A program made the translations under genes and the position numbers. Below are positions 1 through 64,000 of a stretch of DNA of 64,000 nucleotides, in pieces. Every line of letters begins with the position of its first letter. Positions within the stretch are counted from its first letter, which is position 1. Under the pieces are notes generated by a model that saw nothing but the letters and a program-made list of their open reading frames with translations, did no database searches and was not told where the DNA came from. Location of the stretch: the NCBI GenBank assembly GCA_031763025.1, contig JASSKH010000037.1, forward strand, positions 3,162,001 to 3,226,000. The letters run 5' to 3'. This DNA comes from Macrocystis pyrifera (Eukaryota > Sar > Phaeophyceae > Laminariales > Laminariaceae).

Positions 1-263
1 AAGGTTCACGAAAAACTGAATTGAAACTTACACGACAGGATGTTTCGAACGCCCTGGAACTCGTTCTTACGGTTTGCCGGCGAATAATACGTGTTTTTTC
101 CGGGGACATTCCTACATGATACCTGGTACATACCAGTGACATGAGACGTATAACCTCAACTATGCTGGCAACATGGACTGCACTCACAGGCTCAATCACA
201 GCTTTGGTAGCAGTTGTCATGCCTACGGGCAGGATTTCATGTGCCAAAGCGCGGCCCCGCTAT

Positions 264-1812
264 TTAGCGCATGCGAGTATACCGGACTAAAAAGGGTGAA
301 AAAAAATACTCGGAGCACCAAGAGACGGAGCGTGCGAATGGGCTTGCCTGAAATTCTGTGGCGAGTTTCGCAAGCTCTTCTGGTGTTTTGGGAAACTTCA
401 TGACCCCAATCTTTGAGCTGCATTTGATGATGGCGTCCACAACTTGATGGGAGCACTCATAGCACGCCGTGCGAGACACACCATGAATGTCCTGCAGATC
501 CAAGTAGGAAGCCCCGGCGCAAAAACGCACGGCGATGGCCACGCGACTCTCGACGCTGATAACTCCCGATTTGGTCCTCACGCCTGTGAAGCAGAGAGCA
601 TACACGACAGAGGTGTGAATGTCGGTGACAGGATGCTCTTGTGTGTGCAGTGAAAGTGCGGAAGACCCATGTCCTGAGGTGCGCCCGATCGGGGCCTCCC
701 GACACGCTTTTTACTCGTCCATGTTCAATACAGTTTACGGTTCTAATTGCCTAAAAGCGTTACTCGCAAACGTACGTGCAAGTCAAAAGCTACCAGGGCG
801 CAATTACTGCTCATATGCGGGGTATGAAGGGGGGGCTATAGCGTGCAGTGCGCACCCGCGGTTGAGCAACATTATGTTAAGGGGAAAAGGCTCACATCGG
901 CACTAACAATAAGAAAATGAAGAAACACAGTTGAGCAGTTGGACCAACTCTGAATCCAATACAATAGAGTTAGGTCAAGGTCGCAAAAAAGAAGGCATTG
1001 AGCCTGGACACCAAACTGACGTTTCTCAACACCGGGTGCTCACTGCATGCGCTGAGCAAATCACAACTACACCAGTACTGCATATACGGAGGAATCCTCC
1101 ACCAATGATATCAGAGCGCGTTGATGCGACCCATTGCGCTGGTTACTTCTTGTGAGAGATGCGAAGTGTCGACAATCTGCGAAGAAGTTGTTCAAAGATC
1201 GGCACTTCGTAACAGGCACCGCGAAATGAAACCGGTACACCAGGTACCAGGTACTGCAACATGAGATTGATACACCAGGTACCAGGTATGTGATACACGA
1301 GTACTGGCACCTGGTATACCGGAGGCACCAGAGTAAGCAAATCAGTTCGCGGGCGCGTACCACCACTGTTGTATGTACAGCGGGTGCCATGCATTGTTGT
1401 GCAATGTACATACTTACAGCAGCACAGCAGTGTAGGCCAGTCCTACCCGTCCAACGCATGAAACCTGTACACGTACGTACTCGTGTGCTTGTACTCTATT
1501 TTTCCATGTTTTATTTTTAAGAAAGTGCCGACGTACACAACTTCGACCACACTCACGTGCGAACTTCTCATCGCGCTCGATGACAGGGCGAAGGATCTCA
1601 ACCAGCTTGTTGAACGCCGGCTCATCCATGCGATACTTCCTCCGGAAGCTGTTGTCTGCCGTCGAAGTCTCTGCGTGATCGTCCCAGTCGAGACGCTTGC
1701 GGTTCATCGCTCCAGCTCTCAACTCCGGCGTTACCTCCCGATCGGCTGCTACCCAGGCCATCGTGGCGGCCACGGCTTCCTCTTCCTGCTGATGTTGCAG
1801 TAGTAGCAGCAT
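264..1812 (-). CDS. PIF/Harbinger-type transposase, N-terminal part (two exons)
   Basis: The minus strand carries a two-exon reading frame. Exon 1 (1812-1557) starts at an ATG and ends at a GTGAGT donor. Exon 2 starts at 583 after a pyrimidine-rich CACAG acceptor, and the intron is about 973 nt. The join is phase 1 and in frame. Exon 1 has FRRKYRMDEPAFNKLVEIL and exon 2 has RFCAGASYLDLQDIHGVSR then FPKTPEELAKLA. This matches the region upstream of the catalytic domain in PIF/Harbinger (HARBI1-like, DDE_4) transposases. These enzymes cut and paste DNA at TWA targets. The DDE catalytic core and GALDG-type motif are not visible here. Either it continues left of base 1, beyond a possible GC-type donor near 347, or it is lost. 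Family is fairly secure, intactness is not. Confidence 0.6.
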
Positions 1813-1985
1813 GTTAACCTGCGCCGCTGGGCTTCTTCACGCTCTCTCTCTTCTTCGCGCTCTGCCTCCTCTTCGCGCTCTTCACGCTCGTCGCGCTCCT
1901 GCCACCTCTTGCGACGCTTCTGCCTCCTCTCGCGACGTTCCTCATATCGTTGGCTCCGCTCCTCTTCCCGCTGTCCCTCCTCCAT
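1749..1985 (-). other. Glu/Arg-rich low-complexity stretch upstream of the transposase ATG
   Basis: On the minus strand this stretch reads as a long run of alternating E and R residues, consistent with a charged single alpha helix or coiled coil. It lies immediately upstream of and overlaps the start of the Harbinger-like frame, but in a different phase. It could be an upstream exon, a 5' leader, or simple-sequence DNA that happens to be open. No domain is recognisable. Confidence 0.3.
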
Positions 1986-2029
1986 CCTCTTCCAGGTTTC
2001 GGGCCTGTCTATAGCCCGTGCCTCGCGTT

Positions 2030-2825
2030 TTCTTTGGGCAGCCGCTCACCGTCCGTAGTATATTGATTTAGGTCGCAATCGGCAAAGGACGCAGAGTCTG
2101 TGATGCCCGGGGTGGAGTCCGGACTGGGCCCCACGTGGGGCTTGTAGTGCCTTGATCAGGCGTATTTCGAGGCACGTCAAAAAGTCACGAATCGTGATTT
2201 TGATTTCTTAGGGCCGTTCCTAAAGAACCAAAAAAAAATCACGATTCGTGATTTTTAGGCCAAAAGATCACGATCCGTGACATTTCAGTTCTAACGAAAA
2301 AAGCCTAAAAACGTCGCGTTTCGTGATATTTTCAAATAGCCAAAGTTCTGATATTTCAAACCCAACGTGTTTTGGGGGTGTGGAGCAAACTCTCGAGGGT
2401 GGGGCACGGCCAGGCCGGGCTGGGCCGTCCGCACCTGGCCCAGCCCGTGACATATTCGAATTGCGGGCCGAAGCCTGACCCAGCCTGCGAGATTCCAACG
2501 TCACCGGCCGTCGGCCGAGCTCGTTTCGCGAGATTACATCTCGCAGGCCGTCGGCCCGGCCTGGCCTGTGACATCCCCAGGTCATTTTCGCGTTTGTCTT
2601 CCAGCAGTGGCTCCTCCTCCTGGAAATTTCGAGGCCACAACCTCCTCGTTAGCCCGCGCCCAGCGGTGTCTTTGGGTAGCCACCCGTTGTCCACAAGCGG
2701 CGTACGAAGAAGAGTCTGCCATGCCCCTATACCGACCATCGGATACCGTTGGTGCACGTGGGTTGCGTAGTCCCTTGATCAGGCGTATTTTGAGACACGA
2801 CAAATGTCACGAATCGTGATTTTGT
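2030..2825. repeat. Diverged direct duplication (2030-2205 and 2650-2825)
   Basis: Two blocks share an order of matching segments: a CTTTGGG(C/T)AGCC(G/A)C segment, then CCTTGATCAGGCGTATTT, then TCACGAATCGTGATTTT. They are diverged in between and are separated by a GC-rich stretch (about 2396-2580) full of GGCC and GGGC words. The second copy leads directly into the palindromic units at 2831. This looks like a duplicated transposon end rather than a gene. Confidence 0.5.
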
Positions 2826-3088
2826 TTTTCTTAGGGAAAAGCTAAAAAAATTGGCGTCATGAATCGTGATTTTTTTTGTCGTGATTCACGACAAAAAAAT
2901 CACGATTCACGACAAAAATCTCACGAATCGTGATTTTTTTTGTTCGTTAGGAGTGGCCCTTAGGGAAAAGCTAAAACAATTGGCGTCATGAATCGTGATT
3001 TTTTTTGTCGTGAATCACGACAAAAAAATCACGATTCACGACAAAAATATCACGATTCGTGATTTTTTTTGTTCGTTAGGAATGGCCC
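2211..3088. mobile_element. Palindrome-rich nonautonomous element flanked by TTA, PIF/Harbinger-like
   Basis: The left end reads GGGCCGTTCCTAAAGAAC and the right end, read inverted, GGGCCATTCCTAACGAAC. TTA lies directly outside both ends (2208-2210 and 3089-3091). A 3-bp TWA target duplication with GGG...CCC ends is characteristic of PIF/Harbinger, and a transposase of that class lies just to the left. The interior holds no recognisable gene. It contains many copies of the near-palindrome ATCACGA(A/T)TCGTGAT and a tandem duplication at its right end. It may be nested rather than one unit, because a second internal copy of the right terminus lies at about 2941-2959. Confidence 0.55.
2831..3088. 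repeat. Two 129-bp tandem units made of inverted ATCACGAATCGTGAT motifs
   Basis: Units 2831-2959 and 2960-3088 are nearly identical. Each begins TTAGGGAAAAGCTAAAA and ends GTTCGTTAGGA(G/A)TGGCCC. Inside are alternating direct and inverted forms of TCACGAATCGTGA separated by runs of T or A, so single strands could fold into long hairpins. The same palindrome occurs at 2185-2200 and 2238-2256. Confidence 0.75.
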
Positions 3089-3091
3089 TTA

Positions 3092-4595
3092 TATACTGAC
3101 ATGTTCGTTCAATACCGCCGCTGATGACGGCTCGGTTCGAGTTTGATTTGTTGTCGCAACGTAGACCAGTTTATTTCCCCTCCGCCCATTCGCTGGACAA
3201 CACAGACACGATACAAACAGGCACGGTTCGAGAGACTTTGGCAACCATGCTTATCCAGATGACGGCGGACACACATCACACAGTAGACAGAGGTGAGCAC
3301 AGATACACCTGCCCTAAATGATGTCACCCATTCATGCGTTGTGCTTGTCGTCCAGGATATATATAATACCTGGTACGTTAGCTAGGACCCCCCCCCCCTC
3401 AACAACAGCACACTATGATGAGCCTACAGCTCGTAGCAGCAGCGCCAGCGGTAGCAGCAGTAGTGGCCGAGAGCTTGCCGCCGTCGATATTAGTAGATGC
3501 GTCGACAAAGTAAACCTAATGTGTCGACAACAGCTCGAGGTTAGATAAGCCGTAGGAGGACTACTACCAGTCCAGCTTTGACAACGGCCGACAGGTAAAC
3601 TGGGCGTTTGTTCAAATCCGACGACGTGCCCGACACTTTGCTGCAAATTTCAAAGACAAGGTTGACTCGGAAAAAAAACAATTGTATCAAGTATTGGAAG
3701 CTTGACGGTGATTTTGCTGCGATTGGCTGCGACGTTACTTTGCGTTGTTGTAGTTACACAGATACCACCACCCCCAGTCCTTCGCGAGCGAGCGCGGTTT
3801 CGTCGTTCGGCGCGATCCTGTCCTGTATTTATACCATCACGGCCAACTGCTGCTATCGACACCCCGCTAGGTCAACAACGGTGCAGAGACAGCGTCGAAT
3901 TCATGGGCCCGCTTCGACCCGAAATTCTCTTGGGGGCTATAGATTCCTTCAACGAACGCATGTTTGTGGGCAGTACACGGTGAGTTGTGTTTTAAATTAC
4001 TGTAGCGAAAGGTGTTCGATGCACTCACTGATATGATAGGCCAAGCCTGAGTCAGTTCATAGAAGCCCCTCCAGGGTATATTTATATTATCGCTTAGAAT
4101 ACACAAGACAAGGGAGAAAGAGGGAGAACATGAAGTACACACACACAAGAAGAAGTGAGAAAGCGGCGGACAAGATACGTCGCAACCCGCTGACCGTTCC
4201 ACACAAAGAAACACGCATATTTCCTGTGTGGAACTCCCCAATACCGTTACACATGAATCCATACACCAAGTGAGTACGTGAGCACTCCGAACAGCCCCTC
4301 TGCTCTCTACTTGGTGAATGGGATAACCAAACATCGCTCATGATAAAGTACCATGCCATGGTGATAAACCACGATCACCTAAAATCCAAATCCAAGGTAT
4401 TGTACTCAAAGATAAGTACATGTCAAGACCACCAATGACTCAAATCAGAATATCACAAACACAAGTATCAAAGTCTCAAATCTCACAAATAAAGAAACTC
4501 AATCTTCATATCTCAGAAAAGTGTACCACAAGAACAGCTGCTCACAACCCGAAAAATAATATATCGGAGAAAAATAAAATCAACTCCTCAAATCT
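3092..4595. other. No gene recognised; one weak exon candidate
   Basis: About 1.5 kb without a recognisable domain. An open stretch on the plus strand (about 3702-3980) ends at a good donor (CACG|GTGAGT). Its apparent hydrophobic N-terminus begins at a TTG, not an ATG, so the signal-peptide impression is not reliable. Short CA-rich and A-rich tracts lie at 4130-4150 and 4420-4595. Confidence 0.3.
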
Positions 4596-4861
4596 TATTG
4601 ATTGTACTCAGATACACGACATATAAGATCCATAGGTAGATTGGGGAGTTCCACGCTGGAAAGGAATTCCGGCAGTAGGGTAATGGGATATCGGGGTAAT
4701 GCGGCCACCAATGCCACTCGTCAGGTGCAACCCTACACTGCATGTGAGGCGAGTCAACTCGACAGCTCGGATATAATACAAGAGGAGTTCCGTGTTACTG
4801 TCTGGAGTCAACCACGCGTTCCCGTGCCAGCTGCGCCTATACCTTTAGAGATCAATCAACA
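4596..4861 (+). repeat. 5' LTR of Copia copy 1
   Basis: 266 bp, TATTGATTG...CAATCAACA, with short inverted ends. It contains TATAAG near position 25 of the LTR and a conserved 3' part ending CTATACCTTTAGAGATCAAT. It appears identical to 7637-7902. Confidence 0.85.
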
Positions 4862-7636
4862 CACTAGTGAGTCCGGCGATCTTCTATTGGCAAGCGTAGC
4901 CAAGGCCAACCTAGAGAGGTGGGAACCTGCTTCGGCATGCCTAGTTTCGAGGACATGCCCAGTCAAGAAGCCAGCGTGGAGAGTGAAAAGACCATAGAGG
5001 AGATGAAGTAGAAAATAGAGGTCCTGGAGGAAAGGACGTGTGTGTGAGAAGAGTGAGGAGATGCCGCACCAGGAGAGCAGCAGCGATCCCAGCGGGGCCA
5101 AGTTTGAGCCGGACCTGGTAGAATCGCTTGGCACTGGTGGCGAAGGCGCTGGAGAGTAGTAGTTGCAGGGACAGCAGCAGCTCCAGCAGCACCGTCAGCA
5201 ACGTCGGCAGTCAGAGGATTGCTGCACTTTTGTTGCGACGATGAAGCGCATGCAGTAAGCACCGTTACCGCCGCCGTCGTGTCGACCGCCGCGTAACCGT
5301 CGCTGCTGCAACACCCCGGGATAGCCAGGCATCTGCCTGAACCTGTGGGTTCGCTGCGCGCTGGCGACATAAATGTAGAACGTATATTTTTATATGAAAG
5401 AGAGAGTTTGGCCGGCTGGAGCCGGGACGGACGGTGGAGACGTGGAGACCGCGGGAGCGACGCTGAAAGCGTTCTGGCAGAATCCGCCTGGACTGCTGAA
5501 GCACCACGCCCGCAGGTGGTTGATGGGGGGGACGTTGCCCCCGAGGAAGGAGTCGAAGGAGAGCGTGAAGATGGGCGCAGGGGGAGGAGTCTGCATCATC
5601 ATCTGTTCGGGATGCGGTGCCATAAGAGAGAGGAGGAAAGAGAAGGGATCGAGGCGCCACCGGCAGGGACTTACGTCCGCACCAGGCACGTTTGGCTTTG
5701 TTGATTGACTGCTACTGCTGTGGTGATTTTCGTTTTTAACTTGATTGTGTATCGATTTGAGAGTAGGAGAGAATCTGCGAACATTGGAGATTCAGATTTA
5801 TTTGGGAATACTGGAAATGAAATGAGATGAACAGACGTATACGTACGTATACGTATACGTATAGCTTCCCTCACTGAAGTTTTTCTGTAGACGTACTGCT
5901 GTAGGACTATGACGTCTGTCTGTTTTATGGTTGACTGGTCGAGGGCTCTGAGCATCGACACGAGTACAACAGGAAGAGGTGTATGTGATGAACCCTTGTG
6001 CCCAACTACAGCAACACGTCTGTTTGCGGCATTTCACATATTTACATCTTTGTATGCGGCTATCTCGTTTTTGAGTTGTCGGGTTGGTGTGTAGCACGAC
6101 CCGCGCCACTTGTTACGTGCTAAAGGCAAGATATTTATTTGCGGACGGAGTAATATACTATACGAGTACAGCAGCAGCAGAAGTAGTATGGTACTGTGAG
6201 CTGAGACGAAAACGGTTTACTTGGCACTGCTGTATATGTTCATCAAGTATGTACTGCAGCATATGTAGTGGTCGAGGAATACATGGGTTTGATGTGGGAC
6301 CAGATATTCTCGTTTACAAGTAGCTGTGTATTTGCAGTAGCATTTGAGAAGTTATCTATACCAAAGAGGAGTTTGCAAGCAGTGCATATGCAGACCTAAT
6401 CGCTCGAATGCACGCCCCATCCCTTCTGTATGCCGGGTCAATGCTGCGGAGGCGACGTTTGATTTCACCCAGGAGGAATAGCTGGATGACCCGAGCTGCG
6501 GTGACGCCATGAGACCGAACGGAGAGGCAGCCGCGGCGGAGGCAACAGCAGTAGTGTTCGGGGCATCGGGGTGATTCTTACTGAAATGTGGTTGCCTTTG
6601 AATCTGGATGAATACTTTCTTTGCTTGTATTTTGGAATTGTTATTCTGGTCGATTTGGAGTCCGCGAGAGTTTTTGCTGTTTCGAGTAGTTTCAATATCA
6701 AATAAAATTCAAGTGAAGGAATGCATGCTATCTCGCATTACCGTCGCGATCTGTGTATCTATGGCGGGAGTAGGGGACAAGGGGAGACCCTTGTCCGGGG
6801 GAACGGGATTCCTCGCGACCTCTGGCATTTATTTTCTTGGCTTAATTTTTATTTTGATGAGTAGGACTACTGTGATACTTTATAGGATTTGCATTAATTC
6901 CTCATGAAATAGAGGGAGATTTTTTGGATAAGGTTGAAGAGAGACTATGAAGCGCCTGGGGGCGTGTGCGGTCCATAGGAAATGTTTTCCGATTTGGAAG
7001 GTTTGGGTAGTATTTCGGGAATTGACAGTTTGATTTTTTTGGTTCTTGGAAATTTGTGCTTTTGTTCAAAGTCAGTACTGACTGAGTGGTCTGGCAGGTA
7101 GTGCTATATAATTCCCTAGGGTGGGTCGGGAGTTGAAGTCTCGCCGAATTCGCAAGTTGATCTTTTCGAGCGTGCGCGCTGGAGACAATACGAATGATTA
7201 TGATAGTGTGCCTGTAGACACCAGTAGCGTTTGGCGAGGGGAGGGCCCCGGAGATCACTGTACTAAGTCGACGAGATTCCACTGAATATATTTTGACCAA
7301 TTCCGCGGAAAATGCCGTTTTACCTGACTGAGTCCGAGAAGAATGCCGTTTTACCTGGCATTGGATTTCGAGAGTTTTATGTGTTTGCAACAGAGAGGCT
7401 GGGGATTTGAGCATTTGAATACTGATTTTGAGGGTTTGAGTGTTGATTCAAGTATTTGATTTTTGGGTTACAGATTGGATTTTTGACTTTCTGAGTTTGA
7501 TTCGAGTTGATCTTTTTATTGAGATGTATCAGCCCTGCGATGTCGTACATTTTCATGTGCAGAGCTGAGGGGTATGTTGCTCATGCACAGGAGCAGGGGG
7601 GATATGAGTATGGTCGTGTATATTGAGTAGGGGGGA

Positions 7637-7902
7637 TATTGATTGTACTCAGATACACGACATATAAGATCCATAGGTAGATTGGGGAGTTCCACGCTGG
7701 AAAGGAATTCCGGCAGTAGGGTAATGGGATATCGGGGTAATGCGGCCACCAATGCCACTCGTCAGGTGCAACCCTACACTGCATGTGAGGCGAGTCAACT
7801 CGACAGCTCGGATATAATACAAGAGGAGTTCCGTGTTACTGTCTGGAGTCAACCACGCGTTCCCGTGCCAGCTGCGCCTATACCTTTAGAGATCAATCAA
7901 CA
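7637..7902 (+). repeat. 3' LTR of Copia copy 1
   Basis: 266 bp, apparently identical to 4596-4861, preceded by a polypurine tract and followed by the target duplication AATCT. Confidence 0.85.
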
Positions 7903-8812
7903 AATCTCGACTGTAAAAATCAAGGCAGCCAAGCTCAGAAAAATACAAAATTAACTCCTTGCATCATTTATATATTTATGCAGTCCCTTTTTGGGTTAGA
8001 CTCTCCATCTCAATCAAGCACCAATCCAATGTGACCTCGCTACAGGGGACACACTAAATTCAGTCAAATGGCAACGAGAACCTAGACTTTCGTCCCTGAA
8101 ATAACGCCCCAGTTTAGTGCGGTCGACTTTGTATACTACAGATTTCAATTCCGCATTACGTACGTAGATACATATTCAGTATAATAATGTTGTACCAGGT
8201 ATTATATATAGTAGTTCCAAATATTTCAGCTTTCCTGCTACAGCCATCTTCTTCCAGCCCCAACGGAACGGGAAAAAAAGCATCACTCATGAATCACGAT
8301 CGATTCCTCAACTCAGGAAATCCATAAACTTGAGAAACCCAGTACAGGTATAGTGTAACACTGTATGGTCCCCCTTGTGCCCGTACTTGGCCTTGCAAAC
8401 AGCAGGGGGAGCGGAGGGGGGTTAGGTACTCGATGTCATGCATGACCACTCTTCTATCATGACTATAGGCCCTCGCATCGCTACAATGCCGGGACGGAGC
8501 ACGCCGGATTGTCACCGATGACATACGCATAAAACAACTCCGTACTGCCGCCTCTTACTGCGGCCGTACATGTACGTACCAGTATCATAGACTAAAAAAA
8601 CAGAATTCCAGAAATGACGCACTCAGCTATCAACTATCATGTCATCAACCATTAATCCACACCTAAATCACTTGAATAGAAATACCCGTAATTTTAATGC
8701 ACTCGTGTTTTACCACAAATGACTTGGTTTAGTGCTAAAGATCCTAATTTCGAGAATAATTGAATAGGGATGAAGCACACGACCAAAAATGAGTCTCCTC
8801 GTCATTTAACTC
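7903..8812. other. No gene recognised
   Basis: About 900 bp of AT-moderate sequence with no convincing open frame, splice pattern or transposon end. A TACCAGGTATTATATATA stretch lies near 8190. Confidence 0.4.
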
Positions 8813-9126
8813 GAATAAACAGCACAGCAGCAATATATCGTAGCTACACTCGTCCGGGCACGACAGGAGGCTACCGCAAAGCTACCTCTGACGCTCATCG
8901 CATACCCTACCAAACGCTGATTCACTCATTAACAGGTCAACCTCAACAACGCGCAACGTGTCCTGCTCAAAATATCAACGCGAATAAACAGCACAGCAGC
9001 AATATATCGTAGCTACACTCCTCCGGGCACGACAGGAGGCTACCGCAAAGTTACCTCTGACGCTCATCGCGTACCCTACCAAACGCTGATTCACTCATAA
9101 ACAGGTCAACCTCAACAACGCGCAAG
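8813..9126. repeat. 169-bp tandem duplication
   Basis: Copy 1 (8813-8981) and copy 2 (8982-9126, shorter) both begin GAATAAACAGCACAGCAGCA. They share the GTAGCTACACTC core and the block ending TCAACAACGCGCAA. Differences are few, so the duplication is fairly recent. A poly-G run (9126-9138) follows. Confidence 0.75.
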
Positions 9127-9349
9127 GGGGGGGGGGGGTGGGCGTCAGGGGGAGGGCAAAATACAGCAGTCATCAAAAACATACCGCTGACAAAAAAAAC
9201 AAATCCATCGTATCTCAAAATGTCGGCCCAAAGCAATACGCGTGCGGTACAGTAAAACCAAATCATCCAACCAAACCGAACAAACCAAGAAAACTAAAAT
9301 ACAACCTGTAATTTCCATCAAACTCCCAGCTTCCAACTCTCGGTCTCCT

Positions 9350-9859
9350 TCATCTTCCTTTAACTCGTGTCCGCTTCATTCTCGTCCTCCGACGCAGCCT
9401 GCTCTGCCACCCTCGGTCAGCCATGCGGGCTCTCCCTCCATTGCCCTTCTCCCGCCTTGCTCTCCGCCTCACTGTGGCCGTTCTCGGCTCCGGACACCCC
9501 TCCATCACCTCGGGGATCCTCATTTCCTCCACGCTGTTTTCTGCACCGGGTTCGTCGGACGGCTCCTCCTCGGGTGCAAGCATACCAGCGATGCCGTACT
9601 TGCTCCGATGCGCATCGCTTATAACCCTTCGTGATGCCTCGTCTATTTTCGTAGGCGACGGCTCCTGCCGGCCAAATAGGCGTCCTTGCTCACGCGTACC
9701 CTCTGGTACGCTCTCTCTCGCGCGCGGGGAAGTCCCTCCCGCGTCGTCGATGATCGGCAAGGTTGGAGGAGCATTCAGCTCAGTCTCACCGAGCAACTGC
9801 CTGTGCATCGCCCGCGTGTTGTACTCCATTACGTCCTCGCCGTGTGTACCATCGGGCAC
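9350..9859 (-). CDS. Unidentified minus-strand open frame, charged C-terminus
   Basis: The frame encodes about 170 residues with no family I recognise. The C-terminal third is Arg/Lys-rich (for example RRRARREKGNGGRARMADRG). It follows, on the same strand, the Q-rich and zinc-knuckle frames at 10239-10954, so all may be exons of one gene. A 146-bp direct duplication (9765-9828 and 9911-9974) covers the start of the frame. It could also be a transposon-encoded protein. Confidence 0.3.
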   Translation of the reverse strand: MPDGTHGEDVMEYNTRAMHRQLLGETELNAPPTLPIIDDAGGTSPRARESVPEGTREQGRLFGRQEPSPTKIDEASRRVISDAHRSKYGIAGMLAPEEEPSDEPGAENSVEEMRIPEVMEGCPEPRTATVRRRARREKGNGGRARMADRGWQSRLRRRTRMKRTRVKGR

Positions 9860-9989
9860 ATATTTTCTCGCGTTCGGGGAATCCCTCCAGCCGCGATAGT
9901 CGGCCGGCTTGGAAGAGCATTCCGCTCTGTCTCACCGGGCAACTGCCCCTGCATCGCCCGCGTGTTGTACTCCAGCCTCTCACCAACCT

Positions 9990-10126
<137 letters not shown>

Positions 10127-10238
10127 CTCCCTCGCTCTCATTTCCACAAGTACTCTTCGAAAAACCATCTGCCCGGCGTTCCGCATGAGGCGTAAAATAA
10201 GCAGAAATATACTGGCATGCAAACTGCCCGTTTGCACC

Positions 10239-10584
10239 TCACGCGGCCACAGCAGTCGCCCCAAAAGGCTGCCGCTGCTGCTGCACGCACTGGAGGAACT
10301 GCTGCCGTTGCTGCTCCTGGTCGAGCCTCCGCTGCTCGAGTTGCTGCCATTGCTTCTCGAGCTGCTTCTTGTATTGCTGTTGTTGTTGAAACTGTTGCTC
10401 GAGCCACTGCTGCTCCTCCTGTTGCTGCTGGTGTTGCTGCTGCTGCTGCTGCTGCACGCGCTGGAGGAACTGCTGCCGTTGCTGCTCCTGGTCGAGCCTC
10501 TGCTGCTCGAGTTGCTGCCGTTGCTTCTCGAGCTGCTGCTTGTATTGCTGCTGTTGTTGAAACTGTTGCTCGAGCCACTGCTGC

Positions 10585-10616
<32 letters not shown>

Positions 10617-10954
10617 GTGGTGGTGTTGCTGCCCCAGTTATCGTTGTCTCCGATCTGCGACCCACTGCTGCGGTGGCGGGGATGCCAGCTCGGCACTGGT
10701 GAGGACACGACTGTAATCGAAGTAGTGGTAGCCAGGAGGCAGCATTCCAGCGTCGAAGTAGGTATGGAGCGGTGGGGCCGGAGCGTCCATGAGTTGCACC
10801 ACCGCCCTACACTGCGGTAGGGCGTGACCAGTCCGCTCGCACGTTTTGCATCGGATCTCGACTGTGCCGATTGTGGCCATCTCGCTTCCACTCAGAGCCG
10901 AAACATATATCTCTCCCAGCAAGCCCCAATCAGCGAGCGCGTCCCATTGGAACA
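10239..10954 (-). CDS. Zinc-knuckle (CCHC) and glutamine-rich protein, partial
   Basis: On the minus strand the frame has a C-x2-C-x4-H-x4-C zinc knuckle, CKTCERTGHALPQC, at about 10809-10850. A Pro-rich segment follows, then a glutamine-rich coiled-coil-like region (about 10239-10620). The Q-rich region contains a 171-bp (57-codon) in-frame tandem duplication (10274-10444 and 10445-10615). CCHC knuckles bind nucleic acid. A stop separates the knuckle frame from the Q-rich frame, so an intron or decay lies between. The upstream end is cut by the Copia element at 10955. Host gene or old transposon protein cannot be decided here. Confidence 0.4.
10274..10615 (-). repeat. 171-bp in-frame tandem duplication in Q-rich frame
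   Basis: The marker TGGAGGAACTGCTGCCGTTG occurs at 10291 and at 10462, giving a period of 171 bp (57 codons). Both units encode a Q-rich segment with EKQ and LEQ motifs on the minus strand. The length keeps the frame. Confidence 0.8.
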
Positions 10955-11221
10955 TGTTGATTGTACTCAGATACACGACATCTAAGATCCATGGTAGATT
11001 GGGGAGTTACTCGCTGGAAAGGGATTCCGGCAGTAGGGTATTGGGATATCGGGGTAGTGTGTGCCCACCAATGCCACTCGTCAGGTGCAACCCTACACTG
11101 CATGTGAGGCGAGTCAACTCTACAGCGAGAATGTAATATAAGAGGAGTTCGTGTTTCATGTCTGGAGTCAGCCACGCGTTCCCGTGCCAGCTGAGCCTAT
11201 ACCTTTAGGGATCAATCAACA
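10955..11221 (+). repeat. 5' LTR of Copia copy 2
   Basis: 267 bp, TGTTGATTG...CAATCAACA, preceded by GAACA. Confidence 0.88.
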
Positions 11222-12299
11222 CACTAGTGAGATACCGGTGATCTTCTATTGGTAAGCGTAGCCCAGGCCAACCCAAAGAGGTGGGAACCTGCTTCGAGCA
11301 TGTCTGTTCTTTTTTCAGATGATGTGCTTCGTGAGGGAGCCGTTCCCGTGCCAGCTGAGCCTATACCTTTAGGGATCAATCAACACACTAGTGAGATACC
11401 GGTGATCTTCTATTGGTAAGCGTAGCCCAGGCCAACCCAAAGAGGTGGGAACCTGCTTCGAGCATGTCTGTTCTTTTTTCAGATGATGTGCTTCGTGAGG
11501 GAGCCAGCGTGTGTGTATTTTGAAGATGAGATCGAGGTCCTGGAGGAGAGGACGTGTGTGTGAGAAGAGTCAGGAGGTGCCGCAACAGGAGAGCAGCAGC
11601 GATCCCAGCGGGGCCAAGTTTGAGCCGGACCTGGTAGAATCGCTTGGCACTGGTGGCGAAGGCGCTGGAGAGTAGTAGTTGCAGGGACAGCAGCAGCTCC
11701 AGCAGCACCGTCAGCAACGTCAGCAGTCAGAGGATTGCTGCACTTTTGTTGCGACGATGAAGAGCATGCAGTAAGCACCGTTACCGCCGCCGTCGTGTCG
11801 ACCGCCGCGTAACCGTCGCTGCTGCAACACCCCGGGATAGCCAGGCATCTGCCTGAATCGGTGGGTTCGCTGCGCGCTGGCGACATAAATGTAGAACGTA
11901 TATTATTATATGAAAGAGGGAGACCGCACGACACCAGGAGGGTGGTGGCGGTGTGCAGGGTGATCGGGCCAGGGGGGAAGCTGGGCGACACCCGGAAGGT
12001 AGAGATGTGCTGAGGGAGCGGACAAGAGGGGAGACTGCGCGGAACCGCGAGGCTATGGGGCATGGGCTGCTGTCATTGATGGCAGCACGGGAAGGTATAG
12101 GCCATGTACTTTTCCACCAAGCCCCACCGCGCGAGAGCCCTCCCCTTCCCACACGCCCGGCGAGCGAGCTTTCGACGCCGAACTCGTATGCTGAAGCGTG
12201 TGCGGACGAGTATTCGGCCATCTGGAGACAGGCGATGGACAAGGAGTACCATGGGCTGGCGGACGCGGGGACGTTTGGAGCGATTAGCAACCAGAGGGG

Positions 12300-13747
12300 C
12301 TCAACGTCATCTCGGCGAAGTGGGTGTTCGCCTGGAAGTCCAACGAGCATGGTGACGTGGTGCGGGCGAAAGCAAGGCTGGTGTCACGAGGTTTCAAGCA
12401 GCGTGAGGGTATTGATTTCTTTGAGACTTTTGCTCCGACACCTGCAGCGTCTTGTTTCCGTTTGTTGGGTGCTATCGCGTGCGAGTTGGGTTTGGATTTG
12501 TGTCATTTTGATGCTGAGCAGGCGTTCGTGCAGTCGAGTTTGGATGAGGATGTATTTATGCGACTACCCCCCGGCTGCGGCGAAATGTCTGGTAAGGTAG
12601 TCAGGTTGAATCGCAGTCTCTACGGCTTGAAGCAAGCGTCGAGGTCGTGGCACAACCCCCTTCTCACTCACATGAAGAGTCTAGGATTTGAGCAGAGCCC
12701 GCTGACGCGTGTGTCGTGAGGTTGGTCGAGTCGGGCTCTGTTTCCATTGTAACGGCAGTTCATGTGGATGATATTTTTGCTGTAGGACTCAAGGCTAGAT
12801 GCGATCAGTTCTGTGAAGACCTGAACAACCTTGTTCCGATCAACAATCTGGGCGAGTTGCGGTGGTATGCTGGTTGTTGTTTTTCGAGGGATTGGGAAGC
12901 TGGTACTTTAACGATTTCGCAGCAGGCGTTCGATGAAAATACCGCGGCGAGGTTTGGTGTTAGTTCTGGGAGGAATAACCCGCTTTCCACTGGTGTGAAG
13001 CTCGAGGAGTTTGACGAGAATGAACCCGTGGGTGATTGGCCTTTCCACGTGTTGGTGGGGTGCTTGATGTGGCTTGCGAACCAAACACGACCGGATATTG
13101 CGAACGCGGTAAGGGCGATAGCGAGGTACACGAATAGGCCGAGGGAAGTACACTGGAGGACAGCAGTCGGTATTTTAGAGTATGCATTTTCTACGAGTGA
13201 TTTCGGCATTACGTTCCAGACGGGTAGCGGGCTTGAGCTGGTAGCGTTTGCAGATGCAGACTATGCCAACAAAGCCACTGACAGGAGGTCAGTTTCCGGT
13301 GGGGTTATCATGTGTGCTGGGGCGTGTGTGTGCTGGTTTTCTAGGACGCAGAAATGCGTCACACTCTCAACCACTGAGGCCGAATATGTAGCACTGGCAG
13401 ACACTATCAAGGAGGCAATGTTCATGCGTTATGTATTGAGTTTTATTTTTCCGGGGTTTGGGGAGAGGTGCATTACGGTTTTCGAGGATAACGAGGGGGC
13501 AAGGCACCTGGCACAAAATCCAGTGTGCACGTCGAATTCGAAGCACATCGACGTACGACACCACTTTTTGCGCGAGCTTATTTTTAAGGGGGAGTTTGTT
13601 ATTACCCATGTAAGAGTCGGAGAAATAGCATGCAGACTTCTTGACAAAGCCGCTCAACAACACGGTGTTTCGTTACCACCGGGATTTTCTGATGAATACT
13701 TGACGCGGTTTTTCCGAGGTGGAAGGTTTTATGTTATTTTTGAGTGA
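12300..13747 (+). pseudogene. Copia pol remnant: reverse transcriptase and RNase H
   Basis: Reverse transcriptase signatures include ARLVSRGFKQREGIDFFETF, RSLYGLKQASRSWH and the active-site block VHVDDI. The RNase H region has ADADYANKATDRRSVSG, LSTTEAEYVALADTIKEA and KHIDVRHHF. The conserved wording and the RT-RNase H order at the 3' end of the coding part are typical of Ty1/copia pol. It is a fossil: the frame is broken and upstream pol domains are not recognisable. Confidence 0.88.
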
Positions 13748-14804
13748 AGGATTTGTCTGAACTACGTATAAATCCGAAGATGCTGCCGTTTTTCCCTGGC
13801 TAATTCCGAGGATGATAACATTTCGTTCCTGGTGATCGATTTCGAGAGTTATTGGAGTTTTCGAGTAGTTTCAATATCAAAAATAATCAAGTGGAGGAAT
13901 GTATGCTATCTCGCATTACCGTCGCGATCTATGGCGGGAGTAGGGGATAAGGGGATACTCTTGTCCGGGGGAACGGGGTTCCTTGCGATCTCTGGCATTT
14001 AATTTCTTGGCATAGTTTTTATTTTGATGAGTATGGCTACAGTGATATTTTTCCATGATTTGCATTAATTTCTTAAATAATAGAGGGAGCGGTTTTTGGC
14101 GAGACTATAGAGAGACTATGAAGCGCCTGGGGGCGTGTGCGGTCCATATGAAATATTTTCTGATTTGGAAGGTTTGGGTAGTATTTCGGAAAGTTAGAGT
14201 TTGATTATTGGTTCTCGAAAATGTTTGCTTTGGTTCGAAGTCAGTACTGACTGAGTGGTCTAGCAGGTAGTGCTATATAACTCCGTAGGGTGGGTCGGGG
14301 GTTGAATTCTCGCCGAATTCGTAAGTTGATCTTTTCGAGCGGGCGCGCTGGAGACAATACGAATGATTATGATAGTGTGCCTGTAGAGACCAGTAGCGTT
14401 TGGCGAGAGGAGGGCCCCGGAGATCACTGTACGAAGTTGACGAGATTCCACTGAATATCTTTGGACGAATTCCGCGGAAAATGCCGTTTTACCTGACTGA
14501 ATCCGAGAAGAATGCCGTTTTACCTGGCATTGGATTTCGAGAGTTTTATTTGTTTGCAATAGAGAGGCTGGGTATTTGAGCATTTGAATACTGATTTGAG
14601 GATTTGAGTGTTTATTCAAGAAATTGGTTTTGGAGTTACAGATTGGATTTTTGACTTTCAGAGTTTGATTCGAGTTGATATTTTTATTGAGATATATCAG
14701 CCCTGTGATGTCGTACATTTTCGTGTACAGAGCTGAGGGGAATATTGATCATGCACAGGAGCAGGGGGGATATGAGTATGGTCGTGTATATTGAATAGGG
14801 GGGA

Positions 14805-15071
14805 TGTTGATTGTACTCAGATACACGACATATAAGATCCATGGCAGATTGGGGAGTGACACGCTGGAAAGGGATTCCGGCAGTAGGGTATTGGGATATC
14901 GGGGTAATGTGTGCCCACCAATGCCACTCGTCAGGCGGAACCCTCTACTGCATGTGAGGCGAGTCAACTCTACAGCGAGGATGTAATATAAGAGGAGTTC
15001 GTGTTTCATGTCTGGAGTCAGCCACGCGTTCCCGTGCCAGCTACGCCTATACCTTTAGGGATCAATCAACA
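14805..15071 (+). repeat. 3' LTR of Copia copy 2
   Basis: 267 bp, diverged from its partner by roughly 12 sites by eye. A polypurine tract ends at 14804 and GAACA follows. Confidence 0.88.
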
Positions 15072-15255
15072 GAACAGTTCGCTAGCGTTATTTCCAAGGT
15101 ATTGTAGCAAACACCCAGAACGTGAGCACTCGAACAAAAGGTAATATCGTCGTAACCTGTGGAGTACCTCCCGTGGCGGATAATATCGTCCACGCAAGTG
15201 CGGTGAAAGGTGTGTTCACAAGGCAGCTAAACCGTGCGGTTAGATGACAGATTAA
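15072..15255 (-). pseudogene. RING-H2-like gene fragment, cut by Copia copy 2
   Basis: Read on the minus strand, 15250-15140 encodes LPCEHTFHRTCVDDIIRHGR, the canonical C-x-H-x2-H-x2-C core of a RING-H2 zinc finger. The DNA is closely similar, inverted, to 30352-30450 of the RING locus. A stop lies just before the core and the frame is cut by the Copia insertion, so it looks like a fragment. It sits divergently upstream of the Helitron coding region. Confidence 0.5.
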
Positions 15256-15272
15256 CCCATTCTCTGCGTACA

Positions 15273-15586
15273 GGTTTCCCTGCGGTGTATGCGACAGGAG
15301 GACCCGTGTTACGGAACCGCCGTGTGGATTACCTCACAAGGATCTCCTCAAAGCAACAGATTGTCTTCGAAGGCATGATCGAGTAATGTCTGACTTTCGC
15401 AATTATCCACATGATACTGACGGTGTCCTCGATGGCATAGTTCTCAGTGTGCACGGCTTTGACGAATCAGACCCGGGCAAATTGAACGTGTGTAACGAAT
15501 GTTATAGATCACTGTTGTCAAATAAGATTCCGGAGGTTGCGTGGTTGGAACGTTACCAGACCATCTCCAGGATACGACGGCAGTAG
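15273..15586 (+). CDS. Helitron N-terminal zinc-binding (DUF6570-like) segment
   Basis: After a CTGCGTACAG acceptor the frame reads FPCGVCDRRTRVTE, and further on LNVCNECYRSLLSNKIPEVA. The paired C-x2-C motifs and the VC-x2-C-x-x-L...K-P block match the N-terminal region found in Helitron helicase-like proteins. It ends at a stop at 15586 while the next homologous segment lies in another frame. Confidence 0.6.
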
Positions 15587-15735
15587 AGCGTTCTGCTGCT
15601 TTTCCCGTTCGCGTCAAGGGGCATGTTGTCGCGTTGGAATCAAGGAAGGTTAGAAACATACCTGGTTTCGCCTAACGATCTCTTCGCGGGACATCAGGTT
15701 TCTACGCGAACGATTCGTCGTCCGTTGCGACTGAG

Positions 15736-16171
15736 TTGCCTATGACTGCGACCGGTTTATTGGAGATGTTGACAATAATACTCGCTGGAAAACTCAAGCC
15801 CACGGCGTCTCAGCTTAAGCGCTTACTCGGAGCTCGAAGGACCGTCGTGGGTGACCTCATTAAATATATGAAGGACGTCGACAATAATTTGGTCTGCGGG
15901 TTTCGGCTCGCACGCTCAAGCTGTGTTCAGTCAGCCTTACCTTGATACTTCTCCGTCTGACGGAAGTGTTCCTGAGGAATTTTTAATGGCGATGTCAACA
16001 CCAGAAGATCCTTTTAATTTGAGAGGAAAAGCATCGGACTCGTATACAGACGACAGACGTGAAGATGACATTGCTATGGCCGAGGCCAACGGCGATTTCG
16101 TGCCGGCGGACGATATGATAGTCGAGGAAGCTACGGCAGAAGATGGAAAAGCCTACATTATTGACACATAG
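15736..16171 (+). pseudogene. Helitron Rep-helicase linker segments
   Basis: Two overlapping open segments in different frames encode KPTASQLKRLLGARRTVVGD and an Asp/Glu-rich tract. Both are typical of the stretch between the N-terminal motif and Helitron_like_N in these proteins. The frame change shows decay. Confidence 0.55.
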
Positions 16172-16225
16172 GCCGTCGTTGACTCTGGGGAAGACGCTGC
16201 GACGTCTTCTCGGCAACGTCTGAGT

Positions 16226-17050
16226 GTGCTACGAAGGTTAGAGAACGACCTCGATCTCAATGCCGTGGCAGCATCTCAAGCTGCTCTGCCTCAAGGAAGG
16301 CCGCCACCCGAAGGGACGGAGAATGCTCTTGTAGTTCCGCATGGCGATATTCTTTCCGGCTTTCGCAATAATGATGCCTGGATGGGGGCGTTCGGTCACT
16401 TGTTCCCAGAAGATTGTGGAGGACCACTTGACGCAACTCGTCAAAGAAGTGTTTCATTCGTGAAATGGGTCCGGATTCTGCTGAACCGTCGCGATCCGTC
16501 GTGGCGGAAGGACAGGGTTTTCCTTTTTTGTGCTGCCGCCATCATTTTCAGACACGAAGCTCTGTCCAATGTGCAGTTCAAACTACGCGGGAAAATGTCC
16601 GCTGATGTCGCCAAAAAAATAGCGCGGGTGAAGAGCAGTGGCATCATGTCGATGGCTGCTGACCTTCAGCAGCGAAAACCTATACGCACCGCTTCCAGTG
16701 AACATCCTGAGATTATTACGCTTTTGAGAACTCTGCAAGCTATCTCCCCGGATTCTACGTGGACGGATTATGGGAAGCACAAAACACGAACTGAAGCTAC
16801 ATGAATGATGATGCAACTAGGCGAGCCGTTTTTATGGCTGACGATTAATCCTTCCGAGGTAAACAGTCCACTCGTCATGAACTACGGTGGCCAAGACATA
16901 GATCTTTCGTCAACATGCCACGAACAGATGCCCGATTATATGAAGAGGCTAAAAACCGTTGCGGACGGCCCTGTTGCATCGGTAACATTCTTTCGCGAAA
17001 CTACTCAATCAAGCGGTTTTCGACCATGTGCTGAGAGTGGGCGCTCCTGA
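16226..17050 (+). pseudogene. Helitron_like_N domain
   Basis: The segment AWMGAFGHLFPEDCGGPLD is followed, after an in-frame stop at 16802-16804, by GEPFLWLTINPSEVNSPLV. This is the well-conserved LW-x-T-x-NPSD block of Helitron_like_N. A frame change follows near 17030. Confidence 0.7.
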
Positions 17051-18205
17051 CGGTGACGGTGGAGCCCTGAAGAAAGTGCAAGCATTCATTGGCATGACGG
17101 AGGAGCAATTCAGGCTCACTCTACACGCACATCTCCTGGTTTGGGTTTATGGATATAGCAGCCGCAATCAGCTCCCAGATTCCCTCGGCACAAGTTTAGA
17201 AAAGCACGCTGATGTTGCCCAATACGTAGGCCGTATTATCTGCAATCAACTCATGTCAACTGAGGAAGTGGACTATTGCCTTATGAATGGATCAGAACCC
17301 GTTTGCAGCAAGGCAAGCATCGTTCAGGAGTCATTGAACAATGCCGGCAAGTTCAGCGGTCACTCCGATGACTGGCCAGAGGACGAGTTAACCCGAAAGG
17401 CGAGAAACGACAAGAAAAAGTCAGTTTTTGTCCGCCTGTGCCAGCCGCTAGGATTGAAGATATTTTCGGTGAAAATCCCGAATGCTTGTCTTGTATAGCA
17501 GAAGATGCTTCAACTCTGTCGGAAGTAGCAAACACGCATCGATGTACACACTGCTGTGTGAAATACGCCAAGAAGGGGGCCGACGGCCAAGTTTTACCGG
17601 GAGCAGAGTGTCGCTTTGGTTATGGAACCGACGGGAGACCTCTATTACCGCAAGGATCCGTCAAGAATGGTAAAATTCGTGTGTATGCTGATGGCTCTGT
17701 TGAAATGGATAATGTTCGAATACATATGGACGAACATGCCGACCAACAACCTGCACGGATACTTGAAGCTGAAATTCCTCGTGCGACGCGCGCGCGGAAG
17801 GTCGCGCGCCAGACCGGACAGCCACTTGAAGCCGACGATGACGATTTTATAGTCGAAGTCAAACGTGGGTCAACCCACATCGACTCGTACTATTGGGTCG
17901 TTCCAAAGTGTGTACGTTCCAATATGGACATCAAAGTAATCATTGGTAATGGCGACGCTCGTGGTCTTGTATTGTACATCTTGATGTACAGCACAAAGTC
18001 GACTCGCACAGTGGGTACCATTCTTCCTCTCTTGGCCGATGCTGTGTCTAGACTGCAGAAGGAGGGCGAAGATTCTTCCTCTTCTGAGCGTGCCCGGAAG
18101 ATTGTACAGACTAGTTTGTGCAAGGTTTTATCAGGAACAGAGCTCGGCGTGCCAGCTGCTGTGTGCAAAATCATGGGCCGGTCGGACAGCTTAAAATCCT
18201 TATAA
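17028..18205 (+). pseudogene. Helitron Rep: HUH and Y2 motifs
   Basis: The first segment has RLTLHAHLLVWVYG, whose H-x-H is the metal-binding HUH motif of rolling-circle Rep. The second (17438-18205) has a Cys-rich block (HRCTHCCVKYAKKG ... CRFGYGTDGRP). It then has IIGNGDARGLVLYILMYSTKS, giving the paired catalytic tyrosines Y-x3-Y-x2-K, and ELGVPAAVCKIMGR. Order and motifs are diagnostic of a Helitron. The two segments are in different frames. Confidence 0.78.
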
Positions 18206-18236
18206 GCTTATATTATGCCGCACGAGCCCCGTTTTT

Positions 18237-18960
18237 GTGTGGGTCAGGTCTTCACTCGCCGAAGAGGATCGTCGACAGGAAGGGTTAAGCGGCAACGAAA
18301 GCTCAGAAGACGAGATCCTTGTCACGGCTCGTGAAGGACGACTCGCGGTTTCGACGAAAGCCCCACAAGACTACATTCATCGCTTTGACTGTGATGATTC
18401 TTCGCACCCGCTGTACGGTCTCTCATATTTCATGTACACGCGATTGGTGAAGACGGAAGATGTCAAATGTGCAAACCGAGCGAGCGCAGGTCCACACTTG
18501 GTGCCGGGAACAGTCCCAACGACCGCACCTGTACAAGGGCGACCATCAGCTACTCGGTATCCTTTCAGCGGCGGGTACAAACCTACTTCGTCCCAATATT
18601 TGCGATCACTTCCTTCTCTACTTAATATATTGTGCGAGTCGCCTCTCGAGGACTCCAACCCGGAAGGTTTCGTGCGTCTCAGCTTGATTCTATTTTAACC
18701 ATTCTTCAATGTCAGGGATCTTCTACCACGTGGAGTACATTCTTGGCATGAAAGGTACACCGACATGGAGGAGAGCGATTGGGACCCGAGATCTAAACCT
18801 GTCCGAGCAAACATCGCTGGCATGCAAGAAGGTAAACGAGCAGCTACGAAATCGCGCGGATCTTCTTCGCTCCAAGGTGATGCTGCTGATACATTTAACG
18901 CTCGAGAATTATTTCGTAGCGACAGCGATGAATCCGACAGCGACATCGACTAAGATAGCG
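18237..18960 (+). pseudogene. Helitron spacer between Rep and helicase
   Basis: DYIHRFDCDDSSHPLYGLSY resembles the Y-x-R-P...LYDF region after Rep in Helitron proteins. Further on are an acidic SD-rich run and a MEESDWDPRSK-type segment. Frames change within it. No independent gene is evident. Confidence 0.5.
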
Positions 18961-19001
18961 ACTTCGATAACGATGACGATGTTAACTCGGACTCAATATC
19001 T

Positions 19002-20068
19002 TTGTCGCTGTCGGATGAGCTCGGGAACTCACATGCTCTACAAGCACTCCACCAATGCCAACACGTGGACATCGTCGCCCGAAACGAGTCAGGGGGACTT
19101 GGTAGAATAGATTCCACCGACGTTAGTTTCGACCCTCCTCCTCGAGGTATACCAAACGTGTTGCGTTCTCCGAGTAGAGAGAGCGCTGAAAAGGTTTTAA
19201 CCGTCGCGTTCCGTGCTTTGAAAAGTGCTACCAACGCCAATCTACTCCACGAAGTTGACGGCCGTGACTCTGAACCCCATGAAAACTCGACCGATTCCAC
19301 CCGCAGTCGTTCTCCTGCGGGGGCCAGGGCCTATATATTGTCCTTGCAATCGACGAATAGCACGGCCGCGGAAGAAAACGTTTTGCATGCCACTAAGTTA
19401 GAGGTCAATGAACGTGTTCGTCGCTCTCGTGTTGGGCGACTACGCTCGCGGTTCCCTGCGATCGTAAACGATATCGCAGATCACTCCATGCTCAACGAAG
19501 AACAGCGTCTTGCCTACTATATATACGCGGAAGGGTTTTTGAAACGGATACGCGTTCAGCAATCGGACCCCGTTCGAATCTATATAGGCGGTGGAGCGGG
19601 CACGGGGAAGTCTCATGTGTTGAGAGCTATCAAGGTGTCCGCGCCTTCGAAGTGGTCGCTCCAGAGAGCGTCTACTCGCCTGTGCCTTCCAAGGCAAGCA
19701 AGCCTCGAGTGTGGGAGGAACCACGTGTCACAGTATTGCGAATGTGCCTGTGGCAGGGCGACGTTCCGCAGTGTCGTTGTTGTCGGACAAGAAGAAGTCT
19801 ATTTGGGCCGGCGTGACTGTCTTTGCTATAAGAAGTTTCTATGGTGTCAGCGTCTATGATGGCAGCGTTGCACAACGCCGCCGTCGCTGCCAACTGCCGA
19901 AACGCCGGTATTCCGTTCGCTGGCCTAGATGTGATTGCCTTGGGATATTTCACTCAGCTTGAGTCAGTTGGCGCCGCCAGCCTTTCACAAGGCTTCACTT
20001 TCAATGGTGGTGCTGTTCAGCAAGTACGCGACAACATGTATTTAGGCCCTCTTCCGTCCACCGTCATG
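19002..20068 (+). pseudogene. Pif1-like helicase of the Helitron
   Basis: HSMLNEEQRLAYYIYAEGFL is followed by the Walker A motif GGGAGTGKSHVLRAI (about 19585-19632), typical of Pif1/Helitron superfamily 1B helicases. After a frame change a segment with PFAGLDVIALGYFTQL corresponds to the GG-x-N-V...GDF-x-QL block. The exon ends at a GTAAGT donor (20069) with an acceptor CTCTAATAG near 20334, so an intron of about 266 nt is likely. C-terminal helicase motifs are not seen. Confidence 0.72.
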
Positions 20069-20334
20069 GTAAGTTGTGTGGGAGGCCGTATAGCAATACC
20101 GCCCGATAACGTGCACGCATCGACGGTTTGAAATACCCTGCTGTACGAGATCTGAGCTTTGATTTATCCCCGACATTATTTTTCGCTCAGTTTTCTTGCT
20201 ATTTCCGATTTATTTATTTCATGTTAATGGTTCCCGCGAGTCAAAGTATTAACCAAGTCTATAATTAATATATGTTTTCCCTCCGTTTGCACTCGCTGCA
20301 TTTGCACATTATGCTTCCTCGTTTTCTCTAATAG

Positions 20335-21060
20335 GAGTCCTTGCGAACTACCAGGACACATTTGTCCCTGGAAATGTCATCGGATTTTCACCCTCCGCAT
20401 ATGGGTGACCCAGTGGATGTTATCCAAACACTCGTCCGTCTTTCTGTGACCGGTCAGTGGATGTTTTCGTGGCCCTTCAGTCCAGATCAACGTCAAGCCG
20501 TGGTCAAACGCACTTTGCGGGTAACCGGGCTTGACTATAACTTCCAGCCGATGTGCCAGGTTCACCGGCAGTGGTGTGACATCGATACGTCTACCTTCAC
20601 CCTGGACATATCTCAGCTTGTTTGGAGTTTGCTTCGGCGAGCTACTCTACACTCGCTTCAAGGCGCGATCGACAATTCAGCCGGCACGTGTTCAACATCA
20701 TCTTGCAGAGCATATTCCTTCCCCTGGCGATTGTCCACTTTGTCTACGCCAAGGAGTATCCAACTCGTCTTGTCGTTGGCGGCGTTCCGTCCCTGTCAAC
20801 TACCAAGCGGCGCCTGATAACCTTGTGTTTCACATTCAGCCCACACATGGCGACTGTGTTGAACCTCCTACCGTCCCGAATGTCATCCGATCTAGGGCCA
20901 TTTACGACCTTGTAGGCATAGTTTACGCTCGACCGCTTCATTTTGTCTCGCAAATTTTCCTTGGTGGTCACTACTAGTCATACGATTGTCTACACGGCGA
21001 TGAGACCCAACTCATGTCGGGGTTCGTCGCCGACAGCCTGCGCGGCTAGCCGTAACAATA
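20335..21060 (+). pseudogene. Ubiquitin-specific-protease-like region after the helicase
   Basis: Segments in three frames read GDPVDVIQTLVRLSVTGQW, then EHIPSPGDCPLC, then YDLVGIVYARPLHFVSQIFL and GGHY. A stop follows, then SYDCLHGDETQLMSG in the same frame. The Y-x-L-x-G-I-V-Y...H-F and GHY elements resemble the histidine region of C19-type (USP) papain-fold deubiquitinases. The nucleophile Cys box is not identified. USP identity is inference from pattern; the region is clearly decayed coding sequence. A host gene fused or adjacent to the Helitron is the main alternative. Confidence 0.42.
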
Positions 21061-21262
21061 TAGCATTCAAGAAGCGGAGTTCTCATGCTGTTCCGACGAT
21101 TCCTCAGCATGCCCAAGCTTCAGTCTTACTAGGTGTGTTACGTTATCGAGCACTCTCCCAGGCGATAGGCTCGACGAGAGTCTTGTCGTAGGCTCTCGCT
21201 GCTGTTGTCCTTTCGCGTGAGTTGGACAAAATCGTTTCCTGCTGCCTGCGAACCTCAGATAC

Positions 21263-21303
21263 CTCGTGCGGCGGGATAGCCTCGTCTTTTAGGCCAATCC
21301 TGA
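21263..21303 (+). repeat. 40-bp sequence shared with 31681-31721
   Basis: CTCGTGCGGCGGGATAGCCT and the following CGTCTTTTAGGCCAATCCTG recur at 31681-31721 with one substitution seen. They are in the same orientation. It probably marks a shared mobile or duplicated segment near the Helitron and the RING locus. Confidence 0.7.
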
Positions 21304-21583
21304 ACTCTGTCCGTGTCGTGTTTGATTGGTTATTTATAGTCTGCATTTTCCCATTATACAGTCTATCATTGGTTGTGTCCGAAGCGGTATTTTAGTAACT
21401 GCTCTTCGAATATTGCCGTTTCTTACGACCACGCCCTAGGTGTACTCGTATATACATACCTGGTACCTGTTACTCGAACTTGATTACACCCACGCGTACC
21501 CTGCGACGCCCTCGCACACACACTGCCCCTCGACGTTTACCCCTTCTCGCCAACTCCGCTATACTTCTACTTGTGCTTCTACT

Positions 21584-23866
21584 ATGTCGTCGTTCAAGAA
21601 ACTGGAGGAGCTCATTGCGAAAAAAACCAAGGCTTATCACGGTAATTTCGGCGGGACGGTAACGGCGGTAACGGCGGTAACGGCGGGACGGGACGGTAAA
21701 ACCGCTGTCAAAATGGTCCCGCCGTCCCGTCCGGTCCCGCCGACAAAATCCCTGACCGTCGTCACTTACCGTCCAGTCCCGCCTATAAAATTTCTCCCGT
21801 TGGACATTACCGTCCCATCCCGCCGTGACACCGAACAATTACCGTCCCGTCCCGCCGTGGCACCGAAAAATTACCGTCCCGTCCCGCCATGACATCGACC
21901 AATTACCGTCCCGTCCCGCCGTGACACCGAAAAATTACCGTCCCGTCCCGCCCTTAAAATCTCTCCTGTCGAAATTATCGTTCCGTCCCGTCGTGGCACC
22001 GCTTCCGGTGGACATAACTTGCCTCTTCCCCTCGTCTGTTCCCATCCATTTCCACCACGAATTACAAAGTTAATCAAGAAATTTCGAGTTGTACCAAGCT
22101 TCAATAGTAATTCCTATATAAATACATGTGTTCTAATAAATTGTGCACAACTCCCATCTATCAATGAAATACGTATAGAATAGTAGTAAGCGTATTACCC
22201 AGCTGGCAAAATTGGGTATCAACTATTCAATTATTTATCAGTCGAACTCACAGAAAGATGGCGCATTTTCATCTTCTTCCTTATTATGTAATACCTCTGG
22301 TCTCGTCAATGGTATGAAATTGCTGGGCAGCATATTCATTTATGCATTTACTTCTGCTAGAAAAAGCTGTGCTGATAGTGTTGATCAGCAGCTGGTCGAT
22401 GATTTGTTTTTATGTACTTTCAAATGAAGGTGAGTACAAATATGACCATCTACGAAAAAGAATGAAAATTACTACCAAGTACAGTATTAAGTGTATACCT
22501 GGTGTTGGTTTTTCTTTCCATTTCATTAAAGAATGTTCGTACTTGATATTTCCACTCGCAACTGAAAGCAGACACCTGCCACAGGCTCGCCACCACACAC
22601 AAACAGCAGATACCACTCAACTCACGATCACACCAGTACTGGTGTGGCCCAAAAAGATTTCAGGAGACATGCCATCAAGCGGGACGCACGTCGTGCGCTG
22701 TCAAGGATGTAGGGCCGAGTGTTACCCATTGAAACCTAGTAGTTTTGGTGTCAGTCAAAGCATGTCAATGTCAATATAAAGTTGCTGTCTGGCAAGGGGG
22801 GAAAGTGCTGTCTCCTAACATCTTTGGTGTGACCGGCACGGACGCCATGGATGGATGCCTATCTCACGGGCGGGGTCGATCGACCAGCAGCGGCACTAGA
22901 ATCACCACCGCCGCCGCCACCACCTCCACCTCCACAACCACCAGTAACACAGCGCAAGCACAACCATCTGTCAGAACAGCCCACACGAGCTGGAAACCCA
23001 ACAACAGTGCTAGGGGCAGGGGTGGAAGAAATCAGAAGACGTCGTCCGTGTAGCGGCAGTACTTCTCGGGGCTCGGGCTGCGCGGGTCGAGAAGAAAACG
23101 TCTGCGTCGGGACGGCTCCCTTCGCGGAACCAGCAGTGTGCGGGAAAATTTTCACGTACACCCGCGCCGACCGTGCGGCGGGAAGAAAAAAAAAAATATT
23201 TACCGTCCTGCTCCGCCGAAGAAAAAGAAAATTACCGTCCCGTCCCGCCGTGGGAAAAAATAATTACCGTCCCGTCCCGCCGAGGAAAAAGATATTTACC
23301 GTCCCGTCCTGCCGAGGAAAAAAATATTTACCGTCCCGTCCCGCCGAGGAGAAAAATATTTACCGTCCCGTCCCGTCGAGAAATTTGGCACCCGCTGTCC
23401 CGTCCCGCCAACTTTTTATGTCCTCATTTTACCGTCCCGTTTTCATTTTTTTTTTCCCCGCTAAACGAGTCAAATCTGTCCCGTCCCGTCCCGTCACGAT
23501 TCTCAGTCACTGTGATAAGCCTTGAAAAAAACCAAGAACGACGAACCGGAGGAGACAGCTTTTGAAGGTACGCTCGTGTCCGATGTGTTGTGTGCTACAG
23601 TAGCAGGTACAGGTACAGCTGTGCTCGGTGTGTCGTTCCGAACACATTTCTGCTGTGTTTCGATCGTCCCTTCGCCGAGCATGACACAACTGCCAATTTC
23701 CTTCGATCCACATAGACCCTGTCGCGTTGCAAGCTGCACTGCGATCGATGCTCGCGCTCGGAAACACATCTGTCGTATAACAGCGCGACGGCTGCGTTAT
23801 CTCGTTTGCGGCCTACATTATAGTCTACTGGTAGTACGTGGCCTACGCCGTTTTGAGGATCGGTGA
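21584..23866 (+). CDS. Small charged-protein gene start, exon split by a hAT-like element
   Basis: A pyrimidine-rich leader (about 21500-21583) precedes an ATG at 21584. The frame MSSFKKLEELIAKKTK runs to 21627, then a transposon (21628-23524) intervenes. The frame continues after the 8-bp duplication as NDEPEETAFEG from 23533. Without the insertion and one duplicate the frame is uninterrupted across the junction. This argues that the flanks were one coding exon. A possible donor (GAAG|GTACGC) lies at about 23567; otherwise the frame is open to 23866. No family recognised. The present allele would be disrupted unless the element is spliced out. Confidence 0.45.
21643..21990. repeat. Left subterminal array of hAT-like element 1 (GACGGGACGGTAA words)
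   Basis: The first 60 bp is G-rich (GGCGGGACGGTAACGGCGG and repeats). It then switches to the complementary C-rich form, ATTACCGTCCCGTCCCGCC, repeated about every 33 bp. The switch gives a long potential hairpin. GGCGGGACGGGACGG runs can form G-quadruplexes. Open frames through the array (VPSR, RPVPP) are probably by-products. Confidence 0.8.
22851..23052 (+). CDS. Short MDAYLTG frame inside hAT-like element 1
   Basis: An ATG frame starting MDAYLTGGVDRPAA and passing through a proline run. A matching start, MDAYLTGVTDYPAA, lies at 41046 on the minus strand of the second hAT-like element at the equivalent place relative to its terminus. Conservation between copies suggests it was once coding, possibly the transposase N-terminus. 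No domain is visible. Confidence 0.35.
23170..23500. repeat. Right subterminal array of hAT-like element 1
   Basis: At least eight copies of TTACCGTCCCGTCCCGCCG separated by short A-rich spacers (GAGGAAAAA, GTGGGAAAAAA). It is the inverted counterpart of the left array and runs to the right terminus. Confidence 0.85.
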
Positions 23867-24612
23867 GAAACCAGCTCACAACGCATCGGGCATCCACACG
23901 CGCAGCACCCAAATTTGACGCTTGCAGACGCGCCGCGTATACAGTGTTTCCATCAGCAGCGCCACTTTCTCACGCGAGCTTGTCCGTGTAACTTCCTCCG
24001 CGTGCCACCCTCGCGTCACTACTCGAAGCCGAGCACGAAGTTAAATCGTCTATTCGCGGAATATAGGATACCACTGCGACCCAAAATATAAGGAGCTTTT
24101 AGAGTTACTAATTATATGATAAATTTTCCTATATTTTCGGTCCGAGTGATAGATACGAGGTTGCCCACAAAAAAATAGATGAATGCTAGCACTTGAAAAA
24201 AAGTACGAAACAGGTGCCCGGGACTGCAGTTCAACAAACACCCCGTGGCCGTCGTGTGTCCGTGTGCGGCGACGACGACAACAACGACAACAATATTAGC
24301 ATTCCCCTTTATACAAAAGCGACGGAGAATGACAGCGCCACCACCACGGTAGCTGCTGTCGATGCGATCATAGGCAACTCTCCAGCAGCTTCTGCTTGCC
24401 GCTGACTGCTGGTAACGTTTGCACCAGCAGCAGCTGCTGCTGCTGACCTGTGGCCGCCAAGTACATCCATTGTTGTGGTTCGATTATCTCGTTGCCATGC
24501 TGTCGGTCGCGGTGTTGGGTATCCTGGGCGAGTTAGGTTGTCTCAACTCTTACTCCACGCCCGCGCTGTGTACCGCTGCGTGCTGCTGACCGTTGGTGTA
24601 TTGCCGATATAA
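23567..24612. other. No gene recognised
   Basis: About 1 kb with open stretches on both strands but no domain. A CAG/CTG-rich tract lies at 24420-24450. A short stretch near 24030-24050 (ACGAAGTTAAATCG) recalls part of 5S rRNA but lacks the rest. Confidence 0.3.
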
Positions 24613-24927
24613 TCAGCAGCAGAGGAGTTGTTGTATAATCGCGCTCGCTACTACTACTACTGATGTGCGCTGGGACGGCAGGTCGTGTATAAGTATTTTT
24701 GTTACATCCACGCCTCTGTTATCCTCGTCCGTACGTGGGTCTCGGTAGATGGTGTAAAAGGCGCAGAAGAATACGACAGTAACTGAGAGAACGCATAGAG
24801 CAAAAATGGTGCAGGCGGCTGTGTGCCGACCGGTGAGTGGTTCAAACTCGACTTTTCGAACTTGCCGACCATTTATTCGCCTTTTCTCGGCGGGTTTCTC
24901 GCGGCCCGCGATCGTCAACCTGTTCAT
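24613..24927 (-). CDS. Putative small single-pass membrane protein
   Basis: A minus-strand frame with a true ATG at 24927 encodes about 104 residues. A basic N-terminus (GREKPAEKRRINGRQVRK) is followed by one strongly hydrophobic segment (residues about 39-60, TIFALCVLSVTVVFFCAFYT). A polar tail with YRDPRTDEDNRG follows. The arrangement fits a signal-anchored membrane protein. No family recognised, and it may be only the first exon. A chance open frame is possible. Confidence 0.3.
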   Translation of the reverse strand: MNRLTIAGREKPAEKRRINGRQVRKVEFEPLTGRHTAACTIFALCVLSVTVVFFCAFYTIYRDPRTDEDNRGVDVTKILIHDLPSQRTSVVVVASAIIQQLLCC

Positions 24928-25495
24928 GCTTGCGGTTTTTTACTTTCAGCTGTAACGATTTTCTTCGACTTGCACGTGCTGAATCTCGGAGACATCGGTT
25001 TGTTTTTATTTTGTGAATCTTGAGCATTGTGTGCGGTTAATCGTACGGGTCGTGTTTCTACTGTGGGCTCTGCTTACCGTTAGATACTCATAGATGTCGG
25101 GCGTCTGTAGAGTATTGGCTCTGGATTGTACGGATGCATTACTCGTCTCTCGTAGTATCTGTTTACTGTGTGTTTCGGCATCTCCCCGGGCGGTCGCTTC
25201 TGCTGAGCACTTTGGTATCGAAAGACTGGGTGTCGCGGTTAATGTCGGACTGAATCGTGTACGATACAGTCGGAGGGCAACAGCATAAATAATAAAACAA
25301 AACGGCTGACGATCTGTCACACAATTCTTTTGCACTCCGATTTTGTTCGTTGGTAATAGCCCACGACTATTGTCTTGTCAGTCACAAATGCTTACTTGCC
25401 TGCTAGGTAGGCCATAAAACACTTGCAGCATCACACATTATCTCGTCGTATACGTTTCTGGCTATTCCGACGCTCATATGTTTCGTCCCCCTTGT
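24928..25495. other. No gene recognised
   Basis: Open stretches on both strands without domain, good splice pattern or repeat. Confidence 0.3.
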
Positions 25496-26031
25496 ACCAA
25501 AAAGACAATATGTTTAATGTTTTTAATCGTTGTGTACACTAGTCTGCCTATTCCGGCGAACATACGTTGTTCTTCTGGCTTGAAGACCCCGGTCAGTCAG
25601 AAATGCTCGCCACAGAGCACTGCAGCATCACACATTGAAGACTCCGGTCAGTCAGAAATACTCTTGCCATAAATCACTGCAGCATCACATAAGACAGGTC
25701 GACCTGACCAGGCAGACAACATTTTCGAGAGTTTTCAATCGTCGCACGCTGCACCTGTCTGTTCCCACACGTACATGTCTCCTACCAAAAAGACAATGCA
25801 TTTCATATTTCTTTTTATCGTTGTATACACTATTCTTCTTATTTCGGCGCACCTATGTTGTTCTTCTCGCTTGAAGACCCCGGTCAGTCAGAAATGCTCG
25901 CCATAAATCACTGCGGCATCACATATTTTTCCGGCGCGCAATGTGTTCTAAAAAAAAGACAGTTCTATCTGACAAGGAGAGTTTTCAAGCGTCGTACGCT
26001 GCATCTGTCTGTTCCCACACGTACATGTCTC
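25496..26031. repeat. Diverged tandem repeat, period about 250-290 bp
   Basis: Markers recur in the same order. ACCAAAAAGACAAT lies at 25496 and 25784. CTTGAAGACCCCGGTCAGTC lies at 25579 and 25870, with a shortened form near 25636. CTGTCTGTTCCCACACGTAC lies near 25757 and 26007. Some units carry a partial internal duplication. Confidence 0.75.
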
Positions 26032-26518
26032 GTCGATGCATGATTGTCAGGTTTCACACCGATATTTCTTCCTGAAATATATATTTGCGAATGTATACTA
26101 CTCTCAGGCATGTTTCTTGTCGTGGGTTTTAACGTACGTATTTTCACGGCGATTTTTTCATACAGACAGTACCTCGGGTATGCAATTTGCTTCGTAAATC
26201 TACCCTACCAACTTGTTCGGCGAGGTTCGGTGTGACCTCACTCAGTGCCCTCCTGAACAATCCGGAAAGATTCGGTGAGAATCGAACGCTATTATTGTAT
26301 AGTTCGATGCGAATTCGATATGGGTTCCCAACACTTTCGTAAGTTCGGTAAAACCTCGAAAGACTTTTCGGTGTCTTCTGAACGACATCGATGTCGGTGT
26401 GCAGAACGTACCGTGTAGAACTTTACAGTTTCGTTTTTCTGCCCGATTGTTTACTACTCTGCTCCCCGATTACGACGTTTAGCACACAATTTTGCTTTCG
26501 AGCTCAGTCCAAGGCAGT

Positions 26519-27188
26519 ATGTCTACTCTGCAGTTTTCTGCTCCAATCTCTTCCTTGCTAGGCGACCCAAACGTGGCGCAGAACGACGAACTTCTGTGCT
26601 CTATCTGCATCGATCCGATTGGCGGAAATGAAGCCTTGCGTCTACCGTGTCGCCGTGCCTTCCATTCGTCGTGCATGGAAGAACTATGTCGGCATAGTCG
26701 ATACTTGTCAGATGCCCGAGTATCCGCAGGCGGTACCGTCGTCGTCGACTGCCCAAATTGCTGCGTGCCCTTCGCCGTGTCTTCAATGGCCGCTTTCGAG
26801 AACACAACGAGCACTCCCGTGCCAAATCTTTCCTGGCGTCGCTATCTACATCGAAGGACCTGCGCGTCTACTACATTTCTTGCGAGACGATATTATTAGC
26901 GCAGCGTGGCCGCCCTTTACCCCCCCAAATATATGGAGTAGATGCGTCGAGGACTTCCGCAAGGGCTTGTTGCGGACGTCAGGCCTAACGATGCTCTGCG
27001 ACGACGCAGCAGACTTCGAATTTCTTGTCCTGTCTGTGTATCCAGGACAAACAGCCGACCTCCTGCGCTGGCATGCCAATTTAGTACCGGGGGATACCTT
27101 CCCGGATTTTCCGTGGCCGCTACCCTCGGAAACCTGCTGCAGCATCAACACTGGTGACCTGTACCACGGCCAAATAGTTCCATACCCG
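26519..27188 (+). CDS. RING-finger protein, first exon (likely E3 ubiquitin ligase)
   Basis: From an ATG at 26519 the frame encodes LLCSICIDPIGGNEALRLPC, RRAFHSSCMEELC and, after a loop, DCPNC. This gives C-x2-C, C-x4-H-x2-C and C-x2-C as in RING fingers, which recruit E2 enzymes. One usual H position is Arg. The RING frame stops at 26899, while a long open segment in another frame (about 26820-27188) carries SAAWPPFTPP. That motif recurs in the second module at 30710-30743 (AHVAYPPFIPP). A frame change or missed splice lies between. The exon ends in phase 0 at GTAAGT (27189). Function as an E3 is inferred from the family. Confidence 0.5.
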
Positions 27189-27868
27189 GTAAGTGATCAT
27201 GCAAATACAATATGACCACGTGTTTGTTTGTGTGTGCATGATCCATAGTAGTCGCTGTACCTCGTACTCGTCGTTGTTCAGCGTATACTGCTGACTGTAA
27301 TGATTGATGTTCGGCCCGTCTTTTTTACATCCAATCTCCACCTGCTTTTGTCGAAATATCTGGTTTTCGCCGTAGACAGACGCATCTACTAATCTCGACC
27401 GTCACCACGTTTTATTGCCCAATAAATGCTGGGATACGTGTTGGGAAACCGATCGGCATTTATGTGTACTCGTCTTTAGCCCTGCTTACAGTTACTGTAG
27501 TACGGATGTCGTACCTGAAAGCTCGCCGCCGTCGACATATAGACGCTTCTACGACGTGTTGCTGCTTGCAGCATAGAGGTTTATTATGCGAGGGGATGAC
27601 AACCGTCGCAGGACACTACTAGGACGACGTTACCTTGTTTTCGCTTCGACCTCAAGTCTCGAGTGTATATGTTTGCTTTCGACTACGAGTATTAATAGTT
27701 GATGATCGTCGTCGCCCCCCTTTGTCTTCTGACGTTTGCTTCTCTTTTTTAGCGTGCCGTTGCTCGGATGCAACGGGTGGCTTTCCTCTCTCGTGTGACG
27801 TCCGTCGATCGTCAACAACGTCATCTCATGGACATCGACGCGCTTTCTCTCGAAATTTGCGGCGTCTG

Positions 27869-28134
27869 TGTTGATTGTACTCAGATACACGACATATAAG
27901 ATCCATGGTAGATTGGGGAGTTCCACGCTGGAAAGGGATTCCGGCAGTAGGGTATTGGGATATCGGGGTAATGTGTGCCCACCAATGCCACTCGTCAGGT
28001 GGAACCCTCTACTGCATGTGAGGCGAGTCAACTCTACAGCGAGGATGTAATATAAAAGTAGTTCCGTGCCATGTCTGGAGTCAGCCACGCGTTCCCGTGC
28101 CAGCTGCGCCTATACCTTCAGGGATCAATCAACA
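27869..28134 (+). repeat. 5' LTR of Copia copy 3
   Basis: 266 bp, TGTTGATTG...CAATCAACA. Confidence 0.85.
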
Positions 28135-30069
28135 CACTAGTGAGAGTCCGGCGATCTTCTATTGGCAAGCGTAGCCAAGGCCAACCTAGAGAGGTGGGAA
28201 CCTGCTTCGGCATGCCTAGTTTCGAGGACATGCCCAGTCAAGAAGCCAGCGTGGAGAGTGAAAAGACCATAGAGGAGATGAGGAAGAAAATAGAGGTCCT
28301 GGAAAGGACGATGGAGGAGCAGAGACTGCGCGCCGAGAGGGACGCGCAGGGAGCAGGAAAGGAAGGGGGGGGCGGTGGGGGGACGAGAGGAGAAGGAACT
28401 GCAAGAAGACAGCAGTCGGTATTTTAGAGTATGCATTTTCTACGAGTGATTTCGGCATTACGTTCCAGACGGGTAGCGGGCTTGAGCTGGTAGCGTTTGC
28501 AGATGCAGACTATGCCAACAAAGCCACTGACTACAGGAGGTCAGTTTCCGGTGGGGCCATCATGTGTGCTGGGGCGTGTGTGTGCTGGTTTTCTAGGACG
28601 CAGAAATGCGTCACACTCTCAACCACTGAGGCTGAATATGTAGCACTGGCAGACACTATCAAGGAGGCAATGTTCATGCGCTATGTATGGAGTTTTATTT
28701 TTCCGGGGTTTGGGGAGAGATGCATTACGGTTTTCGAGGATAACGAGGAGGTAAGGCACCTGGCACAAAATCCAGTGTGCACGTCGAATTCGAAGCACAT
28801 CGACGTACGACACCACTTTTTGCGCGAGCTTATTTTTAAGGGGGAATTTGTTATTACCCATGTAGAGTCGGAGAAACAGCATGCAGACCTCTTGACAAAG
28901 CCGCTCGACAACACGGTGTTTCGTTACCACCGGGATTTTCTGATGAATATTTGACGCGGTTTTTCCGAGGTGGAAGGTTTTATGTTATTTTTGAGTGAAG
29001 GATTTGTCTGAACTACGTATAAATCCGAAGATGCTGCTGTTTTTTTCCCTGGCTAATTCCGAGGATGATACCATTTCGTTCCTGGTGATCGATTTCGAGA
29101 GTTTTTGGTGTTTTCGAGTAGTCCCCACGTCAAATAAAATTCAAGTGAAGGAATGTATGCTATCTCGCATTACCGTCGCGATCTGTGTATCTATGGCGGG
29201 AGTAGGGGACAAGGGGAGACCCTTGTCCGGGGGAACGGGGTTCCTTGCGATCTCTGGCAATATTTTTCTTGGCTTAATTTTTATTTTGATGAGTAGGACT
29301 ACTGTGATATTTTATATGATTTTCATTAATTCCTCATGAAATAGAGGGAGATTTTTTTGGATAAGGTTGAAGAGAGACTATGAAGCGCCTGGGGGCGTGT
29401 GCGGTCCATAGGAAATGTTTTCTGATTTGGAAGGTTTGGGCAGTATTTCGGAAATTGAGAGTTTGATTTTTTTTTGTTCTTGAAAATTTGTGCTTTTGTT
29501 CAAAGTCAGTACTGACTGAGTGGTCTAGCAGGTAGTGCTATATAATTCCCTAGGGTAGGTCGGGAGTTGAAGTCTCGCCGAATTCGTAAGTTGATCTTTC
29601 CGAGCGTGCGCGCTAGAGACAATACGAATGATTATGATAGTGTGCCCGTAGACACCAGTAGCGTTTGGCGAGGAGAAGGCCCCGGAGATCACTGTACTAA
29701 GTCGACGAGATTCCACTGAATATCTTTTGACCAATTCCGCGGAAAATGCCGTTTTACCTGACTGAATCCGAGAAGAATGCCATTTTACCTGGCATTGGAT
29801 TTCGAGAGTTTTATTTGTTTGCAACAGAGAGGCTGGGGATTTGAGTATTTGAATACTGATTTGAAGATTTGAGTGTTGATTCAAGAATTTGATTTTTGAG
29901 TTACAGATTGGATTTTTGACTTTCTGAGTTTGATTCGAGTTGATATTTTTATTGAGATGTATCAGCTCTGCGTTGTCGTACATTTTCATGTACAGAGCTG
30001 AGGGGAATATCGCTCATGCACAGGAGCAGGGGGGATATGAGTATGGTCGTGTATATTGAATAGGGGGGA

Positions 30070-30335
30070 TGTTGATTGTACTCAGATACACGACATATAA
30101 GGTCCATGGTAGATTGGGGAGTTCCACGCTGGAAAGGGATTCCGGCAGTAGGGTATTGGGATATCGGGGTAATGTGTGCCCACCAATGCCACTCGTCAGG
30201 TGGAACCCTCTACTGCATGTGAGGCGAGTCAACTCTACAGCGAGGATGTAATATAAAAGTAGTTCCGTGTCATGTCTGGAGTCAGCCACGCGTTCCCGTG
30301 CCAGCTGCGCCTATACCTTTAGGGATCAATCAACA
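30070..30335 (+). repeat. 3' LTR of Copia copy 3
   Basis: 266 bp, preceded by AATAGGGGGGA and followed by GTCTA. Confidence 0.85.
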
Positions 30336-30788
30336 GTCTACCATACACACCTGTCATCTAACCGTACGGTCGAGCTGACCTTTCACCGCTCTTGTTTGGA
30401 CGATATAATCCGCCACGGGAGGTATTCTACCGGATAGGACGATATGTCTACCACTGATTGCATGTTATGTGGATCAGCGGTTGTGGTATCGTCTCTTCCT
30501 GGGTTCGCGCGAGTGTTGTCACACCAGCTTCTTCCTCGCCAAGTACGCGAGGTCCGCGTTGACGATGGTCTGCCCTACAACGAGAATGGCCTATCTAACG
30601 CTGTGGAGGACGGTCCCTTAGAATGTTGGCGTGCGTTCGCTCGACGACAGCAGCAACTAGGTGGATCTGTCTTATTGTTCGCCTTCAGGAGGGACGTCGC
30701 TCACGTGGCCTATCCACCGTTCATTCCTCCGCCCGGTTGGGGGGTGAGTGTGCGGTAGCTCCGGCAGACCGATCTGCGTCTACCACAG

Positions 30789-30962
30789 ATAGGCCTTGTC
30801 CAATCCGTCCATTCCGGCATGCGGAGCGACCTTCAGCAGTGGGCGCGCGATGTCGACTCTGCCGTTGAGCGCGCCTCCACCGGAGGCATCACCGATAACA
30901 ACTTGCCTTCTTTCCCTTTGTCGACACGTTATCGAGATTTGACGGAACATGGGCGTACGTGA
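30789..30962 (+). CDS. Possible last exon of the RING locus
   Basis: After CTACCACAG an open phase-0 segment encodes IGLVQSVHSGMRSDLQQWAR and continues to STRYRDLTEHGRT and a TGA at 30960. The composition looks coding and the phase matches the donor at 30744. The implied intron is only 45 nt, which is short. The alternative is that the segment belongs to a different exon combination. Confidence 0.35.
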   Translation: MGLVQSVHSGMRSDLQQWARDVDSAVERASTGGITDNNLPSFPLSTRYRDLTEHGRT

Positions 30963-33830
30963 AATCTACCCTCACGGGTAAAGGGCACGGCCCTCTGTTT
31001 TGATGTCGTGGATCAGTAGAGCTGCTGGCGTCAAAAGTAATTCGCTCGAAAACGTAAGAATCCACTCGGCGACGTACGACGGCAGGCTCGCGCTCGACCA
31101 GAGTTTTGGGCGACACGCCGATTATCTCCTTTTTTGTGGGGTGGAAAACGCAAGTAACCAGCCTCGGCGTTGCTTCTTGCGTATTATTGGTGAATTTCAA
31201 CGGGAAACATAGGTATCGGTGAGCACGGTTTCGACAAATCTGGCAGGGGCAAGTTCCACGTCCCAGTAAATTTCAATGGAAAAATACTGTTTTTTTTTTG
31301 TTTATGCGTTGCATTCGCTCCGCCAGTTATATGGGATAAATTGACACACGACACGAAATTGGAACGTGGCGTGTGGAATGTTTCTTGCCTGATCATTTTG
31401 ACTCGTGTGTCCGATCGATTGCATGGTTGGAATATTCTTGCGGAACTAAGTGAAGGCGTCACCTGTAAATACAGGTGGGTACGACAGACTGAGTGGTGGA
31501 AATTCGTTTTTAGCTGTGAGTTCCACCGATTGAGTGGTCGAGACTCCTCTCGTCGCGTGACACACGCTCGTCGCGTTTACATTAAAAATAATCTTGGCAA
31601 TTCGTCGGTTTTTGAAGACACTCGTTATCTGGGCAAGCCTGAGCATTTTGTTTTATTGGACACTTCATACGAGCTCAGACCTCGTGCGGCGGGATAGCCT
31701 CGTCTTTTTGGCCAATCCTGAGCTTCGTTTGGAGGATCTCACTGGGATCCGCGTGCAGTGCAGCTGCACGCTGTGGGCTATCAAAAGTGATACCGACTTC
31801 TACAGGGAAGGTCCGCTTTTTCAAATTCGACGCATGCACCGCAGAAAAGTAGAAATCCCACGCACGCACCACGTACCATTCTGATCAAGATCAAGACAAT
31901 GGGAATGACTCCCATTGATTCAAGATAGAGATAGGAGTCGTCCGATTCGTACGTAATCGTCTCGCCAAACTGAGGATTCGAAGAGGAATCATTGTCCGGC
32001 ATACTCTCTTGGCGGTGTCTTGGTTAGAGGATGTCGACGAGTAGTTTTGATTGTTGGGGGAGGAGGTTCTGTGTTGTGTCGGGGGGTGGGGGCGCTGGTC
32101 GCCGATAATCTATCGTCGAATTGCAGCAAAATATTTGAAACCTGTGTTCTCTTTTTCCGGGGGACACGGATGACATGGTAACGGTAGTTATCCCCGCGGG
32201 TGTGTGAAGATAAAAGCTTTCGTTTAACAAAAGTGGTACGAGTCCCTACGGAGGGCGGGTAGGTTGGGGTAAAATAGTAGTGCGTTGCGACCGTGCATGC
32301 CTGCGTGTAAATTCACATACGGCGGCCCCAAATTTGTACAGCAGACACGTTGTGCGCAAGGGAGGGGGGAGGTTCACACGTCTGAGAGTTGGTGAAATCC
32401 ATTTTTTTTTCCTACAGCAGTAGGCGGATTCGCGCATCCCTGATACTCTCATCACCTATGATTCATGAACCCGCAAGAACTAAAACTTCCGGTTATCAGG
32501 GTGCTCTATCTATCTCATGACACGGTTAACAGCTGCTAAGCTGTGGCGCTACTGCCGTTGTACACCCCTTCCATTCGTGGGTCCAATCACGTGTGTGTTG
32601 TTTACCAGGATGCCTGATGAAGGTCGCCGTACAGCAGCAGTAGTTGCCGCACGTTAGCGGGAACATACAGCAGTACTTCCTACCAGGTGTCATACCTAGT
32701 ATAAAGTACCTGGTGGTATAAAAAACACTCGTATCTGGTCATTTACAGCAGTAGTAGTATCTTCAAAAACGCAATCATCACGTAGGCAGCGTGCATGTAG
32801 CTTCGTACATCATACGAACGCCATATGCTCCGAGTGACCCGCTACATACAACCCCAAGCACATCCGGCTGCAGTACCGCCGCCTGCGTTATTCGCACCCT
32901 GCTCATCCTCGTCCTTTTGATCTGCCTGCTCCACCCCGCTCGAACCTCCAACCACAGCTGCAGCAGCTCCCGCATCTCTCGTGCTCACAAATTCCAACTC
33001 CGATTAGCGTCCCAGCGAGCCAAAGCTATCCCCCAGACGCACAGAAGAGCTTTTGCTCCCGGTCGCCCTCACTGGCCCAACGCCACCCCCCTCCACCCTC
33101 AGTCCGGTATGCTGCGGCTCTCCGTACCCTTCGCGATGGTCTAGGCTCGGCGGGGTGCGAGGGCGAAGGGAATGCCTTGCGCTCACTGTTGGTGTGGTTG
33201 CATGCCCCTTGCTGCGTGCACCCGAGGACATGTTTCCGTCGACAAGAAACTCAACAGGCGATCAGCGCAGAACTGTAGATGGGTCGCATCCAAACAGAAA
33301 GCAGTATCTCTTGCGGTGCCGGCCGGCCCCATGTTGAAGCGGTATTGTCGTCGTGGTATACACTGCTGCTGTGGATTGCTTTCAGCGACCCAGATGAGGG
33401 ATGTCAAGGTTGGAATATATATATGGAGTTGGGGATGGGCTGGGTGCGGTCTGTTCGCAGCTGTTCATCCCCACGACGAAAAAAAAACATGTCGTAAAAA
33501 GTACCTCTCGTGAGATTTTTTCGACGTGGTAAAAATTCCTTGTTTTTTTTTTACGTCAATTTTAGCGGCGTAACCTCAAGATGTCTTTTTTTGTCCCAGA
33601 CGACGATCTTCACGACGTTCTTTTTGCACGGGGAAACCCTCTACTTTTTTAGCTTAGATGAGTCAAGGGATGTGCCCCCCTTCTGTTCGGAGCTTTCATC
33701 AGCTGAATAATGACACTCTCGTCATAGTGCCGAGGGCCTTCCACGTTATACACGTGTGGATTTTTACCGTCAACTGAACGGTACCGGCAGCAGCGTCCTC
33801 TCCTGACGAGGGTATATATATATATATAGC
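30963..33830. other. No gene recognised
   Basis: About 2.9 kb without identifiable domains. Contents: the 40-bp repeat shared with 21263-21303 (31681-31721), a poly-T stretch near 31290, and ACCTGGTA/TACCAGGT words at 32683-32716. An open plus-strand stretch at 31341-31697 has no recognisable family. Confidence 0.35.
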
Positions 33831-33912
33831 TACCACTCTGTCCGGAAATGTAAGGAACGTTTTGTATAGTTTTTAATACCCGATAATAAAAAAAAATCGG
33901 TACAGAGTGGCG
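33831..33912. mobile_element. Short Stowaway-like MITE candidate
   Basis: CCACTCTGTCCGGAAATGTA at 33833 is mirrored by ACAGAGTGG ending at 33910, and a TA precedes the left end. A related left end, CCACGCTGTCCGGAAATTTA, occurs at 34203. The sequence recalls Tc1/mariner-derived Stowaway ends. The right-hand TA is not adjacent, so the call is tentative. Confidence 0.3.
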
Positions 33913-34902
33913 TATCCTTCGTACCTGGTGTACGAGTACGGTATACCAGCATCATACCGACCTCTGCTGCTGCTGTACATTACGCAGGTACCAAGCATTT
34001 TAAGTACGTGAGACCAGGATCAATAGTAAGTAGTAGCGCGTCTCTGGCTACTAGTAGTAGCTGTCCACTGCTGCAGCAGTCTCTCCCTGTCTCTGTCTTT
34101 TGTTTTCAGCTTCGCACCGACACGTATTTTTCTCGGTAGCGAAGTATCAGACCAGCATCAATCATGGCGGAAAACGCGCAAGGAGAATTTCTGCTTTAAC
34201 TACCACGCTGTCCGGAAATTTAAAGAACGCTTAAAAATGAACATGAAAACCCGAACGCTCCTACTTTACATTTTTTTTTAAAACTAAGAAGAGCACGCCA
34301 GCTGTGAGTTCAACCGGTCGGCAAATCGGTCGATACTCAACTTTGCAAACTCGGGCTACGTGAACCGTCCGCGCTTTTTCCGTTATTTCCCCCGCGATTG
34401 ACTGCTGGCCGGTGACTCCCCTGGATGCTGCCAGGGTCGACGAGACGGTAATACTTACAACAGGTTCGACTTCCAAAGCGGTATCCAAGCTAATCGGCCG
34501 AACAGCCGTGCTTCACGACGTGCCGCCAGGTGAAATAATTGTGTCCGGCCGAGAATCTTTAACTTTTCCTATTGCTCCGCGATTCTTCCCATTCGCGGTT
34601 CAACGTTTATTAATTCGAAAAGTGACAGTCCCGCGCGTTGCGCAGCGACCCTCACCCCCTCCCCCATGCTCTCATTCCGAAATCGACCCCGTCGTTTCCC
34701 CTTGCCTCCTCCGCCCTCTGCCCTCAAGCTATCCCAGCTTCGTACCTTTCGAGAGCACATCACAGCACCACCTGCCCTCCAAATACCTGGCACCAATCGC
34801 CTGCAGTTCCAAGGTTCTGTACAAATACAGCAGCAGCAGACGTTCGGACTGCTGTGCCGCAGAAAAGAAAATCTCAAGATCGTCGCTTGCCATCGCACCA
34901 TC
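33913..34902. other. No gene recognised; possible promoter and leader of the 34903 exon
   Basis: The 34640-34900 part is pyrimidine-rich, with CCCTCCCCC and CTTGCCTCCTCCGCCCTC, followed by an A-rich stretch, as expected for a leader. Earlier parts include the second Stowaway-like end (34203). No domain is seen. Confidence 0.3.
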
Positions 34903-35050
34903 ATGCGCTTGGCACCGAAGCTCCTGAGTGCGGGGCTAGTCGCCCTGAGTTCTTCCCCCTCAGATGCGTACCACAACAAGCAGCTCCGTGGCTTTCCCGT
35001 CGTCGTCGAGAACAACAACGGTGATGAGCTCTGCCGTGATGGCGAGGAAT
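34903..35050 (+). CDS. First exon of a putative secreted protein
   Basis: An ATG in good context (ACCATCATGC) opens MRLAPKLLSAGLVALSSSPS, with a short basic start and hydrophobic core. A plausible cleavage site lies near DAYHNK. The exon ends GAGGAAT|GTGAGT, phase 1, after ELCRDGEE. A pyrimidine-rich leader lies upstream. Downstream exons were not found in the repeats that follow. The first exon of the WSC coding region (48908) also accepts phase 1, but a 14-kb intron would be needed, so linkage is not claimed. Confidence 0.4.
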
Positions 35051-35716
35051 GTGAGTGGGAGCGCGGTTGTTTTGGTTTTTTAATCTTGCTATCTCTGAGG
35101 TCCTCGCTGTTCTGTTACTCTTTACATATACGGGTGCGCTGTGCAAGTATACTGCTTCCTCGCGTGTTGCCGGGCACAGTGTTCGGGTACCCGTAAGCCG
35201 TTCGTAGGGCGAGATCACCCAAGGGCGCTCCTACCGTTGTCCCGTTTTCCCGCGCGGCCGTCCTGGTAGACGGTTCGAGTGCTGCGTGTGTGTAGATGAT
35301 ATACCGCGCGTTTCCGTGTAGCAAGTTTTCAGGCGCACCAGGACACGTCTCGTGTATTATTGTCGTGATCGCAATCGTGGCTCGAGTATCCCTCGCCCTC
35401 GGTTGCGAGCGATATTCGTAGCGACCTGTCGCCCATGCGGCGGTGGGGGGCGTACGCGGTAGGATTCAAGCGCGTAGGATTCAAGCGCGATAGAGTTGGC
35501 TTTGTAGTCATCCATCCGAATACCCCAGACGGGCGTCCGGCCTAAATAATTGATAGTCAATTTCACAATCTACAGTAATAGCTACCCGGCCTAATTGATC
35601 GATAGTCAACTTCACAACTTGTTAACAGTACCTGGTGTACTCTTATCGTTAGGGCGTGCGCGTTTTAGTCACTCGTGTCGAACGACATGATACCCGGTCT
35701 AACTTTCTATCTTCAG
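35051..35716. other. No gene recognised
   Basis: Contains a short duplication (GGATTCAAGCGCGTA near 35461-35490) and repeated GATAGTCAA(T/C)TTCACAA words (35552 and 35592), which are fragments of the repeat family that follows. Confidence 0.4.
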
Positions 35717-35997
35717 TAACGTGTTCCGTCCGCGTTTTTGGCACCGCACCACCGTCTTTGTGATCTCGCTTTCACTGTATTCTAGCGAAGGGCTCGTACT
35801 TGTAGTTCGCGCGTGATACAAAAGTATCAAGACTGCCACTGTGACCTTCGTATAGAGAAGTCTCGCCTGAGTACTGCGCCATCCATCCCATTTAATGCGA
35901 GTCCGGGCCAACTGACCGGTAGTCAACTCCACAAGCTGCGTTACACCATATGACGATCGTATCCGTTCTAAAACTAAAGCTACAGCACCTGGCACAG

Positions 35998-36230
35998 GGG
36001 CGGCAGTGAAAAAGAGAAAACGACACACCACCCCCCCAGAGGTCGGAATGGAAAACCGTTGCAACCATTGTAATGATGTCATGAAATAAGAAAAAAGAAA
36101 AAAATTATCCTTATTTTCATTTTTTTCACTTGGTTCTAGTACCCCCCCTGTCTAATTGATAATGAATACACCCCCCCCCTCTCACCTCTTGTCTAGCGAA
36201 AAAAAAGATGCGGCGGTTCACACTCTGGCA
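35998..36230. repeat. About 230-bp interspersed repeat, inverted copy at 45010-45215
   Basis: GTGAAAAAGAGAAAACGACA, GTCGGAATGGAAAACCGTTG, TTTTTTTCACTTGGTTCTAG and CTAGCGAAAAA occur here in order. They recur in inverted orientation within the second hAT-like element. It lies between two units of the 260-bp repeat family, so it inserted there. No terminal inverted repeat was found. Class unknown. Confidence 0.65.
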
Positions 36231-37690
36231 CGTATCAAAAGTACCGCTGTCTACGTACGAGGTAACGTGTTCTGTCCGTGTTTTTACACCGCACCGCTGT
36301 CTTTGTTGACTCCAATCTAGCGACGTACCCGTAGCTCGCGCGCGGTATGATTGTGAAGACTGGCACTGCAACTAACTTCGTGGAGAGGAGCATCGCCTGC
36401 TTACTCCATTTGATGCAAGCTGAACGGAAGTCAGCTTCACAAGTTACGTTGTGTAATCGTCCGTTGTGTAGTCGTCGGTCGCGTTCGTTCAAAAGCTATG
36501 TAGGTGTTGATACAGTAGTATTATTGGTAAAACTGTCTACATAGTATGTCCCGTGGGCGTCTTTGTTGGCCATACCGTACCGCCTTCTTTGTTGTGATCG
36601 CCTAGACTGAATTCTAGCGAAATACACGGAGTTCGCATGCAATACGATTTTTAAGATTACCTCAACCAACTTCAAGATAATCGCTGCCTGCCTACTGCAC
36701 CACCCACCTGATCCAATGCGAGTCCGGCCTAACTGGACGGTAGTCAACTTACAAGCTGCGCGATAAGACCATCGATCCTGCTGACTCTAAAAAGCTAGTG
36801 TACAGTATGTAATAAAGTACAACTGTCGACGTAGCGTGTTTCGTCTGCGCTTTTGATACTGCACCGCCATCTTTGTTGACTGAACGAATTCTAGCGACGT
36901 AAAGGTAGTATGCGCGTGATATGATTATGCAGACTGTCACAGCAACCAACTTCGTAGTGAGAAGCATCGCTGGCCTATTGCACCACCAATCCGATTTAAT
37001 GCGAGGCCGGTCTAATGGGCAGTAATCACATTCATTATAGCAGCTATAGTACGTTGTATCACGCGTCGATCGTGTTCGTTTAAAATTGCTCGTGATAGTC
37101 TAGACAGATGCATTGTACATTATTTCTACATACATAGCGTGTTCCATACGCGTTTTTATACTTACGCCGCACACACTTTTTATTGTCGTCACCCAGCCTG
37201 GAATCCATCGCAGTACTCGTACAGTTGTTCGCGCGCGGTACGATACTGGAGACTGCCACTGCAACCAACTTTGCAAAGAGAAGCATCGCTTGCCTACTGC
37301 GTTACCCATCCGATGTAATGCGAGTCCGGCCTAACTTTACGATAGTCGACTTCGCAAGATACGCTGTACGTCGATCGCATTTCTAAATAACTCGCGATTA
37401 TATAGATAGGTAAACTACGTACACATGGTACAACTTTGTCGCGTGTTCCGTCCGCGTTTTTTATATATAAACCGCACCACCCGTCTTTTTTACCACCCGA
37501 ACAGCATTCTAGCGAAGTACTAACATGTACTACTGTAGTTCGCGTGTTCTGCAATCAACTTTTGTACAGAAAAGCGCACTACGTATGCCACTCATCCGAT
37601 GTAATGCGCTTCCGGCCTAACTGGTCGATAGTCAGCCTCACAAGCTACGTTGTACAACGCGTAAGGTAGTGTTCGTTTTGCATCGCTTGT

Positions 37691-38138
37691 GTAATAGGGA
37701 TGACGCCCATTACAGCAGTAGCCAGTATCATCTAGTCGATGCTGCTTAACACAGGGCCACAAGGTACTCCTGTAGCAACGATATTTTAGGGACACACCCA
37801 TCTCCGACAAGCAGGCGTTACAACAGTAGAAGCAGTACTGCTGTGTCACCTGTATCTCCAGCTGAGCAAATCAATCAACACTATGGCTTGGGGTCACCAC
37901 ACCATCTTCTTCTCTTCTATTGGAGCTTTTCGTACAAGTCACCCAACAGTGGCTGTAAGTTTGCCTCGAACATTTCGACTGTGTATTGACCGGCCATCGA
38001 CGATCGAGTCTAGGCGTACAAGTCAGCTACGAACTGGTATGCCAACCGCCATACCAAATATTGTGATACGTATGCTGTACAATACAATAAAATAGACAGA
38101 CCAATTTGATAGTACAACAACCGTACGTGCAACGACCT
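37691..38138. other. No gene recognised between repeat units
   Basis: An ATG frame at 37883 (about 70 codons) shows no domain. A CAGCAGT-type motif recurs. Confidence 0.3.
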
Positions 38139-38828
38139 GCGTAGCGTGATCCGTCCGCGTTTTTAGTACCGCACAGCTGCCTTTGTGATCACCCAGACTG
38201 CATTCTAGCGAAGCACGCAATATAGTACGGATATGAAGCCACTGCGACCCATTCGTACGTGGAGAGAAGCATCCCCTCCCTGGTGCACCGCCCATCCATT
38301 AACGCGAGTCCTGCCTGGTCAACTTCACAAGCTGTCGTACGCTAGTACGTTTGCCGTTTCTGCACCACTCGTGTTACGTATTCATAGGACAGGCTGGTTC
38401 CAGGCAACCGCCCCAAAATTTCTTACGCGTCCAATGTCCTCGCCGTTGTTTGGACATAGACCCTGACATCACGTAGAAACCCCTTATGAGGTTGTGTACA
38501 AGCACACATTCTAGAATGTTCGTAGCCTCAGGTAGCGGTAGCCCAAACTACATGGCAGGCTATGGATGGATGTTTCAGGTCATGAATTATTGGCCTCCCA
38601 CAGGATAGGGGCAGAGAAGAAGTGAACCTCGTGCGTAACCTCAGATGTCAAGAGTCGCATAATCCGCAATAGGCAATGGTACCAACCGTTACGTAACTCT
38701 CATTTTACGAGACCTAACGAACACCAACCGCTTGGCACGGCCTCATAGAACATGTGCCCAAAAAATCGGGATCAGTCTAGAACAGACGGCGTGGGCATTT
38801 TGACTGTTGTGCTGTAAGCTTGCAAAAT

Positions 38829-39098
38829 ATGTACCGGTGGACGCGACGCACGGTGTCCACGCTTCCACGCTCGCTGCCTGTGCCAGCTCCACCTCCGATG
38901 TTGTTTTTGCACGATTTGCCGCCTAGCGATGAATCAGAATTCACGAAATACCCGGCCCAGCGAGCGATCGCTGTCCAGCGGCAAGCAGTGGCCCTGTCTG
39001 TTAGCGTGGTCTACCAGTCTGCCAGCACCGTTCCGTGCGGTATCCACTTGGTACTCCCACAAGCGCGATCAACCAAACAATGCCAGCTGCTGCTGTGA
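38829..39098 (+). CDS. Small hypothetical open frame
   Basis: An ATG frame of about 89 codons with an Arg-rich start (MYRWTRRTVSTLPR), a proline stretch and an acidic segment (LPPSDESEFTKYP). It ends in TGA. No family is recognised and there is no splice evidence. It lies between copies of the 260-bp repeat. Confidence 0.25.
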   Translation: MYRWTRRTVSTLPRSLPVPAPPPMLFLHDLPPSDESEFTKYPAQRAIAVQRQAVALSVSVVYQSASTVPCGIHLVLPQARSTKQCQLLL

Positions 39099-39160
39099 AA
39101 GTTAGGTACGTACTATTAACACGTAGCCGAACAATATGAACCATAACGCCTGTAGTTTAC

Positions 39161-39491
39161 AACAAACTGCAGATTAGTATAGTATCGGCTCCCGATCCCT
39201 AGTAATATTCTCCGTTTCCTCGTGATTACTTAGTTTCAATACAGGATTTACTTTCGGCGTTGAAGATGACTTGATGTTGGCCCTACGCAGTCATTTATTC
39301 GAACGTTTGCGCGAGACGTTTTACATACAACAAACTGCAGATTAGTATAGTATCGGCTCCCGATCCCTAGTAATATTTTTCCTCGTGATTACTTAGTTTC
39401 AATACAGGATTTACTTTCGGCGTTGAAGATGACTTGATGTTGGCCCTACGCAGTCATTTATTCGAACGTTTGCGCGAGACGTTTTACATAC
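39161..39491. repeat. Recent 168-bp tandem duplication
   Basis: AACAAACTGCAGATTAGTAT starts copies at 39161 and 39329. The copies appear identical except for a small indel in the run after AGTAATATT. Both end in GCGAGACGTTTTACATAC. Confidence 0.9.
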
Positions 39492-39789
39492 ATACCTTGG
39501 AGCACCAGGAACCGGTTCAGAAAAAAACAAAATTTAAATGGAAAACAAGGGTTTCTTTCTTCGGAAGCGCGTGAATATTGTTAATATTTTTCAAGGTCTT
39601 GTGATTGGTCTTGACATTGTTTCACCGCTAGCGCCAGCTTTCGGCCCTTAACAACGAAACGAGCTTTATCACCCTATTCCGCTGATCATTGCGGTCAGTA
39701 TGGCAACAAAAGTATGACGTTCAAGTAGCTATTACATGCGGCATTCATGGTTGGGGTCTCGTGGCTTGAACCAGCCTGTATAACTGTCT
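39492..39789. other. No gene recognised
   Basis: Unique-looking sequence between the 168-bp duplication and the next 260-bp repeat unit. Confidence 0.4.
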
Positions 39790-40434
39790 ACGTATCATGT
39801 TGCGTCCGAGTTTTTTACATCGCGCGGCCGTCGTGATGATCACCCAGACTGCATTTCGATAGTGCTTTAGGCTTGTGTGAAGACTGTCAACTGCAACCAA
39901 TTTCGTACAGGCGACGCCGTCCAATTTAATACGAGTCCGGCCTTACTTATCGAAAGTCAACTTCACAAGCTACGTGATAAGATCGTCGGTCGAGCTCGTT
40001 CTATATCACTCTGATCTTAAGGCAGACTGTATTCATAGCTCAGCTGTCTACGTTTGTTCCGTCCGCGTTTTCATAGTCATACCGGACCGCCGTCTTTGTT
40101 GTGATCAATCAAACAATTTCAGCGAAGGGCTCGTAATTCGCGCGCTATGATATGGTTGTGACGACTGCCAAACAACCTACCTTTGTAGGGAGAAGTATCG
40201 CTTCCCTACTGCACCACCCACCCGATTTAGAGTAGTACGAATCCGGACTACCTGACTGATCAATAGCCAACTGCACAAGCTACGCTGTAGAACGCACGTT
40301 GTGTAACGTCGGTCGTACCTGTTCTATTTTCACTCGTGCTTCCTGTAGTAATTGTCTTGGTAGCGCGTTCCGTCCCACTTTCACATCGCACGCCGTCCTT
40401 GTGATAACCAAGCACTTTCATAGCTTGCCATAAT

Positions 40435-40812
40435 AATAGTTGAGACGGGGCGCGACGGGTATATGTTGGGCACGCTTGGCGGGGGAAAGTCGAAGATGTG
40501 ACCGGACGGTAAAATCATGAAAACATAGTTGGCTGGACGGGACGGTGTTTGTGAAATTTCCCGACGGGACGGGACGGTATAGTATTAATACTAGTACAAC
40601 AACAATTTTTCATGACGGAACGGGACGGTAAAAAAAAATCAAGAAGAGACGGGACGGTAAACATATATATCACTACGGGACGGGACGGATTTTTTTTCGC
40701 TCGACGGGACGAGACGGTACATGCATTTTTTCACGAAGGGACGGGACTGAATGTAGTCACGACGAGACGGGGCGGTACATTTTGTTTACCGGCTGGGCGG
40801 GACGGTACATAT
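40435..40812. repeat. Subterminal G-rich array, left end of hAT-like element 2
   Basis: About ten copies of GACGGGACGGTA-like words with spacers, for example CGACGGGACGGGACGGTAT. G-rich on the plus strand. It corresponds to the right array of element 1 in inverted orientation. Confidence 0.8.
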
Positions 40813-41046
40813 ATATGAAGTACATGCTAAACGGGCGAGATCTTCTGAGACCTTCCGACCCTGGCCCCAAGAACGTGCTCGAGCTGTTCTGCTGGTTGTG
40901 CTTGCTTTGCGGTGCTTATTGTTGGTTGTTCTTGTGGCTGTGCTGCTTGCTTTGCTGTGTTGGAGCAGGTGGTCGCGGTTTGACATGTATGCATGTGGTG
41001 GTGGTGCTGCTGGATAGTCGGTGACGCCCGTTAGGTACGCATCCAT
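40786..41046 (-). CDS. MDAYLTG frame of hAT-like element 2
   Basis: A minus-strand frame from the ATG at 41046 reads MDAYLTGVTDYPAA, then a Ser/Thr/Lys-rich stretch that runs into the subterminal array. Its start matches the frame at 22851 in element 1. Possibly the leftover start of the transposase. Confidence 0.35.
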   Translation of the reverse strand: MDAYLTGVTDYPAAPPPHAYMSNRDHLLQHSKASSTATRTTNNKHRKASTTSRTARARSWGQGRKVSEDLARLACTSYICTVPPSR

Positions 41047-41172
41047 GATGCGGTGTCGAGCATTTCGTGTTGTGTGAGATGTGGGAGGTGGACGCAGATG
41101 TGGGAGGTGGAGGCCTGGTCGGTTGGATGTTGGAGTGAGTTGAAAACTATATAAATACATTATTAAATACAA

Positions 41173-43161
41173 CTAATTTTACAGGATTTGGGGTCGGTGT
41201 CACTGCCAGCTCTTCGGTTCGTACCACAATCGGTCGGTACGACAAAGCCCAAGCAGGATGGCTTTTAGGTCAGCAGCGGACATCAGGCAACGATGCACAG
41301 CACGACTAGCCTGCAGCAGGCGGGCTTATGGCGTCAGACCTTGACGTGACGTACACATGGGACGACCAGCCCATATGTACACTTCCGGGTCAGCAATTAT
41401 TACAATCGAAATCGAACTCACAGCTGACGTATTTCCTAAATTTATAAAATATGTCACGATTTGCCCTCATTCCGCCCCCCACGGACAGCTGCTTGCTGTG
41501 TCTTGACAGCTGTGACAGCAAACCAAAAAACGTACCAGTACTTTTAATAATAATACTACTACTGCTGCTGTATGTATCTTCCCTCCGTAGTAAATTGAAC
41601 TATACTGCTGTATGCTTCGCATTAATAGTTCTTTTTGAAACACAATATGAGGCCAGAGCAAAGAACACCATAATAATACTGCTGCTGTATGGTTGAGGAA
41701 GGCAAGAGTACGGGAGAAAGGGGAATCCAAAGATAGAGGTCCTGCCCTGCTCTCTGCCTGCGGCTGCTCCGCTGCTGCTGTACTACTAGTGTACCTGAAC
41801 TCTTCTTGCTGCTTTCCAGTTTTGTTGTTGTTGCCGCTATTAATAGGCAATTTTTGAGTCAAAAACACCCCCAAAAATCCGAGCTCACAGATTGTAAAAC
41901 CTACTCGTCGTCGTTGTTGTTGTTGTTGTTGTGTTAGGTGTTTTTTTCGTGTTCCATCTTTATCATTAGATGATGATGCACGTGGTACGATGAAACATGC
42001 GTTACTATTCAAAACGTTTCGCCGTGCGGGAGTCGCCAGAGTACTTTTTCTTTACTATTTTTCGCGTTCGGTTTGTTTTTGGCTCACACGCACTGATTGC
42101 TGTTTTGGCCTCACCAGAAACGATGTCAGGAGACAGCACTTTCACACGTTGACAGACAACAACTTTGTCTTGAGATGCCTTGGCTGACTTACACGAACTA
42201 CCAAGTGTTGATGTGGAACCCTCGGGCCTTTAACAGGGCATGTATGTTTTGCCTGGCTTGACATGTCTCCTGACATATATGTGCTGTATGATCTACGTAT
42301 GTACGCCTTCCGGCTCCAACTTATTATGTACGCCTTCCGGCTCCAACGGATAGGTTTAGAGTGTTTTTATTACTCGTAGTTTACTATTATTAACCATTAT
42401 TTTATACAGTTTCGATGCTGCAGCTTCGTTTTTGCTGTTGTTGCTGTGGTCTGTCTACCTGTAACAACGTCCCCGGTGACCCCGACAAGAGAGCAGGCGC
42501 CGATGACAAAATCGGCGAGCGGGGGGTGCGCAGGGGCGCTCTCCCGGTAGCGGCTCGCTCTCTCCCCGGGAGCAGGGGCGGATCCCCCGACGCTGGATGG
42601 TGATGAACCAATCCGCACTGATTCAAAAAGACAATACTTCCACACTATATTCAGGTCGATCATTTCCACGCTAATTCCAAAATAGTTTTTTTCTATCGTA
42701 CTAATAAATTTATTCAAAAAGCCGAGTAAAAAAAATGGATCCCCAAAGCTCGAGTCAGAATCGAAGAACACTCAAAACTGCTCGAGATAGCCGCTCGTAC
42801 CTGTAGCCTAAATCCAAGAAGTCCTTTCTCTAGTTATTTTAATCGATAACCGCAAAAAGATAAAACTAAAATATACCTGGGACGAATTAAAAATATCTTG
42901 TCGGTAGACAGTCGGTCGACTGACGAGCGCAGAGACAGACACGTGAATTCGAATCCCCCTGCATTACTTGCGCACCAGCATTTTTTGTATGCTACCAGCC
43001 ATTGTCTCGTCTGGTGGTAATCCTCCCCCAATATCACCATTCGTTCCGGAATATGATACTCCGAAACCGCTGGGTTCATCGTATCCATCACCTGGACCGA
43101 GCCATTGTTTGTTTTACACATGTTATGTTGGCTTATCTCCAAAAAAAAACAATAACCCGCC
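41173..43161. other. Interior of hAT-like element 2, no gene recognised
   Basis: Contains minus-strand open stretches (41467-42012 with a Gln run, 42397-42771) and a short tandem duplication of ATGTACGCCTTCCGGCTCC (42299 and 42325). No hAT dimerisation motif or BED finger is seen. Confidence 0.35.
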
Positions 43162-43870
43162 TTAAATGATGGTCCTCCTTGATTCTTCCCCGAGTAGTTC
43201 TTGAATACGCTCCTTGGTGAACGACTGCACTACTGCTGACATCGCATAAAATCGTTTGGTGCTATTCTTGCTCCATGCCCTGATTCGTCTCTTCGCCGCC
43301 TCCTTTTCTTCTATGGCCTGGTTGGGATTCGACACGACACCCACCCCATCCTCCTGAGATCCCCCTCCCCCTGCCAGTTGATCTCCCTCCCCAACTCCCG
43401 GTTGATGTTGCAAGGCGTTGACTTGCTCAGCCAACCCTTGAATCATTGGAAGAGCAACCGCGAGCTGTTCGATTATCGTAGTTTTGCGGAGGGATTTTTC
43501 GTGGGTCTGATCTACCGCTGGTACATCGGTAACGGTATCCCAACGCCCTCACCGGCGACCCCACCCTGCTGACCCCCAATGCCACCTTGAATAGCTCCTG
43601 CACCCTCTCCAATAGCTACATTCTCCCCATCCCCCTTGGCCTCACCTCCAGCAAGCGCCACGTCCTCATCGCCAGCGGCCGCATCAAGAGCAGCACGTTC
43701 TCAGCATTCGCATCTGCCTCGGGTGCCGCAGCGGCATTCTTCGCGTCTACAGTAGCAGCTGCCATCGCATCATCATCCCCGGCGGCCGCCGCTACCGCTA
43801 CAACAACAGCAACTGCCGCACCTCCACTCACCCCCACGTTGCTCGATCCCCCTTTCCGTGCCGCGCCGCC
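43162..43870 (-). CDS. Unidentified Ala/Gly-rich then charged open frames inside hAT-like element 2
   Basis: Minus-strand segments in successive frames read AAAAPEADANAEN, then GGIGGQQGGVAGEGVG. They continue with a longer segment to 43162 containing TTIIEQLAVALPMIQGLAEQ and NSTKRFYAMSAVVQSF. The last is helix-rich with a basic patch. The composition suggests a decayed gene carried in the element. Not recognised. Confidence 0.35.
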
Positions 43871-45009
43871 ACCAACTGCGCTGCCACCGACAGAATGTAT
43901 TTTTTTCCAATCGGCATCAAACTGCTACTTCTTGCGCGCTCGCGTAGTGACTAATTATCGCCGCCCTTCTCCTCCTTTCTTCTTTCAACTCGCTGACCTT
44001 CTAAAGGATATCTAACCCCCCCTGCTAGTGCACCCCCACGAGTAGAGTACTACGGTAGATGGTCTTCTTTCTCACTGGTCTTCTTCCTCACTGTGTCAAC
44101 CCTTCCCAGCCTGTCTCCCTAGTTCAACCAACTGCACCCGTCATCAACTCCATGAATCTCTTGCCCATCCCCTCTGTTCAAGCATGCCATCGATTCAGTA
44201 TCCTTACACAAACCCCAGATTTCCTCCTTTCAATCTTCTACTTCAATCATGTTGATGTGGGCCTTCATTTCTTGCGTCACTGTCGTTAATCTTTTAAGAC
44301 GACGCCTCCGAAGGAAACTCCACTTTAACTAGTAAATATCGAAATCGCGGCCGCCCAACAACTGGTGTACGATATTTCCATGAAGGACAGTTGTTGTTGC
44401 GGGCACTGTTGCCTTCCTCGTGGTAACGAACCCCCTTATCAATATATTATCCCCGGCATGCCACTACTCAACTTTTGCCCCGGACCAAATGACACAAATA
44501 CAACTTCGTTTGGTTGACTCTCTTTACGCCATTACTCTAACTGCAGCTTATAAACCTGCGGAAGTTGAATGGCGCGGAATAACCCAGGTAAAAGACTGAG
44601 AAAAATGAGATGTCGACTCCTGGGTAGCTATCCCAACCTAACCTCTTGCTCGAACCTGAAAGGGGTCGACTAAAGAGGGCCGGCAAGCCCATGAAATGTA
44701 CTCAGGCGGAGTGTCATGTTAAATATGTGTGGTACAGATGGACTACTGTAGAACCGGTACACAAATAAGAAAGTGTATTGGGCGAAAGCTATTTTTACAC
44801 CCGGATCTCCAAGGAGGATTAAAAAAAAGAATACCTCGAACAAAGCCAACTAAACGAAGTCGTACAAGTAGCGACTCCGAAGGAAAGCCTTATATAGGCT
44901 AATACTATTAATAATTATATTTCCAAATATGATACGTGGGCAACATACAGTACGCCTTTTTCTGATTTCTCCAAAAAAGTCATTTCTAATTTATATTATC
45001 GCTTCGTCA

Positions 45010-45215
45010 AGGGCGCCCGGCAAAAAAAATGTGAACCGTCACAGACTTGTTTTTCGCTAGACAGTGAGGGGGTTACTAGAACCAAGTGAAAAAAAATGAA
45101 AAAATGGATCTTTTTTTTTCATTTTTCTTATTTCATCTTGTGATCACAACGGTTGCAACGGTTTTCCATTCCGACCCCTGGGGGTGTGATGTGTCGTTTT
45201 CTCTTTTTCACGGAC
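45010..45215. repeat. Inverted copy of the 35998-36230 repeat
   Basis: The reverse complement of this stretch matches 35998-36230 over GTGAAAAAGAGAAAACGACA, GTCGGAATGGAAAACCGTTG and TTCACTTGGTTCTAGTA. It lies inside hAT-like element 2. Confidence 0.65.
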
Positions 45216-46189
45216 GCCTTTGTCTCATATTTATTTATTTTTAGTTCCACTTTTTAAATAAGTCAAGTATCTTGTACTGGAAATACGTTTTTCTAGTAGT
45301 GCACATTGAAAGGCACTTGGGCCCAGGCCAGCCGCAGGAATGGCTACTTTCTTGAATGAATCAAGTTTTCAGGCTGACTTTACCTCTACCATGTCTATGC
45401 AAGACTCGTGGGTGAGTGGGAAGGAGCCCGCACTGCCTCTTTTATAGAGTCGGTGGAGATTTCTTTGAAAAACTCATGAAAGGAGAGTGCGAAAATGAAT
45501 ACCAGGAAAGTGAAGAAAACATATGACAACAACAAACTACAATCCGCACCGAGGCTGCTGTATCCTTGCCTCGGCAGACTCTGTAGAGAGAGCAACCGCG
45601 CGCGATCTAGTTCCACGGTTCTGCCGACGACGCCATACATTATGATATTCATAAGGAAGATTAGGTATCGGACAAAGGGGGCAGCAATTAGACGGCTTCC
45701 GTCACTCACATAGTTTTATGTCTTATATTGATGATGCTCCACGCTCCTGGTAAGTTCTGAACACCAGGGTAATCTTAATAGTTTCTTGTGCTTCATCAGA
45801 AACACGCCATCTCAACAAAAGAGGGGAAGCGGGGAAACCATGAGTACCATGACAGGTGATAGGTTATGCTGGCGCCGAATATATAGGAGTAGGGTTAGGG
45901 TTAAATTACATCAATTAGTCAATGACTTGAGCTATAATAAATAGGGTAGATTAAATAATTTGCCAAAAGAGGGACACGCGATAATATATATACTCGAAGT
46001 ATGCTATTAGTGCTCGTTTTTGTTTGTATAACGGATGTCATTCGCAATTTGTAGTTTAGAACTTTCAAATTCCCCTTCAACTAGTATTTCCAAACGGCCA
46101 TTCGTCACAGACCTGAACCGCCATCTCCTGACGTATTTGACGGGCAGAAGTATATATGTATTTACGTTATCTTGACCGGAAGGAGGGAC

Positions 46190-46440
46190 GCCAATGGTGG
46201 GACGGGACGGTTGGGGCAGGTTTTGACGACGGGACCGGACGGTAGGGGCAGGTTTTGACGGCGGAACGGGATGATAGGGGCAGGTTTTATTTATAGGACG
46301 GGACGGTACAGCGGGGAGCATTTTACCGGCGGAACGAGACGGTAGATGAAATTGGCGACGATGCGGGACCACGATACCAATTTGACGACGGTTTTACCGT
46401 CACGTCCCCTGGTTACCGTCAATACCGTCCCGTCAATAAA
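46190..46440. repeat. Subterminal array, right end of hAT-like element 2
   Basis: GACGGGACGGTTGGGGCAGG and related words repeat about every 40 bp, then switch to the C-rich form next to the terminus (GGTTTTACCGTCACGTCC). The same switch occurs at the left end of element 1. Confidence 0.75.
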
Positions 46441-46455
46441 CCATGAAAAGCCTTG

Positions 46456-46600
46456 GTGATAGCCCTGGCTGCATTGTAGCGAGGTAGTTCGTGCGTGATA
46501 GGATAATATTATGGAAGACTGCCACTGCACCCGCCTCCGAGAGAAGAAACATCGCCTCCTATAATATATTGTACCACCTAGACTATCTTGAGCGCGATTT
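46456..46600. repeat. Remainder of the 260-bp repeat unit split by hAT-like element 2
   Basis: CTGGCTGCATTGTAGCGAGG, GTAGTTCGTGCGTGATA and GAAGACTGCCACTGCACCC follow the order of the family and complete the unit cut at 40408. Confidence 0.75.
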
Positions 46601-47236
46601 ATGCGTCTCGGGCGACAATTACAGCGAACTGTGCTTTTTCCGTTTCTCTTGCACTTGCAGAGCATGCCAACAAAATACTAGGTGCCAGTCGGACAATATA
46701 TATATATGCCACTTTACTGGATCTAGGAAAATTGTTGAACTGTAAGTGCTACGAATGACGGCCGCAGTTCGAGTCCCGGCAAGTTCACGTTCCCCTCTTT
46801 TCTTTTATGTCTCACATTGTTTTTTCGTTTGTTTGCATAGCGAATGTGGACCTCATTATTTTTTTCCACGGGTTGAAAACAATTGATAATGGTCCCTATG
46901 TGCAGTTCTCGATATGTCCAACAGTGCAAAAAATACAGTAGTGTAAATGTCGTTTTTTTGTCTGGGAGAACACAGCGAAAACCCCCAAAAGTTCTTACAG
47001 GGAAAATTGCACGAAATCCCGGGAATCCGGGAGGGGATGCTACATAATTCTCCGGGTCAACTATTAACAATGGATATTTGTATCGTCTGGCATACCTGCA
47101 TGGTGATGGGGAATGTAAATGTTTGCTATGTTTACGATAACTGTACCCCATGGCCTCTATTGCAAATGTTGCTTGTATTGTTTGTTTTCGAAAGTCGCAT
47201 GTATTTTTGTCGGACTGGTACCTGGGACTAGCAATG
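46601..47236. other. No gene recognised
   Basis: Unique sequence before the candidate first exon of the WSC gene. No clear promoter motif. A (TA)-rich run lies near 46698. Confidence 0.35.
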
Positions 47237-47342
47237 TTTTACGTATTATTGCTTGTTCGTTCATTTGCCGTTTGTTATTCGGTCGTTTTAGTGCCAAATT
47301 TAGCCGCGCCGTTTCCGGATAATGCTATATTCACTACTACCG
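47237..47342 (+). CDS. Candidate signal-peptide exon of the WSC gene
   Basis: An ATG at 47237 opens MFYVLLLVRSFAVCYSVVLV, a good hydrophobic signal sequence. The exon ends CTACCG|GTATGT in phase 1. The first well-supported coding exon of the WSC gene (48908) can be entered in phase 1 after an AAGCAG acceptor, so the two fit. The intron would be about 1.57 kb. In-phase agreement by chance is one in three, so this is a proposal only. Confidence 0.3.
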
Positions 47343-48907
47343 GTATGTTTTGTAGCCGGACAATGCCAACGCCGCGTTGCGCTCCTACATCCCGATTTTG
47401 TGGCCTTAGCGCCGACCTCGGCGTCGCATGCTGCTACAAAGCAGCGGGAAAATCCAAACTCGCGGCTGACGCATGCAGTCTTCCACTTTGTAGATGCTAG
47501 AGTATTCCCCTTTGTAGATTCAGAGCGTTCTGGAGAAATTCTCCATAAGGAACACAGGGAAACAACACAAGCCCCACTTGGCGCCCAGCTCCCGCTTGGC
47601 ACCTTGACCCCGCATTGGGCCCTTCCCATTGGGCACCTTGCTCCTATCCACAAGGTGCCCAAACGTAGTCGACAGGAGCACCCGGAGACCCACCAGCCAC
47701 CCTGATCTCAGTCACTCGACCGGTCGTCCAAAAACGATGAAAGCAAGTGCAAAAAACAATCGCACGTTGCTGGAGTCGTACTCACGTTCGCACGACGGGA
47801 AGGTGGCTGAATAGACCCGGACCCATATCAGACTCCTCCACCCCACCCCCTACGCATGTTTTGGCTGTCTAGTGTATTGATACCATCATGTCGAACACAA
47901 GAAAATTCTCATACCATTTTACAACGCAGTGAACTGCCCTCGACGCATGTGTAATACTTCTAATTCGTTTTGGTCGTGCCTTTGCTGGATTGAATACAGA
48001 TATACTTATCAAGGCGGTCTGCTCGTTTCCTGGAGTTGACAACTACGCCATCACGTGGAGGTGGGATTTCAAACATCGAAATGTTCCTTTTTAGCAAAAT
48101 ATCGAACTTCGATACCAGACATCGGATATCGTACCGAGCGTGTTCGGATACCAGACATCGGATATCGTACCGAGCGTGTTCGGATTTCCATCCCCTAGCA
48201 TCCCCGTGTTATTTAGGCTGTTCCATCTACTGGCATCCCCGTGTTTTTTGTTGATACTAAAATAACGTTTTCATGACAGCTTCCACGTATCGAGGATGTA
48301 AGTGGTTCGGTTACATAACTAATATAGGTAGGCTGTAGTGTGTACCAGACATTTTTTTTGTTTTTCGGGAGACGATATCGAAATCGTACCATAAAAAGAA
48401 CGGCTTCGTATGGCACTTGAGCCTCGTCCAATACCCAGCACTATTGTTCGAGCTGCCGTCTTTTCCAAACCGTGACACACCAAAGGCAAGAGACTGCTTC
48501 CTCCATCAAAAACACTCACGAATATAATAGCACGAGGGCTTAACAGCAGCAGTTGAGATGCCTCGGAACCTGTTTACGCTGTTGTAAGAACGCTTGCTGT
48601 GTGGACGAAGCTTCAACCACGACGCGGAAGTCTTTGTTACAAAGGGACAGAACACCAAAGGCGCCGCAAAGTCAACATTGATATCGAATACTTTGCTTCT
48701 TAAATTTCCTGATTTTCCTAATTGCTACATACAGTTACTGTAGGTCGTTTTTCCTGCATTTTTCTTTACTATTAAACGGAAGTTTAGGAAATGCCCGGCA
48801 ATAAGTTGCGAAGTTATTTCTCCACTCTGCCGCAATAAACAATAGCATCGAGTGAAAAGGGCAATCCAATGCTTGTACCTCCCAAGTTTTGGTCAGTGCC
48901 CAAGCAG
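47343..48907. other. Putative first intron of the WSC gene
   Basis: No domain is recognised. It holds a perfect 36-bp tandem duplication at 48111-48182 and short repeats of GGCATCCCCGTGT (near 48198 and 48231). Confidence 0.35.
48111..48182. repeat. 36-bp tandem duplication
   Basis: GATACCAGACATCGGATATC begins both copies (48111 and 48147), each ending GTACCGAGCGTGTTCG. The copies are identical. Confidence 0.95.
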
Positions 48908-49272
48908 CAGTAGTACGCGAATCCGACGAGGCCTTGCCATTTGTTTCGACCCTATGCGGTCGGCATTCTATTGACTCTGATGCCACAAAAAATCGCATCC
49001 ACTGTGCCGGTACCATCCAACGCAGGCAATTAACCGACGCCTGCAAAAGACCCGTCTTCTCCGGATTCGAGGCTACAGCCTACTTCGTTACTGCCGACGA
49101 AGGCGATCAAGGGAAGCGTTCGCTCACCCCGGATGGCAGATCCTTGCTTAGCATCAGCACGTGCGCGCCCCACGGATACTACGAGCTCGAAGTCAGTGTC
49201 GAAAGCGACAACATCGACGCAAGCGACAACTCGAGGGATATCCAATGGGAAATCGACACAGGGTCCCCCGAG
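48908..49272 (+). CDS. WSC gene, N-terminal exon a
   Basis: Entered in phase 1 after an AAGCAG acceptor and left in phase 0 at GAG|GTGAAA. It encodes a non-WSC region with STCAPHGYYELEVSVESDNI and DIQWEIDTGSPE. No domain is recognised. The exon start could also be 48911. Confidence 0.55.
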
Positions 49273-52200
49273 GTGAAATTGTAGACTTTTCAATGCAAAT
49301 ACTTGAGAGGGTAAAACTAACGGTAGATGTTTAACTCGGGTACTTCTTAGTGCTTTCATTATTCCTTGAGCTTTCGTGGTATGATGGATTTCGGACCACA
49401 TGAAAACCCGTTGAATTCTCCGTCCTTTCGATCCTTCTGTGTTCTCATCTGCAACAGTCCTTCATGTCGAAGAAGTGGACTGGGCGGGCACAAGGAAATG
49501 TAATCAACAAGGACAACTCGAGAGACACTGCAATTGGCCAGGCTGCCAGCATATGGCTGCTAACACATGACGCCAGCTCCCAAATGGGAGCTATTTGGGC
49601 TGGACCCGAGCCTCAGTCATGCGAAGAGACAAGCGGGGGTGGCCTACTCCACACAGGGAATGAATCGCGCAGAAGACTCGCTGCCGTACAAAATTTTGTT
49701 TCCAGCGGCTACACTTCAGGCAATTGCGTGCCTGAGGACGCAACCGACCTTGAAGTAGTGTTCACTGGAAGTATTGACAACGGGGTGAGTGAGTCTCTTC
49801 GTCGCGTGGTAGGTGATGTGGTGTGCGATATGATAGTATTTACATCAAGCTTGCATTCTGCTTCCAGCTTTCTTGTCGCGGAAACAAAGAGGTGTGCGGA
49901 TAGTTCGTAAACTGTAGTTTTATATTTGTGTCAAGTGGCGTCGCGGGTCTTCTGTATAACGGGTGCCAGAAGAACATAGAAACTCGACAATTGATGGCAG
50001 GTTTACTTGGGTCTTCCCGCGTTCACGCTGCCACCTACCTCTTAGTCCATCTCTTATTTGCACCAGCCTTTGCGCAGATTTGCCTCTGCCGTTCCCATCG
50101 TGGTTCAAACGCAACGCGGACCTGCGTGGTTCAAACATAATGCGATCCTCTTTTGCCGCCTGCATCGGCTCCTAATCATCGGCCGTAAGCTACCAGGCAG
50201 TATGTTTCGCTTGTCACAACTGGTGCATACGAGATGTAACATCAAGTACACGTCAAACATTCGACCACCAGCTGTGCCACGGCAACGTCTTGAATGCGGC
50301 CGCTTTCCTTGACACCACAGGACTGCCTTGTGGAGTGTTCATCACTTGGCTTTCCAACCTTCGGCACCTCGAACGGTTCAGGTGCGCATCCCGTCCTCGG
50401 CATACACGTGCAACGTTGTTTCCTGGTTTCACCTCCCACCCGTGTGAACAAACAGGAAGCTCGTATCGAAATTTGTAGCGGAATCGATCCCAAGGAAGGA
50501 ACCAAAAGTGCCGCAACGCCACACATCCCCCTGATCGTCGTGTGGACAGCGGTCGCTCATTCGCCACGCCTACCGTTTCCGTTGTTCGTCATGCCTGCCG
50601 TTCTGTTGTTGCAGAATGTCTATGTGGAACAACCGATACAAGTGGTATCACGCCCGTGAACACGTGCACCACACCGTGCACTGCCTTCGATGGGTTTTTT
50701 TGCGGAGGCTCTGATTCCATATCCGCGTATCATTCTACAACCGCTATTGATGCCACGGTTGAAAGAAGTACGGCAAGTGTCACTGGCTCGAATTTCCTGG
50801 GGTGCTTCTCTGTCGGCAACAACGCCGCAAGCTTCGGCACGCCCGTGTTTGCTGGCAACGTTACGATGACCAATCTGGTGAGATGGGTTGCTCCGTCGCA
50901 TGCAAACAGTTTTAGCAAATTAGTGTACCTGATGTAGTTTTCTCGGAAGTTCCGTTTACTTTTACTTCGCAAACCTATGTCGTACACACAACAGAAGTTG
51001 CGGCTTTAGTATGTGTTGTCACGGGCGCTGTTTCTTTTCGCGCCTATGTACCGTAGCACGTATATATTCTTGTTCGTTCGTCAGATCATTTAGATAATTT
51101 GACCTTGCCATCCGTTTCGCACCACCGTCTTCAATACGGTCACCTTCTTTTCTTCGGCAGGCGTGCAAAGACGAGTGCGAGAGACTTAACAAACCTCACT
51201 TCGCCACAACAGAGGGCGAAGGTGAGCACACTTAACATTCGACTACCGCGTGCAACGCTCTGCTGGTTTGCATTTTCTACATTTTGTAGGTACGTAGCTT
51301 GCGACGCAAAGATTTGCCTAAATAAAAAACGAACACGCAACAACAGCGGCTAAACCACCCGCGACCCTAACCGACATACCCTCGTTGTTTTTTGGCAGAG
51401 TGTCTATGTGGGAACAGCCCTCCAACTGGCGACAAACAACTCTCCAAGTGCGCCGAGACGTGTTCATTGCCTAGCGACGACGACACGTGCGGGGGGTCCG
51501 GATATATGAGCGCTTACATTATCACTGACAATCTCGCCCCTGCATTGCTTCCAACGGTGATCAACCCCCTGACGGACGCGATCTATAGAGGGTGCTACCT
51601 CCTCCCGCAAGACATTCCATTCGTAAGCGTGTTGACGGACTCCGATGGTATGAGCATCCAGGTAAAACGTTTAAAGAGTGTTTCGTTGTGTGATATGTAA
51701 CGTATTGTATAGCAGGCCTATTTGAGCATTCGTTATTTTTCGAGCTTGTATTTCGCGGGCAAAAATGATTCATGAACAGACTGATTGTGTTCCGCCCAAC
51801 GACCAGTATATTGCAAAGAACCAGCGGGGCTGTGCAGCCGATGTGCAGAGGGCCCCGGTAGAGTACAACACGTAAAACACAAGGCAGGACAACACCTGGG
51901 CCTTCTGACGTATCTCAACATGTAGCCATGGAACCCAGCCTCAACTGTATAATATACCTGAATACTGCAACCACTGCTGTGCTATGCTTGAATCTACGAA
52001 TCGCGTCACGGTGCCGCCCTGAACATTTTTCTTGTCACGACAGATGTGCCAAGAGGAGTGCAATACGCTTGGCATTGCCTTCTTCGGGGTCACAGAAGCC
52101 AGAGGTGCGCAAACCTGGCCTAGGCCATTTGCTGTCTTCTGTATCTTGTACATTTTGCGTAAGGTACAGTACTTTGCCTGCTAGGGAAACGTTCTCCTAA

Positions 52201-55200
52201 TCGCGTGTTCCACTTCCGATATGCTTGTCTGCTCTCTTGAGACAGATTGCCAATGTGGAGCCGATGTTCCAGGACCGGTTTTTCAAGAGTCAGAGTGCGA
52301 CGTGGCGTGTGCAGCCAACACGGGCGATGCACATGCGTGCGGGAACAATGGTGGCACATATTTGACCCTCTACGAAATAGACGGAGAACCCACGGGAATG
52401 AGCCCCGTTGTAGCAAACGTTCTCGCCTCTGACCTTACGGATGACGACGGCAACACTATCGGCGTGAATTACGAGGGGTGCTACATCATCGACGACATCC
52501 TTGGCATCACCGAGACGCCCGTCTTAACCGCCTCGGACATGAACAACGAGGTGGATAGATTGCTTCGTTCGCGGTGTGCAGCGTTCTGGTCATTAACGGT
52601 AGTAGTTATGGAGAGTCAAGCAGGCTTGCGCCTACGCCGAGCTTGTATATCAGCAATGGTGCATGCGTGTACGTACTTGCAGACTAAGCGTAGTTTTTTG
52701 TTGGAAATTTCGCTGTGTAGCTGCCGTGTGACAGGCACCGTTAGACTACATAAACATGCACATCGCGCGGGACTCCTCAAAAACCCTTTCGAAGCCCTCT
52801 CCCCGCCCGTTACCTCTCTTCGCACTCATGAAGCTATCCGCGGTTAGGTGCTTGTTTATTGGCTCGACCTACCTGGAAAAAAAGGAGCAAAGAACTGATT
52901 TCATGGATTGCTCTACAATGCCCAAAACTGTCGTAAAAAAGAAGACAAGAAGGGACAAAGTTTCGGATCGCCTTGAAACCAAACAAAGGACGGCATTCCC
53001 GGCTTTTCTCCTCATTACCTCCTCACCAATCGACTAGGCTTTTCCGCATTAGAAGGCAGTAGAACGGTACCCAGCAGCGATCAGAGCTAACCTGAGTTGG
53101 GCTTAGGCTTGAGAATTTTCTACAGAATATCTTTGTTGGGTAAAACAATACTTTTGTTGGCTTGAAAACGCTGTTACCCATCAACCCTAACAATTTGACG
53201 CGATCCGATTCTTGCGAAGCATCCCCGGGGGCCGCTTTCCCCCTTAATCGGCTATTTTTCCCCCTAACCCTGCCCCCTGTAATCACTTCATACATCGACG
53301 TGGTTAACCGAGATACATGCAACGTTTCGCACCTTTGAATACATTTATTGACCGTCTGCGGGAAACAACGGCGTCCTAACCCTAATAAGATCGCAGTCTC
53401 GTTCTGGGGACAAACTGCTTAAAATTTTAGTGGTTTATTCTTAGAACGGCACTGCCGTCCTAAAAGGGCTAATACATCGCGGTGCCTACGTATATTTGTT
53501 TTCAAACACTATGTCTTCGATTTACGTGTGTTGCCTGTTTCTCCCATTAATTGCCCCCCCATTGTGGGCACTAGCCTTGGGCTGTCGCAGGTGGCTGAAA
53601 AACGTCAACAGCCACAGTATGAACCCTCGGTACTCCGTCTTCAGTCTCGAAAACCCTTTGAGTCGCAACTGCAGCACTTCGTCCGTTGAACTTGCCAGCC
53701 GTGTCGTGACTTGAATACGGCCCCCTTTCCCTGCCGCGACAGAAATGCAGAGACGAGTGCTTCACGTTGGGCTACCGGGTTTTCGGTACGACAGGCGGAA
53801 CAGGTGTGCAGATCTGACGTGCATCGGCATCTTCTGTTTTGTACCTTCCACCCGCGGCGTGCGATACTGTAAATAGCTTGTATCGGAAATGCTCACATGT
53901 TTCCTAATCGCCCAACCCGTCTCGGCATGTCCACCTGTTGTTTGTTTGGTCGCAGACTGTCTATGTGCCCCCATGGTTGATTTTTCAGCGCTCGACACCA
54001 AACAATCGAACTGCAACGGCGTTTGTGGCGACGGTAACGACGAGGCGTGCGGGAGCCAAGCAAGACAGGCACGAGCGCTTCAAACTGGGTCAAGCTTATC
54101 CTTAAGCTGCTATTCGTTCGTGAGCACCCCGGTGGCCTTGATTAAGGTCGTACTGGAAAGCGTCCAATTTGCCGAACCCGAGGGATGCTTCCCATCCTCG
54201 AGCTTTGGGCTTGAGAGTACGCATGTGCTGTCGCTTACCGACGTCGAGGACATGACCAACGCGGTGAGATGTACGCCCTCGTCGCGTGTAGTTATACACT
54301 GTTGAACAGTACCACCAGGTCTTGCACCCAAGCATCAATTCCAATTATTGTCATCGCGAACAACAATCGTGTTTGGCCATAGTCGTAGCCTACGGGTTGT
54401 TCGCGTGCCGCCCAACGGTCGATATTCTGTACATTTCATATGGAGTTGTGTGGTTTTTGCGTAGCGAGCGGGAGTATTATAGAACACAAAAATAACGTTA
54501 CCCCTGGCGTTTATGCTGCCGCATATACCTCTCTCCCTTTCCCTTTCTAAGGTTATCTACGAAGAATTGTGATATTTGTTCGATTAAACTGAGTTCAAGT
54601 AGGCTCTCGGCACGTGCACTTGCTGTGGTGCAGAGAACAGAATATTGGTTGGTTCGGACCTGAAACTGGCTTGTCAGCGCCTGACGAAGGGTTCACCCAG
54701 AGATTGCTGAACGTTCAGGAGCTATTTTCTTCGGACAACACGCGTTGCGTCTGTCGTCTATCCTCAATGATGTATTCTCAAACACTATGCGGCTATCGAC
54801 TAACTTTCTCCTGATTTGTCCTCGCCCCCTCTCGTTTCCAAACCTAGATAACTGTTAAAGACGGATGGAAGTATGGAATTTTGACTAGGTATACTCCTGC
54901 AATGTGTGGAAAGGAAGATTGGGGGGTTTTCGGGTACCGCCCGTTGACACGTGTTCGGCGTTGAAACTTAGGCATGTGTGTCTCACGGCGGGACTCTCTC
55001 CATTCCGTGGATTCCCTCTTCGCTTACGTTGCCGCATTCCCCCTCATATGCCCATTTCTTCCTGCTGTCGATGAATGCACTCGGCCGATCGTGCATGGTG
55101 CGGTTTGTATCTGGTACACTCAGAACTTGCGTCTCTCACTGTGTAATTGAGTTGATTCTGTACTTCATGATGATGCACCATTGTGTAGACCTTGATATAT

Positions 55201-58200
55201 TTCGTCTGGAGTTCCTTGTTTTCTTTATTGCTCTCCCATTGTCAGCTCTATGACTACTTGTGAGGGGTGGCAGCAAAAGATGGGGAGCACAAACGAACAC
55301 ACATACACGCAGTAAGCGGCACCAATCCAACCCCGGCGTACTTCAAACAGATTTTGCTGGCAGTTATTTGAGCCAGTCAGCGTTGTAGCGCCACTGTCTT
55401 GAACGAAACCCATTTTCCTGCCACCGCAGGTCTGCATGGAGGAGTGCTCTAAGGGCGGTTATACGGTAGGCGCGACGACAAACGGCGAAGGTGAGGAACA
55501 TCGAGTTTGACTCGTTCTTGCGTGCATAGGTACTTGTTGCTGTCTTGTCACACAGACGGCGGCGTGCGACACCATGCAGGTGTAATTGTAGCGGAAATGC
55601 GCGCAAAATGGAAGAGATCATCACACGTTTTCCTGATAACCAAACCCCTTCCGGCATGCTTCCCTGCTGCTTCTGCGGCAGAATGTCACTGTGGAAGCCA
55701 GCTTCCAGATTCAGATCCCGTCGCACAATCACTGTGCAATGCCGGATGCACAGGCGAAGAGGACTTTGCGTGCGGGAGCACAGACAGCGCTTACCTGACC
55801 GTCTACACGTTCACCGCCCTGACGGCAACTGTGCTCCACACGGAAACTGTTGCGGGCTGGAACCCCGAGGGGTGCTTCAGTGTCGACGATGTCGACACAG
55901 ATGAATTCCCTATAGAGCCAACTTTATTCGTTGACTCCAGGATGAATAACACGGTGAGATAGGTCAAGAAACCGCGTGGTACGTTCTGCATGGCCTGTAC
56001 CGCAGTTGTACCCGAGTTTCTGGGAACTCCCCGAGTACTATCCCATCCCCCTCCTTTTGCATCCTTTTTCAAACACCATTTGGTCATTGGTTTTGTTTTC
56101 GTGTTATTACGGGGGTCCATAGTTAATAGGACCTATGGTATACATAAAAACCTATATATTTACCTATTTTTACTAACAATATTTGGTCCCGTTAACTATA
56201 GACCCCGGTAATAATATGTTTATTTTTCCTTATTACTGCTCCTCAGCCGTCAGGCATGGGCTAAACCTGACTACTAATAGACCGGAGGCACACCATTTAG
56301 ACCGAGTCACGAAAATAACGATATATGAACCCGCTGAACTCCAGCCACAACCTTGAATACGACATGTCGTTGAACCTGCCGGCCGTGTCCCGACGCCGTC
56401 TTGAATACGGTTGCTTCCTTTACGACGACAGATGTGCGGAGGAGAGTGTTTACTGCTTGGTCACCAGTACTTCGCTACGATAAGGGGCGAAGGTGCGCGA
56501 ACCCGACTCTGACCATGTGCAACGATACCCGCGATTTACCTCTTCCGCTCGGGGTGTAAAACACAGTAGGTAAAGCTTGTGGCAGGATACTTTCGAAAAC
56601 TACTAGAGCGGCACAGCAGCAGCAAAAAGTTTCCCTGATCGCCAGCACCCTTTTCGATTGCCGTACGTGCTGCCTCGTTCTAGGTTGTCTGTGTGGAGGC
56701 GACCCCGACGTCGACGCTGACGAGATGCGACGTTCGGCGTGCAACGCCCCTTGCAATGGTACGGTCGGAAATGCTTGCGGGAGTGTGGAAGGCGCCGACG
56801 CCGAGCACGTAAACCTCTATTCGCGGCCACAGCCCCCGGGCCCATCTATGCTACCCGGGATGGAACTCGTGAAGGGATCGATGATCCAGGGGTGCTTCGA
56901 CGTCGATGATGTTGACTTCACCCCAGTGCTGTTCACCGCATCCAACATGACCAATAATGTGAGATAGACCACGCCGGGTACAGTCGTTCAAACCAACCTC
57001 TCGATCTTGTATTCGCGAATACTACAAATGGTGTACGAACCTACACAGCAGAGTAGGAAATGTTCGGGTACCGTTAAACAATCGGTATTTTGTGAGGTGC
57101 AGCTGAAACTATGGCGTAACACGACAAGGCTTCTACAACAGTAGCAAGTTTACGTCCGGCGCACCTCTCTGTCCCTCTGTATTTGCACGGGATGCTTCTA
57201 TTCCTGAACGTTACTAACCATGGCCCGTGTCCTCCGGATCTCCGCTCAAATACTACGAATATATGGTCAGCGACATATCGGAACCCGGGAATTGAACCCA
57301 GCATCAAAATCATGGTGTTGGTCACCACAGGACTGTCTCGCTTGCCTTCTTCCTTGCTCCCTATTATCTGTCATTAGCCAACATGACCGTGTGCGATGAT
57401 TAGCGCATGTAGTTGGTGTGGAATGCAAACAATCACTTATTCAGCGGCGGGAATTCAGCTCCAGCGTAGATACTTAAGCCATTCAGCCACGTCGCGCCAA
57501 TATTTTGAACACGACCACCGCTACTTTCCATGCCACGACAGGATTGCGTAGGAGAGTGCCTCAAACTTGGCAAACCAGCTGCCGCCACTTCACACGGCAA
57601 AGGTGCGTGAATACGAGTATGGTCTTCAACGCTCTGTGCTGTCTAGTTGTCCAATACCGCACGCAACGGGACATACAGCCGTTATACATACTAAAAATAC
57701 TAGCTTGTAAAGGAATTTTCGGACGTTTATTAAGGAACGCACGACAGCTGCACACACACGTTTCCTTGATCGCCAGAATCTCTTTCGGCGTTGTTTTTGT
57801 TTTGGGGCAGATTGCCGTTGTGGAGACGTCGCTCCACAAGCCAAAACGAACAAAAAGCTCTCAAACTGCAACGCCAAGTGCGCTGGGGGCCTGTCCTCAA
57901 CCGGAGAGGCGTGTGGGAGCAAGAGCGACTCCACGACGACCAAGACGTACGTAACCGTCTATTCGATGGACGTTGTTCCTGACAAGATACGATACGGCCC
58001 GGGATCCGTTGGGGGAGCGGAGCACAAGGGATGCTTCAACGTTATGGACGTCACTGCATTCCCCTCGATGCCCGTGTTCACTGACGCGGATATGGACAAC
58101 GAGGTGAAATAGCTGTTTTATCGTGATGTGGTGCAATGCACTGCACAGCACTACACAGTGTGACTATTGTATATGACCAATTTGCCGTTCTTGTTCTGGC

Positions 58201-61200
58201 TTGCATTTTACAAACAACAAAGGTGCGTGGACAGAATTGCAGATTGTTTTTTGTGTGCCGCCCAACTACCACTCTGGCCAAGAATTGACGGGCGACGCTG
58301 GAGTACAAATGTTCAATGCGTCTTCCCTTGTTCTCCGTTGTATTTTCTATTCTTTGTTTCGCATTGTTTCTGGTGTCTTCGTCAAAATACAATGACCATC
58401 AAAAGTGTCTATATTGTCTGTATGCCCCTCTGTTACCCTCTATTGTGCGCCCGGCTACGTCTGGCTGCCTGCCGTTAGCTCTTCAGACTATTTGTGGTTG
58501 GGGGCACGGGGGTCAATCGCAAAACAGAGCAACACGCCCACATGCAGTCGCGGCCATGCAGTTCCGGCCTTGATGAAGCCTTCAGGCATACAAGCACTGC
58601 CAGGCATAGAATTCTGCCTACGAGCTGCGTCACGGCAATGTCTTCAATTCGTTCGTTTTCCTTGCCGTGACAGTTATGCAAAAAGGAGTGCGAATTGCTT
58701 GGCAAGCCGTTCTCCGCCACGACAAAGAGCACAGGTGCGCAAACCCAACCTCGGCATATGTACACCAGTATGGCTTTCTGCTGCCTGTGCCTTTTCCACA
58801 GAAGGCATGAGGCGGATTTGTACATCTGGTAGCTTGCAGAAAAATCCTGTTTGAAATAGGTTTGATAATATGCTCTCTGGTGTGGGAAGGAACGAATGTA
58901 TTCAACGTTGTAAAGCATGTGCTGAGTGGTGTATTTAAATGATTGAAATCGCTCCCCCCCATCTCGAAGAGAATATGTCATGAATGGTTAAATGAACTAA
59001 GGCAAGCAACCAATAATTACCCCCCCCCTCCATGCTGTCATCCATATGCAAGAAAATCCTCCTCACAAGTGGTTCTTAGTAGGGTGCAGCTCACCCTTCA
59101 TGCGACTCGCCCAACACCTTACGGCGCTTCGCGCTTGGTGCAAGCAATGTCTGACTGTCGGTGAAAACCCGACATGCTCCGTCCCGGCATTGTAGGGATG
59201 CGAAGGTCTATGGTCATACGACTACGGCCATGCATGATAATGTCAACACCCCGTACCTGATGTATAGGTTGGGATGGCGCCGGTTGGCGACGACGCTGTA
59301 ATTCACGCCTCTCACTGCGTGAACTAGACAGCCAGGGTACCGTTTTTGTTGTTGTTTGATTTGGGCGCTCCCCACCGTTGGCGGTCGAGATCAGCTTTTT
59401 GCGGGGAGAACCTTTACTCCGTACAAGCGGGATGATCGTATCACGTATAGTACGTAAGGTACCCACCCATAGCTGTCTCTGGAAGTGGCTACACCAGAAA
59501 ATAAATCAAATAATTGACGTTGTCATCCACATGCAAAAACTCCGCCTCAAAGATGGTTCTTAAAAGGATGCAGCTATGAGACTCGCCCAACACCTCACGG
59601 CGCTTCGCGCTTGAGACAATGAATATCTGCCTGGCCGGTGAAACCCCGGCGTCGTCGGTCCCGGCATTGCAGGGATGCAAGCTTCTATGATTATACGACT
59701 GCGATGATACATGATAATGAGTGCACCCCCCCTCCCCACAGGAAGCGTCCACAATATGGAATAAACACCCGTCTGATTGCTGCCTCCCTTTTGGCGTGCC
59801 GACGTCTTGTTTTGTGCTAGATTGCTCGTGTCTGACCGCGGACGAGGCCACGGCTTTAGGCCTCTACATCAAACAATCGGGGTGCGCCGACACCTGCGGA
59901 GGAAACCACACCGAAGTGTGTGGGAGCGCCGACGGCAACTACGTCAGCCTCTTTAGCAATCTAAATACGAGCATATCAGGCGTGACCAACATTCCCCCGA
60001 CGGACGCCAGCACCGCCGGAACACACCTAGGATGCTTCAGCATCAGCCACATCGAGCCTGTGTTCACCGCTGACTCAATGACCACTGAGGTGAAACAGCG
60101 TGCTTCATCGCGTGGCGTGCACAGTACTGAGTTCTAATCGAATTTTTACCGTCCTGTTGGAGCTTGCGTTTTCAAACAACAATGGCGTATGGACGTAGTG
60201 GGGGTTGTTCCAAACCACCCAATTTTAAAGTGAAGCAGTTTACTAATGTACTAATGTACAACGACGCTGGCTATTCCTAAACGTGTCCATCTCACCGCAG
60301 GACTACCAGAGTCTCCCTACATCAATGTGACCGCGTTCCTCTAAATGTTGCCATGGATTGCTTTCGTCTGTCTTGCTTGCCCTCTCCCTTGCTCCGTGTT
60401 ATCTGTAACGAGTTGGCCATATCGATATTAGATACAACAACATATAGCACCCTCTCCCTTGACGAAGCACCCTACCATCATAGAATGAGACATTCTGTTA
60501 CTGCAATCTAACGACCGCCGTCTTGGAATATCGCCGCTATCCCTTCGACGACAACAGAAGTGCAGGATGGAATGTTTCGAGCTTGGCAAGAAGTTCTACG
60601 CCACGACAGAAAGCACAGGTAGGTACACGCGATTTTGGCTCACACGAACCACGTTTCTTGCTGTGTTGCCCAGGATGTACCAGGTATCAGACGTTGCTTG
60701 TGACTAAATAAATCGCAAGGTACGTACTAAAAAAGCCCACGTTCCCCCAAACACTACCCTCCCCCGCCACCCGCCATGTCTACCTGTTGAATTGGGCAGC
60801 TTGTATATGTACGGACAGTATTCCGGAAACAGACCTCCAACTGTCAAAGTGCGACGCCAAGTGCAAAGGCCAAGAAGTATCATGTGGGAGCAAAGACGGG
60901 AAGTACATGAACTTCTTTCACATGGCCAACTCTCCTACACTGAAAGACCCCAAGACGGAAGACGTCGAGAACTCGCAGCACAAAGGATGCTTCAAAGTGG
61001 ACGGCGAGGGTGGATTCTCCAAGACGCCTGTGTACACCGACGTAGCAATGACCAACAAGGTATAGACTGCTTCATGGGGTGGTGAATATCTATGCAGTAG
61101 CTTTGGTCGAGATGTTTCCTGATTCGACCTTGAGCTTCGCAAACAACAATAAGTGTTATTTGGGTATGTTTGCCGGGAGGGCAGCCCCCCCCGACGAATT

Positions 61201-63963
61201 CACGTCTGCCTCCCTCTCTTTCCACACTTCCGTATCATCTTGCATATTTTCCCCCACTTCTAGTATAGGTCAGGCTTGCTCTCTTCCTCTCAACCCCGTT
61301 GTCAGCCACGAGTTGACCTGACTGTTATGACGGCGAGTACGAACATGACGAGTAAAACATTATCCATTGCATTTGAAGTAGCGACAGACTGACCCAGGCC
61401 TAGGTGTATCATGAACACCGCACATATATTATATATATGTATATGTTGCTTGAGCCCACAAACTGCTTGTCGCTACCGCTTTGAATACGCCCGTTTTCCT
61501 TGCTACAACAGAAATGCGGAGACGAGTGCATAAAGCTTGGCAAGTCGGTCTTCGCCACGACAGGCGAAGGTGGGCAAAGTCGACTTCGGCTCACACGATA
61601 CGTACGCACAGCCGACGTTACCTGATGTTTTACCATTTCAACACGCAGTGTAAGATGCATTGGTATAATTTTTTCGCATGACAGCAGGAACAAACAAGAG
61701 CAGCACACGGTCCCTTAATCACTAACCCCCTACACGGCATATTTACCTGTCGTTTGGGAGCAGATTGTTTATGTGGGAACAAAGTTCCAAGAACCGATAT
61801 CAAACTGTCGAAGTGCAAACACACAATGCGGAGGCAACGGAGGGACGTCGAAAGTGACGTGCGGGAGCAGCGAAGGCGGCGACCACTACATGGACCTCTA
61901 TCACCAGAATGTGGATCCTCCCGCAACGGTCGTGCCCAATCCGGAAATATTTGGCGATGCGTTGTACCTGGGGTGTTTGAATATCGAGGCCAACAAAGAT
62001 ATCCTCAGTGAAGAATGGACATACGACGACATGACCAACGAGGTGCAGAAACAAGGCATGAAACGCCTGCAAGAAACTTGGCACCTGCGCAGTACTGAGC
62101 AGTACCTGCAAATCGTCCTTTTGCTCTAATGTCGAGTTTGTAAGTAGTGTACGGCAGTCAAACATGGGGTTTTCCGACGTGATACGCTCACGGTACTAAA
62201 GCTGGTACATCACGGACTAGGGCTACCATGGCTCCAGCCCTTCACGCTGCACGGTATACCCCCTCCCCAAATAGTTTCCACCAGAATTTACCTCTGTCTC
62301 TTCCATTCTCGATAAATCCACATGTCATCGACTGCGCCACGTCTGTCGCGCTTCTTCACCTCCGCCTTGTAAGTCTTAGTCGTACGACTGCCTGACCCTA
62401 AGGCCGTTCATGTACCTGGCCCAGGTCTTGATTTCGCAGTTATCTTTGACGTGCTGGACTAAGTGCCCGCAGTGTCGCCCCATCGTCTCGCACCTGGCCG
62501 CGTTCTTTGCCGCGACAGAAATGCAGAATTAAGTGCGAAGCGCGTGGTGAATGGTACTTCGCTACAGCCAAAGGCACAGGTGCGAAATCCCGACTTGGGC
62601 ACACGCATGCAATGTGTGATGTTGTAAGTTGCTTGAAGTGGAAATACCCGCAAGTTACAAGGTCCATGCACCACTATATATCTAAACGCCAGATCCCATG
62701 TTGGCATGTTCTTCTTCTTTTGGCAGTTTGTCTATGTGGAGACAAAGCTCCGCAGGGGAATCCCCGTGTCTCCGCGTGCGACACCAAATGCGGCGATGAA
62801 GACGACGACTACGCGTGTGGAGGTACCGATCACATGACCGTCTATAAGCTGACGGCGCCTGTCGTCGATACGACTGTGCCCGTGCCGGCTGTCGTTGCCG
62901 ACGCGACGTACAAGGGATGCTTCAAAGTCAACGGCAACGGCGCCATCCCCACCGACCCAGCATGGACCTACCGAACCATGACCAACGAGGTGCAGAAACA
63001 AGACCTCTACATCGGGTGCAATGCGCGATGTACTCCGAATCGAGCAGGCAGCTTTGTACGGCGTACGCACACAGTTACAGGTTGAATGGTGTCCCGTGTA
63101 GATGTAAAACGGACGCCCGTAGATAGAGTATATTCATGCATTTGACGGCCAGGCTGCCTTGGGTCCCAGCAGTTAAAGTTGCTGCAACGTACCTCTCCGT
63201 CCGTATACACTTTTACTTTTTCGTATCGCGCTTTGCCTCTTCGTTGACATTGGTGTATGCACATCTGAATCGTTGCATGAGTAGGCCACAAGTGGGCCTA
63301 ACTTCCTGTGCACAAGTTGTCGGTTCACCTGAACGGCACGTGCTGCGCCTCGGACTATCTTCATCCAGCCTTGATTCGGTTTTTCATCGAGATGTCCTGA
63401 AGCCTCTCTGGCATTGCGCGTGCTCGCCGTATCGCCCCACCGCCTCGCACCTGACTGCTTTATTACCACGACAGAAATGTAGAATAAGATGCGAAGACAG
63501 GGGTGAATGGGTCTTCGCCACGACCAAGGGCTCAGGTGCGTACGGTCGACGCTGGTTCACCCAGGAAACGTTATCCGATAGGCGACGTAAAATACCGTTG
63601 TTTGCTTGTCATGAATGTCACCCGTAAGGTGTCAATGAAAGGACGGTACAGTATCCCTAATCGTGGACACCCCTTTCGGCATATATGTTTTCTTCTGCGG
63701 CAGAATGTCTATGCGGAGACGAGGTTCCAGCAAAGTACAGCGAACCCTGGGGGTGTTCCACCCGGTGCAAGGGGGACAGCAAAGAGCAGTGCGGAGGCAA
63801 CTTGCACATGTCCGTCTTCAAGCTGAAAGATGATGTCATCGCGGGAACTTTGCCCGACATGTCTGAGGTGTCTGGCGCGACACACAAGGGGTGTTTCAGG
63901 GTCAGCGGCAATGGTGTTATCCCCACCACCCCAATACGGACCGTCCGCAAGATGACCAATGAG
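48908..63963 (+). CDS. Giant multi-WSC-domain protein gene, 3' end beyond window
   Basis: Twenty-six exons with GT-AG borders give one continuous frame of about 4.7 kb (about 1,570 residues), apart from one frame disruption in module 10. Two N-terminal exons (48908-49272, 49458-49784) precede 12 WSC modules. Each module is a microexon (C-x3-C...FATT) plus a longer exon that completes one WSC domain (CLCG...C...C...CGG...Y) and begins the next (GCF...D...MTNEV). WSC domains are Cys-rich carbohydrate-binding modules known from yeast wall stress sensors and brown algal wall proteins. The product is probably extracellular and polysaccharide-binding. Microexons are entered in phase 0 and left in phase 1, and each module ends in phase 0. 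The gene continues past 63963. Similar intron segments flank many modules, evidence of tandem duplication. Confidence 0.85.
49458..49784 (+). CDS. WSC gene, N-terminal exon b and start of WSC 1
   Basis: Phase 0 to phase 0, 327 nt, after CTGCAACAG. Its end, GNCVPEDATDLEVVFTGSID, aligns with the GCF...MTNEV strand that opens the other WSC domains. The preceding part has CEETSGGGLLHTGNES and no known domain. The donor is GTGAGT. Confidence 0.6.
50321..50877 (+). CDS. WSC module 1 (exons 50321-50381 and 50615-50877)
   Basis: The microexon reads DCLVECSSLGFPTFGTSNGS. The long exon opens ECLCGTTDTSG, with NTCTTPC and FFCGGSDSISAY, then starts the next domain with GCFSVG...VTMTNL. Acceptors are GACACCACAG and GTTGTTGCAG; donors GTGCGC and GTGAGA. 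Confidence 0.85.
51161..51661 (+). CDS. WSC module 2 (51161-51221, 51399-51661)
   Basis: The microexon reads ACKDECERLNKPHFATTEGE. The long exon has ECLCGNSPPTGDKQLSKC, CGGSGYMSAY and GCYLLPQD. Donors are GTGAGC and GTAAAA. Confidence 0.85.
52044..52550 (+). CDS. WSC module 3 (52044-52104, 52246-52550)
   Basis: The microexon reads MCQEECNTLGIAFFGVTEAR. The long exon (305 nt) has DCQCGADVPG, HACGNNGGTYLTLYE, GCYIIDD and DMNNE. Donors are GTGCGC and GTGGAT. Confidence 0.85.
53743..54263 (+). CDS. WSC module 4 (53743-53803, 53956-54263)
   Basis: The microexon reads KCRDECFTLGYRVFGTTGGT. The long exon (308 nt) has DCLCAPMVDFSALDTKQSNC, EACGSQ and GCFPSSSFG, ending DMTNA. The second Gly of CLCG is Ala, and the Y/SVY strand is less regular. 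Confidence 0.82.
55430..55953 (+). CDS. WSC module 5 (55430-55490, 55682-55953)
   Basis: The microexon reads VCMEECSKGGYTVGATTNGE. The long exon has ECHCGSQLPDSDPVAQSLC, FACGSTDSAYLTVYTF and GCFSVDDVDTDE. Donors are GTGAGG and GTGAGA. The intron before this module is about 1.17 kb and holds no recognised gene. Confidence 0.85.
56432..56958 (+). CDS. WSC module 6 (56432-56492, 56684-56958)
   Basis: The microexon reads MCGGECLLLGHQYFATIRGE. The long exon uses a TTCTAG acceptor and has GCLCGGDPDVDADEM, NACGSVEG and GCFDVDDVDFTPVLFTASNM. Confidence 0.85.
57542..58103 (+). CDS. WSC module 7 (57542-57602, 57811-58103)
   Basis: The microexon reads DCVGECLKLGKPAAATSHGK. The long exon has DCRCGDVAPQAKTNKKLSNC, EACGSKSDS, TYVTVYSM and GCFNVMDVTAFPSMPVFT. 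Confidence 0.85.
58674..60089 (+). CDS. WSC module 8 (58674-58734, 59821-60089)
   Basis: The microexon reads LCKKECELLGKPFSATTKST. The long exon has DCSCLTADEATALGLYIKQS, CGGNHTEVCGSADGNYVSLF and GCFSISHIEPVFTADSMTTE. The internal intron (about 1.09 kb) is enlarged by a duplicated segment. The CLCG motif is changed to CSCL. Confidence 0.83.
59035..59735. repeat. Duplicated about 215-bp segment in the WSC module 8 intron
   Basis: 59035-59257 and 59521-59735 share ACTCGCCCAACACC(T/C)(T/C)ACGG, CGCTTCGCGCTTG, GGTGAAA(A/C)CCC and GTCCCGGCATTG(T/C)AGGGATG in the same order. They are diverged. It could be two copies of a short interspersed element, though no A/B box was identified. Confidence 0.7.
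60558..61059 (+). CDS. WSC module 9 (60558-60618, 60800-61059)
   Basis: The microexon reads KCRMECFELGKKFYATTEST. The long exon has ACICTDSIPETDLQLSKC, CGSKDGKYMNFFH and GCFKVDGEGGFSKTPVYTD. Donors are GTAGGT and GTATAG. Confidence 0.85.
61512..62042 (+). CDS. WSC module 10 (61512-61569, 61764-62042), one-base frame disruption
   Basis: The microexon is one codon shorter (58 nt), KCGDECIKLGKSVFATTGE. The long exon begins DCLCGNKVPRTDIKLSKC. The expected continuation (TQCGGNGGTSKVTCGSSEG and later GCLNIEANKD) lies in another frame. At 279 nt it is one base longer than a phase-keeping exon, and the extra base falls at about 61814-61822. Either the gene is broken in this allele or the base is an assembly or read error. 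Confidence 0.8.
62519..62989 (+). CDS. WSC module 11 (62519-62579, 62727-62989)
   Basis: The microexon reads KCRIKCEARGEWYFATAKGT. The long exon has VCLCGDKAPQGNPRVSAC, YACGGTDHMTVYKL and GCFKVNGNGAIPTDPAWTYR. Very similar to module 12. Confidence 0.88.
63475..63963 (+). CDS. WSC module 12 (63475-63535, 63704-63963) and start of the next
   Basis: The microexon reads KCRIRCEDRGEWVFATTKGS. The long exon has ECLCGDEVPAKYSEPWGC, QCGGNLHMSVFKL and GCFRVSGNGVIPTTPIRTVR, ending KMTNE|GTGAAC. The next WSC domain therefore begins here and continues outside the window. Confidence 0.88.
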
Positions 63964-64000
63964 GTGAACAAATGACACCATATCGTGTGCTCAATATACC

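Follow-up and report, generated by a model that had tools for sequence, protein, structure and literature searches.

Brown algae evolved complex multicellularity separately from plants and animals, and to our knowledge only a small number of the proteins in their walls are understood. Among the wall proteins of brown algae listed in a figure legend of PMC8307928 are WSC proteins, and WSC domains occur in multi-exon brown algal genes encoding PR-1 proteins, which also carry a CAP domain (available text of PMC12879055). The WSC3 lectin of the fungus Serendipita indica, which consists of three WSC domains in tandem, binds long-chain beta-1,3-glucans (available text of PMC7816849), and the closest solved matches of the kelp domain, which has eight conserved cysteines and C-x-C and CG motifs, are the cysteine-rich domain of yeast Wsc1 (with four disulfides) and human Kremen1. 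Tandem, intron-bounded repeat units within a single gene are described from the ROCO (LRR) genes of brown algae, in which each LRR occupies one 72-bp exon in phase 2, and from their NB-ARC-TPR genes (available text of PMC11378527; the latter as cited there).

The kelp WSC array in the window analyzed here (the whole stretch of Macrocystis pyrifera DNA, 64,000 nucleotides) resembles these exon-modular LRR genes, as a variant with two-exon units. Instead of one exon per repeat and a single intron phase, each module comprises two exons (0–1 and 1–0) with introns in phases 0 and 1, and the repeated domain is of the extracellular WSC type rather than an LRR. With this array, the exon-modular style of brown algae, described for LRR and TPR genes, also covers a domain of extracellular type, and its unit is cut in such a way that only pairs of exons are interchangeable. 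Whereas the fungal lectin has three WSC domains, the kelp protein has 19, and its binding of glucan is only putative. In contrast to the PR-1 genes, no CAP domain was found in the part of the kelp gene inside the window, where Pfam scans of four stretches gave none over the cut-off; the part past the window was read by eye. In contrast to Wsc1 and Kremen1, the kelp gene combines its tandem copies with split, repeated exons and has no C-terminal membrane anchor.

Exon architecture of the array

Twelve short exons (11 of 61 nt and one of 58 nt; positions 50321–63535) alternate with 12 long exons (260–308 nt; positions 50615–63963) in the window, and all 24 are preceded by AG and followed by GT (Table 1), in agreement with the lengths and the alternation given in a preliminary description of the locus. 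The exon pattern in the window is real. In a leave-one-out profile test against chance, each of the 12 held-out short exons scored between 15.3 and 37.9 bits, and the best of the window's remaining 2221 reading frames did not exceed 8.0 bits. The exon model is a predicted one, with all splicing inferred from sequence.

Table 1. Predicted exons and one oversized intron of the WSC gene in the window.
Feature	Position	Strand	Length (nt)	Remarks
Exon N1, N-terminal	48908..49272	+		leaves in phase 0; coding score 25.4; acceptor uncertain (48887, 48908, others fit)
Exon N2	49458..49784	+		phase 0 to 0; coding score 12.3; 49458 is one of several acceptors
Short exon 1	50321..50381	+	61	
Long exon 1	50615..50877	+	263	
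Short exon 2	51161..51221	+	61	
Long exon 2	51399..51661	+	263	
Short exon 3	52044..52104	+	61	
Long exon 3	52246..52550	+	305	
Short exon 4	53743..53803	+	61	
Long exon 4	53956..54263	+	308	
Short exon 5	55430..55490	+	61	
Long exon 5	55682..55953	+	272	
Short exon 6	56432..56492	+	61	
Long exon 6	56684..56958	+	275	
Short exon 7	57542..57602	+	61	
Long exon 7	57811..58103	+	293	
Short exon 8	58674..58734	+	61	
B intron of module 8, oversized	58735..59820	+		contains two copies of an interspersed repeat
Long exon 8	59821..60089	+	269	
Short exon 9	60558..60618	+	61	
Long exon 9	60800..61059	+	260	
Short exon 10	61512..61569	+	58	
Long exon 10	61764..62042	+	279	out of frame, one-base slip near 61814–61820
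Short exon 11	62519..62579	+	61	
Long exon 11	62727..62989	+	263	
Short exon 12	63475..63535	+	61	
Long exon 12	63704..63963	+	260	last array exon in the window; modules 13–19 follow beyond (L009)

The inner junction between short and long exon lies in phase 1 in all 12 modules, as described previously. The accompanying claim that every module runs from phase 0 to phase 0 applies to 11 of them but not to module 10, whose exons (58 + 279 nt) do not add up to a multiple of three. Likewise, the designation of the short exons as microexons captures their small size, but with 61 nt they exceed the usual limit for microexons.

The array continues past the window with modules 13–19 and comprises 19 modules in all, which makes the feature as first described incomplete. 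The gene spans about 23 kb between the first exon detected and its stop codon (L009:7760–7762); the predicted protein has roughly 2,400 residues, the bulk of which are tandem WSC domains. Exon N2 supplies the N-terminal half of the first WSC domain; the Pfam scan of exon N1 gave no family over the cut-off. Neither a start codon nor a signal peptide was found; a search by hydrophobicity for a signal-peptide exon returned several weak candidates, none of which was chosen. Scanning the window for Rfam families and tRNAs gave no hits, and Pfam detected no family over the cut-off in 20 further reading frames from it.

WSC identity of the predicted product

The predicted product is a WSC protein. 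The Pfam search proposed in the preliminary description bore out this assignment, with WSC (PF01822) as the only family to exceed its threshold (scores of 296.6 and 78.7 bits, cut-off 27.8; E = 4e-90) in four scanned stretches, and profile matches were obtained to the solved chain of yeast Wsc1 (7pz2, the best solved match) and to human Kremen1. Eight cysteines (C5, C32, C36, C52, C54, C69, C73, and C81) are invariant among the nine domains aligned (2–9 and 12), which also contain the C-x-C and CG motifs. Within a module, the WSC helix and the strand after it are encoded by the short exon. The long exon encodes the remainder of the same domain, a variable linker, and the beginning of the domain that follows.

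Growth of the array

The ends of the array introns are conserved according to their class in modules 1–12, with a weaker signature in modules 13–18. Among 5000 shuffles of the class labels, none reached the observed specificity at the 3' ends and one did so at the 5' ends (the 5' intron end at exon N2 was included with those of the long exons). These class-specific ends were absent from 14 helix-side introns in other WSC genes of the kelp; they indicate that whole units of two exons and two introns were duplicated, and they lend support to the earlier notion of in-frame, two-exon modules. Adjacent modules are also more alike than distant ones (Mantel r = -0.39; 11 of 5000 permutations).

The gene probably grew by tandem duplication of a unit in which a short exon and a short intron precede a long exon and a longer intron; whole units could therefore in principle be gained or lost with the protein remaining unbroken, and array length may vary between strains, as proposed in the preliminary description. 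Loss of one exon alone would break the frame, whereas loss of a pair would not, and the disulfides of yeast Wsc1 suggest that complete eight-cysteine domains should remain whenever a pair is gained or lost. A protein search of the same genome with modules 5–8 matched 12 places, 11 on C127 and a weak one on C135 (E = 0.007), and therefore no recent paralogous array was seen with this query. Scans of viral and genome contig collections and a phage tblastn search (collections described as viruses and prokaryotes) returned no relatives.

Predicted function and alternative explanations

The array is probably a single kelp gene that expanded by duplication of exon pairs and whose predicted product would be secreted and bind polymers of the wall or matrix in a multivalent manner, with beta-1,3-glucan as a potential ligand and with avidity from many weak WSC domains. 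Carbohydrate binding by WSC domains had been called established in the preliminary description, which is an overstatement; the Serendipita indica lectin does bind glucan (available text of PMC7816849), but according to the available text on the Wsc1 structure, that domain shows no apparent site or pocket for a glycan (PMC9024836). Because yeast Wsc1 lacks an apparent site, glycan binding is not readable from the fold.

A membrane-bound sensor of cell-wall stress like fungal Wsc1 would belong to the same domain family and agree with the best solved match, but such a role is highly improbable (the preliminary description had mentioned sensing in general), because the coding sequence stops at most 10 residues past the last WSC domain and no membrane-spanning segment typical of fungal Wsc-type sensors was found in the 19 exon pieces scanned. 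Their most hydrophobic 19-residue stretch averages 1.53 on the Kyte-Doolittle scale, where the usual membrane limit is about 1.6; the scan covered exon pieces other than the short exons, the long exons of modules 10 and 18, and a 5' exon yet to be found, which could still hold a signal anchor. That the locus is decaying into a pseudogene, or that assembly has distorted the array, is also quite improbable. Two of the 19 modules (10 and 18) are indeed out of frame as assembled, the slip in module 18 adjoining a run of seven G, but the other 17 are open with usable splice borders, including one GC donor. The long exon of module 10 matches the profile in two frames, with a stop later in the same exon, and the match persists past the slip (E = 2.8e-11). 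Single-base indel errors are expected in an assembly made with PacBio, Canu, and Racon, and the one-base slip in module 10 is perhaps such an error.

A recognition gene is likewise rather unlikely; its modules would diversify as exon pairs are duplicated, lost, or alternatively spliced, and would bind varied surface polymers, foreign or self. Such a gene would be similar to the exon-modular LRR genes that have been proposed as immune receptors of brown algae, and in brown algal ROCO genes one-exon LRR modules are alternatively spliced (available text of PMC11378527). Among codon models, M2a beats M1a (2dlnL = 19.7), placing about 26% of codons at an omega near 3, 52% at 1, and 22% near 0.1. 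After masking of columns within three of a gap, the difference (2dlnL = 7.93) was reached in none of 28 null simulations, but this result is weak (p = 0.019 with 54 codons), omega over the whole alignment is 0.60 (among fixed values of 0.2, 0.5, and 1, the likelihood was best at 0.5), and both gene conversion and alignment error can mimic a site-model signal. Moreover, Pfam gave no signaling domain over the cut-off in the stretches scanned. The site model provides hints that variable sites evolve fast. Quite improbable, finally, is an array that serves as a diversity machine of the kelp surface. In such an array, in-frame duplication, loss, or splicing of exon-pair units, each contributing a complete, disulfide-closed domain, would be combined with positive selection for divergence at surface sites, so that strains would differ in their extracellular recognition protein.

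Introns in other kelp WSC genes

The kelp WSC genes sampled commonly have a phase-0 intron ahead of the WSC helix; places at which AG closes the codon before the junction (C137, C202:3980754, and C205:700550) are not counted as phase 0. By contrast, the phase-1 intron that creates the 61-nt exon was seen only in this array. The WSC place on C206 has an acceptor, and those at C202:3466137 and C207:5737874 read on into the strand; C191 was also among the places compared for intron phase. Depending on the gene, one WSC codon in one genome is interrupted in phase 0, 1, or 2 or lacks an intron altogether (the phase label of module 2 is ambiguous at AGAG), which makes this codon a tractable case for studying intron gain or sliding.

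Structure of the exon array

On the forward strand of the window, the exons between positions 50321 and 63963 form an alternating series of 12 short and 12 long ones, and all 24 are bordered by AG on the 5′ side and GT on the 3′ side. The preliminary description of this arrangement holds in its dimensions: 11 of the short exons measure 61 nt and one 58 nt, the long exons range from 260 to 308 nt, and the junction within each module (a short exon and the next long exon) lies in phase 1 in all 12 cases. The assertion that every module runs from phase 0 to phase 0 is correct for 11 modules, whose combined exon length is a multiple of three, but not for module 10, where a frame slip at approximately 61814–61820 had been overlooked. 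When compared with a profile built from the remaining long exons, the long exon of this module aligns in two frames, its initial portion with E = 6e-4 and the rest with E = 2.8e-11. The set of short exons exceeds chance; when each was scored with a profile of the remaining ones, all 12 held-out exons obtained 15.3–37.9 bits, compared with at most 8.0 bits for the best of 2221 control reading frames taken from other parts of the window or from the opposite strand.

The array extends into L009, the 10 kb directly after the window, and comprises 19 modules in total, with short exons of 61 nt (17), 58 nt (one), and 65 nt (one). Long exon 16 apparently ends at a GC donor rather than a GT (L009 4736–4742). 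Long exon 18, which adjoins a run of seven G, is out of frame. With modules 10 and 18 out of frame, an open reading frame is kept in 17 of the 19. Added together, the identified coding exons span about 7.2 kb, or about 2,400 residues. Exons N1 and N2, 5′ of the array, score as coding; a start codon and a signal peptide were sought at the 5′ end, but none could be fixed. The assembly is taken to be that of a haploid female giant kelp, made with PacBio reads, Canu, and Racon (PMC10498591).

Features of the WSC gene in the window and in L009
Feature	Region	Position	Strand	Remarks
Exon N1 (N-terminal, 5′ of array)	Window	48908-49272	+	Coding score
Exon N2 (N-terminal, 5′ of array)	Window	49458-49784	+	Coding score
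Module 10	Window	61512-61569 (58 nt) and 61764-62042 (279 nt)	+	Not a multiple of three
Short exons 13-18	L009	397, 1417, 2992, 4077, 4979, 5761		61 nt each
Long exon 14	L009	1685-2244		560 nt; tandem P-T-W-P-x-D linker repeat between two WSC domains
Last short exon (module 19)	L009	7246-7310		65 nt; leaves in phase 2
Stop codon	L009	7760-7762

WSC identity and domain structure

The assignment to the WSC family is borne out by a Pfam search of the predicted product, in which only WSC exceeds the cut-off of its family, with scores of 296.6 bits (10 stretches) and 78.7 bits (2 stretches); exon N1 matches DUF4807 weakly, below the threshold of that family. A profile of nine domains retrieved six sequences from the PDB at an E-value of 0.01, including four of Kremen1 and 7pz2, which is identified as yeast Wsc1 in the accessible part of PMC9024836. 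Eight cysteines are invariant across the nine aligned domains (2–9 and 12; without 1, 10, and 11). In Wsc1, the helix is linked to the β4 strand by the disulfides C49–C69 and C53–C71, with further pairs at C27–C86 and C90–C98 (PMC9024836, in part). Mapping via the PDB profile alignment would place the helix cysteine pair on the short exon and its partners on the long exon. Loss of a single exon would break both the reading frame and the cysteine pairing; loss of a whole exon pair would fuse the start of one domain to the remainder of the following one, with all eight cysteines kept.

Origin and evolution of the array

The introns of the array fall into two classes. Introns from long to short exons (A) span 283–1192 nt (n = 12); those from short to long exons (B) span 141–233 nt, apart from one of the 12, which spans 1086 nt (A versus B length, p = 0.0004). 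The intron ends are conserved in a class-specific manner; label shuffles reached the observed difference between classes 0 times in 5000 at the 3′ ends and once in 5000 at the 5′ ends. The A ends of modules 1–12 have a mean alignment score of 7.6 among themselves versus −5.0 against 14 hand-picked helix-side introns from other kelp WSC genes, one of which (L021 7066050) is perhaps a read-through exon. In modules 13–18, this conservation is weaker: the A ends score 1.2 among themselves and 1.6 versus modules 1–12, and the corresponding B ends −0.2 and 0.8, values that nevertheless exceed the score against other genes (−4.8, A ends). Similarity between modules rises with proximity in the array (Mantel r = −0.39; 11/5000) and is highest for modules 11 and 12 (55%; best of 55 pairs, without module 10). 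The class-specific intron ends and the similarity of neighbors therefore indicate tandem copying of whole units, each consisting of two exons and two introns.

Both oversized B introns (modules 8 and 18) contain an approximately 200-nt interspersed repeat (window 59036–59242 and 59521–59719; L009 6050–6492), which is present also in many other WSC loci (L010, L012, L013, L015, L016, L019, L020, L021, L023, L024, and others).

Site models based on 98 ungapped codons of 11 modules yielded an overall omega of 0.60. M2a was favored over M1a (2ΔlnL = 19.7), with an omega of 0.10 for 22% of codons, 1 for 52%, and 3.1 for 26%. Masking within one codon of gaps gave a 2ΔlnL of 20.3 (82 codons), and masking within three codons gave 7.93 (54 codons; p = 0.019), a value as high as which occurred in 0 of 28 null simulations. 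Because divergence is high, the tree uncertain, and the model without gene conversion, this signal is only a hint at fast evolution of part of the codons.

Other WSC genes in the kelp genome

The genome comprises 537,376,219 bases in 223 contigs, and the window corresponds to positions 3162001–3226000 of contig C127. The genome contains at least 46 places at which Pfam WSC matches with an E-value of 0.001 or lower; this count covers 150 of 183 candidates and includes five places in the array. A phase-0 intron just 5′ of the WSC helix is common in other kelp WSC genes (14 cases). The codon preceding C-x-C carries an intron in phase 1 in modules 1–18 of the array and in phase 2 in module 19. Among 36 places outside the array, judged within the fetched loci and with hand-corrected phase labels, the intron at this codon is in phase 0 in five, in phase 2 in three (all on contig C196), and in phase 1 in none; it is absent from 27 and unclear in one. 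An upstream short exon was detected for a single C196 place out of three (65 nt, phase 2) and for a single phase-0 place out of five (57 nt, contig C210), but a pattern search at the remaining six revealed none. Thus, the short exon recurs in other kelp WSC genes, and it is the 61-nt, phase-1 form that distinguishes the array within the loci sampled. Across kelp genes, the phase of the intron at this codon varies among 0, 1, and 2 (contigs C196, C210, C206, C191, C204, and C127).

Predicted function

Of the two roles proposed previously, wall binding and sensing, the latter loses ground. The gene stops at most 10 residues after the last WSC domain, and the most hydrophobic 19-residue stretch in the 19 exon pieces scanned, which exclude the 5′ end, has an average hydropathy of 1.53; both features count against a sensor of the Wsc1 type. 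A figure legend includes WSC proteins with the wall proteins of brown algae (PMC8307928), and a fungal protein with three WSC domains is reported, in the accessible part of PMC7816849, to bind long-chain β-1,3-glucan but to lack measurable affinity for short oligomers. The preference of this protein for long chains is consistent with avidity arising from repetition. β-1,3-Glucans are present in kelps. Taken together, the evidence against a sensor, the occurrence of WSC among wall proteins, and the glucan binding of the fungal protein favor a predicted product that would be secreted and act as a multivalent binder of wall or matrix.

Literature on WSC in brown algae, Ectocarpus, and stramenopiles, on WSC exons and tandem repeats, and on brown algal exon shuffling yielded no exon-modular WSC array among the matches listed, which are mainly titles and abstract openings and include few subscription papers. 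The same is true for the accessible parts of PMC12879055, PMC11378527, PMC8307928, and PMC7816849, and a search for WSC proteins in cell wall proteomes of brown algae gave no match.

Surrounding sequence

Transposable elements may be abundant in the left 48 kb of the window. Two near-identical frames (13193–13426 and 28274–28678) presumably resemble the RNase H of copia-type retroelements. Two-copy tandem repeats with units of 129–171 nt and 94–100% matches are located at 2830–3091, 8808–9125, 10268–10616, 11177–11505, and 39158–39492.
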